Positions 1 to 64,000 of a DNA stretch of 64,000 nt are shown one piece after another. The first letter of the stretch is position 1; each line of letters starts with the position of its first letter. This DNA is from Candidatus Fermentibacterota bacterium (GTDB lineage: Bacteria > JAFGKV01), in NCBI GenBank assembly GCA_016928395.1, contig JAFGKV010000036.1, positions 1-64,000 on the forward strand. The letters run 5' to 3'. The notes beneath the pieces were generated by a model that saw only the letters and a list, made by a program, of their open reading frames with translations, had not been told where the DNA came from and ran no database searches. The position numbers were made by a program, and so were the translations under genes.

Positions 1-238
1 CGTTGCCCGCTCCCGGCGGGCGACGGGAGACGGTCGCCCGTGCGGCGATGGGGGCACGGTGCGCGAACCCCATGGGGGTGAACTCCTCGCAAAGAGAGCA
101 CGGTCTGCAGTCGAGGCTTGACAAGAGAGACCTGCCCATCCTGAATCCTGCCTCCATGGCCCAAGCCGCGGCGCCTCCGGCGCCCTGGCATGCTCTCCCC
201 CACTCGGCACGGCACTGTGATCGAATAGGAGCGCTCCC

Positions 239-2359
239 ATGCCCGAGAGTCACTCGCAGCCCGCTTCGCAGGCTCATTCTACCACGCCCTCCCCCCCGAT
301 GAAGACTATCTTCGGCTGGAACCCCTTCAAGGTCTTGTTCGCCATGGAGTATGTGCTCCAGGGACTGGCGAATCCCTTCCAGGGCATCACCTATCAGTCG
401 TTCTTCCGCCACTTCCGGTTCACCTACGGCATGTCGGAAGCAGCCACACAGAGCTTCTTCTCCCGCTCCTATCTCGCCTGGAGCTTCAAGCCCATCATCG
501 GCTTCCTCATGGATGCTTTTGGTAAGACGAAAGTCGCGTTGATCCTGCTGCTGGCCTCGGGCTCGGTCTTCTATGTACTCACCCCGTTCTTCGACACCTC
601 GGCCATCGTGTTCTTCTGGCTCATGTTCGTGCTCTCGATCTTCTTCGCGTGCACCGATGTGGCGGTGGATCGCTCGACGGTCATCACCGGAGATGAGGAG
701 AGCAAGAGCACCGGGCGGTCCAAGGCTGCCACCGTCGGGCTGAACCAGGCCATCTGTTGGGCCGCCATCTACGGCACCAGCATCATCGGCGGTGCCTCGG
801 GAGGCTGGATCGCCGACAATATTCCCATCAAGTACCTGTTGTTTGGGCTCGCCGCCGTGCCGCTCATTGTGCTCCTCGTCGTGCTCCGCCTGCCCAAGGA
901 CACCGCCCATTCCATTCCCATCAAGAACTCCGTGCGCAACTTCTGGGACGGCCTGAATACCGGCCCCATTCTGTGGATCGTGGTCTTCTACTTCCTGTTT
1001 CACTTCCAGCCGGCCCTGGGCGCCCTGTGGACGAACTACTTGATCACCAGCATCCACTTCTCGCAAACGAACATCGGCTATGCCGACGGCATCTCCTACT
1101 TCGGCTACTTCTTGGGTGTGCTCTGGTTCGCAAAGCATGGCATCAAGTGGCAGGACAGGTTCGGTATGAAGGCCGTGTTTCGAGTCTTCATCATCCTGAG
1201 CATCTGCGCGAATCTGACCCAGTACGCGCTGGTCGAACCCTGGTTCTCCAAGATCACCACCACGATCCACTCGGTGTTGCCCGGCACGGGCTCATGGTCA
1301 GGGGAACGGGAGTATGAGCAGTTTCCCGATATCCCTGAAGGATTTGGGGCGCGTCACTACTGGCTGGAGCGAATCGGGATCGATGGCACTACGCAAACCT
1401 TCGGGCCCCTCACGGTCATGTCGGCTTCTGCCGACGAGGCAGCAGCCTCCGATCCCTCGATGGAGGAGTCGCAAGAGATAACGGCAGCGATGCCGGCTGA
1501 CTCCGGCTCGGCCGCAATCCCGTCGCCCGTGGTGGGGCAAATTCAGGCGGAATTCCTGCAAGGCCAGGGCCTCCCCCTCACGGTTACCGTTGCGCCGGGT
1601 GCGGCCCAGCCCGATACGGTTCGCTGGACGACCGACGGAGAATCCGGCCTGTATGGCTTCCGCCTACTCCGGCAGGTAGATGGTGAGGACGAGCCGACAA
1701 GTCTGACCGACTGGGTCATCCCCGGCGGCAGACTGGGCGCGGTACGCTGGGGCTACTATGCCGTGTACAACTTCTTCATGTCCATCGTCATCTCATTCAT
1801 CCGCATGAGCACGTTCAGTCTCGTGGGCGCGGTGATTCCGGTCGCCGCGGCAGGATCGCTGTTTGCGGGCTTCATGTCAGTCGCCAACCTCGCCTATTCG
1901 TTCTCCTATGCCAGCGGTTCCTGGCTCTACGACAACGGCCTCAACCTGGGCATCTTCAGAACCCTGCAGGGCACCCTGTTCGGTATACCGTCGGCTCCTG
2001 GGGACACAATGTCCATCGCCTTGCTCATCTTCATCGGGTCCATGGCCTACCTGCTGAGTTTTGTGGCGGTTCGAATGCTGCCGGATAGGCGCCATACCCA
2101 GGCCGCGGAAGATGCGGGCGACTACCTGGTTGGGCCTGAGCACTTCAAGGTCTTGGGCGATAGGCTGCTACGCTGGATCAACCGCGTGACCCTTGTGGTG
2201 GCCATCGCGTTGTTCGCCGCGCTGGTGTTCGTCGCAGGCCTCGATGTGATCGCCGGCGCTATCGTGAGCTTCTTCCTGGCGACCTTCATGCGGAAGGTTT
2301 ACCTGGATATGCGCCACACGCAGTACGTGCGAACCCACGGACCTCGTGCGCGCGCATAG
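239..2359 (+). CDS. MFS transporter, BT1 (folate/biopterin)-like, with large central insertion
   Basis: A 706-residue multi-pass membrane protein. The start at 239 is preceded by AGGAG with about 6 bases spacing. After a polar N-terminus of about 20 residues, hydrophobic segments follow a major-facilitator pattern. The loop around WSFKPIIGFLMDAFG (roughly residues 75-95) resembles the KPxxGxxxD region of BT1-type folate/biopterin transporters, and the stretch CTDVAVDRSTV is also MFS-like. Residues about 335-500 form a hydrophilic Ala/Ser/Glu/Pro-rich stretch in the middle of the transporter, where the family normally has only a linker. Transmembrane segments then resume to about residue 690. 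The substrate cannot be read from sequence; folate/pterin is only the nearest family guess. A strong hairpin follows the stop. Confidence 0.75.
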   Translation: MPESHSQPASQAHSTTPSPPMKTIFGWNPFKVLFAMEYVLQGLANPFQGITYQSFFRHFRFTYGMSEAATQSFFSRSYLAWSFKPIIGFLMDAFGKTKVALILLLASGSVFYVLTPFFDTSAIVFFWLMFVLSIFFACTDVAVDRSTVITGDEESKSTGRSKAATVGLNQAICWAAIYGTSIIGGASGGWIADNIPIKYLLFGLAAVPLIVLLVVLRLPKDTAHSIPIKNSVRNFWDGLNTGPILWIVVFYFLFHFQPALGALWTNYLITSIHFSQTNIGYADGISYFGYFLGVLWFAKHGIKWQDRFGMKAVFRVFIILSICANLTQYALVEPWFSKITTTIHSVLPGTGSWSGEREYEQFPDIPEGFGARHYWLERIGIDGTTQTFGPLTVMSASADEAAASDPSMEESQEITAAMPADSGSAAIPSPVVGQIQAEFLQGQGLPLTVTVAPGAAQPDTVRWTTDGESGLYGFRLLRQVDGEDEPTSLTDWVIPGGRLGAVRWGYYAVYNFFMSIVISFIRMSTFSLVGAVIPVAAAGSLFAGFMSVANLAYSFSYASGSWLYDNGLNLGIFRTLQGTLFGIPSAPGDTMSIALLIFIGSMAYLLSFVAVRMLPDRRHTQAAEDAGDYLVGPEHFKVLGDRLLRWINRVTLVVAIALFAALVFVAGLDVIAGAIVSFFLATFMRKVYLDMRHTQYVRTHGPRARA

Positions 2360-2387
2360 CCGACCGTTTCTGAGTAGCCCTACCCTG

Positions 2388-2420
2388 CAGTTGTGGAGCC
2401 CTGGACGGGCTCCACAACTG
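2388..2420 (+). terminator. GC-rich hairpin after the MFS gene
   Basis: A perfect 14-bp inverted repeat (arms 2388-2401 and 2407-2420) with a 5-base loop lies 29 bases after the MFS stop codon. No T-run follows, so it is either a terminator of a type that does not need a U-tract or a 3'-end stabilising stem. It separates the transporter from the cyclase gene that starts at 2509. Confidence 0.6.
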
Positions 2421-2508
2421 CCCTCGGGCATGGAGCCGGCACGAGCTTTCCTGGCTTTGGGCATGGCCACCAGAGCCGTGTTCGCATATCACCCGGCGGG
2501 CAACTCCG

Positions 2509-5500
2509 GTGAATGAACTCGAGAACCTGACCAAGGCCATCGCCGCCCTGGAAGCCCAGCGCCGGGCGCTGGGCGACGACGTGGTGGAGTCGGCCCTGGT
2601 GCCCCTTCGGGCGGAGGTCACACGCCTTCGAGGAAATCACTCCGCGGAACAACGACGCCTCGTAACCGTTCTGTTCGCCGACCTGGCAGGCTTCACTGAG
2701 ATGTCCGGAAGGATGGATCCGGAGGACCTTCAGCAGATCATGAGCGCCTATTTCGGTCGCTGGAAGGCCGAGATCGAGCATCACGGCGGCCGTGTCGAAA
2801 AGTTCATCGGCGATGCGGTCGTGGCAGTGTTCGGCCTGGCTGTGGCCCGGGAGGACGACGCGGAATCCGCCGTTCGTGCCGCTTTGGCCATGCGACAAGA
2901 CCTGCATACGCTCAACCACGGATGGCAAAGCCAGGGCGTCCATCTGGCCATGCGCGTCGGTATCCATACCGGCATTGTGATGGTGTCATGCGTGGGGGAT
3001 CAACATGATGGAGATTTCATCGCCGTTGGAGATGCGGTGAATGTGGCCAGTCGTCTCCAGAGCGCCGCCCCCGTTGGCGGGGTTCTCATTTCTCATGAGA
3101 CCTTCACCCACGTGCGCGGCCTCTTCGAGACTGAGGAACTGCCGCCATTGTCGATCAAAGGCAAAGACGAACCCATTCTGGCTCATCTGATCCACGGAGT
3201 ACGGCCGCGCGCCTTCCAGTCTGCATCAAGGGGAACTCCCGGCCTGAACACACGTTTCGTTGGACGAGACGCGGAGCTCGTCACGATGCATCAGGCATAT
3301 CGGGACACGTGGGAACGCGGTGCAAGACTCGTGTTCATCGTGGGGGACGCGGGTGTGGGCAAGAGCCGGCTGCTTCTGGAATTCACCCGCGAGATCACCC
3401 AGCACGAGCCGTGCGTCCAGTATCTCAGAGCGAGGGCGTTTCCCCACACCAGTGAAGTCCCCTCCGCCGTGCTGCGCACCGCGTTCGCATCCCGTTTCGG
3501 GATTCTTGAGAACGACTCATGCGCGGAGGCCCAGGCCAAGTTCGAACGCGGAGCTGTCCCGTACTTCACGCAGCACGGAACGAAGAAGGCGTCTGTGCTG
3601 GGCTCCTGGCTGGGTTTCGAGTTCTCTCATCCCCACCTCGCTCTCCTTCGCGATGATCCCGGACAGCTTCGAGATCGTGCATCCGCGCATCTTGTGGAGC
3701 TCATGCGCGGCATGGCCGCCTCATCCCGCATGGTGGTGCTGCTTGACGACACTCACTGGGCCGATGCCCAATCCTTGACCATGATCGCGCACCTCCTCGC
3801 TCATGTAGACGTTCCTTTCCTCGTACTCGCCGGCACCCGGCCTCCCGTACCGGGGCAGCAGCCCCGGTGGGCCGACAGCGGGGAACTCCCCTCGGACCGA
3901 CTCGTCCGAATCGATCTGGCGCCCCTTTCCGGCGAAGCCACCCGGGCTCTGGCCTTGGACATCGTCAGACACGTTGCACCCATCGCTGAACCCCTGCTCT
4001 CTTTGGTGATCCGTCGTGCTGAAGGCAATCCGTATTTCCTCGAAGAGCTTCTGAGAATGCTTCTGGAGCACAGAGAGACGCCCCGAGCCGAACGTCTCGC
4101 ATCGGATTCCCTGCCGACTGCCATTCCCTCCACACTGGCGGGGGTCCTTCAGGCCAGGCTCGACAGTCTCCCCCATGCTGAGAAAACCCTGCTACAGCAA
4201 GCCTCGGTCATCGGAAGAGTCTTCTGGCGCAGCGCCCTGATCCACCTTTTATCAACCGAGGAAGCTCCCAGCGACGAGACACTGGATGGGATTCTGCGGT
4301 CTCTTCTGGATCGCCAACTGGTATTCCACAGGCCGCACTCCACATTCGCAGGAACTGAGGAGTTTGTCTTCAAGCACGCGCTGCTTCACGAGACGATCTA
4401 CGAAACCGTGCTGAAGCGCCACCGCGTGATCCTGCATGAGCGAACCGCCCGGTGGCTCGAGGAGGTCGCCGCGGCCGGCGGACGCAGCGACGAGTATGCC
4501 GCAGTCATCGCCCAGCACATGGAACGGGCCGAAGACCCTGATGCCGCCCGGTGGTATGTGCGGGCAGGAGGACACGCCGCGGCTCGCTTCGCCAATGCCG
4601 ATGCGCTCCGGCATGTGAACAGAGCCCTTCAGCTTGCCCCTCAGGATCTTCCCCTGCGTTTCGATGCGCTCCTCGTCAGGGAGAGCGTGCACAAAGTGAC
4701 CGCGGATCGACCCGCCCAGGCCCAGGACCTGGCACTCCTCGCTGGAGTGGCTGAAGCCCTGGCGGACCGCCGCCGCATGGTAACCGTGGCCATCCGTGCG
4801 GCCCATCACGCCTATGTGTCCGCCGACTTCGACGCCGCCCTGACCTCTGCCGAGGAAGCCACGCAGTTGGCCTCGCTGCTCGATCTGCCTGCAGCACAAG
4901 GAGAAGCCTGCGTCGTACGCGCCAAGGTTCTATGGCGACGGGGCGAGTATGTCGAATCACGTTCCGCTGCGACTCGGGCTCTGGAACTGGCTGAGCTGAG
5001 CGGCGAGGCCAGTCTCAAGGTGAAGTGCCTGGAGGCGATGGCTCACGTCGACGCCCATGAAGGCCGATATATGGAGGCCATGAACCTGGAAGAAGAAGCC
5101 TTGTCGCTGGCCAGAACCAGCGGAGACCTTGCCCGGGAGGCGTCGGCACTGAGCAATATGGGAAACCTTGCATGGTACATGGAAGACACCGAGAGTGCAC
5201 AGAGATATCTCCTGGAATCCCTGCGTCTGCGCAGCGAAATCGGTGATCGTCGTGGCGAGAGCCGGGTGCTCACGAGTTTGGGCAATGTGGCCCGCACCCG
5301 CTGGGAGCTGGAAGCATCGGTCGGCTATCAGGAGGAGAGTCTCCGTCTCTCGCGCAGTATCGATGATCTCGTGGGAATCAGTACGGCGCTGGCAAATCTC
5401 GGGGAAGATCTCCGGCTCCTGGGGCTCTTCGATAGGGCCCGCCCGTGTCTGGAAGAAGCGTTGGCCATGAACCGGCAGTTGGGCAACCGCAACGCGGAGT

Positions 5501-6081
5501 GCATCGTGCGGGGAAACCTGGGGCTGCTCTGTCTCGCAGAGGGGTCGTTGGAAGAAGCGAAACAGTGTTTTGAGGAGGGTCTTCGGGTGGCCCGCCAGCT
5601 CGCCACTACCGGCATGGAGATGTACTTCGCTCCATACCTGGGGAGGACGCTTCTTGATCTCGGGCACTTCAACGAAGCGCTCCCCTTGCTCCAGCAGGCG
5701 GTCTCCACAGGCGATGCGGCCGTCGTGCCGGAGGCGTCGGCCTCGCTTGCCCTGCTGCACCTGGCTCTGGGAGATCGGGTGCAGGCGCGATTCTGGGCGG
5801 ATCGAATCGCCTCAATGGACGAACACGCCATCAGCCGGGCTGATGACCCCGCGTGGGTGATGCTGGCCCGCTATGAGGCAATGAAGGCCTGCGGACAGCC
5901 CGGCGCGGAGGCGGTGGCGGAGGCCGGGTGGGGGTGGGTTCAGGCCGTTGCGGCCCGCATCGGAGACAGTGCTCTCCGGACATCGTACCTTGAAGCGATC
6001 AAAAGCCATCGCGTGCTGGCCGCCCTGCACAAGGCCCAGAGCTCAGGAACAGCGGACCAGGAAGAGAGCGCTCATGGGTAA
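2509..6081 (+). CDS. Adenylate cyclase / AAA-type ATPase / TPR signalling protein
   Basis: A 1190-residue cytoplasmic protein starting at GTG. A short coiled N-terminus (1-45) leads into a class III nucleotide cyclase domain (about 48-230). The metal aspartates are D58 (LFADLAGFTE) and D102 (KFIGDAVVA), K98 is a likely purine-specifying lysine, and GDFIAVGDAVNVASR (168-182) holds the adenine-side Asp and the Asn/Arg transition-state pair. All of this supports an active adenylate cyclase. FVGRDAEL (250-257) opens a STAND/AAA-type ATPase with Walker A GDAGVGKSR (279-287) and Walker B VVLLDDTHWAD (about 409-419). From about 640 onward there is a long helical TPR solenoid. This architecture is known in many bacteria and probably couples partner sensing to cAMP production. 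No strong Shine-Dalgarno sequence is visible before the GTG. Confidence 0.9.
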   Translation: MNELENLTKAIAALEAQRRALGDDVVESALVPLRAEVTRLRGNHSAEQRRLVTVLFADLAGFTEMSGRMDPEDLQQIMSAYFGRWKAEIEHHGGRVEKFIGDAVVAVFGLAVAREDDAESAVRAALAMRQDLHTLNHGWQSQGVHLAMRVGIHTGIVMVSCVGDQHDGDFIAVGDAVNVASRLQSAAPVGGVLISHETFTHVRGLFETEELPPLSIKGKDEPILAHLIHGVRPRAFQSASRGTPGLNTRFVGRDAELVTMHQAYRDTWERGARLVFIVGDAGVGKSRLLLEFTREITQHEPCVQYLRARAFPHTSEVPSAVLRTAFASRFGILENDSCAEAQAKFERGAVPYFTQHGTKKASVLGSWLGFEFSHPHLALLRDDPGQLRDRASAHLVELMRGMAASSRMVVLLDDTHWADAQSLTMIAHLLAHVDVPFLVLAGTRPPVPGQQPRWADSGELPSDRLVRIDLAPLSGEATRALALDIVRHVAPIAEPLLSLVIRRAEGNPYFLEELLRMLLEHRETPRAERLASDSLPTAIPSTLAGVLQARLDSLPHAEKTLLQQASVIGRVFWRSALIHLLSTEEAPSDETLDGILRSLLDRQLVFHRPHSTFAGTEEFVFKHALLHETIYETVLKRHRVILHERTARWLEEVAAAGGRSDEYAAVIAQHMERAEDPDAARWYVRAGGHAAARFANADALRHVNRALQLAPQDLPLRFDALLVRESVHKVTADRPAQAQDLALLAGVAEALADRRRMVTVAIRAAHHAYVSADFDAALTSAEEATQLASLLDLPAAQGEACVVRAKVLWRRGEYVESRSAATRALELAELSGEASLKVKCLEAMAHVDAHEGRYMEAMNLEEEALSLARTSGDLAREASALSNMGNLAWYMEDTESAQRYLLESLRLRSEIGDRRGESRVLTSLGNVARTRWELEASVGYQEESLRLSRSIDDLVGISTALANLGEDLRLLGLFDRARPCLEEALAMNRQLGNRNAECIVRGNLGLLCLAEGSLEEAKQCFEEGLRVARQLATTGMEMYFAPYLGRTLLDLGHFNEALPLLQQAVSTGDAAVVPEASASLALLHLALGDRVQARFWADRIASMDEHAISRADDPAWVMLARYEAMKACGQPGAEAVAEAGWGWVQAVAARIGDSALRTSYLEAIKSHRVLAALHKAQSSGTADQEESAHG

Positions 6082-6138
6082 CCCGCCAGTTCGTTCGGAC
6101 GTGGACCGGCTACGGTCTGACTACCCTGGAGGATAGAA

Positions 6139-6903
6139 ATGCAGGTACTGGGAATCGACGTTGGAGGCTCCGCTGTCAAAGGGCTTCCGGTGGACACGGA
6201 TGCGGGAGCGACCCTCGCCGAGCGAGTGCGCATTCCCACGCCCGAACCGGCAACGCCCGAGGCCGTGGCGGAGGCAGTCAAACAGGTGGCAGCCTCATTC
6301 GGGTGGAGCGGTCCCATGGGGTGCGGATTCCCGGCGGTGGTGCAGAACGGCATGGTGCGCACCGCGGCCAATATCGATCCTGGGTGGATCGGTGCCGATG
6401 TCGCCGCCTTGCTCTCCACGGCAACAGGCTGCCCAACGACGGTGCTCAACGATGCCGACGCCGCGGGCCTCGCAGAAATGCGGTTCGGCGCCGGAAGGAA
6501 TGCCAGCGGCGTGGTTGTGGTAGTGACGGTTGGCACGGGGCTGGGTACTGCGGTCTTCACCAATGGAAAGCTCCTGCCCAACTCTGAACTCGGCCACCTT
6601 CTCCTCCACGACATGAAGGCCGAACACTATGCCTCGGACGCCGCGCGCAAGCGGCTCGACCTGTCGTGGGACGACTGGGGCGGCCGGTTCAACGAGTACC
6701 TCCGGCATCTGGAGAGCCTGTTCTGGCCGACCCTCATCATCATCGGCGGCGGCGCCAGCAAGAAGTTCGACAGGTTCTCAGGATCCCTGGTGCTCCGCAC
6801 GCCGGTGGTGCCTGCCTTCCTGCGCAACGATGCCGGCATGATCGGCGCCGCGGCGGCCGCTGCGGAGCGACGGGCGGGAGGAACATCGCGGGGTGAAGGG
6901 TAG
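6139..6903 (+). CDS. ppgK: Polyphosphate glucokinase (ROK family)
   Basis: A 254-residue ROK-fold sugar kinase, close to the usual 250-270 residues of polyphosphate glucokinases. [11 protein letters not shown] near the N-terminus is the phosphate-binding loop, [11 protein letters not shown] carries the catalytic Asp, and [12 protein letters not shown] is the second phosphate loop. PNSELGH and the C-terminal [11 protein letters not shown] pattern are characteristic of PPGK rather than ATP-only glucokinases. It would phosphorylate glucose to glucose-6-phosphate using polyphosphate and/or ATP. The ATG at 6139 follows GGAGG. It lies 57 bases after the cyclase gene and 3 bases before mtgA, so all three may be co-transcribed. 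Confidence 0.9.
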
Positions 6904-6906
6904 CCC

Positions 6907-7851
6907 GTGAGCCGCCGTGTACACATTCCGCTGCTGGTCAGGCTCCTCGCGAGCCTCTTCCTGCTGACGACCCTCCTCCCCCTGGGATACCTCCGGTGGA
7001 TGCCGCCTCCGACCTCATCCTTCATGCTGCAGCAGAAGGCCGCCGCCCGCAAGAAGGGCGACACGTCCTTCAGGCTGGAGTACCGCTGGGTCTCCTGGGA
7101 CAGAATCGCTTCTTCGGCGGCCGTGGCGGTTGTCGCCGCCGAAGATCAGAAATTCAAAGATCACAACGGATTCGACACGGAGTCCATCGAAGAAGCCTGG
7201 GACAGCCGTCATACGACGAAGCGCCCCCGCGGCGCCAGCACCATCTCCCAGCAGGTGGCCAAGAACCTGTTCCTCTGGCCTGGAAAGACATTTCTTCGCA
7301 AAGGGCTGGAGGCCTACTACACGGTCTTCATCGAGCTACTGTGGCCGAAGAGGCGAATCATCGAGGTCTACCTGAACATCGCCGAGTTCGGCAGGGGCAC
7401 CTTCGGCGTCGGCGCGGCAAGCGAGCGGTTCTTCGGCAAGCCGCCCTCCCGACTCACTGATCGCGAAACCGCGCTCCTGGCCGCCGTGCTTCCCAGCCCG
7501 CTGCGCATGCACGCCGACCGCCCCTCCGCCTATGTCGAGGGGCGGGTCGCCTGGATCCTCGGCCAGATGGCGCAACTGGGTGGCGCGGGGTATCTGAAGG
7601 GTTGGGGATACGAACGCGACCGGAATTGGCCGCGCACCAGGAAGCCGCCGCGAACTACGGCCGCACCCTCCGCTCCCGACGCAGACGGGGCGGCGGCTGC
7701 CAGTCATCCGTTACGAGCCCTCGAAACAGTGACAGGCCATTGCGCTTCAGGATCTCGGAATACTCCCGCACCATCGCCGGGTTGGGGAACACCCTCTGCA
7801 GCAGGGCGTCCGAGGCTGTGCCGTCCAGAAGGCCCTCCCGAACGTTCATGA
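6907..7851 (+). CDS. mtgA: Monofunctional biosynthetic peptidoglycan transglycosylase (GT51)
   Basis: The protein has an N-terminal membrane anchor (about residues 5-30) and a GT51 glycosyltransferase domain (about 50-225). [14 protein letters not shown] carries the catalytic glutamate. [16 protein letters not shown], the [17 protein letters not shown] region, [15 protein letters not shown] and [11 protein letters not shown] match the family in order. It polymerises lipid II glycan strands at the inner membrane. The start is GTG at 6907, 3 bases after ppgK. The usual family length is about 230-245 residues; here the frame runs on to 314 residues. The extra 70 or so residues are Pro/Arg/Ala-rich, low-complexity, and overlap the 3' end of the convergent gene. 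The conserved enzyme is intact and the tail is probably dispensable. Confidence 0.92.
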
Positions 7852-9160
7852 GTACGTGGTGCCGTCTTCTGAAGTGCTCGATCGACTTTGCGGAACCGCA
7901 CGCTGCCGAGCCAGCTATGGCGACTACCACGAGCCCTGACAGCAGATTCCGCAAGACCCGACTCACACGTGGCTGAGCCTGCCCCGTCTGCATGGCCGCC
8001 CAGAGTATGCTCAGATTCATGAGCCAAAACGGGATGGACATCGTTGCGTAACGAGACTGGAGGGCGCCCTCAGGCCCACCCGCTATTCGTCCGTACGCGG
8101 CCAGGCTCGCGCTGCCGAGGGAATAGACGCCAATCGCCAAGAATGGTGACAGCCGACGGATCGCCATCCTTCCATCCTTCGATGCACGAAGACCGACAAT
8201 GCCCCAGACAGCGATGAGCAGGCCAAGAAGTCCGGCAAAGCGCACGTGTTCTGATGTCAACGGCGCTCCAAGGAAGGTCAGAACGAAGCCCCCGTAGGCC
8301 GCCGGGTCCTCAATCACGTGGCGAAGAGGAAGCCGCAGGCCCGTGGAATGGTGGCCCTCCAGATGGAAGTTGTCGAAGTATGACAGGATAACCAAAGAGG
8401 CGACGCTCAACCAGATCGTCGCCGCCCCAACGCGCCTGGCCTTCGTCGCGCCCGGCGCGAACGCGATCAGTGCGGCGCCCAGGGGCCACACCAGCAGACC
8501 ATTCCCCATGGAGTACGAGCTGATGACCCCTGCCACCACTGCACCAGAGAGAGCGCCCACGGCTAGGCCCGAACTCGAAAGAAAAACCAGAGCCACTACG
8601 GCTGAGAGAGCGTTCAGGAAGAAGGTCGGCCCCATGAGCCAGTTCTGGTACTGCACCAATGAGAACACCAGCAGCGAATAGCACGGCACGATCGGGGGGG
8701 GTCGACCGGCGATGGTACGGAGTGCTCCGGAGTAGCTGCCAAGGACCAAGAGCATGCCCCCTGCCAGTGCAACGTTGAGCCGCATTTCCCAGATCAGGTT
8801 CCACCGCGTCAGCCGCCCCATCGCTACCATGACGATTCTGGGGAAAAGTGGCCGATGCTCGCAATGCTGGGACCGCAGATCGACGAGCCGAGGGCCGCCC
8901 TCATACTCAAAGGCAAGCTGCATGGTCGGCACCATGTCCCACTGATCCATGTAGGGAACATCCACACCGTAGCGCTCGATCATTGCGACAAGAAAGACCG
9001 CCGGCAGTGCAGACAACAGAATCAGGCTGGTCGCACGCGCGCGGCGTGCAAGCGCACGACCCCGCAAGAGAGGATCCCCGGCGCGGTCTCGGAAGTCACC
9101 CGAACCCTCTCCGAGATCGTCCATGGGGATACCGTGCGCGTTGCGGGACCAAGCGTTCAT
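7655..9160 (-). CDS. Multi-pass membrane protein, possibly GT-C-like, function unknown
   Basis: About 501 residues from the ATG at 9160; an ATG at 9124 is an alternative, and the frame stays open upstream into the preceding gene. After a polar N-terminus there are about ten hydrophobic segments. The first extracytoplasmic loop has an acidic-rich DVPYMDQWDMVP stretch followed by HCEHRPLFPR. The placement of acidic residues after the first transmembrane segment is reminiscent of GT-C membrane glycosyltransferases, but no family is recognised with confidence. The C-terminal 60 or so residues are soluble and charged. The last 197 bases overlap the mtgA reading frame on the other strand. The gene lies 79 bases downstream of the glycoside-hydrolase-like gene, so the two may be co-transcribed. 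Confidence 0.7.
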   Translation of the reverse strand: MNAWSRNAHGIPMDDLGEGSGDFRDRAGDPLLRGRALARRARATSLILLSALPAVFLVAMIERYGVDVPYMDQWDMVPTMQLAFEYEGGPRLVDLRSQHCEHRPLFPRIVMVAMGRLTRWNLIWEMRLNVALAGGMLLVLGSYSGALRTIAGRPPPIVPCYSLLVFSLVQYQNWLMGPTFFLNALSAVVALVFLSSSGLAVGALSGAVVAGVISSYSMGNGLLVWPLGAALIAFAPGATKARRVGAATIWLSVASLVILSYFDNFHLEGHHSTGLRLPLRHVIEDPAAYGGFVLTFLGAPLTSEHVRFAGLLGLLIAVWGIVGLRASKDGRMAIRRLSPFLAIGVYSLGSASLAAYGRIAGGPEGALQSRYATMSIPFWLMNLSILWAAMQTGQAQPRVSRVLRNLLSGLVVVAIAGSAACGSAKSIEHFRRRHHVLMNVREGLLDGTASDALLQRVFPNPAMVREYSEILKRNGLSLFRGLVTDDWQPPPRLRRERRVRP

Positions 9161-9239
9161 GCCATCACTGACTCTTCGACGAACCGCGCAGCCTGACTCT
9201 GAGTCGCCGGGTTCCAGCGCCGCGGAAAGTGACCAGGCC

Positions 9240-11312
9240 TCACTCCGCCTCCGACGGGACTCCCTCCGCCGGATACTGGAACCGCCAACAGCAGTTCCAG
9301 CCGGGCGTAATCCACTGACCGCCACTCTCGATCGGAACGGATGATTCCGCAGTGATCTTGTACTGATCGCCTGGCATCCACCTGTCGTCGGTGTAAGAAG
9401 GCAGATTGCCCACTGAATCAATGGTCGCTATGCAGGTGCTCAAAGCGCCTCTCTTTCGATACACCTTGAACTGAGCGAACTCACCCCAATCGTCCCAACG
9501 AAAGTGGCGATCCTCCCAAATGCTGTCCGACCAAGCCAGCACCGCCACGGTGTCGCCCCTGATCACCTCCAGATGCGCCGCTGCGTGCCCCACCGGCGGA
9601 GGCTCGTAGTCGACCCAAGACTCATTGAAGTAGGGGTTGTCGAACGCCTGGTGCGTGGGGTCGTCTGATGCCTCGCGATCCATGAACTTCCGGAGGAAGT
9701 GACGCCCATCCCCAGTGACATCGAAGTACACGGAATCTGTGGTGATGACCTCGAAGTACAGGAACCCCAGATAGTGCGCCCGATACACATACGCCGTATC
9801 AAGGGCGGCCTGAATCCTCTCGTGAACGAGAGCCAACGTATCAGGATTGGAAATGTGCCTGAGGAACCCAGACTGGGTCGGGTCATACTGGAATGTCCCC
9901 CAGTCGTTCCCGAAGGAGGCAATCAGACTGATGATCCCATTGCAATTAACTGTCATGGAATCTAGCAGGGTGCACCCGCTGCCGTACCCATCTACCACAT
10001 AGACCCAATAGGGGGATCCCGTCGGTAGACACCCATTGGCAATACCATGCGAGAAGACCATCGCTTCAGGAACGCCTGCGGTCGATCTGCTGTCATTGCA
10101 TGACTCCTGAGCCCAGTTGATGAGTTTCGGCCGGAAACCGACCCCGGCAGAATCCATCTCCGTCCACGCAGAGAAGTAAAGGACATCGCTGTCGCTCCCG
10201 GCTGGGGGGTAGGGAGGAGCAACCCCCCCCGCCACGTACCCCGAGTCCCCTGGCGAAGGCTTGCACTTCGCGGGAAGGGTGTCGCCAGCCACAATGTAGA
10301 CAAGGCTGTCGCAGTACACCCAGCGATATCCGTATGGGGAGGTGCTATCAGGAATGGCGTACTCCTCGAACGCCCAGGCCAGCCGACCTTGCCAAAGCTC
10401 AGGATCCCAGTACCTCAGGTTCCAGGTGGTGAAGTCGGTGCCGAAGAGCTCATTGAACGTGACCTGTCGTCTCGGAAAGGCCTCTGCCGGGCTCGGATCA
10501 TCCGAAAACTGGGCTCCTCCAGGATACCCCAACCCCGCGAAGACCCCAGTGTCGGCATACGCGCCGCGGTGCGTCAGGTAGTCTCGAAACTCCTCCACCA
10601 TCGCGGGCTCATACCCGCCGAGCTTGCAGCTCTGGCCTGCCCAGTGAAAGCCAAAAATGGGTTCCTTTGGACCGTTCACAACGACCAAGTTGTCGTGTGC
10701 ACTGAGACACGTCATGATCGCCAGTGAAACCTCGTCATGGATTTCGCGAATCCGCTCTCGAAAGTTCACAGCCTCATCCCATGCGTACCTGGAAAAGGTA
10801 GGGAAATGCCTGTACGAGTGATAAGTGCTGTCCATATCGGCGATCGTACCGCCGTCCTGCATCCATTGACAAAGGACGGGGTTACTCCGGATTCGATCGC
10901 GGATCTCGGGATAGTCGACGCCCATGTAGGACACGTCACTGACCCCGGAGATCGCTCCGAAGGCTAGATCATATCCCTCAAGGCGAGTGGCGATGCTGTC
11001 GAGTTGACCGGGGCTCTGTTGCTCCTGGTGAAGGTCATGTATGACGTCGAAGCCCAGCCTGCAGTACAGCCGGTCCCGACCAAGTGTATCACGGAGAATC
11101 GTCGAGAGTGAATCCCAATCAGGTGGATACTCTGAGCCTTGGCCAAATAGAACGTACATCGTGTTGGTCTGGTCAGGCTCTGGTAGAAGTTCGTACGCGG
11201 AGACGCCCAGAGGCAACCACACGAGTATCACCAGAAGCCATCCGCACGAATAGGGCCGCGAGTGATGCACCAATCGGGGCAGCTGAGCTGCGGTCGTTTG
11301 AGAGCGAAACAC
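9240..11312 (-). CDS. Secreted glycoside-hydrolase-like protein (GH42/clan-A-like fold)
   Basis: 690 residues from a GTG at 11312, chosen because an AGGGGAT Shine-Dalgarno sequence precedes it and a signal peptide follows (hydrophobic GWLLVILVWLPLGVSA, cleavage before YELLPEP). The open frame extends to 11429. The sequence is alpha/beta with a stretch resembling clan-A glycosidases: MVEEFRDYLTHRGAY, then FNELFGTDFTTWN, like the FxxWLxxxYG...LNxxWGTxFxxW pattern of GH42-type enzymes. EPIF near residue 260 could supply an acid/base glutamate. The C-terminal 100 or so residues look like a fibronectin III-like domain. It is paralogous to the protein at 15885-18662 (shared LLPEP start after the signal peptide and shared hydrolase-like segment) but lacks that protein's sorting tail. 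Substrate unknown. Confidence 0.7.
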   Translation of the reverse strand: MFRSQTTAAQLPRLVHHSRPYSCGWLLVILVWLPLGVSAYELLPEPDQTNTMYVLFGQGSEYPPDWDSLSTILRDTLGRDRLYCRLGFDVIHDLHQEQQSPGQLDSIATRLEGYDLAFGAISGVSDVSYMGVDYPEIRDRIRSNPVLCQWMQDGGTIADMDSTYHSYRHFPTFSRYAWDEAVNFRERIREIHDEVSLAIMTCLSAHDNLVVVNGPKEPIFGFHWAGQSCKLGGYEPAMVEEFRDYLTHRGAYADTGVFAGLGYPGGAQFSDDPSPAEAFPRRQVTFNELFGTDFTTWNLRYWDPELWQGRLAWAFEEYAIPDSTSPYGYRWVYCDSLVYIVAGDTLPAKCKPSPGDSGYVAGGVAPPYPPAGSDSDVLYFSAWTEMDSAGVGFRPKLINWAQESCNDSRSTAGVPEAMVFSHGIANGCLPTGSPYWVYVVDGYGSGCTLLDSMTVNCNGIISLIASFGNDWGTFQYDPTQSGFLRHISNPDTLALVHERIQAALDTAYVYRAHYLGFLYFEVITTDSVYFDVTGDGRHFLRKFMDREASDDPTHQAFDNPYFNESWVDYEPPPVGHAAAHLEVIRGDTVAVLAWSDSIWEDRHFRWDDWGEFAQFKVYRKRGALSTCIATIDSVGNLPSYTDDRWMPGDQYKITAESSVPIESGGQWITPGWNCCWRFQYPAEGVPSEAE

Positions 11313-12056
11313 GTTGACATCCCCTGCAAGAGTGAAAACAACAGTGCTTCTGATGCATGCAGATTGGATGAGGAGGACAGAGCCATGGCCGCGTCCACCG
11401 CATCCCCCTTTCCCAGCACGCGCGCCCACGAGGCATCTGCTCCGCTCACCCCGAACGAGCCCATTAACCGCCTGGAGTCTTCAGATGTCAAGGGCGTTGC
11501 GCTGACTCCGCGGAAGACCCCGACCAGATGTCGCTGAACAGCTCCACGATCCCCGGTTCACGACGTGTGGGTTTGCGGGCACGGCGAGTCTCGAGGACGT
11601 GCCCGTGGGGCGAGTCAGGCTCGATGCCTGGACTGTCGACCTTGATGACTACTCAGTCCATCGCCTCGCCAATTCTCGCCCGTTCATCAATCGACCTGGT
11701 GCGCATTAACTCCCTATTCCCCTCGACAGTCGAATCCACCGACAAGGCGGCCGTTCAGAACTCAAGCGCGGGGCATCGTGGGGCGACTATTCTCATATTA
11801 GAATAGTGCGGGAATGACCATTCGCGACCCCTCCTGCGGGCACACGGCGAGGCTGCCTGCCCCAACTCCTGAACAGACCAAGAGCCAGGCCCACGGGAGG
11901 TAGGTGGGCGGCACTCGGTAGCTACGGTGGAGTTCGCGCCGGGTACCCCGTCGCCGTACAGGATTGCACAACAGAAACACTGTACTGGACAGAATCACGG
12001 GTTCTCCTCCATACTGTCGAGGATGAGGCGCCCCGAGACATCCATGGAGGTGATGG
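11313..12056. other. 744-bp intergenic region without a convincing gene
   Basis: This gap separates the divergently transcribed glycoside-hydrolase-like gene and the alpha/beta hydrolase. Short open frames exist, but none has a Shine-Dalgarno sequence, family motifs or plausible composition. The only structure seen is the inverted repeat at 11786-11807. Promoters for both flanking genes presumably lie here, but no clear -35/-10 pair was identified. Confidence 0.5.
11786..11807. promoter_or_regulatory. AT-rich 8-bp inverted repeat, operator or hairpin
   Basis: Arms ACTATTCT and AGAATAGT flank a 6-base spacer in an otherwise GC-rich intergenic region, 250 bases before the alpha/beta hydrolase start. 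The symmetry and AT-richness suit a dimeric repressor operator; a weak RNA hairpin is the alternative. No regulator gene is adjacent. Confidence 0.35.
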
Positions 12057-12824
12057 ATGACGACCCTTTTCTTCATTCATGGTATGTGGGCTGCGTCGTG
12101 GGTGTGGGAGCCGTTCTCGCGGGTGTTCGAGGAGAAGGGCTTCTGCTGCATCCGCCCGACGCTTCGGCATCATGTCGACGGTCCCGCCACGCCCGACCGG
12201 GGCCTTGGCACCACGAGCCTCCTGGATTATGCCGCGGATTTGCAGCGGGAGATCCGCGCTTTGCCTGATCCTCCCGTGGTGATCGGTCACTCCATGGGAG
12301 GCCTGCTGGCTCAGATACTGGCGGCCCGGGGGCTGGCCCGCGCGGCCGTGCTTCTGACGCCGGCCTCTCCCCGCGGCATTGTCGCGCTGCGGCCTTCGGT
12401 GATGCGCGCCTTTGCCAGCATCATGTGCCGCCCCGGTGTCTGGAAGCGCCCCATGCGCCCGACCTTCAACGAGGCCTCCTATGGCATCTTCAACATGGTG
12501 CCCGGGGAGCAGAGGCGAGCGTTGTTCGACAGGTTCTGCTTCGAGAGCGGCCGCGCCGCAGCCGAGATCGGCTTCTCGTGGCTGGATCCCGCCAGGACCG
12601 CCGCCGTGGACGCCCGGGCAGTCACCTGCCCCATGCTGGTCATCGGCGCCCAGCACGACAGGATGACACCCGCCCCAATCGTGCAGAAGATCGCCCGCTG
12701 CTATCCCACCGCGACCTACCGCCTCCTTCCCGGCTTTGGCCACTGGCTTATCGGTGAGCCTGGCTTTGGGGAGGTTGCTGCGCATATCCTGGAGTGGCTC
12801 AGGGAACACGAGTCGAAGCCGTAG
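12057..12824 (+). CDS. Alpha/beta-fold hydrolase
   Basis: 255 residues, a typical length for the family. FFIHGMWAASWVW near the N-terminus gives the oxyanion-hole HG motif. VIGHSMGGLLAQ is the nucleophile elbow (Ser in GHSMG), IGAQHDRMTP supplies the acidic residue, and GFGHW the catalytic histidine, so the triad is complete. A cap region of about 60 residues lies between the nucleophile and the acid. It is probably an esterase/lipase or related small-molecule hydrolase; the substrate cannot be told. The ATG at 12057 is preceded by GGAGGTGATGG. No signal peptide is seen, so it is cytoplasmic. It stands alone, with 283 bases to the next gene. Confidence 0.88.
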   Translation: MTTLFFIHGMWAASWVWEPFSRVFEEKGFCCIRPTLRHHVDGPATPDRGLGTTSLLDYAADLQREIRALPDPPVVIGHSMGGLLAQILAARGLARAAVLLTPASPRGIVALRPSVMRAFASIMCRPGVWKRPMRPTFNEASYGIFNMVPGEQRRALFDRFCFESGRAAAEIGFSWLDPARTAAVDARAVTCPMLVIGAQHDRMTPAPIVQKIARCYPTATYRLLPGFGHWLIGEPGFGEVAAHILEWLREHESKP

Positions 12825-13037
12825 GTCAAGCGAAACGGGCGCCCCCTGAGCGTCGGGGTTGCGGGGAAGAGAGTGTTGCCTCGTGACGGCCTCGCTGCAG
12901 CACACACAAGCTCCGTCAGGCGCAGCCAAGGCTGCTCTCGTGGCGTGCGTGGCTCTGTCTGGGCGCAGGCCCACCGGAGACACCATCGGAAGCCCCACAC
13001 ACTCACGCTACTGCACCCTCCTGCTGAGCGATCGCTG

Positions 13038-13065
13038 TTGCGGTGGTGTCGGTCGCGGCTATATT
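13038..13065 (+). promoter_or_regulatory. Candidate promoter of the RHH-cysD-cysN operon
   Basis: TTGCGG (13038-13043), a 16-base spacer and TATATT (13060-13065) form a sigma70-like pair in a region otherwise poor in AT. Transcription would begin near 13072, inside the ACATA/TATGT palindrome. The assignment is by consensus only. Confidence 0.45.
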
Positions 13066-13073
13066 GGCCCCAT

Positions 13074-13087
13074 ACATAATTCTATGT
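13074..13087 (+). promoter_or_regulatory. Operator-like palindrome at the predicted transcription start
   Basis: Inverted repeat ACATA-ATTC-TATGT begins 8 bases after the candidate -10 box and lies 20 bases before the GTG of the ribbon-helix-helix gene. A short AT-rich palindrome over the start point, directly upstream of an RHH-type protein, is the usual arrangement for autorepression. No binding data are available. Confidence 0.4.
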
Positions 13088-13107
13088 CATCCGATGGGGA
13101 GAGACGC

Positions 13108-13440
13108 GTGGAACAGCGTACGACAATCCAGGTAAGCGAGCCGCTTCGGCGGGCGCTGCGCCAACTTGCGGCACGCAGCGATTCATCCTACGAAGGCCTC
13201 CTCTGGGCGATGGTGGAGCTCTTCCGGGAACTTGAACCCGGGCGCACGCTCGTATCTATCCCCAGTGACCTGGCCCGTAGGATGTCTGATCTATCCGCGG
13301 GCACCGATTGCCGAACCCTGAGTGAATACGTCACCTTTCTCCTCAGGCTTGTCCTCTACGAGTCGCCCGGGGGTTCACCACCGGCCTCGGAGGTCAGCGA
13401 GCGGATGCGGGAGAAGCTTCAGCGGCTCGGATACCTCTAA
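13108..13440 (+). CDS. Small double ribbon-helix-helix-like protein, possible cysDN regulator
   Basis: 110 residues from GTG 13108, chosen because GGGGAGAGA precedes it; an in-frame ATG at 13084 lacks a Shine-Dalgarno sequence and lies in the predicted operator. The N-terminal part (TTIQVSEPLRRALRQLA followed by a second helix) has the strand-helix-helix layout of MetJ/Arc/CopG regulators. A second such unit follows (LVSIPSDLARRMSDL then LSEYVTFLLRLVLYE), so one chain may form a pseudo-dimer. The C-terminus ends in REKLQRLGYL, similar to the end of the next gene product. The gene is 16 bases upstream of cysD and very likely in the same operon. A regulatory role is inferred from fold pattern and context. 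Confidence 0.65.
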   Translation: MEQRTTIQVSEPLRRALRQLAARSDSSYEGLLWAMVELFRELEPGRTLVSIPSDLARRMSDLSAGTDCRTLSEYVTFLLRLVLYESPGGSPPASEVSERMREKLQRLGYL

Positions 13441-13456
13441 CCACGAAGGAGCATGC

Positions 13457-14260
13457 ATGGACCGGCTCAGTGCCCAGGAGAGCAAGAGTATCTACATCAT
13501 CCGGGAAGCATACGCCCGTTTTCCAAAACTGGCGATACTATGGTCGATCGGCAAGGATTCGACGACCATGCTGTGGATGTGCCGCAAGGCCTTCTATGGG
13601 GAAATCCCCTTTCCGGTCATCCACATCGACACAGGCTACAAGTTCCCTGAGATGTATGAGTTCCGCGACAGGTATGCAAAGGAGTGGGGGCTGAACCTCA
13701 TTATCGGACGAAACGAGGAGGCTATCGCGGGCGGGATGGGGCCGACTGTGGGAACCAAGCTCACCTGTTGTACCGAGTTGAAGACCAATGCCCTGAAACA
13801 ACTCCTGGCCGGCATGGATCTCCAGGCCATCATCCTCGGCATCCGACGCGACGAGCATGGCATTCGCGCGAAGGAGCGCTACTTCTCGCCCCGGGACGAG
13901 CAGTTCCAGTGGGACTACAAGAATCAGCCGCCAGAGCTGTGGGATCAATACAAGTCAACATCGGAAGACGGCACCCATCTCCGCATACATCCCCTCCTGC
14001 ACATGACGGAGCTGGAGATCTGGGAATATGTTCAGAGAGAGCGGATCCCGATCAGCCCGCTGTACTTCGCACGCAACGGCAAGCGGTTCAGGTCTTTGGG
14101 GTGCGTGCCATGCTGCGCGCCGGTGGATTCCACGGCGGCAACGGTCGACGACATCGTGACCGAGCTGCGCACAACGAAGGTCGCCGAGCGTTCAGGCCGC
14201 GCGCAAGACAAGGAAGATGCCTACACCATGCAGAAGCTGCGCGCTTTGGGCTACATGTAG
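13457..14260 (+). CDS. cysD: Sulfate adenylyltransferase subunit 2
   Basis: 267 residues; the enterobacterial protein is about 300, and the difference is mainly a missing segment before FRSLGC. SIGKDST is the PP-loop ATP pyrophosphatase motif of the PAPS reductase/CysD superfamily. [29 protein letters not shown] and [15 protein letters not shown] follow in order. [10 protein letters not shown] and the C-terminal [11 protein letters not shown] align with the conserved end of CysD, favouring CysD over a PAPS reductase. With CysN it makes APS from sulfate and ATP. The start at 13457 has AAGGAG 5-6 bases upstream. It is followed after 13 bases by cysN. Confidence 0.9.
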
Positions 14261-14273
14261 AGGAGGCTCACTG

Positions 14274-15506
14274 ATGAACCGCGAATCACTGCGCATCGTA
14301 ATCGTCGGTCATGTGGACCACGGCAAGTCAACCCTCATCGGCCGTCTCTTCTACGATACCGGGTCGCTGCCGCCGGAGAAAATGCGGGAGATCGAGCGCA
14401 TCTCGGAGGACCTCGGGCACGATACCGAGTTGGCGTTCCTGATGGATCATCTCCAGGAGGAACGCGACCAGGGCATTACCATCGACACGGCCCAGACCTT
14501 CTTCAAGACCGCCACACGAGACTATGTCATCATCGACGCCCCGGGGCACCGCCAGTTCCTCAAGAACATGATTACCGGCGCCAGCCAGGCCGAAGCCGCC
14601 CTTCTCGTAGTCGACGCGGAGGAAGGCGTCAGGGAGCAGACGCGGCGGCACGCCTACCTCCTGAGCCTTCTGGGGCTGCGGCAACTGGTAGTCGCGGTCA
14701 ATAAGATGGATACGGTGGAGTTCTCAGAATCCCGTTTCCGGGAGGTAACCGAGGAACTGGCGGCATTCCTATCGGGGATCGCTTCGGCCTCTACCTACAT
14801 GGTCCCCATATCCGCACGGCGCGGTGACAATGTGGCCCGACGTTCCCAGGATCTGCCGTGGTACGAAGGCCCCACAATTCTGGAGGCCCTGGATCGCTTC
14901 CAGCCCGTTGAACCGCAGCTTCGTCCCTTCCGGTTTCCCGTGCAGGGCATCTACCCTCGGGATGGAACTGAGATCGTCGCGGGCAGGGTCGAGTCAGGAA
15001 TGGTGCGGTCAGGAGATGAACTGCTCGTGCTCCCCTCCGGTGTTCGCACCACGGTCACCGGTGTGCACGAATTCCTCGCCACGCCAACGGTGCTGGAGCC
15101 CGGTCAGAGCGGAGGGATCACAGTGTCGATCGCGAAGCCGGCACGGGGCGACATGCTGGTGGCGCTTGAAAACCCGCCCACAGCGCGCACCTCGATCCCT
15201 GCCACGGTGTTCTGGATGTCCCGCCAGCCTCTCTCGTTGACCGAACCGCTGACCTTCCGGTGCACGACCCAGGAGGTGCCCTGCCGGGTAGCCAGAATCA
15301 GGCGGCGGCTTGACAGTTCCACGCTCACGGTCATCGATGAAGATGCCGATACCTTGGCAGATACTGAGGTGGCCGAGCTGGAACTGGAGACTGGACGGCC
15401 CGTCGTCGTCGAAGAACACGCCTTCCTCCCCGAACTCGGCCGCTTCGTGTTGGAGCGAGGCTACGACGTCGTTGCCGGTGGGATTGTCACGAGTCTTCCC
15501 GCCTGA
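14274..15506 (+). CDS. cysN: Sulfate adenylyltransferase subunit 1, GTPase
   Basis: 410 residues from ATG 14274 after AGGAGG. It is an elongation-factor-like GTPase: G1 GHVDHGKST, a switch region with [12 protein letters not shown]3 DAPGH, G4 NKMD, then two beta-barrel domains (about 215-400). It is somewhat shorter than the enterobacterial protein (475) and has no C-terminal APS kinase (CysC) domain, unlike the bifunctional CysNC form. GTP hydrolysis by CysN drives APS synthesis by CysD. No cysC, cysH or sulfotransferase gene is in the window, so the fate of APS (reduction or PAPS formation for sulfation) cannot be decided. A hairpin follows the stop. Confidence 0.93.
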
Positions 15507-15519
15507 ATCGATTCTCATC

Positions 15520-15553
15520 GGCGCTGGGGTCGCAGACCCGAGGCCCCAGCGCC
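15520..15553. terminator. GC-rich hairpin between convergent cysN and glycoside-hydrolase-like gene
   Basis: A perfect 10-bp stem (15520-15529 with 15544-15553) and 14-base loop begin 14 bases after the cysN stop. There is no T-run on either strand. It is placed to end cysN transcription before the convergent gene that ends at 15885. The remaining 330 bases of this gap hold no credible gene. Confidence 0.5.
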
Positions 15554-15884
15554 ACGTGCCGGGGAGCGGGGCTCAGCCTGGCCACCGAGGGCGGTTGCCA
15601 TCACAGCGAGGGCAAGTCGACTCACCATCCGCGGGTCATTGCCGCTTTCAAACGAGGAGGGCGTTCCATACCCTCGACACCATCGAGGGGTCGCCGCGGG
15701 GGGTACACGACTCATGCTGGCCACTCGATTCCCCATGGCCAGAATCCCGTGCACATCTATTCTGGACTAGTCCGTGAAGATCCATCATCCTCTGCCCAAC
15801 CCATGGGCGTGGGAAGCGCCGTGCCCGCGGCAGGGAGGTCGTTTCTTCACCCCACACGGGTCACGTCACGCTCACCGCCAACCA

Positions 15885-18662
15885 TTATCGAAGGATAACC
15901 ACTCTCCGATGCATGGTCAGACCTGGGGCTGAAGCGCGGGCCACGTACAGACCGCTTGGAACGGCGCCGTCTAGCTCGAGGCGGGCCTCGAAGACCCCGC
16001 TGTCGTGAGTGAAACCTCCGATGGTGTGCACGACGCGACCGGCAATATCCACCAACTCGAGAGTAACCGGGCATGCCGGGAGACCGAGACGCCACTTTAC
16101 CATGACCCGATTGGACGCCGGCTGAGGCGTAATCATAAGCGCACCTGGAAGCGCCGCTGCGTCGGCCGGAAGGGCCTCAATTTCCATCGAGACTGCGATG
16201 GACGTGACGGGCTGGAACGGGTCATTGGAGTATACAAGAAGATCTCCGTTGTACGTGCCGGAACCCATGTCGTCGCTTTCAAGGGCAATCGAAAGCCCGG
16301 CAACGTCGTTCGGAGCGATGGAGAGGGGGAACTCCGAGACGGACAGCCACGGACTGGGGGCCGCCACCGAGTCGATGTAGAGGGGCTTCAAGCCCGTGTT
16401 GGCCAGTAGCACTGTCGTGTCCAGTGCTGCATGTTGTTGCAGCGTAACATGGACGGAGTCCGGCGCGATGATCTGAGGTGCGACCCAGATGCGCGCAGGA
16501 TCGCTCATGTCGCCTCCGTTGTCCACCGCGACCACCGCATAGAAGATCGAGCCGGCGACAGGAAGTACGGAATCCACCACAGAGAACGATGGCACCATCA
16601 GCGTGGTCAGCACATTGAGAGCCGAGGGCTCAAACGCCGGCACGGTATCTCGGTGAACAACAAAACGGCCGTTGGAGAACTCCGGCCAGCCATAGGTATT
16701 CTGCAGGCCCGGCCACATGTCGTGCGCTTCGGTATCGTACCATAGGAGCCTCTCACATCCCCGGTAGATCGCAGGGTCAATCTCGAAGGAGACCATCTGG
16801 ACCCGGGCCTCGTAGTGCAGCCTCCCCAACCGAGGAGAAGGGGGCAGGTAATCCAGATCGTCGGTTAGGGATGCGTCCGGAGACCAGGGGCGGAAACGGA
16901 TGGCATTGTCGGAAACGAAGTCGTGGGTGGCCCGAAGCCTCGACTCCCACTCAATGGCAGGATCCCCCCCCTGCTCAGGAGGCCGGTGGAAGTCAGGGCG
17001 GATATTGGCCCACCAGGTCGGTGTTTCCGGCGGCACCCACCACCGGAATCCACACAGAAGATGCGCGCCCATCTCCCAGTTCATCCGATAGGCGGCAGAC
17101 CACAGGTCATAGTCTGAGGAATACTCCTCGCAGCAGCTGTGCTTCAGCGGATTGAACTCGAGGTTGGCCCACTGGCCGTCTTGAGCGAGCTCTCGGAGGG
17201 CCTCAAACAATCGCATGTTGACCGTAGTCTCCCGGAAGCCGGTAATCCCCGGACGGCCATTGGTCACCGCGCAGGCTGCCAGGGTACACAACCGGTGGCC
17301 GTAGCCCCAGTAGGGCACGTCCTCTGGGTTGAGTGCATCGTCCACAAATCCGCCAGGCACCTGATGGGTGAAAATCTGAGTCGGGCTCCATCCGGCTGGT
17401 CCGGCTACATCCCACAGAAGGTTCACCGAGTCCTCACATCGGTGCTGCACCATGATCTCGCCCCAACCTTGGACATGGCCGGATCCTTCGGGATTGACTG
17501 ACTGCCATTCCCCGTCGCCGTCACCTCCATCCACGTACATATCCCACACACCGGGACCAGCCTTGGGGCTCCGCGGGTCAACCTCGTCCCATGTTGAGAA
17601 GCTGGACCCTGTCGCCGCATTGAAATCGAACACGCTTGGATACCATGGATCGGCCCCCTGCCCCTCGAACGCCCCGCCCGGGCCATAGATTCCCGTATGC
17701 GCGAGCCACTGACGCCACTCCTCCATGGCGAGGGGAGAAAAATCCGCGTAGTGCGCGCAGTCGCCCTGATAGCAACGGACATGGTTCATGTCATTCTCGG
17801 GCTCGATGCTCACGGCGACCACCAGACCGGGATACAGGTCGTTGATGGCCAGCACATGCGCCATGGCCGCCTGCATGTTGCGGTTCCAGTACCCCATGAC
17901 AGAATCGGGATTGAGCCGCGAGAAGCCCAGCATTGTCCCCAAATTGGCGTTGCCCCAGTCTCCACCCTCGACATAGTCTCTAGGCTCATGGATGCCATCG
18001 AGGTTATCACCCAGGCTGATTCTGTCGTCGTCGTAGCGCTGCACAACCTCGGGGAACCCCTCGAGAAACGCGGTGAGGTTCCCGGGAACGGCCAGCGTAT
18101 CCTCCATCGACGTCCACACCTGCCGCACCAGGTTCCCGGAGTTCAAGAAGAGCATGCCCGGCACGCCGACTTGTGCCCATGACCTGATGATAGTGGTGTT
18201 GAAGTAGAGATCTGGCCCTCTGGGAATCTGCTCGTCTTCGACAGTTGCGGGACCCGTCTGCCCCAATCCCTCTAACCCTTGATACTCCCAGCCGTTCGAC
18301 GAGTTGACCGTTTCTGTGGGCCAGAGGCACTCGCCCACTCCCAGCCTCAGGTATGGGCCATCAGGCCCAACACGGGCGATCATGTCGTTCAGCTTCGCCA
18401 CCTGGAACGCGTAGGGGAGCGGCCCATGAGGCCAACCCTCATCGTAGGGCGTCTGTCCCGTCGGCGAACCCCGGTAGCCGTCGTTCATGAACAGATAGAA
18501 CGTATTCTCGTAGGAGGGCTCCGGCAGCACCTCCTTAGCGTGAACACACCAGACACCACCGGCAGAGAAGAGCAGAATCGCGCCCAGCTTGAGGCCTGTG
18601 CTAAAGAGCATGACGTTGCGCAGCGTTCGAATCCGGCAGTTCAGGTGCCGTGGCCTTACCAC
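15885..18662 (-). CDS. Secreted glycoside-hydrolase-like protein with C-terminal sorting domain
   Basis: 925 residues from GTG 18662, which overlaps the stop of the upstream lipoprotein gene and has GAGG 6 bases before it; ATG 18611 is the alternative. The signal peptide ends near CVHAKEVLPEP. The N-terminal two thirds looks like a clan-A glycosidase barrel: VAVSIEPENDMNHVR supplies a possible acid/base Glu. MEEWRQWLAHTGIYG and FNAATGSSFSTWDEVDP match the WLxxxYG...LNxxxGTxFxxWDEV region of GH42-like enzymes. A beta-sandwich region follows (about 690-830), then PQPASNRVMVKW ... VDIAGRVVHTI ... PSGLYVARA, ending in RRVVILR. That end is a FlgD-Ig/type IX secretion-like C-terminal domain. Substrate unknown, probably an extracellular glycan. 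Confidence 0.75.
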   Translation of the reverse strand: MVRPRHLNCRIRTLRNVMLFSTGLKLGAILLFSAGGVWCVHAKEVLPEPSYENTFYLFMNDGYRGSPTGQTPYDEGWPHGPLPYAFQVAKLNDMIARVGPDGPYLRLGVGECLWPTETVNSSNGWEYQGLEGLGQTGPATVEDEQIPRGPDLYFNTTIIRSWAQVGVPGMLFLNSGNLVRQVWTSMEDTLAVPGNLTAFLEGFPEVVQRYDDDRISLGDNLDGIHEPRDYVEGGDWGNANLGTMLGFSRLNPDSVMGYWNRNMQAAMAHVLAINDLYPGLVVAVSIEPENDMNHVRCYQGDCAHYADFSPLAMEEWRQWLAHTGIYGPGGAFEGQGADPWYPSVFDFNAATGSSFSTWDEVDPRSPKAGPGVWDMYVDGGDGDGEWQSVNPEGSGHVQGWGEIMVQHRCEDSVNLLWDVAGPAGWSPTQIFTHQVPGGFVDDALNPEDVPYWGYGHRLCTLAACAVTNGRPGITGFRETTVNMRLFEALRELAQDGQWANLEFNPLKHSCCEEYSSDYDLWSAAYRMNWEMGAHLLCGFRWWVPPETPTWWANIRPDFHRPPEQGGDPAIEWESRLRATHDFVSDNAIRFRPWSPDASLTDDLDYLPPSPRLGRLHYEARVQMVSFEIDPAIYRGCERLLWYDTEAHDMWPGLQNTYGWPEFSNGRFVVHRDTVPAFEPSALNVLTTLMVPSFSVVDSVLPVAGSIFYAVVAVDNGGDMSDPARIWVAPQIIAPDSVHVTLQQHAALDTTVLLANTGLKPLYIDSVAAPSPWLSVSEFPLSIAPNDVAGLSIALESDDMGSGTYNGDLLVYSNDPFQPVTSIAVSMEIEALPADAAALPGALMITPQPASNRVMVKWRLGLPACPVTLELVDIAGRVVHTIGGFTHDSGVFEARLELDGAVPSGLYVARASAPGLTMHRRVVILR

Positions 18663-19192
18663 GTCATACCTCGGATAACTGGGTCGGCCCACCCGGCGAA
18701 ATCCCAACCCGGATGATCAGAAGGGCCGGAATCGGTGGCAAGGAGCAGTGAGACTCGCTGACCCTCGTACAGGGAGAGGTCAACTTCGGCCTCAAGCCAG
18801 ACTCGGTCTTCATTCACCGCCTTGGGATTCACGTAACGGCTGAACGCAACGGTCGGATCGCTCGTGCCGTCGGCGATGCTGACGTGAAAGGTGACACCGT
18901 CGCCCGGCTTGTTCCAGACATCCTGGGGCATGCCCACTGCGAAACTGAGCTTGGCTTTGGCGGGCACAACCAGATCGAATCGGGCCGTGCTGACAGGATG
19001 CATGAAGATGCACTTCCTGGTGTCACCGCCGACATTGAGCACGGACTCCGAGACGAAGCTTGGCTGCTTGGCCGAGATCTTCGCCCGCGGCAGTTCGTCG
19101 ATAAGGGGAATGGTGATGACCTGCCGTTCCTTGGTGCAGGCCACCCCAAGCAGGGTGGCTGCAAGGGCTGAGATCACCGTGCATCGAATCAT
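18656..19192 (-). CDS. Lipoprotein with jelly-roll, sugar-binding-like domain
   Basis: 178 residues from ATG 19192, which follows GGAGGTG; an in-frame GTG at 19213 would place the Shine-Dalgarno sequence inside the gene. A short hydrophobic N-terminus ends in LLGVACTKE, a lipobox with the lipidated Cys at about residue 19. The mature part (LVVPAKAKLSFAVGM, a central DGVTFHVSI, VDLSLYEGQRVSLLL, then WADPVI) resembles a beta-sandwich module often found next to sulfatases and glycan-processing proteins. It contains no catalytic motif that I recognise. Its stop overlaps the start of the glycoside-hydrolase-like gene by 7 bases, so the two are almost certainly translationally coupled and may act together at the cell surface. 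Confidence 0.7.
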   Translation of the reverse strand: MIRCTVISALAATLLGVACTKERQVITIPLIDELPRAKISAKQPSFVSESVLNVGGDTRKCIFMHPVSTARFDLVVPAKAKLSFAVGMPQDVWNKPGDGVTFHVSIADGTSDPTVAFSRYVNPKAVNEDRVWLEAEVDLSLYEGQRVSLLLATDSGPSDHPGWDFAGWADPVIRGMTW

Positions 19193-19242
19193 GGAAATAG
19201 TACACCTCCGCACACGCGCAGACTCACATCCTCAGAAGAACC

Positions 19243-19292
19243 GGGGCTTTGAGCAGGCCAAAGGGCTAACTATGCGGATTGCTCAAAGCCCC
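19243..19292 (-). terminator. 13-bp stem hairpin downstream of the sulfatase-like gene
   Basis: Arms 19243-19255 and 19280-19292 are perfect complements with a 24-base loop. The element lies about 150 bases after the sulfatase-like stop and about 50 bases before the lipoprotein start, in transcription order. It may end the upstream operon or attenuate read-through into the lipoprotein/glycosidase pair. No U-tract is seen. Confidence 0.5.
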
Positions 19293-19440
19293 AGTCTTCG
19301 GGAGACGGACGATGATGAGGGCTTGCCCGCTGCCACCGATCGGAACGCGCTCCTATGCCCTCAGGCCCCCGGAGACAGACCTTCTCCCAAAGGTGAAGGA
19401 TGATCTATGCGCTGTCAATGCCTCGGTGAGTGACGGTATC

Positions 19441-20808
19441 CTACTCCACATATCCGAGTCTCTTGAGCAATTGCACAGTTTCGGCATCAATCGTGGCCCC
19501 CTCGGCCTCGGACGCAGGCATGGGGGGGCGCACCAATCCGCGGTACCATGCGTGCACCTCATCCGTCAGTGCGGCCAAAGTATCGGGATACTCGGCAGCC
19601 CTGTTGACGGTCTCTCCCGGGTCGCCATCCAGATCGTAGAGCCTTATGTCACCATTGGGACGCTGCCAGAGCTTCCACCGGCCTCGACGCACCGCGAAAC
19701 CCTGAGTCTGGCTGAACACTGGACCCTGGGGGATCGTTCCACGGAATGCCCGCACGAGACTCGTTCCTTCAATCCCCGCCGGGGGGCGTATTCCGACAAG
19801 ATCAAGCACAGTCGGGACAATGTCGACATTGGACACGGGAGTTTCCACGAGCAGCCCTTGCGGCACCTTTCCCGGCCACCACAGAATCAGTGGACATCGA
19901 AGCAGCTCATCGTGCAGGCTCTGACCATGCCCCATCGAGCCGTGCTCCATAAACTCCTCCCCGTGATCCGATGCCACCACAACCAGAAGATCACGGGTTC
20001 TCTCTTCAGAGGCCAACACGTCCAGGAACGCGCAGATCTCATGGTCCAGATAGGCAATCCCCGCGTCGTACATGGCGACGATATTGCCGAATTCCGCCGG
20101 GCTCGGCCCTCCCCGGCGCACAAGCTCGTTCATCCATGGACGGGTCGGTTCCGGGAACTTCTCGAAACTGGGTGCGAACCTCCGTGCGAACTCGGCAGGA
20201 GGGTAGTAGGGATCATGCACGTCCATATAGTGGAGGTAACAGAACCACGGTGCATCGCCGAGTGACCGTATCCATTGGTGCGCCAACCGGTTCAGATTCT
20301 GAGCGGAGTCAAGTGTCCATCGATGCCGAAGCTGGTCGTCGAAGTGATCAAAGTGGGCTCTGATGCCACGAATCTGGTTGGCGACCACGGGATTGGCAGT
20401 AAATGCGCCGGTCGTGTAGCCGCGGCGATAGAGGTAGGCAGGCAGCAGGCCAATGCCCTCGCCCAACACCACCGCGTTCTGCATGCCGAAATCGGCCAGT
20501 TCGATCCGTGTCCACCGGAACGTCGATCCCGGATACCGCCCGCTGAGCAGCGAAGGCATCGACGTCATGGTGAACGGCGCCTGTGCGGTGGCCGTAGTGA
20601 AGGCGGTGCCTTCTGCCGCAAGGATATCAAGGCACGGGCTGGTTGGGTGCTGGTACCCTGCAAACCCCAGATGATCGGCGCGAAGCGCGTCGATTACGAT
20701 GAAGAGCACGTTGGGGCGCACCGGGGGTATCATCGTGCAGCCGCCCAAGATCACCCAAAGGAGGGCACTCACTCGAAGACCATATGCGCGGGCACGGTGT
20801 GCGGTCAA
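19441..20808 (-). CDS. Sulfatase-like lipoprotein (alkaline phosphatase superfamily)
   Basis: 455 residues. The start appears to be TTG at 20808 with GAGG about 9 bases upstream. The N-terminus is hydrophobic with a lipobox-like VILGGC. VLFIVIDALRADHLG gives the first metal-binding Asp, and VVASDHGEEFMEHGSMGHG is the second metal site typical of sulfatase-fold enzymes. The nucleophile region reads APFTMTSMPSLLSGRYP. The formylglycine C/S-x-P-x-R signature is not met; Thr aligns with the nucleophile of the TxPSxASLLTG subgroup. It could therefore be a phosphodiesterase or phosphotransferase rather than a formylglycine sulfatase. The protein ends in LLKRLGYVE, a common tail in this family. It probably acts on envelope lipids or glycans. 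Confidence 0.8.
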   Translation of the reverse strand: MTAHRARAYGLRVSALLWVILGGCTMIPPVRPNVLFIVIDALRADHLGFAGYQHPTSPCLDILAAEGTAFTTATAQAPFTMTSMPSLLSGRYPGSTFRWTRIELADFGMQNAVVLGEGIGLLPAYLYRRGYTTGAFTANPVVANQIRGIRAHFDHFDDQLRHRWTLDSAQNLNRLAHQWIRSLGDAPWFCYLHYMDVHDPYYPPAEFARRFAPSFEKFPEPTRPWMNELVRRGGPSPAEFGNIVAMYDAGIAYLDHEICAFLDVLASEERTRDLLVVVASDHGEEFMEHGSMGHGQSLHDELLRCPLILWWPGKVPQGLLVETPVSNVDIVPTVLDLVGIRPPAGIEGTSLVRAFRGTIPQGPVFSQTQGFAVRRGRWKLWQRPNGDIRLYDLDGDPGETVNRAAEYPDTLAALTDEVHAWYRGLVRPPMPASEAEGATIDAETVQLLKRLGYVE

Positions 20809-20965
20809 TGCTCAGACCTCAGGGTTCGGGAGCAGCTTCAAGTCTCATGGCCGGATGGATTCTGGTGTGTGCCACCCAACCATTCATAGTCGAGGCGGCG
20901 CACCCGCAGATCAGGGCCTTCAGAAATGACAACACCTGGGCAGCCGCCCAGCACAGATGTCGGTA

Positions 20966-22141
20966 TCAGAAGCTCCAGCGGTACACAACGTAGGGCTTGA
21001 GATCTACCTCCCCGCGGAACACGTTCAGGCCCGCCACATCCACCCGTACATTGGCCTTGGCGGGCCGTACTCGAAGTTCCATGGAGCCCCGCGGCCGGAT
21101 TTCCGCCGTGAACCGATGCTTCTGCGCGATGCTCCCTGACTGCACCCACCCTTTCAGGCCGGCCACCGACACGAGTCGGTAGTCTCCCTGTTCTTCGATA
21201 ACGATGACCGACGGCGATCCCTTGAGCATACCCACCGACGGCGCCGCAGGCGATGGGTACTGGAGCAAGGACACCCGCTCACCTACCACAGTGTGTTGCG
21301 GCGATTGGGCGGGAAAATCCATGGCGATGTCCGCCGACTTGGTCTCGTCGCATCGGAATTCGATGCGGGGGTAGAAGCTGCACGTGTCTACCGTCGCGTC
21401 GAACCGTGCGCCGGGCCATGGCGAGTAGGTCCGAGCCGCCGCGAGGGCTTCCTCCTCCCGGGCAAGAAACTCACGGCCTCGCTCGCCGTGCTCGCGCAGC
21501 CGATCCTGCACCGAGGGAAGCAACCGCATGTCGCTGCACAGAGTGATGATCTCTCGCAGAGGCGCCAGTCTCTCTGCCGCCGTTTCGCCACGGCGTGCCG
21601 CCCCGAACAAGGCCAGGCACAAGGCTTCCCGAAATTGCGAGCCGCCCGCGTCAAGGGCAGCGGCATCCCGCAACGCCTTTAGCCCACTCCCCCACTCCGC
21701 CCCGTGAAGCATCGCCTGTCCGACAGCCATGATCGACTCGGCTCGTTGTACCTGTAGCGACCATAGCTGGTGACGGTCTGCTCCGACCGCGTGGCCAGGT
21801 GGCGCGGCCGTGCCAATTAGTTCCAGAGCAAACGATGGAGCGGGCAAGTCCTCGACATAGGCGATCAGACGCTCCCACGCCTCGGTGTGGGTTGCCTCCA
21901 CATTCACCACCGAATGCCAGGCCGCGGCGGCTTCGCCGACGCGGCCGAGTGTATCAAGCGCCCGGGCGCGAGCGACGAGGCAGTCGAGACGCTCCGGTGC
22001 GGATTCCAGGCACTTCGCACTCTCTCGGAGGACGTCGTCCAGCCTGCCTTCGGCCAGCATTCCGTCCAGATTTCCGCTGCCGTGGCCGCACGCCGCCACG
22101 GCACACATCATGGCACAACCCATTACGCGTCGGTATCGCAT
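20966..22141 (-). CDS. Lipoprotein with helical TPR-like region and SH3b-like domain
   Basis: 391 residues from ATG 22141, preceded by AGGAGG; the open frame reaches 22285 inside tdk. The signal ends in AVAAC, a lipobox near residue 18. Residues about 20-250 are alpha-helical and Ala/Leu/Arg-rich, with TPR-like spacing ([24 protein letters not shown]). A later segment (about 305-350: [21 protein letters not shown] ... GLKGWVQSG) resembles a bacterial SH3 domain, which often binds peptidoglycan or peptides. The last 40 residues are beta-rich. The gene overlaps the 3' end of tdk by 19 bases and closes the large minus-strand operon. It may be an envelope-stress or wall-associated scaffold; the function is not known. 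Confidence 0.7.
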
Positions 22142-22728
22142 GATTCCTCCTGATACGGTGCCTCCCACGGGCGGAAGCACTTGCGGCATCTCGGCTCGTA
22201 CGCAGCCTCCGCGCCGACAAGCACACGTTCCCTGCTGGGCACCAGCCGTTGAGAGCGATTGGCCGGGGCCCCGCACCGTACGCACACGGCCATGGTCTTG
22301 GTGATGGACTCGGCTACCGCAAGAAGCTGAGGTATCGGTTCGAAGGGACGGCCGAGATAGTCTTGATCCAGCCCTGCGACCACGACCCGTAGCCCGCGAT
22401 TCGCCAGTTCTTCGCAGACCTCGACCAAGGAGAGATCGAAGAACTGGGCCTCGTCGATTCCCACAACCTGGGTATCCTGTTCCACCTGCGAGAGAATGTC
22501 GGCCGGCGTCACCACCGCAACACCCGCGACCCGGTTCTTGTCATGGGAGACAATGTGGTCCTCGGAATAACGGTCGTCGGTGGCGGGTTTGAACGCCTGT
22601 ACCTTCTGCCGTGCGATGACGGCACGCCTGAGACGCCTGATGAGTTCCTCGCTCTTGCCACTGAACATGCTGCCGCAGATCACCTCTATCCAGCCGCATT
22701 CCCTGGGGGGATGCACTCCATCAGGCAT
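22123..22728 (-). CDS. tdk: Thymidine kinase
   Basis: 201 residues, the usual size for type II thymidine kinase. [19 protein letters not shown] is the P-loop. [11 protein letters not shown] contains the catalytic Glu/Walker B region, and [15 protein letters not shown] follows. [11 protein letters not shown] and RCRKC provide the paired-cysteine zinc site, and [13 protein letters not shown] the thymidine-binding lasso region. It phosphorylates thymidine to dTMP in pyrimidine salvage. The start overlaps the end of hpt by 8 bases, so the two salvage genes are translationally coupled. Confidence 0.95.
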
Positions 22729-23263
22729 TGGCGTATACGCGCTCCCTCAGGACGCAGATGTCAGGCAGGTTCCGGTACTTCTCGCCGTAGTCGAGACCGT
22801 AGCCGACAACAAACTCATTGGGAATCTCTATCCCCACATAATCCAGATGCACTTCCAGCTTGCGCCGGGAGGGCTTATTCAGCAACGTGCATGTCGCCAG
22901 AGACCGTGGTTCCCTCACGTGCAGCAGGTCCTTCAAATAGGCCAACGTGAGCCCCGTGTCCACGATGTCCTCGACAATGATGACATCCATACCTTGGATG
23001 TTCTGCCCCAAATCGGAGTTGATCTTGACGATCCCCGTGGATTGCCGCGATGTGCCGTAACTGGAGATTGCCATGAAGTCCAGAGCAACCGGCAGTTCGA
23101 TGGCTCGAACCAGATCCGAGAGGAAGACGACTGCGCCCTTGAGTATGCCGACCAGGTACGGTTCCTTCCCCTGGTAATCTCTGGTGATCTCCTGCCCCAA
23201 CCGCCGTACCGCAGTCTGGATCTCCTCGGCACCGACCAAGACGCGATCAATGTCGTCCATCAT
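22721..23263 (-). CDS. hpt: Hypoxanthine phosphoribosyltransferase
   Basis: 180 residues, standard for bacterial [20 protein letters not shown] supplies the PPi loop, FMAISSYG is the flexible loop, [17 protein letters not shown] is the PRPP-binding signature with the paired acidic residues, and [21 protein letters not shown] is the purine-binding C-terminal region. It converts hypoxanthine (and probably guanine) with PRPP to IMP/GMP. It lies 2 bases after arcC and overlaps tdk, forming a compact salvage block. Confidence 0.95.
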
Positions 23264-23265
23264 GA

Positions 23266-24222
23266 TCAGAGCCCTGGCTCGTCAGGCACGATGTGGGTTC
23301 CGACACCGGGTTCCAAGGCGGAGTCTACCAAGTCAGGGGAGGTAATGATCACCTCCTTACCACCGCCGGCGAGGAACCGAAGCGCCGCATCGATCTTGGG
23401 GCCCATACTTCCCGCAGGAAACTCCCGCGCAGCCAGGAGTTCCCTCGCCTCGCTGGCGGTCATGCGATCCAGCCCATACTGCGCGGGGGTGCCATAGCCC
23501 CGGCACACCTTGGGAACGGCGGTGATGATGATGATCCTGTCTGCCTTGATGCGAGTCGCCAGCACCTCGGAAGCCAAATCCTTGTCGATCACCGCCTCGG
23601 CTCCCTCAAGCCAGCCTCCCGGCAGGCCATACACCGGGCATCCGCCGCCGCCGACGGCGATGACGATGATACCTTCGCGCACCAGTGCTGCGATACTGCT
23701 GCTCTCGACCACATCGATGGGGCGGGGAGAGGCCACGACCCGGCGGTATCCTCTCCCGGCATCCTCCACGATGTTCCAGCCGTCATGATTCCGGCGCTCC
23801 TCGGCTTCTGCGGCGGTGTAGAAGGGGCCGATGGGCTTTGTCGGGTTCCTGAACGCAGGATCTCCCCTATCCACCAAAACCTGGGTCACCACGGTGACGA
23901 CTTCCCGCTGTACACCGAGTTTCTGTAGCATATTGTGGAGACACTGCTGGATCATGTAGCCCATCCCCCCCGCGGAATCGGCCACGCAGATGCCCAAAGG
24001 CATAGGCGGGACGACGCTGCGGGCCATTTCATTGCGAAGGAGGATATTGCCCACCACCGGACCGTTGCCGTGGGTTATCACGATCCTGTACCCCTTGCGC
24101 ACAAGCCGCGCGACGCCCAGCATGCTCTGTCTCGTCACGGCGAACTGCTCCCCGATGGTGCCCTTGCTTCCCACGGGGATGATGGAGTTGCCTCCCAGGG
24201 CAATAACGATGGTTTCGCTCAT
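23266..24222 (-). CDS. arcC: Carbamate kinase
   Basis: 318 residues, matching the family (about 310). IVIALGGNSIIP is the N-terminal nucleotide/carbamate site. ITHGNGPVVGNILLRN, GIVADSAGG-like ICVADSAGGMGYMIQQ, PTKPIGPFY, GYRRVVASPRP and VIAVGGGGCPV follow the carbamate kinase pattern through to GSMGPKIDAALRF. It makes ATP from carbamoyl phosphate (arginine deiminase, agmatine or purine/allantoin-derived pathways) or works in reverse. No ornithine or putrescine carbamoyltransferase is nearby, so the pathway that supplies carbamoyl phosphate is not evident. The gene is 9 bases after the beta-propeller lipoprotein and 2 bases before hpt. Confidence 0.95.
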   Translation of the reverse strand: MSETIVIALGGNSIIPVGSKGTIGEQFAVTRQSMLGVARLVRKGYRIVITHGNGPVVGNILLRNEMARSVVPPMPLGICVADSAGGMGYMIQQCLHNMLQKLGVQREVVTVVTQVLVDRGDPAFRNPTKPIGPFYTAAEAEERRNHDGWNIVEDAGRGYRRVVASPRPIDVVESSSIAALVREGIIVIAVGGGGCPVYGLPGGWLEGAEAVIDKDLASEVLATRIKADRIIIITAVPKVCRGYGTPAQYGLDRMTASEARELLAAREFPAGSMGPKIDAALRFLAGGGKEVIITSPDLVDSALEPGVGTHIVPDEPGL

Positions 24223-24231
24223 GTACCCTGC

Positions 24232-25236
24232 CTACCTGGTATCGGTGGAGAGGCGGAATCGGACTATGCGGTCATTTCCGGTGTCCGCGACGAACACGGT
24301 GCCATCGAACTCCGCGATGCCGCAGGGGTCCATGAACTGCTTCTCCCCCACCCCCCGCTCGCCGAACGACTGATACTCCTTGCCGAAGCCGCTGAACTTG
24401 AACACTCTGCAGAGATCGCTGTCCACAATGTAGAGGAACCCGTCGCCGTCGATGTCGACATCCTGCGGCCGCTCGAACTTACCCAAAGTGAACAGATCGC
24501 CTCCGGAGGAGGGGTCAAGCAAGGGTTTCCACCCATACGCATCGACGGTCACCATCTGTACCTTGTAGTAGTTCTCCCCGCGCTGGCAGTACGCGAAATC
24601 CACCGATCTATCCCGCACGGCGCATATTCCGGAAGGATCTGCCACCGCGAACAGGCCAGTGCCTCCCGGAGTCAGATTCAGAGGGCCCCGCACCGTGCCG
24701 TCCTCGCGGATGAAAAGGATCTGATTCGCATTCCGCTCATCGCCGCCGCAGGTCACGAGGTAGTAGATGCCACCCTCGGACGGCACGTAAAAAGCCTCGA
24801 CCCCATTGAAACGCCACGTCGGATGATCGACGGCCTTGTACAAGGTATCAACTGCGGCCGACTCGATACGGTGGGCCGCGGCGAAGAGGTCGATCCGGAG
24901 CAGGAAGTTCTTCCCGGTGGCCACCAGAAGCCTGAGCTTGGCGTCCTCCGCCACAGCGACCGGCGAATCGATGGGGGCCGAATACCCAAGACTATTGCCT
25001 ACGAGATCCAGCATGGCGACCCGGTTGTTGCCCGTGTCGGCCACAAACACCAGAGTCTCACGGCCAATGAGCACGTCGTGGGGTCTCGAAAACCCCTCCC
25101 ACACGGGCCGAAGCTGCAGGTAGGTCGTATCATCCACCGCGGTAGACCCATCATCCAGGGTCGGCTCCGGGGGCGTGAACTTGGCGCCGCACGAGGCCAA
25201 CCCGAGGAGTATCGCACCACACACTACCCAGCGCAT
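24232..25236 (-). CDS. Beta-propeller (NHL-repeat-like) lipoprotein
   Basis: 334 residues. The N-terminus ends in LLGLASCGAK, a clear lipobox (Cys about 16), so it is a lipoprotein. At least four repeats of NHL type are visible, including FSRPHDVLIG ... LVFVADTGNNRVAMLDL, FERPQDVDIDGDGFLYIVDSDLCRVFKF and FMDPCGIAEFDG ... VFVADTGNDRIVRFRL. Such repeats build a propeller that usually binds ligands or proteins. ATG 25236 has GGAGGTT 8-10 bases upstream, overlaps the PorV-like gene's stop by 1 base, and is followed by arcC. In context it is probably a surface or periplasmic partner of the PorV-like and TonB proteins. Confidence 0.85.
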   Translation of the reverse strand: MRWVVCGAILLGLASCGAKFTPPEPTLDDGSTAVDDTTYLQLRPVWEGFSRPHDVLIGRETLVFVADTGNNRVAMLDLVGNSLGYSAPIDSPVAVAEDAKLRLLVATGKNFLLRIDLFAAAHRIESAAVDTLYKAVDHPTWRFNGVEAFYVPSEGGIYYLVTCGGDERNANQILFIREDGTVRGPLNLTPGGTGLFAVADPSGICAVRDRSVDFAYCQRGENYYKVQMVTVDAYGWKPLLDPSSGGDLFTLGKFERPQDVDIDGDGFLYIVDSDLCRVFKFSGFGKEYQSFGERGVGEKQFMDPCGIAEFDGTVFVADTGNDRIVRFRLSTDTR

Positions 25237-26219
25237 CAGAATCGAACCTCCATCGAGAGCCTGCTGGCGGAACCCAAGTCACCCATGAAGGTGTAGGCGT
25301 AGTCCGCTCTGAGCTGCCCGGCAACGGGGAGAAACACCCCGGCGCCGAGCACCGATGACTCAGCATCCGAGTTCAGCCTCAGGCCTGCTCGGACGAAGAC
25401 CATTTCGTTCATCGCGTATTCGAGACCCACGCCGAGATTCTCCGCATTGTCGTTCGGATGATTGAGTTGGGCCGAGGCCGTCAGGCGATGGCGAGGAGTG
25501 TCGACGATCTCATCCGCGAAGCCCAGACGAAACTCGGTCGGCGGACTGAACGATTCGAAGCTGGTGAGCGCCTCTCCCGTGGCAAGATCATACCTGCCCG
25601 ACGGCGAGGCATCGCCGCCGAAGTTGCTCACCACCACCGCAAACCTGGTGTTCCCCCACCCGGTTCGGTAGTAGGTTCCCATGTCGAATGTCACGGCCCG
25701 CATGTGGAGAAGATCGAGAGATTCTTCTACGTAGCGGGCGGTGAGTCCGAAGGAAAACCGGTCGGTCATGCTCCTGGCCAAAGTGACCGCGATGGCGAGG
25801 TCGCCGTACCGCCAGTACTCGCCCGTCCCTTCGGGCTGAAGCTCGGTGGTGACGGGCGTCTCGGGGCAGGCGAGCTGGCTCAGGGAGATGCCGACCGCGT
25901 TGGCGCCAAAAGGAATGGCGACGCCCACGAAACGGTGGGAGAGATCAACCGGCCAGTCAGTGTAGGAGGCCACGGCTGCACGGCCCACCATCACAATTCC
26001 TGCCGGATTCCAGTACAATGCCGAGGCATCATCGGCAATGGCGGTGAAGGCCCCCCCGAAGCCCAGCGCCCTGGCGCCCACCCCGATCTTGAGAAACTGA
26101 AACCCGCTGATGCCGACCCGCTGGCCGCCCAAGACGGGGATCAAGTCTGCCCTAACCGGGTATACCGAGGCCACAATCAGGAACGCCGCGGACACGAGTG
26201 CGACCTTAGAACGCCACAT
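25236..26219 (-). CDS. PorV/PorQ-like outer-membrane beta-barrel protein
   Basis: 327 residues with a signal peptide ending about VYPVRA. FLKIGVGARALGFGGAFTAIADDASALYWNPAGI is strongly like the N-terminus of PorV/PorQ proteins (shown here in part only as key residues: GVGAR, GGAF, DDASALYWNPAG). Alternating strands fill the rest and the protein ends in an aromatic residue (MEVRF), as outer-membrane barrels do. PorV acts as a shuttle or carrier in type IX secretion, and PorQ-like proteins accompany surface secretion. The type IX core components are not in the window. The gene overlaps the TonB receptor by 14 bases and the propeller gene by 1 base, so it belongs to one operon with the sorting-domain proteins. 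Confidence 0.85.
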   Translation of the reverse strand: MWRSKVALVSAAFLIVASVYPVRADLIPVLGGQRVGISGFQFLKIGVGARALGFGGAFTAIADDASALYWNPAGIVMVGRAAVASYTDWPVDLSHRFVGVAIPFGANAVGISLSQLACPETPVTTELQPEGTGEYWRYGDLAIAVTLARSMTDRFSFGLTARYVEESLDLLHMRAVTFDMGTYYRTGWGNTRFAVVVSNFGGDASPSGRYDLATGEALTSFESFSPPTEFRLGFADEIVDTPRHRLTASAQLNHPNDNAENLGVGLEYAMNEMVFVRAGLRLNSDAESSVLGAGVFLPVAGQLRADYAYTFMGDLGSASRLSMEVRF

Positions 26220-28998
26220 TGAAGCCTACCCTGATATTGCGCGGGCTCAGATACCGCGCCGGGTTGAAGGGGTACGGCTGCACGGGGTCCTGACGATCGG
26301 GATAGAGCGGATCATTCCACCCCGGTGGTGTCGGATCTCCAAGCTCGTAGGCGCGGCCGGTGACCGGGTTAATGATGTTTGAGTTCCGTCGGTCAAGGAT
26401 ATTGAGGATCTCCAGCTCCACGGACTGTTTCATGCCGCCGAAGCTGAAGTACTTGGTGAGGTTGAAATCGACCCAGTGCCAGTGTTGCCCCAGCCTGCTG
26501 TACGGTCGAGTGTAATCGCTCACGTAGTTGGGGCGGCCATCAGCCAGAGAGTCGCCGGTGGCGATATACGGGGTGTAGCGCTTGCCCGACTGCAAAAAGA
26601 GCCGAAGCGACGCGCTCCAGTCATCCGGTAGCGTCAGGCCGAAGAAGCCCGGCGCATCGCCCGCGGGCACATTGAAAAACAGATCCGCGGAAAGCTGCAG
26701 AGGCCGGTCCCACACCAGAGTTGTTTCCTTGATGGGTTTCTCGTCCAGTTGACCGCGTGCAACCAGATACGCGTCGTCACTGGAGGAGCTCTTGCCCGTG
26801 GCCAGAGAGTAGCTCCCCGAGAGTCGTCCGGTGAGATAGCGCCCCGCGCGCTTCTTGTACTCCAGCTCGAGGCCCCGGACCCGGGCATAGTCCAGATTCA
26901 CGTAGGTGATGAAACTCTTGCCCGAGAGTCGTCCCTCGCCCTTCACCGAGATCGTGGTGACATAGTCGAAGATATCCTTGTAGTACGCGGTGACGCTGAG
27001 CACATCATCCTGAGTGAACTTCTGGCGGACGCCCAGTTCGTATGCCACCGTGGTCTCAAGATCCAGGTTCGGGTTGCCGAACTTCTGGAATGTACTCTGG
27101 GCGCTGTTCGGCCCCAGTTTCGCGTAGATGAACTGAGGCTTGGGCCGCTTGTTGAAGTGGCCGTAAGAAAAGAAGAGCATCTGGTTGTCACTCACGGGGT
27201 GGCTGATGCCCACGCGAGGCGAGATCCTGCCCTTCCACCGTCGCCCGAAGAAACCGTAGGTATCCTTGTTGAACCTGTCGCGGGCCTCCTGAGGAATGGT
27301 AGCGATGGTCGTATCGTCGACCGCGCGCTCCACGAAGGCGCCGGGGAACCACCAATCGAAGCGGAGCCCCAAATTGGCCAGCATGCCAGAGAAGGTGATA
27401 TTGTCCTGCAGGTAGGCCGCGCCGAAGCTGGGGTGTACGGTGTAGATGTCGTTGTTGAGGCCCAGATCGCCGTACCACGGGGCGTAAATGTCCACCAGCT
27501 GCATCTCCTGCGCGGTGGCCTCTATGCCCGCCTTCACCTTGTGCCCACTGCCACGGTTGCTGGAAATCGAAGCCTTGGCGGTGTACTCCTCCACGTGATG
27601 GTCGTGCCAAGTGAACCCATTGCCAAAGTCGTAGAACCCGTCACCGGGGATCACCATGATCAGCGAGTCGCCGGTCATGTAGTACTCCAGGGGCAAGGTC
27701 ACGATATCCTGAGGCTCGGTATACTCCGTCCAGTGCTTTCCTGCCACGTCGGAACGCAAATGCGTGAAGAACCGGCTGAGCCGCACATCGTAGAAGGTAC
27801 TCTTGCCCAGCGTGTGAATCCACGTGAGCGCCGTCAGAACATTGTCGTGGGTAAAGGTATCGAAGTTGTCCAGGTTGTACTGGAACTCATAGGGGTAGCC
27901 CGGCCCCGGCGGCACATACTCAAGGTTCGTCTGCAGCGACTGGGTGTTCTGATTGATGCGAATGGAGCGGTTGTAGGAAGCGATGAGCTTGTGGGTCGGG
28001 TCGATCTGCCAGGTGGTCTTGAACAGCCCCGACCAGTCATTGTCCTGACGAGGCGCATATGTCGACCCGTGGAAGATGCTCGACCTGAGCTGATCCGCCG
28101 TGAACCCCGCGTAGGAATCGGTGACAAACAAATGACCGGAGAAGAACAGGCTGAACTTGCCGGGCGGGCGAATCCCGAGCGCAGGCAGGGCGTACCGCGT
28201 GAGGGGCTCGGCGCCCTGCAGTGTGAACTCGAACACATCTGTGTTGAAGTTCGACTTCGCCTCGCCATTGAATCCGAAGTGATCGAGCTTGTAGCCCAGC
28301 GAACCCCGGTATCGGGTTCCCCCTTCCTTCGTACTCACGTTGACCACGCCGCTCATGGCCTGCCCATACTCCGCATTGAAGCCCCCGGTGATGACCTCCA
28401 TCTCTTCGATGGCGCCCGCGGCGACCCGAAGCCCGAAGCCGGTGCCCGAGAGCGGATCCTGCACGTTCAAGCCGTCCAGCAGATAGGCCGCCTCGTAGGA
28501 GCGGCCGCCCCGGATATGGATTTCGTCGTTCTGGGCCACCACACCCGCTTGGGACGACACGATATCTTCAACGTTCTGCACGATGGAGCCGGCGATATCC
28601 TCCGCAGTGAAGGCTTTGCGGCTGGCGGTCTCCTCAATGTCGAACAACGGTTGCTCGCCCACAATGACAATCTCCTGACCCAGGGCAAGCACCGTGGGTT
28701 CCAGCCTGGCCGCCACCGGAGTCGCCGCATTGGCGCTCACCTTCACGCCGGTCATCCGGGTTACCTTGTAGCCGATCATGGTGATCTCCAGCGTGTAGTC
28801 GCCGGGATTGAGATCGGGTATGAGGAACGAGCCGTCCAGATCACTCACCGCCCCGCTGTAGGTGCCTTGCACCAGAATGTTGACTCCGGGGAGGGGATCG
28901 CCGGTTTCACTGTCTTCCACCGAGCCCCTGATGGACCCTGGCTGTGCCGCCGCGGCGACGGTGAGGCACCCGAGGAGAAACATCGTCGCTCTCATCAT
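26206..28998 (-). CDS. TonB-dependent outer-membrane receptor with carboxypeptidase-regulatory-like domain
   Basis: 930 residues from ATG 28998; the Shine-Dalgarno GGAGGG precedes it and it overlaps the upstream stop (ATGA). The signal peptide ends about AAAAQ. A CarboxypepD_reg-like domain (about 20-100; GSVEDSETGDPLPGVNI, then SDLDGSFLIPDLNPGDYTLEI) is followed by a plug domain (about 115-230; IRGGRSYEAAYLLDGLNVQDP, MEVITGGFNAEYGQAMSGVVNVSTKEGG). A 22-strand-type barrel ends in FNVAF. This is the SusC-like/regulatory-domain type of receptor found across FCB bacteria. The substrate is not readable; there is no SusD-like gene, but the beta-propeller and two-domain lipoproteins next door could serve as partners. 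Expression is probably linked to the sorting-domain proteins in the same run. Confidence 0.9.
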   Translation of the reverse strand: MMRATMFLLGCLTVAAAAQPGSIRGSVEDSETGDPLPGVNILVQGTYSGAVSDLDGSFLIPDLNPGDYTLEITMIGYKVTRMTGVKVSANAATPVAARLEPTVLALGQEIVIVGEQPLFDIEETASRKAFTAEDIAGSIVQNVEDIVSSQAGVVAQNDEIHIRGGRSYEAAYLLDGLNVQDPLSGTGFGLRVAAGAIEEMEVITGGFNAEYGQAMSGVVNVSTKEGGTRYRGSLGYKLDHFGFNGEAKSNFNTDVFEFTLQGAEPLTRYALPALGIRPPGKFSLFFSGHLFVTDSYAGFTADQLRSSIFHGSTYAPRQDNDWSGLFKTTWQIDPTHKLIASYNRSIRINQNTQSLQTNLEYVPPGPGYPYEFQYNLDNFDTFTHDNVLTALTWIHTLGKSTFYDVRLSRFFTHLRSDVAGKHWTEYTEPQDIVTLPLEYYMTGDSLIMVIPGDGFYDFGNGFTWHDHHVEEYTAKASISSNRGSGHKVKAGIEATAQEMQLVDIYAPWYGDLGLNNDIYTVHPSFGAAYLQDNITFSGMLANLGLRFDWWFPGAFVERAVDDTTIATIPQEARDRFNKDTYGFFGRRWKGRISPRVGISHPVSDNQMLFFSYGHFNKRPKPQFIYAKLGPNSAQSTFQKFGNPNLDLETTVAYELGVRQKFTQDDVLSVTAYYKDIFDYVTTISVKGEGRLSGKSFITYVNLDYARVRGLELEYKKRAGRYLTGRLSGSYSLATGKSSSSDDAYLVARGQLDEKPIKETTLVWDRPLQLSADLFFNVPAGDAPGFFGLTLPDDWSASLRLFLQSGKRYTPYIATGDSLADGRPNYVSDYTRPYSRLGQHWHWVDFNLTKYFSFGGMKQSVELEILNILDRRNSNIINPVTGRAYELGDPTPPGWNDPLYPDRQDPVQPYPFNPARYLSPRNIRVGFNVAF

Positions 28999-30407
28999 CC
29001 AAGGCCCTCCACAAGCAACGCTAGAAGCTCGGCAGCACGGTTGTCCTTGTTGACCTGGTGGAGCGGAAACTCCAAAAACGCCAGGCGGTTCGAGCTGTGC
29101 CACACGCCCAGCACCGGCCGGCCGGTCCAGAACGTCGAACCCTCAGGGAGCCGGTAGAGCACCCGCGCGCTGGGCAGTGGTTCCAGGCCCCACACGAAAA
29201 ACAGGGCGCCGGTGGAACTCTGAATCTCCAACGGAGGCAATGGCGGAAGCTGTGGCAGCCCTAAGGAATCAGCCGGCGTCGCTTCCAGTGGCGTGCCGTT
29301 GAGGATGATGGAAATCACTTGGCACACACTGTCCACCCCGGCGAAGCCCAGAGGATCGCCCTGATTGGAGAAAGTCTCTGGCAGCGTCACGCTCATGATC
29401 ACCGTGCCCCCACTCTGCACATAGTCGGCCACCGAAACCTGAGCCTCCTCCAGATGCCAGCCTGAATCCCCGTACCAAATCACCATGTCGAACAGGTCGA
29501 GTGTCGCCGTCAAGGTAACCGTGGAGAAGGGGAAGAGGTCGGCCCTGCGGTCTCCGTTGTGGTCGGAACGGATGTCCCACGCGCTGTAGGGGCCGTACTC
29601 GACCAGTACCTCGTGGTAGAACGAGGGCGCGGCATCCGAGGTGGCATAGTCATCCACCAAGAGAATACCGCCCACCGGTTCACGCACATGCCACACGTCC
29701 GAGTCATCGGATGGCATCCTGGCCAGGGGCGACACGGCCCCGGCCACGTCGCGTGCCAGGAGGTAGAATACGTGATCGCCGGCCGTGAGGCCGCTGTCGG
29801 CGGTAACGGTCAGGCTGGTCGTCGTGGGAGGAAGAGGCCGCCACTGGGTCAGCGGCTGAGTTGAGTCGTCCAGGGTCCAGAAGAACGATTCGATGGTGTC
29901 GTCACCATCATAGTCGGTGCCGTTCCAGAAGAAGGAAGCTACGGTAAAGGTTGTCTCCGGAACATCGGATCCGACGACAAACTCCACCACCGGTGGGGTA
30001 TTGTGGACCGGGAAATGCTGGAAGGCCGGAGTCGGATCCACGTCGCCGGCATCGTCGACTGCGCTGATCCTGAATGTGTAGATCGTGTCGGTGCCCGAAA
30101 TGGCCAAGGCAAACACGCTGTCGTACCGGGTCGTGAACTGCCACGCGGAGGGATCGGGGTCGTCGTCTTCCCAGGAGAAGATGAAGCCCTCTACCGACCC
30201 GTCGGGATCATCTCCCCACCAAAAGAGGTGCTGCTGGCTTACGGTGGAAGCCAGCGCCGTATCGGGGGCCGAGGTATCAGGGTAGAGAGAGAGAAACGTT
30301 TCGGGAGGCCGGTTGGCCAGAAGGGTTCCGCCTCGCTCTGCCTCGCATCCTGCCAGAAGGGCCAGGCCCGCGGCCACTGTCGCGAGCCCGGCCACGCGCC
30401 TCGTCAT
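28995..30407 (-). CDS. Lipoprotein with tandem Ig/FN3-like domains and a GATase1-like C-terminal part
   Basis: 470 residues from ATG 30407; the frame is open further upstream, but the signal (MTRRVAGLATVAAGLALLAGCE) starts here with lipobox LLAGC. Two Ig- or FN3-like beta-sandwich units follow (about 30-240) with DPDGSVEGFIFSWEDDDPD and DYDGDDTIESFFWTLDD, acidic loops that could bind Ca2+. After GGILLVDDYATSD (about 255), an alpha/beta region resembles glutamine-amidotransferase-like folds used in surface proteins, with FDMVIWYGDSGWHLEEAQVSVADYVQSGG. No catalytic Cys is evident. The start overlaps the upstream stop and its own stop overlaps the TonB receptor start, so it is translationally coupled to both. 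Confidence 0.65.
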   Translation of the reverse strand: MTRRVAGLATVAAGLALLAGCEAERGGTLLANRPPETFLSLYPDTSAPDTALASTVSQQHLFWWGDDPDGSVEGFIFSWEDDDPDPSAWQFTTRYDSVFALAISGTDTIYTFRISAVDDAGDVDPTPAFQHFPVHNTPPVVEFVVGSDVPETTFTVASFFWNGTDYDGDDTIESFFWTLDDSTQPLTQWRPLPPTTTSLTVTADSGLTAGDHVFYLLARDVAGAVSPLARMPSDDSDVWHVREPVGGILLVDDYATSDAAPSFYHEVLVEYGPYSAWDIRSDHNGDRRADLFPFSTVTLTATLDLFDMVIWYGDSGWHLEEAQVSVADYVQSGGTVIMSVTLPETFSNQGDPLGFAGVDSVCQVISIILNGTPLEATPADSLGLPQLPPLPPLEIQSSTGALFFVWGLEPLPSARVLYRLPEGSTFWTGRPVLGVWHSSNRLAFLEFPLHQVNKDNRAAELLALLVEGLG

Positions 30408-32443
30408 CAATGCAGCACCACCACCCGTTCGCTGCGCTCCTGGTCGTCGGCCTGGAGCCGGAGCAGATAGGTGCCCGCGGAAACCCGCCTGCCTTCGCCG
30501 TCGTGCCCGTTCCACACCATGCGGTGGGTCCCCGCAGCCTGGGCGCCCACATCGAATCGATGCACCTGGCGGCCGGCCAGGTCGAACAGGCCCAGCGTCA
30601 CATCGGCGGCGGCAGGCAGCGCATAGGTCAGAGTAAATGACGATCCGCCGGGGTTCGGGAAGGGAGACAGGAGCCGCACCAGGTCGGCTTTGGCCGGGTG
30701 GACAGGCGTGCCCACGCCCAGTTCCACATCCCACGGTCCGCGGGGCGCCAGCTTGTAGTTGTAGAAGGCGTAGTATTGGAACCCCTGCAGGAAGTTGAAC
30801 TTCATGCCTTCGGTGTACAGCGTATCGAGCTGGGCATCGAAGGAAAGGGCCAAGTCATCAACCCGATACTCGCCGCTCCCGTCATCCACGGCGAATTCAC
30901 CATAGTTGCCCGGTGCATCGGGGAACGCATTCGTGACCGTGGCGTTCTCGACCCTGACCAGCATGCTCTCCCAGGATTCGGCGGTGAGCCCGGCCGCGGT
31001 GTTCAAGGCGCCGGTGGTAAGCACTACGGGATCGTAGACCGGATTACCGGTCGATAGGATGCGCACGTCAACGGCTGGATTCTGGGGCGTAATGCGCGTC
31101 ACATAGTACCACTCGTCAATGACACCCGTGACCTCGACCAAATCCCCGGGGTTGGGGACCGTGTAGCTGTCCCAGACCACGATGCCATTCCAGGGATCGG
31201 TGCCCGAACTCTGGATGAAGTAGTATGAGCCGGCAAAGGGCAGCGTGTCGTTCATCACCGTCCCAGTGACGGTGACGGTGTAGCCCACATAGGGCGACTC
31301 GCTGTTGTAGACACCATTGCCGTACGGCGTCCACTGGGTGTGGTAGATGCCGAAGCCCTCATCCAGCACATGGTAGAGATAGAGATAGGCGCTGGAATCA
31401 GGCCAGTTCACGGTATTGCCGGAATTGTCGGTGGCCTGGATGAGGAACTCCACCACGGAATTGTGCGTCTGCGGTGGAATGATGCCTGCATAGGTGCTGT
31501 CGTCGGCGCCGGAGTACACCATGGGCGTGCTCTGGAAAGGGCTGCCGTCGACACGATAGAGCAAGCTGGCCGTCTCTACGGTTCCGTCGATGTCGTAAAT
31601 GAGCGCCGACACATTGACGGAAGTTGAGCTTCCCGGAACCGCCACATCGCGGACCACGTCGCCTATGACCGGCGCCAGGGCATGCACACTCAGATCATCA
31701 GGCGCCCGTGGCGAGACGCTGTAGCTGCCGGTGCCGTTGGCCATATCCTTGACGAATCCCACGACGTCAAGCCGGGAGCCATTGGGAGGCCAGGAGTACT
31801 GCCCACTGGTGAGCAGCGCATACATGGGATTCCACCAGGTATCGAGGGTCACCTGGAATCCGGTCTCGTCCTGGACCAAAGCCCGGTAGCCGCCCAGGTT
31901 GTTGTTGATCATGGTGGCGTTCTCGATCTTGACCAGAGACGCTTCCCATGGCTCCCCGAGGACCCGGGTCGAAAAGTCTTCACACGTCAGCACCGTGGGT
32001 TCGGGAACGGGCTCGACCCCGAGGACCGTAATCGGGACCAGAGGATTCAGCATGAGGTTGACCTGGGTCCTCGATTCGCCGCTCGTGGGATACTCGCTTA
32101 CTATCCCGGAATAGCGAACGAGAAATCCCGGCTGCACAGCCGTGATATTCGTCGCTCCCATGCCGGCCGAAGTCGTATCGTCTTGCACGATCTGCACGGT
32201 GCTCCACGGCCCACCCGTGGTATCGGCGATGAGCACCGACCAACGTGCCCCTATGTAGATGGACCGGGCATCGGTCTGGGCAACACCGACAACCTGTACC
32301 GTATCGCCCAACATGGGGCTGTCGTCATCAGTCGCCGGATCGGGACAGATCTGAATGTCCTGCACGGTGACCTCGGGCCACTGGGCCTGCAATGGCACGG
32401 CCAGAGCCAGGGCAAGAAGTGCGGTCAGAAGAAAGCGTGTCAT
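30407..32443 (-). CDS. Secreted multidomain protein with OB-fold-like repeats and FlgD-Ig tail
   Basis: 678 residues with signal peptide (AVPLQAQ cut) and a good Shine-Dalgarno sequence (AAAGGAGGAT). Two OB-fold-like units of the YhcR/DUF5689 kind are suggested: VVGVAQTDARSIYIGARWSVLIAD with VKIENATMINNNLGGYRALVQDETG, and VTVTGTVMNDTLPFAGSYYFIQSS with VRVENATVTNAFPD. A beta-sandwich lies between. The C-terminus reads FPNPGGSSFTLTYALPAAADVTLGLFDLAGRQV ... NGHDGEGRRVSAGTYLLRL, ending ERVVVLH. This is the FlgD-Ig/type IX sorting domain seen in secreted FCB proteins. Extracellular, function unknown; OB-like units suggest nucleic acid, sugar or metal-ion binding. Confidence 0.75.
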   Translation of the reverse strand: MTRFLLTALLALALAVPLQAQWPEVTVQDIQICPDPATDDDSPMLGDTVQVVGVAQTDARSIYIGARWSVLIADTTGGPWSTVQIVQDDTTSAGMGATNITAVQPGFLVRYSGIVSEYPTSGESRTQVNLMLNPLVPITVLGVEPVPEPTVLTCEDFSTRVLGEPWEASLVKIENATMINNNLGGYRALVQDETGFQVTLDTWWNPMYALLTSGQYSWPPNGSRLDVVGFVKDMANGTGSYSVSPRAPDDLSVHALAPVIGDVVRDVAVPGSSTSVNVSALIYDIDGTVETASLLYRVDGSPFQSTPMVYSGADDSTYAGIIPPQTHNSVVEFLIQATDNSGNTVNWPDSSAYLYLYHVLDEGFGIYHTQWTPYGNGVYNSESPYVGYTVTVTGTVMNDTLPFAGSYYFIQSSGTDPWNGIVVWDSYTVPNPGDLVEVTGVIDEWYYVTRITPQNPAVDVRILSTGNPVYDPVVLTTGALNTAAGLTAESWESMLVRVENATVTNAFPDAPGNYGEFAVDDGSGEYRVDDLALSFDAQLDTLYTEGMKFNFLQGFQYYAFYNYKLAPRGPWDVELGVGTPVHPAKADLVRLLSPFPNPGGSSFTLTYALPAAADVTLGLFDLAGRQVHRFDVGAQAAGTHRMVWNGHDGEGRRVSAGTYLLRLQADDQERSERVVVLH

Positions 32444-32497
32444 TGGATCCTCCTTTGGCGAGGCCGAAACCGGCCACGCCCGTGTACGTACCCGTGT

Positions 32498-34561
32498 CTA
32501 CTTGATGATTAGGAACCTGCCTCGCTGCACATCGCCGCTGGCTCGATCCTCAACGGTGAAGAGGTAGAGGCCCGTGGCGACGGCTTGATCACTGCTGGAT
32601 ATGAGATCCCACCCATGCTCCCCCCCAGAGAACACGGCGTCGGGCTTAGAGAACTGCTCAAACCACCGGATACCCACACCCGAGTACCCCGCGGCATCGT
32701 GTTCGAAACTGTCCACCAGATCCCCGGCCACGGTGTAGATTTTCACTCTGCACCGTGCCGGCAGGTTACGGAAGTAGACCTTGCGCTCCCGTTCGAGCCT
32801 GCCGTCCCACAGGGCTCGCACGACATACGGATTGGGATACACCGACACCGCGGCCGCATCGGGCGATGCGGGTTGAGTTCCCGGAAACACCCGAATCAGA
32901 TTGCTCAGCCGGCTGGATTCCAGGCTCTCCAGACCATAGGTGGGATCACCCGTATCGTAGGCCGTGACCGAGTAGGCGTATTGCCACCCGCTGTGCACCT
33001 GCGAATTGATGAACCGGTAGGTGCAGACCAAGGTATCGGGCTCTCCCGTCCGCTCGTCGGTGCCGATGAACACGACGGGTTCGTCTAGCCGGGCCAGTTC
33101 GAATCCGGTATCGTAGCCGAGGCCATTCACCGAGTCATACTCGGCGACCCGCACCATGGAGCTCAAGAGATCACGACCGGGCAGGTCTTCAAAGAGCCTG
33201 CTACGATAAATGCGATACCCTTCGAAATCCTTCTTCCCGCTGATGAAATCGATAGACTCCTCCGCGCGAGAGTCCCAGTAAAGGGTCACCTCCGCGTCGC
33301 CGGGAACAGCCCTTACCCGGGGTGTTGTCGGCGGCGTCGGCAAGATGTAGCGATCCAGCATACCGTCGCCGTTGAGGTCTTCACCGGGGTCGAGGATACC
33401 ATTGCCGTTGCGATCTTCGCCGTCATAGGCGGTCTGGGCCCAGAATGCATTGTTGTAGAGGTTTCTCTTGGCCAGCTCAGTGTCTTCGGTGTTGGGATCA
33501 TTGCCGAACTTCTTCGCGCAGACCACCGCGAAGACGATATTCATGGTGCTGTCGGGATCCAGGCGCTGGAACGGCCCCGTAGTAATCAGGGTCATCCGGT
33601 TGGACGGACTCCGGTAGATCGCTTCCAACTGGGGAGGCGTGAGTGGAACCGACATCTTCTCATACCGTTCGCGGTCGTTCTGGGGCGAGAAGTACACCGG
33701 GTCGCTGGTATTGCGGAACGCCCACACATGCATGTGCGTGAAACCCTGGTAAAGGCTGTCGCTGCTCTGGGGAGTGACGCCAAGGAGCTTGAGGCCGATG
33801 TAGCTCTCAGTGAACCCCGGATCGCCATCGTAGTCATAGGCGTAGGCGATCCGCAACGAATCGACCCACCCGTTGCCGACATGCTGGTAGAAGGGCGAGC
33901 CGACCCGGGGCGGCGTGATGCTGACATTGCGGACAACCAAATCGGCCCAGAGGCCGAGCCACAGGTCATGGAGAGGCTGGCGCCCGGTGTTCTTGATGGT
34001 GTAGTTGAAGATCACGAACGCATCGGCGAAAGAGTAGTTCCAGGCATAGGTCTCCATGTTGACAGAGACATTCATGGGCGTATGCTGCGGAATGGTGATG
34101 CTCGTGCCCGGCACCACGGTATTCGAGTCGGTGAAGCTGGCAACGAAATCCTGATGGCTGATGGCTTCCGGATGGTAGAAGCGACTATCCAAGAGGCTGG
34201 AGCGCTCGATCACGACGTCGGTGGGATCGGCGGAGTTGGTGAATTCAAAACCGGCCGCCACATCCTGGAGGTAGGCGACGTCCAAAGCGCCGGTGGTGAC
34301 CCTGATCTGTCCATCGGGCAGTTTGGCGCCGATCCAGAGTCCCCCGTCGAACATATGTTCGACATGCGACCCCGTCGGATACTCGCACGATGGCTGATCA
34401 TTGGGGAACTGAATCAGGAACCCGTCGCCGAACGTGCCATAGTTGGAGATGGTAAGGTTGACATTGCCGACGGTGGTGTACTTGCTGGCGTCGTCGATAG
34501 CGCCTGACGGCGTAGGCACCGTGAGCAGGAGTGCCGCCAGAGCGGCGAGTCTCGTTCGCAC
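32498..34561 (-). CDS. Secreted surface protein with EF-hand-like loops and sorting tail
   Basis: 687 residues from GTG 34561, preceded by GAGGAG. The signal peptide ends about TPSGA. The body is beta-rich with aromatic repeats such as GGLWIGAKLPDG. Near residue 385 DRNGNGILDPGEDLNGDGMLD is a pair of calcium-binding, dockerin/EF-hand-like loops. An FN3-like module follows (VRAVPGDAEVTLYWDS). The C-terminal region SVYPNPYVVRALWDG ... VKIYTVAGDLVDSFEHDAAGYSG, ending GRFLIIK, is a FlgD-Ig/sorting-like tail. It is the first gene of the large minus-strand run and diverges from the Mut7-C gene. A role as a surface adhesin or shell component is likely but unproven. Confidence 0.75.
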   Translation of the reverse strand: MRTRLAALAALLLTVPTPSGAIDDASKYTTVGNVNLTISNYGTFGDGFLIQFPNDQPSCEYPTGSHVEHMFDGGLWIGAKLPDGQIRVTTGALDVAYLQDVAAGFEFTNSADPTDVVIERSSLLDSRFYHPEAISHQDFVASFTDSNTVVPGTSITIPQHTPMNVSVNMETYAWNYSFADAFVIFNYTIKNTGRQPLHDLWLGLWADLVVRNVSITPPRVGSPFYQHVGNGWVDSLRIAYAYDYDGDPGFTESYIGLKLLGVTPQSSDSLYQGFTHMHVWAFRNTSDPVYFSPQNDRERYEKMSVPLTPPQLEAIYRSPSNRMTLITTGPFQRLDPDSTMNIVFAVVCAKKFGNDPNTEDTELAKRNLYNNAFWAQTAYDGEDRNGNGILDPGEDLNGDGMLDRYILPTPPTTPRVRAVPGDAEVTLYWDSRAEESIDFISGKKDFEGYRIYRSRLFEDLPGRDLLSSMVRVAEYDSVNGLGYDTGFELARLDEPVVFIGTDERTGEPDTLVCTYRFINSQVHSGWQYAYSVTAYDTGDPTYGLESLESSRLSNLIRVFPGTQPASPDAAAVSVYPNPYVVRALWDGRLERERKVYFRNLPARCRVKIYTVAGDLVDSFEHDAAGYSGVGIRWFEQFSKPDAVFSGGEHGWDLISSSDQAVATGLYLFTVEDRASGDVQRGRFLIIK

Positions 34562-34618
34562 GGAGCTCTCCTCGGTTCCCTGTGTGAGTGATTGGGTGAG
34601 ACCTCACAGGAGGTATGC

Positions 34619-35155
34619 ATGAATGACGCAGGATTAGCGGATGCATCGCCGCTTGTCAAGGCGTTCGCGACATCCCCCCGTTTCGCGGCTGATATGATGC
34701 TGGGCAGCCTTGCCAGATGGCTGAGAATCCTGGGATTCGACACGGTATTCGGGCCCGACTTTGATGACGATGCCCTCATACGCCAGTCCAATGCCTCGGG
34801 GCGGATCCTTCTCACGGCTGACCGCGCCCTGGCCTCCCGGCCCATCGCACGACGCGCCGTTCTGCTTCCGCCATCGCGCCTCCCGGAGCAATGGCAGGCA
34901 CTGGTACGGGCCATGCCCCTTCTCCCGTGGGTTCGGCCCTTCACCCGTTGCGGCACCTGCAATGACCCGCTGCGATCTCTTCCCCGGGACCGGGCCCGTG
35001 ATCGAGTACCGCCGCACATTTTCGACGTGCATGGTTCCTTTCTGGCCTGCCCGTCCTGTCGCCGCGTGTACTGGCCGGGAACCCATCGCGATCACATCCT
35101 GGGACGGGTGCAGCGGCTTGGGGCTGCCATCGGGCAGTGCCCGGAGCCAAGATGA
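34619..35155 (+). CDS. Mut7-C RNase-like (PIN-fold) protein with zinc ribbon
   Basis: 178 residues from ATG 34619 (AGGAGGT upstream). MMLGSLARWLRILGFDTVF matches the conserved start of Mut7-C/DUF82 proteins, a PIN-like RNase fold. GRILLTADRALASR and acidic residues D58-60 region continue it. The C-terminal half has CGTCNDPL ... CPSCRRVYWPG, a zinc ribbon. The fold is implicated in RNA turnover and is widespread in bacteria and archaea; a precise substrate is not established. It is a stand-alone gene divergent from the surface operon. A partial inverted repeat (34579-34610) abuts its ribosome-binding site and might affect translation. Confidence 0.85.
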   Translation: MNDAGLADASPLVKAFATSPRFAADMMLGSLARWLRILGFDTVFGPDFDDDALIRQSNASGRILLTADRALASRPIARRAVLLPPSRLPEQWQALVRAMPLLPWVRPFTRCGTCNDPLRSLPRDRARDRVPPHIFDVHGSFLACPSCRRVYWPGTHRDHILGRVQRLGAAIGQCPEPR

Positions 35156-35337
35156 GGGGCACGCTGCCGCCGGACGAAACTCCCACGTGACACGAACGAA
35201 TCCCGCCTAATCGCCACCGTGGCTCCAGCCCGGAACACATCACTCCTGTCTCCCAAAGCCCACGGGGGCTTCACTCTGCTTGACAGACCGGGAACATCGT
35301 GCACACCCTATGGACTCATGCCAGAAGGGTGGTTGTG

Positions 35338-37380
35338 ATGACTCGGGCCCCCATGACACGCGCGCCACGCACACGTAGCGACTATGGTCGTGGGCTGCTG
35401 GTTGTGCTCGGGCTCGCACTGGGGATACGGCTCATCTACATCCATCAACTCTCCGCCAATCCGTTCTTTGAGTATCCCATTGTCGACTCAGCCACCTACG
35501 ACGGCATGGCGCAGCGGATCGCCCGCGGCGAAGCGCCCTGCGACGAACCGTTCTTCCAACCGCCACTCTACCCATACTTTCTGGGGCTTCTGTATTGGCT
35601 GCTGGGCAGAGACTTCTTCGCGGTTCGGTTCGCCCAGATGCTAATGGGCGTTGTCAACTGCGGGCTGACGTATACCCTTGCCCGGCGGGTGTTCGGGCGG
35701 CGAATCGCGATATGGTCGGGCATAGCCGCTGCCCTGTACGGCACCGGCCTATTCTTCGAAGGGGAGCTGTTGGCTCCGGTGCTCATCGTGTTCCTGAACC
35801 TGCTCCTGGCACAGGCCATACTCGGCGTGCTCGATCGGCCATCCCCCGTGCGGGCTGCCGTGTGCGGGCTTCTCCTGGGTCTGTCCGCCATCGCCATGAC
35901 GGTCATCCTCCCGTTCGCCCTGGTGATCGGCATCTACGGGTGGACCAGGCTGCGCACGGTCGTGCCTCGCAGGTCCCTGATGAGTCTCGGTGCCGCCTTC
36001 ATCCTGGGAATCGTGATGCCGATCATGCCTGTCACGGGCTACAACTTCGCCCATGGTGACCCTGTGCTGATCAGCACAAATGGGGGCGTCAACTTCTACA
36101 TAGGCACGGGCAAAGACTACGATGAGAAGGTGGCCATCCGCCCGGGATTTGCCTGGCAGGCCATGGGGCAGGAACCCATGAAGGCAGGCTACCGCACGCC
36201 GAGCCAGCAATCGGCATACTTCACGAAGAAGGCGCTGGGCATCATTGCCGATGATCCAACCGGCTACGCCGGCCTTCTGGTCAAGAAGCTGTACCTCTAT
36301 GCCCATGGGAATGAGGTGCTTCGGAACCAGGAGATCTACCCGTTCCGGCACTACTCATGGCTGCTTGCGCTTCTCCTTTGGAAGTCCGGCATCGCATTCC
36401 CCTATGGAACCGTGTTCCCACTGGCGATGGTGGGTATGGCCCTGGCGATCCGACAACGAGTCTCGTCAGCCATACCAATGGTGCTGTTCATGCTGAGCCA
36501 CATTGGCGCCCTGCTGCTCTTCTTCATTGCCGCCCGGTACCGCGGCAACATCCTCCCCTTCCTGCTGATTTTCGGCGCGCATGGCATCGCGACCCTCGCT
36601 GAGATGGTGAAGGTACGAAAGTGGCGCAGTCTCGCGGGCTACGGCCTGCTACTGGCGGCCATACTCGTGATCTCCAACTGGCGGGTGGGCCCCATGCCTT
36701 CCATGTTCAACGCCGATGCCTACTACAATCTCGGTGTCGCCTACATGAAGGAGGGTCGGCCTGAGGCCCGTGAGACCTACGAGAAGGCGCTCATACTCGA
36801 GCCCGACTATCCCGAGGCCAACAGCAACCTGGGCGCTATGTTGGATCAGGCAGGAGAGCACCAGCGGGCCATCGAGTGCTTCAACCGCGTGCTGATACGG
36901 TATCCCGATGACGTGGAAAGCAACCTCAATCTCGGCAACGCCCTTTTCAATCTCGGGGACATCGAGGGAGCCCGGGCGCAGTTCCTCAAGGTGCTGGCGC
37001 TACAGCCTCGGAACCAACTGGCGCTCAACAATCTTGCCGTGCTGGCCAGACGCCGGGAGCAGCCTCCGCCAGCTCTTCCTCCCCTCCCCTTCCCGGGCAT
37101 GCCAACCCCGATGGACGAGGCGGCCTCCCTCACGAATCGCGCCGCGGAACTGCTGAAACGGCAGCAGTACGCGGAAGCGGCAGAGCTGCTCCACGACGCA
37201 GTGCAACTTTGCCCCGACCTCCCCCAGGCCCACAACAACCTGGGCATCGCCCTGGCCGAGTTGGGCGATCTATCCGGGGCTCGCCGTGAGTTCGAAGCCG
37301 TGTTGCGGCTCGACCCGACAAACCGATCCGCGAGAGCGAACCTGACGCGAATGGACAAGAGGGAGGACGAAATGGAATGA
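35338..37380 (+). CDS. GT-C (PMT/ArnT-like) membrane glycosyltransferase with C-terminal TPR domain
   Basis: 680 residues from ATG 35338, preferred because AGAAGGGTGG precedes it; the frame opens at GTG 35299. About 11 transmembrane segments occupy residues 20-410. The first periplasmic loop holds VDSATYDGMAQ and then QPPLYPYFLGLLY, the acidic and PPLY motifs of GT-39/ArnT/GT-83-like lipid-linked sugar transferases. From about 455 there are six TPR units (AYYNLGVAYMKEGRPEARE, ALFNLGDIEGARAQF, NNLGIALAELGDLSGARREFE). A GT-C transferase fused to TPRs is seen in O-glycosylation systems of bacteria, where TPRs may bind the acceptor protein. The acceptor is not known. Confidence 0.8.
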   Translation: MTRAPMTRAPRTRSDYGRGLLVVLGLALGIRLIYIHQLSANPFFEYPIVDSATYDGMAQRIARGEAPCDEPFFQPPLYPYFLGLLYWLLGRDFFAVRFAQMLMGVVNCGLTYTLARRVFGRRIAIWSGIAAALYGTGLFFEGELLAPVLIVFLNLLLAQAILGVLDRPSPVRAAVCGLLLGLSAIAMTVILPFALVIGIYGWTRLRTVVPRRSLMSLGAAFILGIVMPIMPVTGYNFAHGDPVLISTNGGVNFYIGTGKDYDEKVAIRPGFAWQAMGQEPMKAGYRTPSQQSAYFTKKALGIIADDPTGYAGLLVKKLYLYAHGNEVLRNQEIYPFRHYSWLLALLLWKSGIAFPYGTVFPLAMVGMALAIRQRVSSAIPMVLFMLSHIGALLLFFIAARYRGNILPFLLIFGAHGIATLAEMVKVRKWRSLAGYGLLLAAILVISNWRVGPMPSMFNADAYYNLGVAYMKEGRPEARETYEKALILEPDYPEANSNLGAMLDQAGEHQRAIECFNRVLIRYPDDVESNLNLGNALFNLGDIEGARAQFLKVLALQPRNQLALNNLAVLARRREQPPPALPPLPFPGMPTPMDEAASLTNRAAELLKRQQYAEAAELLHDAVQLCPDLPQAHNNLGIALAELGDLSGARREFEAVLRLDPTNRSARANLTRMDKREDEME

Positions 37381-37420
37381 TGGAACGGGGGAATGATGGA
37401 ATGGGGATGCACGGATGCAC
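37374..37420. repeat. Short tandem repeats: GGAATGATGGAA x2 and GGATGCAC x2
   Basis: GGAATGATGGAA occurs at 37374-37385 and 37390-37401, followed by GGATGCAC at 37405-37412 and 37413-37420. The repeats begin at the stop of the GT-C/TPR gene and run into the intergenic space. Repeats of this kind are known as dispersed intergenic elements in several uncultured lineages. Within this window it occurs only here. Confidence 0.5.
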
Positions 37421-37757
37421 GCCGCTGCGGTCCCGGCGGCACGGAAACCAGGGCGAAACCTCTCCCACAGCGACTATCCCCCTGCCCTGCTGCCGTGTAG
37501 CCGGCAGCCGATAGCCGACAACTCCCCCATGCGCTTTTCTCTCAAGGTTCTCGCGACTACGGTTGTGCCCTCGGGCCGCTCTTGGGAGAAGCCGGTCCCA
37601 CAGGTCGGCGGCGCGTCATATGCACGGGGCTTGCCGTCGATGCCCGGCCATGGCATGTTCGTATCCCTTCGTTTCACCACGATCGAAGGAGAGATGGCCA
37701 GGTCGAACACGATAGAACGGCACCTTTAGCGAACAGCACAACCGTAAGGGATACTAC
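37421..37757. other. Intergenic region without a convincing gene
   Basis: The 337 bases between the repeat and the cytochrome b5-like gene contain short reading frames on both strands, but none has a Shine-Dalgarno sequence or recognisable motif. AGCCGGCAGCCGATAGCCGA near 37497-37520 is a small directly repeated element. The promoter of the next gene presumably lies here. Confidence 0.4.
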
Positions 37758-38486
37758 ATGAGCGATACGCGAGTCACCAGCGGGCAGTTGCAGAGGCATG
37801 ACGGCCAGGAAGGGCGGCCCACCTGGGTTGTCATGCACGGCAGAGTGTACGACGTGAGCGCCAGCCGTATGTGGAAGGGTGGTACCCATGTGAAGCGGCA
37901 CAGAGCGGGAAGGGATCTCACCGCAGACATCGCGGCGGCCCCGCACGGCCCGGAGGTATTCCAGCGGGAGGGAATCCAGTTGGTGGGAACACTGGCACAC
38001 GAGCCGGCCACGCCCCGTGGTCCCTCCTGGCTCAGCAGGCTTCTAGACCGGTTCCCTATGCTTCATCGCCACCCCCATCCTATGATCGTGCATTTCCCGA
38101 TGGCATACCCGGCCGCGGCCGCCCTGTTCACGCTGCTGTCATTCTTCGGGTGGGCGCCCTATCTCTTCGAGCGCATGGCCTTCGCTATGCTGGTTCTCGG
38201 CGTGCTCTCCACGCCGGTCGGTATCGCCACGGGCTTCTTCACCTGGTGGCTCAACTATCAGGCCCACATGGTCCATCACGTGAAATGCAAGATCGTGTGC
38301 TCCCTCGTCCTGTTCGCCGTGCAGCTCGTGCTCATCGGGCTCAGGCTGGGAGGCCTGGCGTCGACGGGCATAACCCACTGGGTGTACGCCGCGCTGATGC
38401 TTCTCCTCCTGCCCAATGCCCTGCTTCTGGGATACCATGGCGGGCAGCTAACCTTCCCGTATTCGCGGCCAAAGGTGATGACATAG
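37758..38486 (+). CDS. Cytochrome b5-like domain fused to DUF2231-like membrane domain
   Basis: 242 residues. Residues 1-80 (QEGRPTWVVMHGRVYDVSASRMWKGGTHVKRHRAGRDLTADI, then PHG) follow the cytochrome b5-like heme/steroid-binding pattern. H44 and H63 are possible axial ligands or remnants of them. Residues 95-230 form four membrane helices that begin with HPHPMIVHFPMAYP, a signature of DUF2231-type integral membrane proteins, which bear conserved histidines possibly binding heme. The fusion suggests membrane electron transfer. SD AAGGG lies before ATG. Followed 66 bases later by the YfhO-like gene, with which no obvious link exists. Confidence 0.8.
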   Translation: MSDTRVTSGQLQRHDGQEGRPTWVVMHGRVYDVSASRMWKGGTHVKRHRAGRDLTADIAAAPHGPEVFQREGIQLVGTLAHEPATPRGPSWLSRLLDRFPMLHRHPHPMIVHFPMAYPAAAALFTLLSFFGWAPYLFERMAFAMLVLGVLSTPVGIATGFFTWWLNYQAHMVHHVKCKIVCSLVLFAVQLVLIGLRLGGLASTGITHWVYAALMLLLLPNALLLGYHGGQLTFPYSRPKVMT

Positions 38487-38552
38487 GCATTCAGCCGCCG
38501 ACACAATCCCTGCGCGTCGGTTCACCGGGACACGGCACCTTAGGAGGAGAAG

Positions 38553-40982
38553 ATGACTGATCGAAGACGCAAGGAGAGGCACCCGCAGCCTGCGGCCGTT
38601 CCACGGCCGACGGGGTTTCATCTTCGCGGGGATCCATCCTGGTGGCTCACGGCGCTTCTGATCCTCGTGCATCTGGTGTTCTTCCGGGAAGTAATCTTCG
38701 GAGGCAAGAGCTTCGTCAGCGCGGACACCCTGCAGGCTGCCACGCCCTCACATCGCTACGCCGAGCTGTATCGAAGTCGCCACGACCAGTGGCCCCGGTG
38801 GATACCCCACGTGTTCTGCGGCATGCCGGCCCAGGGCAGCATGATGTATGCCGCCGAATATCCGCCGAACCGCCCGCTCCGATGGGTGCTGGGACCTGCC
38901 TTCGATCCTGATACCGCCAAGGTGTTCCATCATATCCTGGCCAGCCTCGGCATGTTCCTGCTGCTTCGGTCCTGGGGCGTGGGCAGGGCGGGAGCCCTGA
39001 CTGCGGGCGTGGGCTTCTCCCTGGCCACCGGACTCGTGTCAGTGACGGCGGCGGATCACGGCGGCAAACTCTATACCACTGCCTATCTCCCGATCATCCT
39101 CCTCGTGGCTACACGACTGCTGGCGCGGCCGACCCTGGCTGTCGTGAGCCTCGGCGGTGTGAGCGTCGGCCTGATGCTGCGCGCCCAGCATCCCCAGATC
39201 GCCTACTACGGTTTCATTGCCTTCGCCCTCTTCGGTCTATGCGCGCTTCCCGGCATCATCCGGCGGGGATATCGGCAGGTGGCCATCGTCGGAATCGGAG
39301 TTCTTGCCCTAGGGATCATCGGCTCCCTTATCGCCGCTCCCCTGGCACTGCCGGCGGCCGAGTACGCTCCCCATAGCATCCGGGGCGCAGGACCCGGCGG
39401 CGGCCTGGCCTATGAGTATGCGACCCAATGGTCATTTCATCCGGCCGAGATCATGACCCTGCTGGTGCCGGGCTTCTTCGGGTTCGGCGGGGCATCCTAC
39501 TGGGGCCACATGCCATTCACTGATGCGCCAAACTATGCGGGGATTCTGATCGTCGCACTGGCTGCCATGGGTGCCGTGGCCGGCATACGCACGACGAGGG
39601 TTCGCTTTCTCCTCCTCATGGGGGCGACAGCACTTCTGGTAAGCATGGGCAGGCACTTCTCGCCTCTCTACAACCTCTTGTTCACCCATCTGCCGCAGTT
39701 CAATCGATTCAGAGTCCCCGTACTGATTCTCGTGCTTCTTCAGCTTTCGCTGTGCGCTCTGGCGGGAATGGGATTGGATGCTGTCCTCCGGAGTACGTCG
39801 CTGTTTCGCAGGCGTGCGGGGGTGGCCCTGGCTGCAGCGGGGATCGCCTTGCTCTTGGTAGCACTCGCGTCGAGGGGAGTGGCGCGCGACGCACGTCGAC
39901 CCGGGGAGGACCGGATGGATCCCCGGCAGGTATCAGCCCTGCAGGATGAGCGGGCGTCCAAGGCCGCATGGGATGGGGCTCGCTCCGCCGGGTTCCTGCT
40001 GGGGGCGGCAGCGCTGATCCTGCTCTGTGGCGCTGGCTCGGGGATGAGATCGCCGCGTTCGGCCATGGTGGTTATCGCGGTGGCCGCAGTGGTTGACCTG
40101 TGGGGAGTCTCGGCCCGTCTTGTTCATCCTCAGTACCGCAAGTCGGCCGTGGATGAGTATCTGCGACCAACGGCGGCGGAGCGGTGGCTCTCGGAGCGAG
40201 TCGGCGCCGAGGATCCCTTCAGAGTCCTGCCCGCGGATTCCAGGGCCAACTCGAACCGTTTCATGACGTTCGACGTCAGCAGCGTGCTGGGCTACTATCC
40301 CGCCAAGATCGCCCGGTATGCATCGCTGATGGAAGCCGGGGGAATCCAGTCGCTGAATGTACTCCAGATGTTGAATGCCCGCTATGTCCTCAGCCAGAAT
40401 CCCCTCCCGACATCGCCCTTACTCCATCAGATCAGCGCCCATGGGGGCGAGATTCTCTACGAACTTGCGGGAGCATTGCCCCGGGCGTGGTTCGTATCCG
40501 ATTGGAGGGTGATGGATGAAGCCAGCACCCTGGCCGCAGTGATGGACCCCGGCTTTTCCCCTGCGATGGAGGCGGTTCTCGAGGAAGACCCCAAAATTGC
40601 GCCGGGAGGAGCCGCGCGAGTGCGCCGGATTCAGCGACCCACTGCCGAGCGAATGATCATCGAGGTGGAGGCCGAGGGCGATGCGCTCCTGGTTATTTCT
40701 GAGATTGGGTATCCACCCGGATGGCATGCTGAGGTCGATGGAGTCGCCGTCGAGGTGATGCGTGCCAATCACGTGGTGTCCGCCGTGGGAGTTCCCGACG
40801 GAGCTCGTTCGGTCGTGTTCTTCTACGAATCTCAGGCGGAACGTTGGGGCGCCTTGTTGAGCACCATGGGGTGGATCGTGGCTGCTGCTCTGCTCTTGGG
40901 AGCAACGGCGCGATCGGCTCGCGTGCGCCCCCTCGCTCGACGGTTCGGGCTCGATCGCAGGGCCTCGACCCCGAGGGGATGA
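38553..40982 (+). CDS. YfhO-family polytopic membrane protein
   Basis: 809 residues with an AGGAGG Shine-Dalgarno sequence. About 12-13 transmembrane helices are visible between residues 28 and 520, with large outside loops (FFREVIFGGKSFVSADTL, then WPRWIPHVFCGMPAQG) and a conserved-looking AEIMTLLVPGFFGF. A soluble C-terminal beta domain (about 560-760; VLGYYPAKIARYASLMEAGG, LNVLQMLNARYVL, then ISEIGYPPGWHAEVDG) and a last helix follow. This organisation matches YfhO-like proteins, which in Gram-positives are linked to lipoteichoic acid glycosylation. It is likely a GT-C-like transferase for surface glycans here. Confidence 0.85.
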   Translation: MTDRRRKERHPQPAAVPRPTGFHLRGDPSWWLTALLILVHLVFFREVIFGGKSFVSADTLQAATPSHRYAELYRSRHDQWPRWIPHVFCGMPAQGSMMYAAEYPPNRPLRWVLGPAFDPDTAKVFHHILASLGMFLLLRSWGVGRAGALTAGVGFSLATGLVSVTAADHGGKLYTTAYLPIILLVATRLLARPTLAVVSLGGVSVGLMLRAQHPQIAYYGFIAFALFGLCALPGIIRRGYRQVAIVGIGVLALGIIGSLIAAPLALPAAEYAPHSIRGAGPGGGLAYEYATQWSFHPAEIMTLLVPGFFGFGGASYWGHMPFTDAPNYAGILIVALAAMGAVAGIRTTRVRFLLLMGATALLVSMGRHFSPLYNLLFTHLPQFNRFRVPVLILVLLQLSLCALAGMGLDAVLRSTSLFRRRAGVALAAAGIALLLVALASRGVARDARRPGEDRMDPRQVSALQDERASKAAWDGARSAGFLLGAAALILLCGAGSGMRSPRSAMVVIAVAAVVDLWGVSARLVHPQYRKSAVDEYLRPTAAERWLSERVGAEDPFRVLPADSRANSNRFMTFDVSSVLGYYPAKIARYASLMEAGGIQSLNVLQMLNARYVLSQNPLPTSPLLHQISAHGGEILYELAGALPRAWFVSDWRVMDEASTLAAVMDPGFSPAMEAVLEEDPKIAPGGAARVRRIQRPTAERMIIEVEAEGDALLVISEIGYPPGWHAEVDGVAVEVMRANHVVSAVGVPDGARSVVFFYESQAERWGALLSTMGWIVAAALLLGATARSARVRPLARRFGLDRRASTPRG

Positions 40983-41042
40983 TGGCCGCCGGTTTGTGAC
41001 GGCAGAGACGCAACGCGACACCAAGAACTGGAAGGATGGGGT

Positions 41043-41077
41043 GCGAACGAGTGGTTCAGGAACAACGGCTCGTTCGC
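41043..41077 (+). terminator. Hairpin after the YfhO-like gene
   Basis: A 9-bp inverted repeat (GCGAACGAG at 41043-41051, CTCGTTCGC at 41069-41077) with a 17-base loop starts 60 bases after the stop. No T-run follows. It is placed to end the plus-strand transcript before the convergent tRNA transcript. Confidence 0.4.
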
Positions 41078-41140
41078 TTGACGCACCCTGAGAAGCGGGC
41101 ATTCCCCCGCAAGGCATCGCCCTACCATGTGTTCGAGAAT

Positions 41141-41172
41141 ATAGGACGAATCACATATGTGACTCGTCCTAT
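41141..41172. terminator. 32-base near-perfect palindrome downstream of tRNA-Leu
   Basis: ATAGGACGA ... TCGTCCTAT flank a perfect TCACATATGTGA core, with a single A/C mismatch in each half. Read on the minus strand it begins 67 bases after the tRNA 3' end and could be a terminator or processing stem. Its complete symmetry without a loop also fits a protein-binding operator or resolution site. Confidence 0.45.
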
Positions 41173-41239
41173 ACCAGACAGTCGACTTCGCATGCCGAAA
41201 TCTGCCCTGTGCGGCTATTCGTTCGGGGATCATGCTCTC

Positions 41240-41325
41240 TGGTGCCGGGAGCGGGGATCGAACCCGCATGGGCTAAGCCCGCGGGATTTTAAGTCCCGTG
41301 CGTCTGCCAGTTTCGCCATCCCGGC
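41240..41325 (-). tRNA. tRNA-Leu, anticodon UAA
   Basis: On the minus strand the sequence begins GCCGGGATGGCGAAACTGG, the 5' acceptor stem and D-arm. The anticodon stem GGGAC/ATCCC flanks loop CTTAAAA with anticodon TAA, and a long variable arm identifies a class II tRNA. The T-arm GCGGGTTCGATCCCCGC and acceptor CTCCCGGCA close the cloverleaf. Position 41243 is the discriminator A, and CCA (41240-41242) is encoded. It is downstream of and co-oriented with aroB. Confidence 0.97.
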
Positions 41326-41432
41326 TCGACAGCAGTCGACGTTCAACCGCTGTCCCTATGGAAGTCTGAGGCGTCACGATCGAGGCAACGGCCGCTGAAT
41401 CCACGCCTTCCCGCCTGGCACCTTCGCGCTAC

Positions 41433-42527
41433 TCACCCTCCCGCAAACAGGCTCTGAAAGGCCTCACGCACCGCATCAGCGGGAGGGTCGCGTACCACCC
41501 GGCACGAGCCCCGCCCGGTGGGTACAACCACGACCCAGCCCCCATGGGTGTGCTTCTTGTCGCTTTGCCATGCGGAGAAAAGATCGGGCGGCGGCGCTTC
41601 CACCCACGCTGAGAGGCCGAACTTCCGTACCACATCCACCACCGCCCGCTCCAGCGAGGGGTCGCACAGTCCCAGGCGAATACCCAGTCGCGTGGCCGCC
41701 ACCAACCCAAGTCCGACCGCGACGCCGTGCGTAGCGCATATCCCCTCACCCTCCAAGACATGGGCAAAGGTATGGCCGAGGTTGAGAAGGTGGCGCACAC
41801 CCTCGTCCCGTTCGTCAAAGGCCACACACCGAGCCTTGATGTCAACACATCGCCCGACAATAAGAGACACGTGGGGGCAAGAATACGCGAGGGGCCCCTC
41901 CATGGCGCCGAGTATCTCCCAAAGGTACGGGTCAAACCCCAGTGCATATTTCACGACCTCGGCCATGCCGCACGCCAGCTCCGCCGCCGGCAGATGCCGC
42001 AACCAACCCATATCTGCAACGACCGCTCTGGGCTGGTGGAATGCACCGACCTGGTTCTTCAGGCCGTGGATATTGACGCCCACCTTGCCGCCGATGGAAG
42101 AGTCCACCTGCGCCAGAAGGGTTGTGGGAAGCACCACCCAGGGTGTTCCCCGATGCCACGTGGCCGCAGCGAATCCTGTCAGATCACTGATCGTCCCACC
42201 GCCTGCAGCGAGAATCACCCCGTCCCGCCGAATACCGGCCCGCCCACAGGCGTCATACACACCCGACAGGGCCTCGAGCTGTTTCAGCGATTCTCCACCA
42301 GGAATCGAATCGACCGAGAGACGGGACCCGAAACATCCTCCTATCTCCTCTTCAATTGCGCCCCGCACCTCTGGCGGCAAATGAGCATCCATGACCAGTA
42401 GCGCATTGCCCCTGCATCGCGCGAGGCAAGGGATGCGGTGCGACCACCCCGGCGCAAGGTGCCCGAGCATGACCTGGTAGGTCTCAAACGGGTGGCGGCG
42501 AACCACCACACTACGTTCGAAAGGCAT
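41433..42527 (-). CDS. aroB: 3-dehydroquinate synthase
   Basis: 364 residues from ATG 42527 (the frame is open to 42677). GGESLKQLE, ILAAGGGTISDLTGFAAATWHRG (NAD-binding loop), PTTLLAQVDSSIGGKVGVN, GMAEVVKYAL and HLLNLGHTFAHVLE (metal ligands) are all present in family order, and the length agrees with the usual 350-370. The enzyme cyclises DAHP to 3-dehydroquinate in the shikimate pathway. The start lies 1 base after the stop of the tandem-NYN-like gene, so translation is probably coupled. No other shikimate gene is in the window. Confidence 0.95.
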   Translation of the reverse strand: MPFERSVVVRRHPFETYQVMLGHLAPGWSHRIPCLARCRGNALLVMDAHLPPEVRGAIEEEIGGCFGSRLSVDSIPGGESLKQLEALSGVYDACGRAGIRRDGVILAAGGGTISDLTGFAAATWHRGTPWVVLPTTLLAQVDSSIGGKVGVNIHGLKNQVGAFHQPRAVVADMGWLRHLPAAELACGMAEVVKYALGFDPYLWEILGAMEGPLAYSCPHVSLIVGRCVDIKARCVAFDERDEGVRHLLNLGHTFAHVLEGEGICATHGVAVGLGLVAATRLGIRLGLCDPSLERAVVDVVRKFGLSAWVEAPPPDLFSAWQSDKKHTHGGWVVVVPTGRGSCRVVRDPPADAVREAFQSLFAGG

Positions 42528-42528
42528 G

Positions 42529-44634
42529 TTAGGGCCGTCGCCGATCCCGGGAGCGCTTTCCTCGGCTCCCACGGTTCGCCTCGCTACCAAACCTCCCCCT
42601 GCCCGGGCGGGATGCGGTATGCTCATGGGCCCGCACCACGGCGGGGTCATCCATCGAAAGGGTGTAGCTGAGACCATTGCTCGTCACGATCTGAGGTTCC
42701 TTGCGAAGCATCCGGTCCTTCAGTAGCATGGTCAAGAGCTCCCCCGCTTCGTCGTCGCGTACCCGCAACGACTCGACGAAGGCACTGCGGATGCGCGCTT
42801 CTCCGATGGGTTGACCCATGGGCGCCATGTGTTTGAGCATAGCCACGGCTTTATTCTTCCGGGCCACCACCAACCGAACGAACTTGGACTGGTGATTGAG
42901 GGCCAGACTCCCGGGACTCCCCTTGGATGCCTGGAGATCACCGGACCGGGCGGCCTCCCGCACTGCAGCATCAATCAGAGCTCCGCCGTATTCGGCCAGT
43001 GATTTGCGCACTGCACCCAGAGGCGCTACGGGCTTTCCATGTCGAACCGCGTAGTTATCCACCGCGACGATCAGATGCTCCCGCAGTCGGGGAGGCACCC
43101 TGACGGGAGTCGGTTTCTGCGGTCGTGGGTGACCCCGTTCCTGCCCACGCGAAGGCGCCGGAACCTCCACTCCCCTGAGCGGTGAGGGGGAAAACGCCAG
43201 GCACGCCAAGGGCTGACCGTCTTCTCCCGATGCTCCTTTGAACCGAACCAAAAGACCTTCGTCGACCAAGAAATTCAACCACGCCTGCAAGGTTCGCCGA
43301 TCCTGGGGTAACTCCTCCGTGGACGTGCATCGTGATACAAGACCGTCAACCACGAGAGACACAGGCACACCGGTCCCCTCACCCGGGCCATCGCCCAGCA
43401 GCTCCAGAAGCGCCTTGATGATGTCCCGCATCAATGCGAGACCACGATCCCCCTCATTGATGCGGTAGCGTTTCCCACCACGGCTTTCGTCTCCCGTTTC
43501 CAGGAGCGTCCCCCGTGATGCGGCCGCACGGACGAGAGCGAAGGCCTGATCCGCACGCCTGACGAATGTAGCGTCGCTGACCAATGCCGCCACCAAGTCT
43601 CCTTCGCCGATGCTGTCACCCCCCCGTTCGGCCACCACTCGGTCAGTAAACAGCCCGATTCGCGACCAAAGCCCCGGCATCCTCTCACTGCCCACCGAGG
43701 AGGACACACGCGCCATCGGCTTCGACAGCTCGGCACCGATGGGATGCCAGGCAACCCATGCGGGTAGATCCGGCTGGGCATCGCACCAGAGATGAATGTG
43801 GCCGGCGTGCGGCTCCAATAACCGCGCCAGTTGTGCTACAACCTCCGTACGCCCCACCACGACGAGCTCGCTCACTGGGCTCATACGTTCCATGGCCTTG
43901 GCTACCTCATCGGGAAGCGTAGTCCCGGGAACGATCGGCGGCACCAAGGGTGTGCTGTAACCGGCCTTGTGAAAGAGCGTCTCAGCCTCATGGGTGATCG
44001 GCTCCCCAGCCTTGTTGCGCATGACCGGCAAGGTATGCCAATCGGCCAGAGCCGTGCGCCACGTCACCTGGCCCAGATGGCACAAGGCAGCCTCCAGCCT
44101 CTCGATTAGCGAGTCCACGTCAACCGATGTCTGCACGGTCCACGAGGATGCGACCAGGCCCTGCACATCAACCACCACCGCCACCCCGCCCTCACTGAGG
44201 CCCAGGACCCTCGTCAGGGAATCCACCCGATGCCAGCCAGCTACTTTGTCTGACTGCGGCTTCGCCAGCCACAGCACGACCTCGGAGGCATCCTGCCGGA
44301 GATCACTGGCACGACCCGCCAATGCTCTATCCGCCGACACCATGACGACCGTGAGATCCTCGGCCATGGCACGATCCCGCGCCAGTTGGGCCTTCATGGC
44401 ACGCCACCCTGCAGTGGAGGTGAGCGGTTCGCCACATTGCCATCCTTCGGTCTCGAAGGAATCGCGGACCGAGGCGGGATGGTTCGTCCATTCCGCGTGG
44501 CACCACGTCGCCCCCCTGTGTCCAAGTACGGAAGCCGCCGAGACGATGCGTTGCGCGAACAGAGAAGGCGTAAGGCCCTGGTCCAGGATATCGTGGATCG
44601 TGTCGTAGTCAACGAGGAGCGAAATTCTCTTCAT
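42529..44634 (-). CDS. Tandem NYN (PIN-like)-domain protein with C-terminal winged-helix regions (novel architecture)
   Basis: 701 residues, ATG 44634 with GGGAG upstream. The first 140 residues fit an NYN/PIN-like ribonuclease fold: ISLLVDYDTIHDIL (acidic D9, D11), TVVMVSADRALAGRASDLRQ and VVLWLAKP. A second similar unit spans about 155-310: GGVAVVVDVQGLVASS, WRTALADWHTLPVMRN and SELVVVGRTEVVAQLARLLEPHAG, but the acidic residue of the SxD motif is replaced (VGRTE), so it looks degenerate. From about 345 to 590 there are several winged-helix-like stretches (LVAALVSDATFVRRADQAFALVRAAASRGTL is one; AVRKSLAEYGGALIDAAVREAARSG another), separated by a Pro/Arg linker near 505-530. The C-terminal tail is Arg/Gly-rich. 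A role in RNA processing, and an RNA-binding tail, are inference from fold and composition. Confidence 0.6.
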   Translation of the reverse strand: MKRISLLVDYDTIHDILDQGLTPSLFAQRIVSAASVLGHRGATWCHAEWTNHPASVRDSFETEGWQCGEPLTSTAGWRAMKAQLARDRAMAEDLTVVMVSADRALAGRASDLRQDASEVVLWLAKPQSDKVAGWHRVDSLTRVLGLSEGGVAVVVDVQGLVASSWTVQTSVDVDSLIERLEAALCHLGQVTWRTALADWHTLPVMRNKAGEPITHEAETLFHKAGYSTPLVPPIVPGTTLPDEVAKAMERMSPVSELVVVGRTEVVAQLARLLEPHAGHIHLWCDAQPDLPAWVAWHPIGAELSKPMARVSSSVGSERMPGLWSRIGLFTDRVVAERGGDSIGEGDLVAALVSDATFVRRADQAFALVRAAASRGTLLETGDESRGGKRYRINEGDRGLALMRDIIKALLELLGDGPGEGTGVPVSLVVDGLVSRCTSTEELPQDRRTLQAWLNFLVDEGLLVRFKGASGEDGQPLACLAFSPSPLRGVEVPAPSRGQERGHPRPQKPTPVRVPPRLREHLIVAVDNYAVRHGKPVAPLGAVRKSLAEYGGALIDAAVREAARSGDLQASKGSPGSLALNHQSKFVRLVVARKNKAVAMLKHMAPMGQPIGEARIRSAFVESLRVRDDEAGELLTMLLKDRMLRKEPQIVTSNGLSYTLSMDDPAVVRAHEHTASRPGRGRFGSEANRGSRGKRSRDRRRP

Positions 44635-44780
44635 ACTCTACTCCCATGTGGCCAAACCGGGGTCGAATGCGGCGGATCTCTTGTCGCACGCCGCAGTCGA
44701 CCGTTCCGCATGGGTGGCCGCTGACACCTGGGCCCACCCGATGCTGCCCCCGAACAGACATAGTGAATTGCAGTACAAGC

Positions 44781-45533
44781 TCATCCCTTTCCACCCTCGA
44801 TGAAGTCTTCGCGTGGATACGCCAGCCGATCCATGGCATCGGCCAGCCGGCAGAGATCCAGTCCGGTTGCACGACACGGCTGCTCCCCCCGGATGTTCGG
44901 CAAGACCAGCACACAGGGAACCCTGCCGCCGAGGCTCATCATCCCATTCAACAGATCACGCTGACACGCGACTGCCAGCAGCCCATCCGGTTCCGTGGAG
45001 GTCACCACATGCAGTGCCTCCGTGCCACCCTTGACCACATGCCACTGGCAGCGGTAGCGATTCAGCAGTTTCTCGATGCGTTCCTGCACGCGGGCTTCGA
45101 GGCAGTGCGGGAGCAACACCAGGAGAGTGCGAGGCCTGCGTTCCTGCAGCCAGGCCAGCGTCAGCCCATTCTGTACGGTGAGAAATGCGCACCCGAGCGC
45201 ATCATCGCTCCAGCCGATGAGCCGAGCTCCCGTTCTGGCCAGGCGGAACACCCCGCAGGTCATGACACGGACCAACCCGATTGGCAGAGGAAGCAACCGT
45301 CGCTCGGTCAAGCCCGATATCAGGGCGAGAACTGCGCACATTGAGACCACACTGCCAACCACGCACGGCCCTACGACCGTCACACCGTCGCGTTGGATGC
45401 CCAAAATGGAGAGGGCCAGGACGGCGATCCCGCCCAGTGCTGCTCCCAGCGCGATCGCCGTCACACACCACAGCAGAATGAACCACACGCGGAACCCTTC
45501 CTGCCTGCCGTCCGCGGGAAGGCAGGGGTTCAC
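44781..45533 (-). CDS. Membrane protein with DUF116-like domain
   Basis: 250 residues from GTG 45533 (AAGGAGG upstream). Two hydrophobic helices (about 16-38 and 52-76) precede a soluble domain. LLVLLPHCLEARVQ, GLLAVACQRDLLNGM and CVLVLPNIRGEQPC match the PHCxQ, VACxxxL and following blocks of DUF116 proteins. The usual CGxC pair of that family is not present (YRCQWH stands in its place), so an Fe-S function, if it exists elsewhere in the family, may be lost. Its stop is 146 bases before the tandem-NYN-like gene. ftcD is 15 bases upstream in the same orientation, so it is probably co-transcribed with ftcD. Confidence 0.75.
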   Translation of the reverse strand: MNPCLPADGRQEGFRVWFILLWCVTAIALGAALGGIAVLALSILGIQRDGVTVVGPCVVGSVVSMCAVLALISGLTERRLLPLPIGLVRVMTCGVFRLARTGARLIGWSDDALGCAFLTVQNGLTLAWLQERRPRTLLVLLPHCLEARVQERIEKLLNRYRCQWHVVKGGTEALHVVTSTEPDGLLAVACQRDLLNGMMSLGGRVPCVLVLPNIRGEQPCRATGLDLCRLADAMDRLAYPREDFIEGGKG

Positions 45534-45548
45534 AGGGCCTCCTTGATA

Positions 45549-47225
45549 TCAACCCCCCAGGCGGCGATCCACGGCCTCGCTGAGCCGCCCGATTCTGTCT
45601 CTGACCAACGCAATGGAGTCCTTGGCCCGTTGCAGCGTGGCCGCGGCCCACTCCTTGTCTGTCAGGCCGGGGAGATTGATCAAAACGTTCAGGTAGGCTC
45701 CTTCGGCCCCTGCGGCCGCCATGAGGCCTCCCACCGCCGCATCCGACAGGCTGTTGGGATTCCCCTTCTCCGCCATCTCCGCGGCCAGTTCCAATGTTGT
45801 GAGGGATTTCTCAAGCACTCTCAAGGGGACCAGGGTCGCTCCCTTGGTCGCCTCCTCCACGGCCTGCGCCTTCATCACCCGTTCAGTCTCGTCCTTGGGC
45901 TTTCCCCGTCCAGCCTCCAGCACTCTGTTGAACGCCTTGGTATCCTCATCCAGGTCCACCAGCAGAGCATCCTTCAGAGCCTGCGCGTGGGTACCCAGCC
46001 TTTCCATCTCGGCCATGTGGTCTTCATACCCCTTCTTCGAGGCGGTCAGCGCACCCACCATGGCAACGAGAGCCGCGGCAAGGCTGGAAGCCAGGGCGGC
46101 AACGGTCCCCCCACCGGGCGCCGGGGAGTCAACGGAAACCTCGTCCACGAAGTCAGCCACTGACAGCGAGGCCAGGCATTTCTCCCGGGGAGCGATCAGG
46201 TACTCGATGATCCGGTCTTTTGGCGTGAAAGGCGTAATCTCGGAAAGGCCGAGACTCCGCAGGGCCACATGCACCAATTCCCGTTCCGGCACCCCGGTCG
46301 TCTTTCCCTGGCGATTCAAATAGAACTCTCCGGCCGTCAGGATGGCCTCCCTGGGAATCAGGCCGACCAGCTCGCTGCCGGTGACCCGGAGCCCCAATTC
46401 AGACGCCTGGCGGCAGACCTCCTCGAATGCAGCATGAACGGGCGTAACCGTGTAGTCCAGCAGATTCATCGAGATCTGAGCGCACCCATACTCCTCGATG
46501 TACCAGCCTACGGCCCGCACCGCCTTCAAAGTCCCGGGGGTCCGCACAGCTTCCCCGCGCTCATCTCGCAGGATGGCACCCGATGTATCCTTCTTCACGG
46601 TGCCGGTCTCGCGGATCCTGAAGGCAATACGGTTTGCCAGACGTTTGTCCCGCGTGTTCAGGTTGACATTATAGGCGATGAGAAACTGTCGCGCCCCGAT
46701 GGCCGTAGCGCCGGACTTGGCATTGAATCGCGCAGGGCCGAAATCCGGCTTCCACACCGGATCACGCAGCTTCTCAGCCAAGCCTTCGTACTCACCTTTT
46801 CGTATATCAGCCAAGCTCCTGCGCGCCTCCGCCGTCGCGGCGTGCTCATACAGGTAGACAGGTATGCCCAGCTCCGATCCCACGCGATTCCCCAGACTTC
46901 GGGCGATCTCGACGCACTCTTCCATGGTCATGTCCGATACCGGGACAAACGGGCACACGTCGGTGGCTCCCATCCGCGGATGCTCTCCGGAATGGGTCGA
47001 CATGTCGATCAGTTCAGCCGCTCTACGAATGGCCCGGAAGGCCGCCTCCTCCACGGCATCGGGCGGACCTACGAAAGTCACCACAGTTCGGTTGGTAGCA
47101 GCCCCAGGATCGACATTGAGGAGGCTGACGCCGGCAATGCCGGCGATCTGGTCTGTAATGCTTGCTATTACCTCTCTGTTCTGACCTTCACTGAAGTTCG
47201 GTACGCATTCCACGAGCTTCGCCAT
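45549..47225 (-). CDS. ftcD: Glutamate formiminotransferase / formimidoyltetrahydrofolate cyclodeaminase fusion
   Basis: 558 residues from ATG 47225 (GAGGAGG upstream). The N-terminal formiminotransferase domain begins LVECVPNFSEGQN, with HSGEHPRMGATDVCPFVP and GIPVYLYEHAA. The cyclodeaminase domain starts about 350 with SLSVADFVDEVS, APGGGTVAALASSLAAALVAMV and runs to the end. The full length is like the bifunctional vertebrate/bacterial FTCD (about 541). It transfers the formimino group from formiminoglutamate to tetrahydrofolate and deaminates it to methenyl-THF, linking histidine (or purine) breakdown to one-carbon pools. No hut genes are near. Confidence 0.95.
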   Translation of the reverse strand: MAKLVECVPNFSEGQNREVIASITDQIAGIAGVSLLNVDPGAATNRTVVTFVGPPDAVEEAAFRAIRRAAELIDMSTHSGEHPRMGATDVCPFVPVSDMTMEECVEIARSLGNRVGSELGIPVYLYEHAATAEARRSLADIRKGEYEGLAEKLRDPVWKPDFGPARFNAKSGATAIGARQFLIAYNVNLNTRDKRLANRIAFRIRETGTVKKDTSGAILRDERGEAVRTPGTLKAVRAVGWYIEEYGCAQISMNLLDYTVTPVHAAFEEVCRQASELGLRVTGSELVGLIPREAILTAGEFYLNRQGKTTGVPERELVHVALRSLGLSEITPFTPKDRIIEYLIAPREKCLASLSVADFVDEVSVDSPAPGGGTVAALASSLAAALVAMVGALTASKKGYEDHMAEMERLGTHAQALKDALLVDLDEDTKAFNRVLEAGRGKPKDETERVMKAQAVEEATKGATLVPLRVLEKSLTTLELAAEMAEKGNPNSLSDAAVGGLMAAAGAEGAYLNVLINLPGLTDKEWAAATLQRAKDSIALVRDRIGRLSEAVDRRLGG

Positions 47226-47390
47226 GCAGAAATCCTCCTCAGGCTTGTCTGCCCACGATGGTTTCATGAGGTCTGGGCAACGATGCAGTCAGGTACACGC
47301 TGTGTCCCGTAATGGTGCAACGCACACACATTGCCATGCCCGACACCCCTCGACAACGGGGACGTGCCCCGGAGACACAGGGTACGCGGG

Positions 47391-47768
47391 CTACGGATCC
47401 GTGCCGCGCAGAAGTGTCTTCGCCGCCTGCCTCAACCGTCTCGGTGTGACCGGTTTCGCCAGTATCCGATCCACGCCCATCTCGCGGATGCTGCCTGCTT
47501 CGGCGCTCTCCGGGTATCCCGTGACCACGAGAAGGGGTGTACTGCTGAGGCGTTCGGTGTTTCGGATCATCCGGCACAACTGCGGGCCGGACATGCACGG
47601 AAGGCGGACATCCAGCACCACCAAATCGGGCGTGATCTCTTCCAGCAATCGCTGGGCAGACACGCCGTCGAACGCGACACGAGTCTCATACTCGTCGCTC
47701 AAGGCGGCCTCAAGAAACGACGCCACGTCAGGATCGTCTTCTACAATGAGCACCAGCGCTCTACTCAT
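47391..47768 (-). CDS. Single-domain response regulator (CheY-like receiver)
   Basis: 125 residues from ATG 47768 after GGAGG; the open frame begins far upstream. LVLIVEDDPDVA has the acidic pair D11/D12, LVVLDVRLP carries the phosphoacceptor Asp (D53), VVTGYP the conserved Thr and LAKPVTP the conserved Lys. There is no output domain, so it likely works through protein contact. The partner kinase is not in the window. It lies 26 bases downstream of the last GT-C-like gene and is possibly co-transcribed. Confidence 0.9.
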   Translation of the reverse strand: MSRALVLIVEDDPDVASFLEAALSDEYETRVAFDGVSAQRLLEEITPDLVVLDVRLPCMSGPQLCRMIRNTERLSSTPLLVVTGYPESAEAGSIREMGVDRILAKPVTPRRLRQAAKTLLRGTDP

Positions 47769-47794
47769 GGGTTCCTCCGCCATGAACCCCATGG

Positions 47795-49117
47795 TCAATC
47801 GTCCGCAGGTGACAAGATACGGGCCGCGGAGTCCGGGGACAACTCCCGACGCATACGCCAGGCAGCGATCAATACCCCCCATGAGAAACCCACGGCCAGC
47901 GCCAGCGCCACAGCCTGTCCAATCCCCCCTGCACCCAGCACCGTCCCGCGGAATCGGCCGGCCAGTATCCGGGGGACGACGAAGTGTGCCAAAGGAAATG
48001 CGACATCCTCGGGCATCTCCGGCTCCGTGGCGGTGAATCCTATCTGGGCAACCCACGACATGGCGGCCAATACCAGAAGAAGACGGCGCCAGCGCCCGCC
48101 CAGTGTACCCACCGCCCATGCCATCAGCGGGAGCACTATGATGGCATGACGCACGGTGCAGCTTGCGCCGCCCCACCACGCGGGAAACCCGGAAAGAAGC
48201 ACAAGGTAGAAAACGGGAACCGCAACCGTCATGATCAGCTCATGCCGCGACCGCAACTTCAGCGCAGCCACAGGCCAGAGCAAGAGCCAGGGACTCAGGA
48301 GAAAGAGGCCGCGATAGGTCCCGAACAACATGGGCACCAAGGTCCGGAGGGCTGGTGCGCCTATGCCTCGATACCCGTGGGACATCGCCTCGGCAAAGCC
48401 CTCATCCGCCAAGTTCTCGTACCCCGTGGCCAGGGGGGTGCCGAAGGATGCCAGATTGTAGCCTGCCACCAGGGCCGCGCCGGGAAGCATGCCGAAGACG
48501 AGCCGCACCGCACCCCGCCGGTCCTCCAGGGCTACTAGCACCACCACTCCGACAATCCCCAGAGCCGTAAGATAGTCTATGGCGCAACCCAATCCCGCGA
48601 CAACTCCTGCCCAGAGGTGGCGCTTCTCTCTGGCCAGCATCCACGCGGCCATGAGACACAAGGCGGAGGGAACATGGCCATAGAACAGCGTCGCGTAGGG
48701 AAGCACCGGGCTTGCGACGCAGCAGGCAGCCGCGGTCAGAGCAGCCGACGGGGTGTGAGCCATGCAAAGAAGCACGGCCAGCATCGCGGCGGGCACTGAC
48801 ACCAGAATGACCCGGACAAGAAGACGTTTCGCAGCGTCGCCGGTAGGATCCCCCGGCGCTACGATACGATCCCCGAGCCACACCACAGGGGCACCCAAAA
48901 TACCCATACCCGGGGCCTTAGCAGCGTAGAGACGCCCCCCGGATACGCTAACATCCCTGCTCTCGCCTATGAATTCATCCACCGCGGTGGTACCGCGACG
49001 AGCCAGGGCCAGACTCAGAGCCCACCTGCTTTGCCCGTTCCACCCCTCAGAAAAGGTGAAGAACAAGGAATACACCACAAGAAGCCCGCACCCCATCAGA
49101 ATGCATTGCGCCTTCAT
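47795..49117 (-). CDS. GT-C-like polytopic membrane protein
   Basis: 440 residues with about 10-11 membrane helices. The start overlaps the stop of the preceding gene (ATGA). After the first helix, the loop has RRGTTAVDEFIGESRDVSVSGGRLYAAKAPGMGILGAP: an acidic-rich exposed loop followed by small-residue stretch, as in GT-C enzymes that use polyprenyl-phosphate sugars (PMT/ArnT kind; the usual PPLY is KAPG here). AEFG-type motifs are absent, so the class assignment is by topology. It belongs to the contiguous island down to the response regulator. Confidence 0.65.
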   Translation of the reverse strand: MKAQCILMGCGLLVVYSLFFTFSEGWNGQSRWALSLALARRGTTAVDEFIGESRDVSVSGGRLYAAKAPGMGILGAPVVWLGDRIVAPGDPTGDAAKRLLVRVILVSVPAAMLAVLLCMAHTPSAALTAAACCVASPVLPYATLFYGHVPSALCLMAAWMLAREKRHLWAGVVAGLGCAIDYLTALGIVGVVVLVALEDRRGAVRLVFGMLPGAALVAGYNLASFGTPLATGYENLADEGFAEAMSHGYRGIGAPALRTLVPMLFGTYRGLFLLSPWLLLWPVAALKLRSRHELIMTVAVPVFYLVLLSGFPAWWGGASCTVRHAIIVLPLMAWAVGTLGGRWRRLLLVLAAMSWVAQIGFTATEPEMPEDVAFPLAHFVVPRILAGRFRGTVLGAGGIGQAVALALAVGFSWGVLIAAWRMRRELSPDSAARILSPADD

Positions 49118-50607
49118 CGCGCCTCCCAGAGATCATAGCTTCCGATGGAGAATGGCCCCCGGTACTCCCGCCGAAGCACCGAGGCAAATTCGGTGAACTC
49201 CCTCATCTGCCCGTACGAGTCCATCGCCTCCACCGGGTTGACATCTCCGTGCACGATTACCACACACCCGGGGCGCTTCCTGATGAACTCCTGGATGAAG
49301 CGTGCCCGATGGCCTTTCTGCACCGAGACTTCGCGGGGCGAAGTCGTCGGGAACGTCAGGGGAAAATCGGCAACATAGCGCATGGGATTGGGGGTGCGGG
49401 AAAGATAGTTCAGACCCGGCTCAAACCCCCATACCAGAGCCGTGCCGCACCCTCTCCCGATGATTTCATCGGCCGCGCGCCTCTGTTCCGCAGCAGAGAA
49501 ATCTGCGCCAGACGCCTTGTCGCCGAATCCGGCAAGGTAGATGTCGGACGAGATAGCCCCACCCAGGTAACGGATCCCGCGCCACGCTTCGTACGCCGCC
49601 GGGTACCAGGCGGCAGAGAGCAGCCCGGGCGAGGCAAGCCATGGGCCGATTGCCATGAAGAGCACGATCACGCGAAGCACCGATCCCATGGCGCGCAGTT
49701 CGCCGACTCCCCGGCCGAACAACGCCATAAGCGGCGCCAGCACGATAATCCAATGGTAGGTGAAGAGCTTACCCTGCAGAATCACCGCACCCAAAGCACA
49801 CAGCAGCCACAGTCCCATGAAGCCCTTGCGCCGCACCACGGCGCTACCCGCAATGACGACTGCGGGCCACAGGGGCGCACCCCATCGCGCCACGCCGCGC
49901 ACCACCCTGCCCGCCAATTCCGCCTTCCACGTGCTGGCACCATACCCGGCATTGAAGATCACCAAGTCTTCCCAGACCCTCAGGAGGCCGCCACTAACCG
50001 CGTACAACCCCAACCACAGGGTAAGGGGAATGGCTGCTCCCAACGCAACACCCCCCACGCACCGGCATGTGTCCGCACGCCCGAGACCGCTCCTCCACGC
50101 CAGAATCGGCGCGAAGAGCAGGGCAACGGGCTTGGAAAGAATGGCTGACCCCAGCAGCACGCCTCTGAGCAGCGCCCTCGGGGTGCGCAGGCCCGCGGCG
50201 ATGAAGAGGTTCACGAGGTGCTCCGCCTGCCCTATGTCCCAGAAACGATGGAGGAGAGGGCACACGACCCCATAGCCAACGCCCGCCCACAGACCCCCTC
50301 GCCGTGTGCCCAGGTGGGACAGCAGCACCGATGTCACGCCGATGAGCACGCCGTTCCACGCCGCCCGGGGCACCACTGCCACACCTTCCATGAGCATGTA
50401 CCACCAGAACACTCCAGGGAACGTATTGGTCCAGAAATCGCGATGGGGCAGCTCACCGTGGAGCATCCGCCAGCCCCCGTAAGAGAAGTATCCCTGGTCG
50501 CGACCCACGGGCATCGCCCAGAACGGGACCGACAGCACGACCGGCAACAGGAGGAGTAGCCCATCCCGAGCCAGCCTCGAATCTAGAATCCCCCGACCGC
50601 GCGTCAC
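49114..50607 (-). CDS. GT-C-like polytopic membrane glycosyltransferase
   Basis: 497 residues from GTG 50607, which overlaps the upstream stop (GTGA); the frame is open to 50808, but that part lies inside the neighbour. About 10 transmembrane helices. The first outer loop reads MPVGRDQGYFSYGGWRMLHGELPHRDFWTNTFPG: Asp-Gln-Gly-Tyr and the aromatic PG are the type of motifs at the active loop of PMT-like enzymes. The C-terminal 130 residues form a soluble domain with VIVHGDVNP. Sugar donor and acceptor unknown. Confidence 0.7.
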   Translation of the reverse strand: MTRGRGILDSRLARDGLLLLLPVVLSVPFWAMPVGRDQGYFSYGGWRMLHGELPHRDFWTNTFPGVFWWYMLMEGVAVVPRAAWNGVLIGVTSVLLSHLGTRRGGLWAGVGYGVVCPLLHRFWDIGQAEHLVNLFIAAGLRTPRALLRGVLLGSAILSKPVALLFAPILAWRSGLGRADTCRCVGGVALGAAIPLTLWLGLYAVSGGLLRVWEDLVIFNAGYGASTWKAELAGRVVRGVARWGAPLWPAVVIAGSAVVRRKGFMGLWLLCALGAVILQGKLFTYHWIIVLAPLMALFGRGVGELRAMGSVLRVIVLFMAIGPWLASPGLLSAAWYPAAYEAWRGIRYLGGAISSDIYLAGFGDKASGADFSAAEQRRAADEIIGRGCGTALVWGFEPGLNYLSRTPNPMRYVADFPLTFPTTSPREVSVQKGHRARFIQEFIRKRPGCVVIVHGDVNPVEAMDSYGQMREFTEFASVLRREYRGPFSIGSYDLWEAR

Positions 50608-52088
50608 CACGGCATCGCTCCGGGACCATCTTCGTCCAAGGATGACCTCTCCAGCACGGCCAGCTCGGTGGACCCCGAACCCGAGACCCGTCGTGTAATC
50701 CTGGTATAGGTCACTCCCTTCATGAGCCAGCCCTTGAACTGGATGGTGGCCCGATACGGGGAGTAGATGAGATGAATCCGTCCGCCGGGAGGCACCCGTG
50801 CCCAGCATTCACTGGCCAAGAGTCGCGCCTCGTCCTCGCTGGCCCAGCGCCTGTCATAATGCGCATAGTCCACGCGATCCACCGTGCCGAAGCTGGGCGG
50901 AACCAGAACGGGGAGATTCCCTCGGTAGTAATAATGCAGCACAGGCGCTTCGATTTCGGGCGCCACCACCACCACGTCGTGTGCCTGCTGATTCTCCTCG
51001 ATGAGGGCAGCCAGTTCCCTCAGTGACCCCTTTTCATAGGCGGTGAAGTAGTAGAAGACGCCAACGGCGCAACCAGCCATCAGCAGGGCGGAACTTGCCC
51101 ACCGGATAGCCCTTCCGGCGCGACGCCACCCCGCGGCCAGCACCAGCAGGAAGGAGGGCAGCACCACGATGTCGTACCGCCCCGGCACCAGAGCCGGTAC
51201 CATCCGAGACACGATCCATGCCAAGGCCAGGGTGCCTCCGCACAAGGTGGCCAGCATCCTGCCCATCGAATCGCGCAGACCATGCATCAGTAGGGGAAGT
51301 GCACCCAGCACCACCGTCGCCAAGCCCATGGGGATGCCCAGGATGCACGAGTGCTCGGCAGCATCGATTCCGGCGAGCCACAGGCCGATGCTGCGCAGCG
51401 GCGCATCCAGGGACGGCGGCGGAAGCCAGGTGCCCGTGCGAAACACGAACACCTGCCTCCAAAGAAGCACTGCCGCCGGCAGCCACCCCACCGCTACTAC
51501 CAGAGCAAATGCCAGCAGCCTGCGCCAGGGCACCGTGCGTGCCGCCCCGATGATGCACCATGATACGGCGATGGCGAAGGAGGAAAAGTGGTGGGTCCAC
51601 AGGAGGAGGATCTGCACGGCGGCCAAGGCAGCCAGCCCCCGGCCTTCGCGCCGTGATCTGATGGTGAGGCATGCCAGTGCCACTCCCAGGAGACACACCA
51701 AGGCATACATCCGCGCTTCCTGGCTATGCCACAGATGCAACGGCGACACCGCCAGCAAGGCGCCCGCAACGACGCCGGGAGGCCCCATCAACCATGCCCC
51801 GCACAGGCCCAGCAGTGGAGGCGTCAATAGCCCGAAGGCCGCGGACAATGCTCTCGTGCGGGCCTCGCCCGGATCATCCCCCGCAACACTGCCAAGCAAC
51901 CAGTAGTACAGGGGAGGAGAGCAGTCATGCTCCAGGGCATGCCAGGCCGCCGCAGGCTTCAGGCGGGCAATGGCCAGGCAGTTGGCCTCATCCGTCCACA
52001 ATGGCTGGGAGCCCAACCCCGGCATCCGGATGATGGCGGACGCCACGAAAATGCCCGCCAGGGCCCCGGCTACGTACCGACGATCCAT
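50604..52088 (-). CDS. GT-C (PMT-like) membrane glycosyltransferase
   Basis: 494 residues with about 11 membrane helices. The N-terminal loop PLWTDEANCLAIARLKPAAAWHALEHDCSPPLYYWLLGS has the D-E pair and the SPPLYY motif of dolichyl/polyprenyl-phosphate-dependent GT-39/83 enzymes, and LHLWHSQEARMYAL is also typical. A soluble C-terminal portion starts about 385. The start overlaps the 3' end of the upstream gene by 19 bases. Confidence 0.8.
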   Translation of the reverse strand: MDRRYVAGALAGIFVASAIIRMPGLGSQPLWTDEANCLAIARLKPAAAWHALEHDCSPPLYYWLLGSVAGDDPGEARTRALSAAFGLLTPPLLGLCGAWLMGPPGVVAGALLAVSPLHLWHSQEARMYALVCLLGVALACLTIRSRREGRGLAALAAVQILLLWTHHFSSFAIAVSWCIIGAARTVPWRRLLAFALVVAVGWLPAAVLLWRQVFVFRTGTWLPPPSLDAPLRSIGLWLAGIDAAEHSCILGIPMGLATVVLGALPLLMHGLRDSMGRMLATLCGGTLALAWIVSRMVPALVPGRYDIVVLPSFLLVLAAGWRRAGRAIRWASSALLMAGCAVGVFYYFTAYEKGSLRELAALIEENQQAHDVVVVAPEIEAPVLHYYYRGNLPVLVPPSFGTVDRVDYAHYDRRWASEDEARLLASECWARVPPGGRIHLIYSPYRATIQFKGWLMKGVTYTRITRRVSGSGSTELAVLERSSLDEDGPGAMPW

Positions 52089-53743
52089 ATGGTCGGACAG
52101 TGGTAGCGCATGTCGTGCGGTAAGAGAACCCTACCCCAGGATACGATGAGCGGGGGCGTGGGGGCGGAAGAGAACGTCATGACCGAATGCGAAGCACCGA
52201 GCAGATTGCTGAGTGCCTCATGGGCAACGGGCAATGCCTGGGGAAAGCGGAACACGGGCTCGGTGTCATAGTCGCTGAGAATCACCCATTGAGGGCTCGC
52301 TTTCTTTAGAGCATCGAGATCCAAAGGCGCGATCACGATGCCGAACCGTTTCTGAGACAGTGGCGGTGTGGCAAAGTAGGGCTTTCCGAACACTGCTACC
52401 ACATCGCCGGGTGCGCCATGAGATGCAAGCCATGCCGACGCCCTGTCGCGCACGTCGGGCTCCCGGAACACCCCGGCATGCCCCGCCGCCAGCATGGCTT
52501 CAGACGCCAGCGCCGCCAGCAAGAGCCCAATGCCAGCTCGCTGAACGAGCCTTGACCGCGCCTCCGCCAGGAGCCAGGCGACCAGAAGAAGCTGCAGGGG
52601 AATGATCGGCAAGGCGTATCGAGCGAATTTCAACGGTGAACGCGCCAGTTGCAGCCAGAAGAGCCCCAGGAATGCCACGACGGGTAGCCTCGCCGAACGC
52701 CAGCGCACCAGCGCACCAGCCAGGGCCAAAGCCATGATCACCGTGGTGAGAGGGGAAGTCGCGGCCGGCAAGGTCTCAAGCCAGTGATGGAGAAAGCCGG
52801 GCCGCGTGCCCAGAAAGGCCATTCCATGCCCCTGGTGCATGTGATTCCACTGCCAGGCAAGATCGGCCCTGAATGTCGGCCAGTCTAAGATCACATAGGG
52901 CGACCCCGCCACAAAGGCCAGCCCGGCGCATAGCAACCCCGGCAGCAAGGCGCTCCGTGACCGTACCGCCTGGACAAAGGGAAACGCTATCGCCGCTCCT
53001 CCATACAGCTTCACGGAACCTGCCGCTCCTGCCGCCGCGAATGCCAGGAGCAGCCCGAGGCGGCCGGGCTGCCTCTCATGCCCGACACCGGCCAGTACCG
53101 CCGAAACCAGCACCCAGAAGACAATCGCCATGTCGGGTGTCCCGAAAGCTCCGTAGAGGACTACCAACGGGGAGACCGCAAACATGAGCAGCGTTGCCGC
53201 AAAAAGTGCGAGGCTTCGGGTGACCCTTCGCAGGAGCACGGCACACAACACCAGCGATGCCAGGCCCAGTGCCCAGCTTACCCAGCGCACGATGAGATAG
53301 ACCGTGGCCAGCTCTTCGGGATTGCCGAGGTAGAACTGCCTGCTGGCCGTCAAGGTTACCACGCCCAAGAGCTGTGCGGCCCACAGTACCACGCCTATGA
53401 CATAGATATGCAGTGTGCCCCAGTGGAACCATTTGGGGTTCAGTTGCAGCCGACGGGGATCCATGCGCGAGAGCGGAATGAGCACCGAGCATTCGTCCAC
53501 CTGGTAGCTCTGGAGCGGCCCGGTCACGAAGAGGCGATCCTCGCCGCTGCCCACCACCTCACCGTAGGACGCATCGTACAAGGCCAGACGTTCCCGGGAG
53601 GGAAGGCCCCACTGTATGCCAGCCAGACTCAGCACGGCGTACACCGTCATCGACGCGAGCACTACACCCATCACGGCGCGGCAGCTGGGCTGCGGGACCT
53701 CTCGTCTTCCCGTCTCGCGTCCTGCGGCACTGTCGGGAACCAT
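52070..53743 (-). CDS. GT-C (PMT-like) membrane glycosyltransferase
   Basis: 557 residues from ATG 53743, whose first base is shared with the stop of the GT2 gene (TGATG), a translational coupling signature. About 12 transmembrane helices begin at residue 22. The first loop (about 45-95: SYQVDECSVLIPLSRMDPRRLQLNPKWFHWGTLHIY) shows a DE motif and a later WGTLHIY, as in PMT-like dolichyl-phosphate sugar enzymes. GSVKLYGGAAI is in the central region. The soluble C-terminal part starts around residue 430. Confidence 0.75.
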   Translation of the reverse strand: MVPDSAAGRETGRREVPQPSCRAVMGVVLASMTVYAVLSLAGIQWGLPSRERLALYDASYGEVVGSGEDRLFVTGPLQSYQVDECSVLIPLSRMDPRRLQLNPKWFHWGTLHIYVIGVVLWAAQLLGVVTLTASRQFYLGNPEELATVYLIVRWVSWALGLASLVLCAVLLRRVTRSLALFAATLLMFAVSPLVVLYGAFGTPDMAIVFWVLVSAVLAGVGHERQPGRLGLLLAFAAAGAAGSVKLYGGAAIAFPFVQAVRSRSALLPGLLCAGLAFVAGSPYVILDWPTFRADLAWQWNHMHQGHGMAFLGTRPGFLHHWLETLPAATSPLTTVIMALALAGALVRWRSARLPVVAFLGLFWLQLARSPLKFARYALPIIPLQLLLVAWLLAEARSRLVQRAGIGLLLAALASEAMLAAGHAGVFREPDVRDRASAWLASHGAPGDVVAVFGKPYFATPPLSQKRFGIVIAPLDLDALKKASPQWVILSDYDTEPVFRFPQALPVAHEALSNLLGASHSVMTFSSAPTPPLIVSWGRVLLPHDMRYHCPTIWIVGT

Positions 53744-54585
53744 CACGACGACCCGGCCACTGGTTCGAGGAGGCGGAAGGTGTCGGGCCTGCGCCACAGC
53801 AGAGCCCAACCATGTTTGTCATGGAACGCAACGAAACTGGCCAGATGCGCCAGTTTCTGACGGTTCAACCCGCTAACCGCGCTGTCTCGCTTGTGAAGGT
53901 GGATCATGGTGGCGCCCGGGAAATAGACGACATCCCACCCCCCCTTGTGCATCCGATAGCACCAGTCCACATCTTCGAAGTAGAGAAAGAAACGCTCATC
54001 CATCGGCCCAATGTCGGCCACTGCCGTTGCGCGAACCAGCATGCAGGACCCCAGGACCCAGTCCACATTGGCAGAGGCGCTGTGATCGTAGTCTTCCATG
54101 AGATGATCCGCATTGATCGTCGTGGCCGGCAGCACCCTCCCCAGGAAGGTTCGACGGACCAGTGCGTGCTTCAGGGTATAGAAACGGCGACAGGAAAGCT
54201 GCAGCGTTCTATCTCCGTTCTCCAGACGGGCAGCTACAATGCCACTGTGGGGATGGCTATCGGCGAAACAGACGAGGGAGCGAATGGACTGGGGCGTGGC
54301 CACCACATCGGGGTTGAGGCAGAGGTAGTAACGCCCCGTGCATCTTCTGAGCGCGAAATTGGTTGCCCGGGCCAAACCGGCATTGCGCCCCAGGGAGACG
54401 ACCGATCCCGCAGGCATGTCGGGCAAAGGGGACGATACCAGCTCCTGCGACGGGGAATTGTCGACCAGGACAATCTCGTAGACCAGGCCCGCGCACCCGC
54501 TGCCCAACGATGCGACACACCGGGCCGTTTCTGCGACGTCTTTGTAGTGTACGACAATGATGGAGACATCGGACCCGGCGCTCAT
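53743..54585 (-). CDS. GT2-family glycosyltransferase (rhamnosyl- or related transferase)
   Basis: 280 residues. VSIIVVHYKDVAETARCVASL opens a GT-A fold. EIVLVDNSPSQE and LGRNAGLARATNFALRR carry the nucleotide-sugar site, YYLCLNPDVVATP is the DXD-like metal site (NPD), and FFLYFEDVDWCYRMHKGGW is the acceptor-binding ED motif typical of the WbbL/rhamnosyltransferase group. No transmembrane helix. It lies in the glycosyltransferase island and shares a base with the following GT-C gene. It would add a sugar from a nucleotide donor, probably on the cytoplasmic side. Confidence 0.88.
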   Translation of the reverse strand: MSAGSDVSIIVVHYKDVAETARCVASLGSGCAGLVYEIVLVDNSPSQELVSSPLPDMPAGSVVSLGRNAGLARATNFALRRCTGRYYLCLNPDVVATPQSIRSLVCFADSHPHSGIVAARLENGDRTLQLSCRRFYTLKHALVRRTFLGRVLPATTINADHLMEDYDHSASANVDWVLGSCMLVRATAVADIGPMDERFFLYFEDVDWCYRMHKGGWDVVYFPGATMIHLHKRDSAVSGLNRQKLAHLASFVAFHDKHGWALLWRRPDTFRLLEPVAGSS

Positions 54586-54592
54586 GGGCTCA

Positions 54593-56053
54593 CTACCAGG
54601 GCCGGGTGAAGCGGGTCACGGTGAGGGCTGCTTCGGACGGCTCTCTGCGAAGCACAAGCCGACGGACCTGCCGCTCCAGAGAAGCAAGTCGCACGAACTC
54701 GTGCTCAGGTCCCGTGTCATAGTGCTCCCTCAACCATGCCTCCGCATCAAAGGTGATGTCGTGCCGCTGCTGGTCGGCCCGGTCTCTCTGGACGAGCCAC
54801 ACGACGGCGGCAGCCTTCCCCGCCAGTTCCTCGGTGGTGCGTTCACCGGGGCGGACAAGCTGGAAACGTAATCCTTGGCCGTAGTGCAGCAGCGGATACT
54901 CCTCGGTGGTCACCACCAGCTTATCGGGTTCAGTGTCATCGCGGATAAGCTGCACTACTTGGCGCCACGGCACCACATAGGCAGGGTTGTGGAAATCGAC
55001 ACCTCTCACGAGATTCACAATCCCACCGGCGTATCCCAACGCTACTCCCGCCAGAGCGACGACGCCCCACTTCCCCACCCGCTGGGCACCGGCAGCCAGC
55101 AGAACTGCCCACACCGGTGCCAGGAAGAGAAGCCTGCTGGGCAAATAGGCCAGGGGAAGAGACCGTGCTACGAGGGAAACAACCAGCAACGATACCACCA
55201 CGCCGGAGGCCAGCGTTACCTGGAGCAAGGGTGGCCTGCGGGCTCGCAAAACCAGAAACCAGGATGAGGCCAACAGCGGCACGCTGAACCACCAGTGCCA
55301 CGGCAGAATGGTTTCCGAGGCAGCCAGCACATAGAGCGGATAGCACGCTCCCCATACGGCCGTACGCCAATCGCCGAAAAACGATGCACGCTCCCCCCAG
55401 AGGATCATACCTCTGGTCTGGTGCAGCACCAAGGCCGCCAAGGGCGCCAGGAACACAGCAGCCAGCATGGTCGCGGCGGCCCATCGCAGAACGCATCGAC
55501 GGTGGTACGCCACCACCCATACCATCTGCGTCACGAACGCGGCAGCAAGCGTGAGGTAGTTGGTGTACCCGGCTAAGGCCAACATGAACCCGTTGAGCAC
55601 CCACCGCGTTGCACTGTCACGGCGAAGGGCAAAGACAAAGGTCAGCAGCGTTGCAACAAAGACAAGTGCCGAGAGCCCGTAATACCGTGCCATGCCGCAG
55701 AACAGCAACCAGAATGGAGACAATCCCAGGAACACGGCCGCAGTCCCTGGACGGGTAACTCCCACCACCCGAGCCAATGACACGGTCAAGAGGATCGTGG
55801 CAGCGGCTGCCAAGACAGAAAGACTGCGCACCGCATATTCACCATAACCGAACAGCCGGATCCACCCGTGGAGTATGAGGAAGTACAACGGCGGATGGAA
55901 ATCTGCGCCTTTGCCGCGGAGAATGTCGCCCGTGGATTCCGACGCACCCTCCAGGCTCCCGATCTCGTCACCCCAGTAGTCCAGGCGTCCTGCCTGGATA
56001 CAGGTCAAGACAGTCCAGACCACCAGGAGAAGAAGACCACCGCGCACGTTCAC
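54593..56053 (-). CDS. GT-C (PMT/ArnT-like) membrane glycosyltransferase
   Basis: 486 residues from GTG 56053, overlapping the upstream stop (GTGA). The open frame extends to 56260 inside the radical SAM gene. About 10-11 membrane helices. YWGDEIGSLEGASESTGDILRGKGADFHPPLYFLILHGW holds the DE motif and HPPLYF, the classical ArnT/PMT catalytic loop; MARYYGLSAL follows as in the family. The soluble C-terminal domain (about 365-480) is likely extracytoplasmic. It is followed after 7 bases by the GT2 gene. Confidence 0.8.
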   Translation of the reverse strand: MNVRGGLLLLVVWTVLTCIQAGRLDYWGDEIGSLEGASESTGDILRGKGADFHPPLYFLILHGWIRLFGYGEYAVRSLSVLAAAATILLTVSLARVVGVTRPGTAAVFLGLSPFWLLFCGMARYYGLSALVFVATLLTFVFALRRDSATRWVLNGFMLALAGYTNYLTLAAAFVTQMVWVVAYHRRCVLRWAAATMLAAVFLAPLAALVLHQTRGMILWGERASFFGDWRTAVWGACYPLYVLAASETILPWHWWFSVPLLASSWFLVLRARRPPLLQVTLASGVVVSLLVVSLVARSLPLAYLPSRLLFLAPVWAVLLAAGAQRVGKWGVVALAGVALGYAGGIVNLVRGVDFHNPAYVVPWRQVVQLIRDDTEPDKLVVTTEEYPLLHYGQGLRFQLVRPGERTTEELAGKAAAVVWLVQRDRADQQRHDITFDAEAWLREHYDTGPEHEFVRLASLERQVRRLVLRREPSEAALTVTRFTRPW

Positions 56054-57519
56054 CCGCCGCGAATCGCCCGCAGTTCGTTGATGATGATCTTGACGCCCTT
56101 TTTGGCCACGTAGCCCAGGTCGCCGAGGTTCAGGTGGCCCGACCGGAGCATGAGCTTGGCGCGCAGAAGGGATCCTCTGCTCTTGGCGTGGGCCATGTCG
56201 GCGTCGCTGACCCCTGGAAGCTGCATGACGAAGGAATCGTCGGTGAGCCACTTGGACCACGCTCCCCGGAGATCGGGCTTGATCAAGTTATGGCGCAGAG
56301 CGATATCGTAGAGCTTCGATCCGGGGTACGGCGTGGTCACCGACCAACCGATGTAGTCAAGCAGTCTGTCGTCTGCCAGGCGTGACACAAAGTCCAGCGT
56401 GGCCTGTGTCTCCCTGACACCCTCATAGCACAGGCGCCCGTGTTCCTCCCACACATTGAACAGCATGAACAGGCCGTGAACCCTGATGCCGTGATCCTTG
56501 AGAACCGAGCATGCTGCTCTGACCTGGTCCAGGGTAATGCCCTTTCCGATACCCTGAAGGGTCCGCTCGTTGCCGCTCTCTATGCCAAGATGCACATACC
56601 AGCATCCCGCCCGCGCCATAGCGGCCACCAAGTCGGGCGGGAGTGGGTGGGCTCGCACCTGGGTCTTCCAGGTCATCCCCAGGCGTCGGTCCGCCAGCGC
56701 GGAAGCGATGCCCATGGCCGCGGGTATGTTGGCATTGAACTCGTCGGCATGGTCGAAGGTCTCGCGGATGCCAAAATCCTCGGAGAGCCGCTGAAACTCT
56801 TTCACCACATTGTCCGGAGATCGAGTTCGGACAGAGGGACGGCCGAGCTTCCAGACCATGTTGGAACAGAATGTGCACGAGAAGGGACACCCCCTGCTCA
56901 GCACCATCGAGGTCTCCGGCCTCTGCTTGGCCAGATAGAACCCCCGATAGCGGCGGAGGTCGACCAGATCGCGGGCCGGCGTGGCGACGTCGTCCAGCGG
57001 CGTGATATGGGCCCTGGGCTGGTTCACCACCGCAATCCCGTCTTGACGCCACGCGATACCGTCTATGCGTGGCGCCACCGTGCCCCACGGGGCGCCCGAC
57101 AACCAGGCCTCGGTAACCTCCACCAGTGTTCTCTCGCCCTCGCCCCGTACGACAACGTCGATGCTGCCGGTGCCCAATGCCTCTTCAGGAAGGGCCGTGA
57201 CGTGGGGACCACCGGCGGCTATCTTCACGTAGGGAAACGCCTCCTTGGTGCATCGAGCCATCGCGTAGGCACCCTCGGCAGCCGTTGTGTAGAAGGACAA
57301 TCCCAAGAAGTCAGGCCTGAAATCCTCCACCGCTCGCCACGTGTCATCGTAACCTTCCCGGAGACCGTCGATCACGGCAACCTCCAGGTCGGGAAACGCG
57401 GCCCTTAAGGCCGATGCAAGATACAAGACTCCAAGGGGAGGGGCCATTTCCTCGCCCAGCTCGCCCAGCCGGGGGATCTTCACCGGCGGAGCGAACAGCA
57501 GCAAGAAACGTTTCGCCAC
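56050..57519 (-). CDS. B12-binding-domain radical SAM enzyme
   Basis: 489 residues from GTG 57519 with AGGAGG just upstream; the longer open frame is a shadow through the cyclophilin gene. Residues 1-150 form a cobalamin-binding Rossmann-like domain (RPDFLGLSFYTTAAEGAY, IAAGGPHVTALPEEAL, VVVRGEGERTL). SRGCPFSCTFCSN (about 220) gives the CxxxCxxC [4Fe-4S] site, followed by GxESGNERTL and GLFMLFNV of the radical SAM barrel. The class includes enzymes that modify lipids, polyketides and glycan precursors. First gene of the GT-C island, co-oriented and overlapping the next; it probably modifies a lipid or sugar used by the transferases. Function inferred from context. Confidence 0.9.
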   Translation of the reverse strand: MAKRFLLLFAPPVKIPRLGELGEEMAPPLGVLYLASALRAAFPDLEVAVIDGLREGYDDTWRAVEDFRPDFLGLSFYTTAAEGAYAMARCTKEAFPYVKIAAGGPHVTALPEEALGTGSIDVVVRGEGERTLVEVTEAWLSGAPWGTVAPRIDGIAWRQDGIAVVNQPRAHITPLDDVATPARDLVDLRRYRGFYLAKQRPETSMVLSRGCPFSCTFCSNMVWKLGRPSVRTRSPDNVVKEFQRLSEDFGIRETFDHADEFNANIPAAMGIASALADRRLGMTWKTQVRAHPLPPDLVAAMARAGCWYVHLGIESGNERTLQGIGKGITLDQVRAACSVLKDHGIRVHGLFMLFNVWEEHGRLCYEGVRETQATLDFVSRLADDRLLDYIGWSVTTPYPGSKLYDIALRHNLIKPDLRGAWSKWLTDDSFVMQLPGVSDADMAHAKSRGSLLRAKLMLRSGHLNLGDLGYVAKKGVKIIINELRAIRGG

Positions 57520-57531
57520 AGCGGACCTCCT

Positions 57532-57566
57532 GCACGGGGACCCCTCGAAAGGAGGGGTCCGCGTGC
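57532..57566 (-). terminator. Long hairpin between the cyclophilin stop and the radical SAM ribosome-binding site
   Basis: A 9-bp stem (57538-57546 with 57552-57560, loop 5 bases) is extended by GCACG/CGTGC (57532-57536 with 57562-57566) across one G/G mismatch. It starts right after the cyclophilin stop and ends just before the AGGAGG of the radical SAM gene. Without a U-tract it may be an attenuator or 3'-stabilising stem. Confidence 0.5.
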
Positions 57567-58181
57567 CTATTGGGCGACTACCGTCGCCTTCTCGATCACC
57601 ACAGGTGTCACCGGCACATCCCTGTGTCCGCCCACGCCATGAGTCGGCACGGCCCGAATGGCGTCGACCACGTCCATGCCGTCCTTCACCCTGCCAAACA
57701 CGGCGTAACCGTACTGGTCCGGCCCCTGGTAGTCGAGATTTGGATTGTCCACAACATTGATGAAGAACTGACTCGTAGCGCTGTCGACGACATTGGTGCG
57801 GGCCATGGCGAGGGTCCCCCGCACATTCGACAGGCCATTGGTCGCCTCGTTCCGAATCGGAGGCCGGGTCGGCTTCTGGCTCATGTCTGAAGTGAAGCCA
57901 CCTCCCTGGATCATGAAATCTCTGATGACGCGGTGGAATACCGTGCCGTCGTAGTGGCCGCTGGCGACGTAACTCAGGAAGTTCTCGACGCAAAGCGGTG
58001 CTTTCTGGCGATCCAGTTCGATGGTAATGACCCCCATGGTGGTAGCCAAGGTCACCACCGGACGTGACACACCGGCAGCCAACGGCTCCGGGGCAGGACG
58101 ATCGGCGGTCGCCGGGGGTTGATCCTTCGGACAGGCGGTCACCAGAACCACCAGAATGAGCGCGTACCAAAGGTGTCGCAT
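57567..58181 (-). CDS. Peptidyl-prolyl cis-trans isomerase, cyclophilin type, lipoprotein
   Basis: 204 residues. Hydrophobic N-terminus and LVTACPKD lipobox (Cys about 17) make it a membrane-anchored periplasmic protein. A Pro-rich linker precedes the cyclophilin domain (about 42-200): [68 protein letters not shown] and [19 protein letters not shown]. These are the family's active-site and core motifs; the catalytic Arg (FHR) is present. It would help fold envelope proteins. It is upstream of the radical SAM gene, separated by a hairpin. Confidence 0.93.
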
Positions 58182-58232
58182 ACGACCTCCTCTGTCATGT
58201 GAGTGCCACGCACCACGATTCTCGTGTGCATA

Positions 58233-59459
58233 CTATGTCCCGCCGGCATACCGGCGAGTTGCCAGGACAAACGTCTCGAGATCCGCCAGACTCGGTGCCT
58301 CAATGCCCCGATGGCCAAGCGCCGTGAGGTCGGGCACCGTGCCCTGGAACACACCGGGACACCCGAAATGTGCCAACCACTCGCTGAGGGTCCGGTCCCA
58401 TGCGCCGACCCGCCACAGGAGGGTTGCCGAACTGAGCAGCGCCGGGCCGTGCAATCCTGCGGCCATGCTCTCACCGGCATGGCGTGCCCAGCGGGTCAGC
58501 GTCACACAGGAACCGCGCCTCGTGAGAGAATCCACATCAGCCATGGCGCCGACCAGGAGGGCCGCCGCCTGGGGACGCAGATGCTCACCCAGGGTATCCA
58601 CCATCGTCAGTACCGTTGCCGTCATGGCCTGGGGAGACGACAGCCAGGACAGCAGATCGCTGTCCTTGTTCCAACCCACGGCCAAACGGTACGTGGTCAG
58701 AATGTCCATGCCCGTCCCATCACGGCAGCGGTACCCTCCCGTTGCCGCGTCCAGGAGATGCTCATCACAGACGAGACGAAACTCCCTGTCCCATTCGGGC
58801 TCCCACCCGATGAGATCGTGGGTGATGAACCGAAGCCACGGCAGCCAGGCCGCATCTCGAACGGGCCACGCAAGGCCTGCGCGAGATGCGGCGTCATAGG
58901 TCGCAGCCATGACCGATCGGGCCGCTTCCTTTCGATGCACGATGGTCAGGAAGATCAGCGGATGAACATCCTCCAAGAGGGAACGGTCCCACCTCAGAAT
59001 GCGAAGGGCTTCCGCAGTCTCACCCACGGCAAGCCACAACGGTGCCTCGGGGTGAACCCATGCTCCTGTAACATCATTCTGGCGTGCGGCCAGCCATGCG
59101 GCCAAATCCTCCAGTGTCTGGGGCTGTCGCCGCCGCGCCGTGCGCGCCCTAGAATACTCCTTTCGCCACAGTGTCAGGACATGTTCGGTCATGACCGGAT
59201 CATCATCCGCCAGGCGGGACCATTCCGCCCACCGGCCGAATTGCCTTGCTGCCAAGTCGCCGTGCACCGTACCCAGCGCTACGCATGACGCATGGAGCCG
59301 ATGCGCCCGGCGTCCTTGCGCGTGAAGATACTCACTCCTGAGCACTTCCCGTTCCTCGGGGGGGAGCTTTAGGAATGCCTCGGTACCGAACCGCGCTCTC
59401 TCAGTGGAGCACCCCATGGCCAAGGTTGCAGCCAAAACTCCCGTGGCAATCGCTCTCAC
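58233..59459 (-). CDS. Lipoprotein of unknown function, helical
   Basis: 408 residues from GTG 59459, preceded by GGGGAGA. Signal with lipobox AMGCSTE, Cys about residue 17. The rest is mostly alpha-helical with many Trp and Leu (WAEWSRLADDDP, WLPWLRFITHDLIGWEPEWDREF). No known family or catalytic motif is recognised; it could be an all-alpha (TPR or (alpha/alpha)-barrel-like) protein. The gene is 51 bases upstream of the cyclophilin gene and 60 bases after leuS, in the same orientation. Confidence 0.65.
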   Translation of the reverse strand: MRAIATGVLAATLAMGCSTERARFGTEAFLKLPPEEREVLRSEYLHAQGRRAHRLHASCVALGTVHGDLAARQFGRWAEWSRLADDDPVMTEHVLTLWRKEYSRARTARRRQPQTLEDLAAWLAARQNDVTGAWVHPEAPLWLAVGETAEALRILRWDRSLLEDVHPLIFLTIVHRKEAARSVMAATYDAASRAGLAWPVRDAAWLPWLRFITHDLIGWEPEWDREFRLVCDEHLLDAATGGYRCRDGTGMDILTTYRLAVGWNKDSDLLSWLSSPQAMTATVLTMVDTLGEHLRPQAAALLVGAMADVDSLTRRGSCVTLTRWARHAGESMAAGLHGPALLSSATLLWRVGAWDRTLSEWLAHFGCPGVFQGTVPDLTALGHRGIEAPSLADLETFVLATRRYAGGT

Positions 59460-59519
59460 CGGGTTCTCCCCACGCGTGCCATTGTCTCTCGGAAAGCGGT
59501 GCCGCGACAGACGAGAAGC

Positions 59520-62024
59520 CTATGCGCTGACAAGGCTCAAGAGCCTGTCCTGAACGTAGACCACCCGTGCCGGGAGCGCACCGCCCATGTAGCGCGCCAC
59601 CGTGGGGAGAAGCAGTGCCTGGGCCACCACCTCCTCCTGTGACGCGCCGGCGGGAACCTGCAGCTTGTCACGGATCTTGCCGTTGACCTGCACCATCACC
59701 AGCGTCATGGCCCTGACCAAGGCATCTTCGTCCCACTTTGGCCACGCCTGGCGGTGAACACTGCCGGACCTGCCCATGTACTCCCAAAGCTCCTCGGAGA
59801 TGAATGGCGTCATGGGAGAGAGCAACCTGACCAAAGACTCGATGGCGAAACCCCACGTCGAGCCCAGGGCCGTTCGTCGTTCTCTCAGGGAGTAGAGATA
59901 GTTCAAGAACTCCATCAAGGCTGCCACCGCGGTATTGAACTCGAAGTTGTCGATATCGAGGCTCACCTTCCTGATGGTCTTGTGAACATGGTAGGCCAAA
60001 TCCCGTGCGTGTTCGTCGTAGGGTTCCGGCCCTGGCACGCCGTCATCTGCAGATTCCACCACTAAGGACCACACCCGTTTGAGAAACCGGTGCACACCCG
60101 CAATACCGCTCTCCTGCCATGCCACATCGGTTTCAAAAGGCCCGATGAAGAGCAGGAACAGACGCAGCGCATCCGCTCCGTAGCGCTGGGCCATCTGGTC
60201 CGGCGTGACCACGTTGCCCAGAGATTTGGACATCTTCCGGCCGTCCTCCCCGAGCATCATTCCCTGATTCTTCAGCACCGTGAAAGGCTCATCAAAATCG
60301 ACCAGTCCCGCATCGTACATGACTTTTGTCCAGAACCTGGCATACAACAGGTGCATGACGGCATGCTCGGCCCCGCCCACATACAGATCAACCGGGAGCC
60401 AGTAGGCCAGGGCCTCTGGGTCAACCGGGCCCTCGCTGTACCCGGGGGAGGCAAAGCGGAGGAAATACCACGATGAACAGGCGAAACCGTCCATGGTGTC
60501 GGTCTCGCGAGCCGCGGGACCCCCGCACGACGGACACGGGGTGCGCACCCATTCCTCGCACCGGGCCAGAGGAGAACGCCCGCTCTCGTCGGGCTCGAAG
60601 TCTACGAGGTCAGGCAGGTGCACGGGAAGCTGCTCTTCGGGAACCGGGACAGCGCCGCAGGATGGGCAGTGGACGATCGGGATGGGCGCGCCCCAGTAGC
60701 GCTGGCGGCTTATGAGCCAGTCGTGAATCCGGTAGTCCGTGGTCAAGCACCCGAACCCCTCATGCTCGGCATAAACCCCCATGCGCTGCATGGCCTCATG
60801 GGATTCTAGGCCGCTGAAAGGGCCGCTGTTCACCAGGACTCCCGGCTCCTCGCTGGCGTGATCCAGATCGCCGTGGACCACTCCGTCCGGCGAGATGACC
60901 TCTCGAATGGGGAGAGTGTAACGGCGAGCAAAGGCGAAATCACGACGATCATGGGCAGGCACCGCCATGATCGCACCGGTGCCATAGTCGGGAAGCACAT
61001 AGTCGGCCACGAAGAGGGGAATCCCCTCCTGGTTAAAGGGGTTTATCGCGTAGGCACCGGTGAAGACGCCGGTCTTCTCCCTGTCATCCGCAGCCTTGCG
61101 CTCGGTGTCGGTCTTCTTGACTGCCTGGGCCACATAGCTGCGCACGGCAGCGTCTTGATCAGCGGTGGTGGCAATCTCCACGACCGGGTGCTCAGGAGCC
61201 ACGACGCAGAAGGTCGCGCCGTAGATTGTGTCAATCCTTGTGGTGAACACGGGCAGGTCGTGCTGCCTACCGTGCACATCGACAACCGTGAAGACGATCC
61301 GTGCGCCCTCCGACTTGCCGATCCAGTTCCGCTGCATGGCCTTGATGCCTTCAGGCCAGACCACGCGATCAAGCCCTTCCAGCAACCGGTCGGCGTAGCC
61401 CGTGATCTTGAAGTACCACTGCTTCAATTGCTTGCGCGTGAGCTCTGTCTCACAGCGCCAGCACTGACCCGACGATGCCTGCTCGTTGGACAGCACGATC
61501 CTACACCGGGGGCACCACCATTGCGGATGAACATCTTGGTATGCCAGCCCGCGCTTGAACAGGAGCAGGAAAAACCACTGCGTCCAGCGGTAGTAGGCCG
61601 GATCACTGCTGAAGACCTCCCGGCTCCAGTCGTATGAAAGCTCGAAAACGTCCATCTGGCGGCGGTAGTTGGCCGCGTTCCGTGCGGTGGTGACCGCAGG
61701 ATGCTGGTGTACGCGTATGGCATATTCCTCAGCCGGCTGCCCAAAGGCATCCCACCCCATGGGATGCAACACATTGTAGCCCTCCAGGCGCCGTTTCCGG
61801 CAGACCACATCGGTGGGCACATAGTTCTTTCCGTGGCCAACCGACAGCCCCGATCCCGAAGGGTAGGGGAAGAAGTCCAGGCAGTACAGCTTCGGCCGGT
61901 CTGGCTCGCACGGGGTCGAGTAGAGTCCGGCTTCTCGCCACCGCGGGCGCCACTTGGCCTCCATGGCCGCGAAGTCATAACGCGGGGACACTACGCTAGG
62001 CCTCGTTTGATCTGCACAGTTCAT
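59520..62024 (-). CDS. leuS: Leucyl-tRNA synthetase
   Basis: 834 residues from ATG 62024; the open frame begins at 62237 within the neighbour. Key elements are in order: FFPYPSGSGLSVGHGKNY (the HIGH motif appears as VGHGKN), a zinc-like CPRC ... CWRC, the CP1 editing domain (about 220-410; TTRIDTIYGATF with the conserved T-rich region, VPAHDRRDFAFA with the editing Asp) and FTVLKNQGMMLGEDGRKMSKSLGN (KMSKS). The anticodon-binding helix bundle and a short C-terminal VMVQVNGKIRDKLQVP domain complete the protein. It charges tRNA-Leu. Confidence 0.96.
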   Translation of the reverse strand: MNCADQTRPSVVSPRYDFAAMEAKWRPRWREAGLYSTPCEPDRPKLYCLDFFPYPSGSGLSVGHGKNYVPTDVVCRKRRLEGYNVLHPMGWDAFGQPAEEYAIRVHQHPAVTTARNAANYRRQMDVFELSYDWSREVFSSDPAYYRWTQWFFLLLFKRGLAYQDVHPQWWCPRCRIVLSNEQASSGQCWRCETELTRKQLKQWYFKITGYADRLLEGLDRVVWPEGIKAMQRNWIGKSEGARIVFTVVDVHGRQHDLPVFTTRIDTIYGATFCVVAPEHPVVEIATTADQDAAVRSYVAQAVKKTDTERKAADDREKTGVFTGAYAINPFNQEGIPLFVADYVLPDYGTGAIMAVPAHDRRDFAFARRYTLPIREVISPDGVVHGDLDHASEEPGVLVNSGPFSGLESHEAMQRMGVYAEHEGFGCLTTDYRIHDWLISRQRYWGAPIPIVHCPSCGAVPVPEEQLPVHLPDLVDFEPDESGRSPLARCEEWVRTPCPSCGGPAARETDTMDGFACSSWYFLRFASPGYSEGPVDPEALAYWLPVDLYVGGAEHAVMHLLYARFWTKVMYDAGLVDFDEPFTVLKNQGMMLGEDGRKMSKSLGNVVTPDQMAQRYGADALRLFLLFIGPFETDVAWQESGIAGVHRFLKRVWSLVVESADDGVPGPEPYDEHARDLAYHVHKTIRKVSLDIDNFEFNTAVAALMEFLNYLYSLRERRTALGSTWGFAIESLVRLLSPMTPFISEELWEYMGRSGSVHRQAWPKWDEDALVRAMTLVMVQVNGKIRDKLQVPAGASQEEVVAQALLLPTVARYMGGALPARVVYVQDRLLSLVSA

Positions 62025-62034
62025 ACCCCCCACG

Positions 62035-63801
62035 CTATTCACCAGCATAGATAACGGCGATCTTTGTCGCCTCAAGACGTTCAACCTCCGAGTCCATCTG
62101 CTTGGACTTTTTCTCGACATACTGGGCACGTTCGGTATCATTGCCGGCGCGGAAGAGCTGACGGGCCCTCTCGAAGTAGTCCTTCGCCTGCCGCACCATG
62201 ACGATGGCTTCGTCGAACATCTTCTCGGCTTGGTCATACCTCAAAACGTAGTCGATGTTCTTGTCCTTCACATGGTCCCTGGCGGCCTGTTCCTTCCTTT
62301 CGGACTCGCGCTCCTTGATCTCTCCCGCGGCCATGAGCACGATGGGTTCGGAGGGGCCTTTCCGGAGAGCGTCTCCGATCTGATTCCGCGCCTGGTCCAG
62401 CCTTCCTACATCCGCCAGGGCCAAGGCCAAAAACGCCATGGCATTCACGTTGTCCGGGCTGCGCTTGACCACGTCGTGCAGCCGCTTGATGGCCTGTTCC
62501 TGCCTGCCTGCCCGGGCAAAGATGGGAACCTGGAGCTGAATGGGCTCGATGTTCTCAGGATCGAGCCGCTCCCATTCCTGGTAGATTTCCAATGCCCCCC
62601 TATCGTCACCGGTGTCTTCCAGAGCCTTGCCCAGGTACTTGTACACCGATGCGCCGGCCACGCCGGTCTCGTCTATCACCACGCCAATGCCCCGGCGAAC
62701 AAGATCAACAATCTGCGGCCGGGTGAATCCCATGGTATCCTGTCCTGCCCTGCCGAAATCACCAACCACAAGGTAGTCGGAGCCGGTGGCGACTATCCGG
62801 CGCCACGCAAAGGAATAGGTCGAATCCCTTTCGACCACCGACACATAGATCTTGAACGCGTCACCGATCATGCCCAAGTCTTCATACAGCCTGGCCAACG
62901 ACGCGACATACGCAATATCGTCAGTATAGGTCATGGCCTGGTGAAGCAAGTCGGTGGCCTCATCCGAACGGCCGAGGGACCTCAGGCACTGCGCCCAGTT
63001 GAAGTAGACCGGCGTGTAGCTGCTGTCCGCGGCCAAGGCCTTGCTGAAAAACGGCAGGGCCTCTTCGCAGCGATCGCGCTTCTGCAACAGCACGGCCTTG
63101 TAGTAGAACGACTGGCCAAAGGACGGATCCATGGCGATGGCGGAGTCAACCAGTGCCTCGGCCTGCGTCAGGCTGTCGAGGCTGTAGTGGCAGGTCACCT
63201 CGCCAACCAACGCCGCGACATAGCTTGGATCTATGGCCGAAGACTGCTGAAACCCCCGCAGTGCATTGACATAATCACCCGACTGGAGGTACTGCAGTGC
63301 CATCTGGTAATGCCGTTCCGCCTGGAATCTGGTGAAACCACGATACTCGTCCGCCACCTGCTGGGCGAACTGCGCCTTGGACTTCTTGCTGTCCTCGACA
63401 TCCCCCTTCGTCGTCCCCGATTGGGCGGTGCCCACCTGCAAGAAACGAACGGTAACCTTGTGGATCTTCCCCACCCGCACGGCATTGCCCATGACGAGGA
63501 AGTCCACCTCAATCTTCTTGCCCAGCTCCGCAGCGGCGGTATCCACGTCGGCATATGCGGGGTCGAAACCCATGCTCTTGGCCGATGCGGCCAGCTGCTT
63601 GTCAGTCAGCACCGCGGTGCTTGGGAGACGGCCCAGCGAAACTCTGATCTCCTGGGCCAGTTTCTTGGCAAATGACCCACTCTGCGGAGTCGAAACCTGC
63701 ATCTCCATCACGGCGATGCGCGTGGGCTCGTCTGCCGATACGAACAAGGGAACAGCGACGAGAACACACAGAGTCAAGAGCCCACGGAAATGCCGATTCA
63801 T
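62035..63801 (-). CDS. Secreted/periplasmic CsgG/FlgO-like plus TPR protein
   Basis: 588 residues from ATG 63801 after AAGGAGG. Signal peptide ends about FVSADE. Residues about 25-130 (RIAVMEMQVSTPQSGSFAKKLAQEI, VLTDKQLAASAKSMGF, AAAELGKKIEVDFLVMGNAVRVGK) follow the CsgG/FlgO-type alpha/beta module found in outer-membrane assembly proteins. From about 165 there are around eight TPR units (AERHYQMALQYLQSGDYVNALRGFQQ, FFSKALAADSSYTPVYFNWAQCLRS, LAKALEDTG-like). It is probably an envelope assembly or export scaffold. It lies 10 bases upstream of leuS. Confidence 0.75.
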   Translation of the reverse strand: MNRHFRGLLTLCVLVAVPLFVSADEPTRIAVMEMQVSTPQSGSFAKKLAQEIRVSLGRLPSTAVLTDKQLAASAKSMGFDPAYADVDTAAAELGKKIEVDFLVMGNAVRVGKIHKVTVRFLQVGTAQSGTTKGDVEDSKKSKAQFAQQVADEYRGFTRFQAERHYQMALQYLQSGDYVNALRGFQQSSAIDPSYVAALVGEVTCHYSLDSLTQAEALVDSAIAMDPSFGQSFYYKAVLLQKRDRCEEALPFFSKALAADSSYTPVYFNWAQCLRSLGRSDEATDLLHQAMTYTDDIAYVASLARLYEDLGMIGDAFKIYVSVVERDSTYSFAWRRIVATGSDYLVVGDFGRAGQDTMGFTRPQIVDLVRRGIGVVIDETGVAGASVYKYLGKALEDTGDDRGALEIYQEWERLDPENIEPIQLQVPIFARAGRQEQAIKRLHDVVKRSPDNVNAMAFLALALADVGRLDQARNQIGDALRKGPSEPIVLMAAGEIKERESERKEQAARDHVKDKNIDYVLRYDQAEKMFDEAIVMVRQAKDYFERARQLFRAGNDTERAQYVEKKSKQMDSEVERLEATKIAVIYAGE

Positions 63802-64000
63802 GATTCCTCCTTCTGAGGGAAAGACTCTTTGAAAACCGTTCACAACTCGCCCCGTGGGGAGCCGTAGATCCGTGCACTACATACACATCCAGGACCGCTG
63901 AACGGGCCCATCCTCAATGATGCACCCCGGTTTCCACCCGGTGTACACCGAGAGACGGCGCGCAACAGTGTTCCTTTGCAGCGGCCCTTCACGGATGTAT

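Follow-up and report, generated by a model that had tools for sequence, protein, structure and literature searches.

The window, meaning the whole stretch of 64,000 nucleotides analysed here, carries directly upstream of aroB a long reading frame whose product, P0001, was described in a first-pass annotation as a tandem NYN-like ribonuclease with one degenerate domain and several winged-helix regions, matching no known family. The locus thus raises the question of whether this reading frame is a genuine gene, whether its N-terminal half has the fold of a NYN nuclease, and whether the protein cuts nucleic acid or binds it.

A conserved gene coupled to aroB

The gene and its immediate neighbours are as follows:

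41433..42527, minus strand: aroB (3-dehydroquinate synthase; Pfam PF01761 and PF24621), beginning one base past the P0001 stop codon
42529..44634, minus strand: tandem pseudo-NYN / winged-helix protein gene (P0001), 701 aa, defined by its open reading frame, translation and homologues
44781..45533, minus strand: DUF116 gene (PF01976), a conserved upstream neighbour found in the same order in L001 and L005

The 701-codon reading frame is confirmed on the minus strand, a detail absent from the first-pass annotation, and a GGGAG stretch lies upstream of its ATG. The one-base gap claimed between this gene and the next is borne out by the junction TAA-C-ATG (stop, one base, aroB start), and Pfam identifies the downstream product as 3-dehydroquinate synthase. 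Close coupling of P0001 to aroB is kept in the homologues: the two genes overlap by one base (TGATG) in L001 and by four bases in G002, provided that the TTG start of the latter is right. Between the window and L001, differences by codon position amount to 0.29/0.21/0.61, falling mostly on third positions, and dN/dS is about 0.16, with dS saturated; this pattern marks P0001 as a conserved gene, and it is real and under purifying selection.

The family has three members, namely the P0001 of the window and intact homologues in both of the other genomes examined for the phylum (L001:6001-8121, with 60% identity, and L004:1501-3675 of G002, with 39% identity), the phylum sample being three genomes including the window's own. 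Beyond the phylum, no homologue was found in approximately 860 genome entries across Bacteria, drawn from overlapping samples; because only some of the candidates in the profile search were scored, distant members may have been missed. Searches of viral contigs, phages and plasmids likewise found none. A weak genome match in L007 was rejected, being located in an unrelated reading frame rich in CxxCH motifs, and those in L008 and L009 are not relatives, being short and low-scoring, with stops inside. As judged from these searches, the protein is lineage-restricted, having been seen so far in one small lineage.

All three phylum genomes share the gene order of two membrane proteins, a receiver-like protein, FtcD, DUF116, P0001 and aroB. 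In the window, this seven-gene block of identical order spans 41433-50808 on the minus strand, and it is kept despite the lack of any evident functional connection between FtcD and aroB. FtcD neighbourhoods in 20 other genomes, searched with blastp and hmmsearch, held no DUF116, P0001-like or aroB-like neighbour. A tRNA-Leu(TAA) gene lies directly 3' of aroB (window 41240-41325, minus strand), and likewise in L001 (9298-9383); it was not found in L005 of G002. Elsewhere, the window encodes a protein of 1190 aa that combines guanylate/adenylate cyclase, AAA ATPase and TPR domains (2509-6081), as well as two long minus-strand reading frames that lack any Pfam match (9240-11429, 729 aa, and 15885-18707, 940 aa), which may be reading-frame artefacts or uncharacterised proteins.

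Fold of the N-terminal units

The P0001 protein has no significant match in Pfam, NCBIfam, PADLOC or PHROGs, and the NYN family PF01936 matches none of the three homologues at E values up to 10, nor any protein of the three phylum genomes. The window's genome yields 25 PIN-domain (PF01850) matches and no Pfam-detectable NYN or OST-HTH protein. A phmmer match of residues 182-271 to HisF, involving engineered or TIM-barrel chains, disappeared with a three-sequence profile and was set aside as chance, as were weak matches to PADLOC HamA, a PHROG and Bestrophin (E 0.06-0.17). Taken with profile-profile comparison and structure prediction followed by Foldseek, the family libraries agree with the first-pass annotation that no known family accounts for the chain. 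Two regions of its N-terminal half nevertheless resemble NYN domains:

44263..44634, minus strand: NYN-like unit 1, residues about 1-124, with beta-alpha-beta order in the AF2 model
43726..44184, minus strand: NYN-like unit 2, residues about 151-303, identified by profile comparison, AF2 model and Foldseek match to 2qip

Compared by hhalign with a template of 29 NYN domains from other bacteria, residues 1-150 scored P=2e-4 (probability 46%) and residues 148-312 scored P=9e-6 (probability 83%), and in neither case did any of 40 column-shuffled control templates score as well. PIN, receiver and LOTUS profiles fell far below the NYN profile for both units; the VapC-type PIN (PF01850) profile gave P values of 0.2 and 0.5 with a control set of 26 rows, at least one of which had been taken from the wrong strand. 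When the units were forced onto NYN profiles with hmmalign, no usable full alignment resulted. The ADW motif seen in bacterial NYN proteins is present in unit 2, and the IDF/VDY start, as well as the LVSGNNDF stretch of the G002 homologue, agree with NYN anatomy. Similarity between the two units themselves is not significant (P=0.12), so that a recent internal duplication is not supported.

Structure prediction, another check proposed in the first-pass annotation, gave models of low to moderate confidence that show two beta-alpha-beta, NYN/PIN-like units. The full AlphaFold model, built from three sequences (pLDDT 58, pTM 0.30), places these ahead of four modules of H-H-H-beta-beta order, and its top PDB match in Foldseek is the NYN domain of MARF1 (5yaa, 6fdl; E=1.6e-5, prob 1.00), a match that the search output does not assign to either unit. 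Unit 2 is better modelled alone (pLDDT 69, pTM 0.69), and in this form it weakly matches the NYN protein VPA0982 (2qip; E=3.9e-3, prob 0.99, TM 0.49 both ways), and also ExoIX, which belongs to the related 5'->3' nuclease superfamily. The only additions from a viral Foldseek search were some NYN proteins of viruses, at E values of about 1e-3 to 5e-3.

These models leave room for a reading in which the N-terminal units are Rossmann-like domains of another kind, whose match to NYN reflects generic beta-alpha-beta features. The lack of any Pfam match to NYN up to E=10, the low confidence of the full model and the presence of unrelated Rossmann folds (thioredoxin reductase, Rex, Sir2) among the top Foldseek rows of unit 2 would all fit such a reading; however, profile scores are specific to NYN when set against receiver and PIN profiles and shuffled templates, the motifs named above follow NYN anatomy, and a MARF1 NYN domain heads the PDB match list, so that we consider it very unlikely. 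Profile comparison and predicted structure thus support NYN/PIN-like similarity in both units, in keeping with the original proposal of two such units in one chain.

Catalytic positions

NYN nucleases employ three aspartates, which are D358/D426/D452 in MARF1 (PMC6294520, PMC11346440), D14/D92/D115 in VPA0982 and D13/D118/D143 in the CRISPR-associated NYN protein of B. fragilis (PMC11346440). The positions of P0001 that bear on this triad are the following:

44608..44610, minus strand: D9, counterpart of the first catalytic Asp, unit 1; invariant in the three homologues
44407..44409, minus strand: G76, second-Asp position of unit 1 by ungapped spacing; invariant in the alignment columns and placed by the NYN alignment
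44329..44331, minus strand: D102 of the SxD motif, unit 1; Asn in both relatives
44167..44169, minus strand: D156, counterpart of the first catalytic Asp, unit 2; invariant
43849..43851, minus strand: R262 in place of the third catalytic Asp (SGD to VGR), unit 2; Arg in L001, Asp in G002

Among NYN proteins of the ADW type, the second Asp mostly stands 25-26 residues ahead of the third. At this spacing unit 1 has residue 76, the invariant Gly, which the model puts close to the N-terminal end of a helix, and no homologue carries an acid at residues 76-79. A gapped path, which hhalign prefers, instead brings the acid of the ARDRAM motif (D/D/E in the three homologues) under the second catalytic Asp; this acid would fall at the far end of the helix that begins near residue 76. 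Unit 1 keeps only the first catalytic Asp in all homologues and appears to lack the second, its residue 102 being D/N/N. In unit 2, the second position is uncertainly assigned to D242 (D/E/D), and the third, residue 262, is R/R/D; the G002 protein keeps VGD at this point together with acids upstream, and its unit 2 may therefore be catalytic.

On alignment evidence, a complete three-Asp set appears in neither unit across the homologues, and these residue patterns indicate that in neither unit has a nuclease site been conserved throughout the family, a statement for which the existing three sequences offer few comparisons. The loss of the SxD aspartate from unit 2, as originally described, is seen in the VGR of the window. 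The accompanying view that a single domain is degenerate holds for unit 2 and fails for unit 1, which is degenerate too, as seen in its invariant G76 and in the Asn of both relatives at D102; the related idea of a competent unit 1 nuclease with a degenerate unit 2 partner finds no support in this incomplete triad.

These same positions bear on the possibility that P0001 is an active metal-dependent endoribonuclease, in which unit 1 (through D9, D11 and D102) or a site shared between the units would cut RNA delivered by the winged helices, along the lines of the first-pass annotation. Such activity would be in line with the NYN fold support, the invariance of D9 and D156, the D102 of the window, the acid supplied at the second position by the gapped alignment and the VGD of G002, yet neither unit has a triad that is complete and consistent in position throughout the three homologues, unit 1 has exchanged its SxD aspartate for Asn in both relatives, and unit 2 of the window has Arg at the third position. 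In addition, mutating D426 and D427 together costs MARF1 most of its activity, and SMG5, where these residues are missing, shows none (PMC6294520). We therefore regard an active endoribonuclease as unlikely; the incomplete triads suggest that P0001 is probably non-catalytic.

Winged-helix-like modules and a candidate binding function

The C-terminal half of the protein is divided as follows:

43450..43674, minus strand: winged-helix-like module 1, residues 321-395; H-H-H-beta-beta in the AF2 model, no family match
43189..43449, minus strand: winged-helix-like module 2, residues 396-482; AF2 model
42889..43098, minus strand: winged-helix-like module 3, residues 513-582; AF2 model, tentative fold; 43% invariant, net charge +3
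42649..42888, minus strand: winged-helix-like module 4, residues 583-662; AF2 model; 41% invariant, net charge +5
42532..42648, minus strand: Arg/Gly-rich basic tail, residues 663-701; net charge +8 (+6 and +7 in the homologues)

The predicted model and the residue charges agree with the winged-helix-like modules and basic Arg/Gly tail of the first-pass annotation. In the full AF2 model, modules 1, 2 and 4 lie mostly at pLDDT 50-78; module 3 is poorly modelled, and its fold is tentative because most of it lies below pLDDT 50. Modules 3-4 have the highest share of invariant residues (41-43%, versus 28-30% in the NYN units), and they and the tail are basic, whereas the NYN units are acidic. This pattern of conservation and charge fits nucleic-acid binding as the function kept by the C-terminal half. 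A relation to LOTUS domains, which had also been suggested, was not recovered: at E<=1, PF12872 (OST-HTH) found nothing in the three genomes, in a test that is weak because the control genomes themselves matched only below the cut-off, and comparison of the winged helices with bacterial OST-HTH regions by hhalign gave P values of 0.014 to 0.2, with a probability of at most 3%.

The full model also resembles, in Foldseek rows below MARF1, the tandem winged-helix folds of RPC62 and TFIIIC and those of MarR-family regulators such as ZitR. Along with the basic character and high conservation of modules 3-4, this resemblance would suit a DNA-binding transcription regulator, whose winged helices would form the DNA-binding array and whose N-terminal units would serve, without catalysis, for dimerisation or sensing. 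Since RNA and DNA are both bound by winged-helix folds, however, the resemblance does not discriminate between them, and NYN units and Arg/Gly tails, whose usual setting is in RNA-binding proteins, point towards RNA. Proteins that combine NYN with OST-HTH have been described (PMC2848206). A role as a DNA-binding regulator thus appears improbable, and RNA is the most likely ligand of P0001.

Among known systems, the closest are the bacterial NYN / DUF88 ('LK-nuclease') proteins with OST-HTH domains (PF01936 and PF12872; PMC2848206), with which P0001 shares a NYN-type fold, an ADW-type motif and, as predicted, subsequent winged-helix-like modules, and with which its unit 2 aligns over most of its length. 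It differs from this group in its pair of NYN units where the group has one (of 30 NYN reading frames retrieved, none carries two significant NYN domains), as well as in its incomplete Asp set, its lack of demonstrable OST-HTH similarity and its invisibility to Pfam. MARF1 / Limkain b1, composed of NYN, RRMs and eight LOTUS domains (PMC6294520), resembles the predicted plan of P0001 in its N-terminal NYN domain followed by a winged-helix array, and its NYN domain is the best PDB fold match; it is, however, a eukaryotic, active RNase with D358/D426/D427/D452, and no RRM was found in P0001. Unit 2 resembles VPA0982 in its model, and P0001 departs from both VPA0982 and the B. fragilis protein, with three Asp each, in that its set is incomplete in each unit. 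A further parallel is offered by the SMG5-type inactive PIN domain, a nuclease fold that has lost catalytic acids and shows no RNase activity (PMC6294520), although SMG5 is eukaryotic and the likeness drawn is one of fold type and lost acids.

The apparent loss of parts of the active site in both units, together with the probable binding modules, makes an RNA- or DNA-binding regulator likelier than an RNA-cutting enzyme. We give about an even chance to P0001 being a pseudo-NYN protein that binds nucleic acid, is confined to this lineage and represents a variant on the NYN plus winged-helix plan. It would probably have been built from that plan as two tandem NYN-like units, four modules and a basic tail, with the NYN-like pair having shed parts of its catalytic triad; modules 3-4 and the Arg/Gly tail would bind nucleic acid, and the pair could serve, without catalysis, as an acidic scaffold or a surface for partner docking. 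Nucleic-acid binding, the preference for RNA over DNA, the absence of catalysis and any regulatory role are all traits that we infer. More tentatively, the catalysis-free NYN tandem, four winged helices and basic tail could constitute an undescribed architecture, that of an RNA-binding regulator in a conserved aroB operon and of a bacterial pseudo-NYN adaptor family.

Most of what is known of NYN proteins concerns active RNases. If the proposal is true, a tandem, non-catalytic bacterial NYN pair would represent the reuse of this fold for binding or scaffolding, in parallel with the inactive PIN domains of eukaryotic RNA decay, and it would reveal a NYN-like family that is invisible to current domain libraries, in genomes otherwise devoid of a Pfam-detectable NYN protein.
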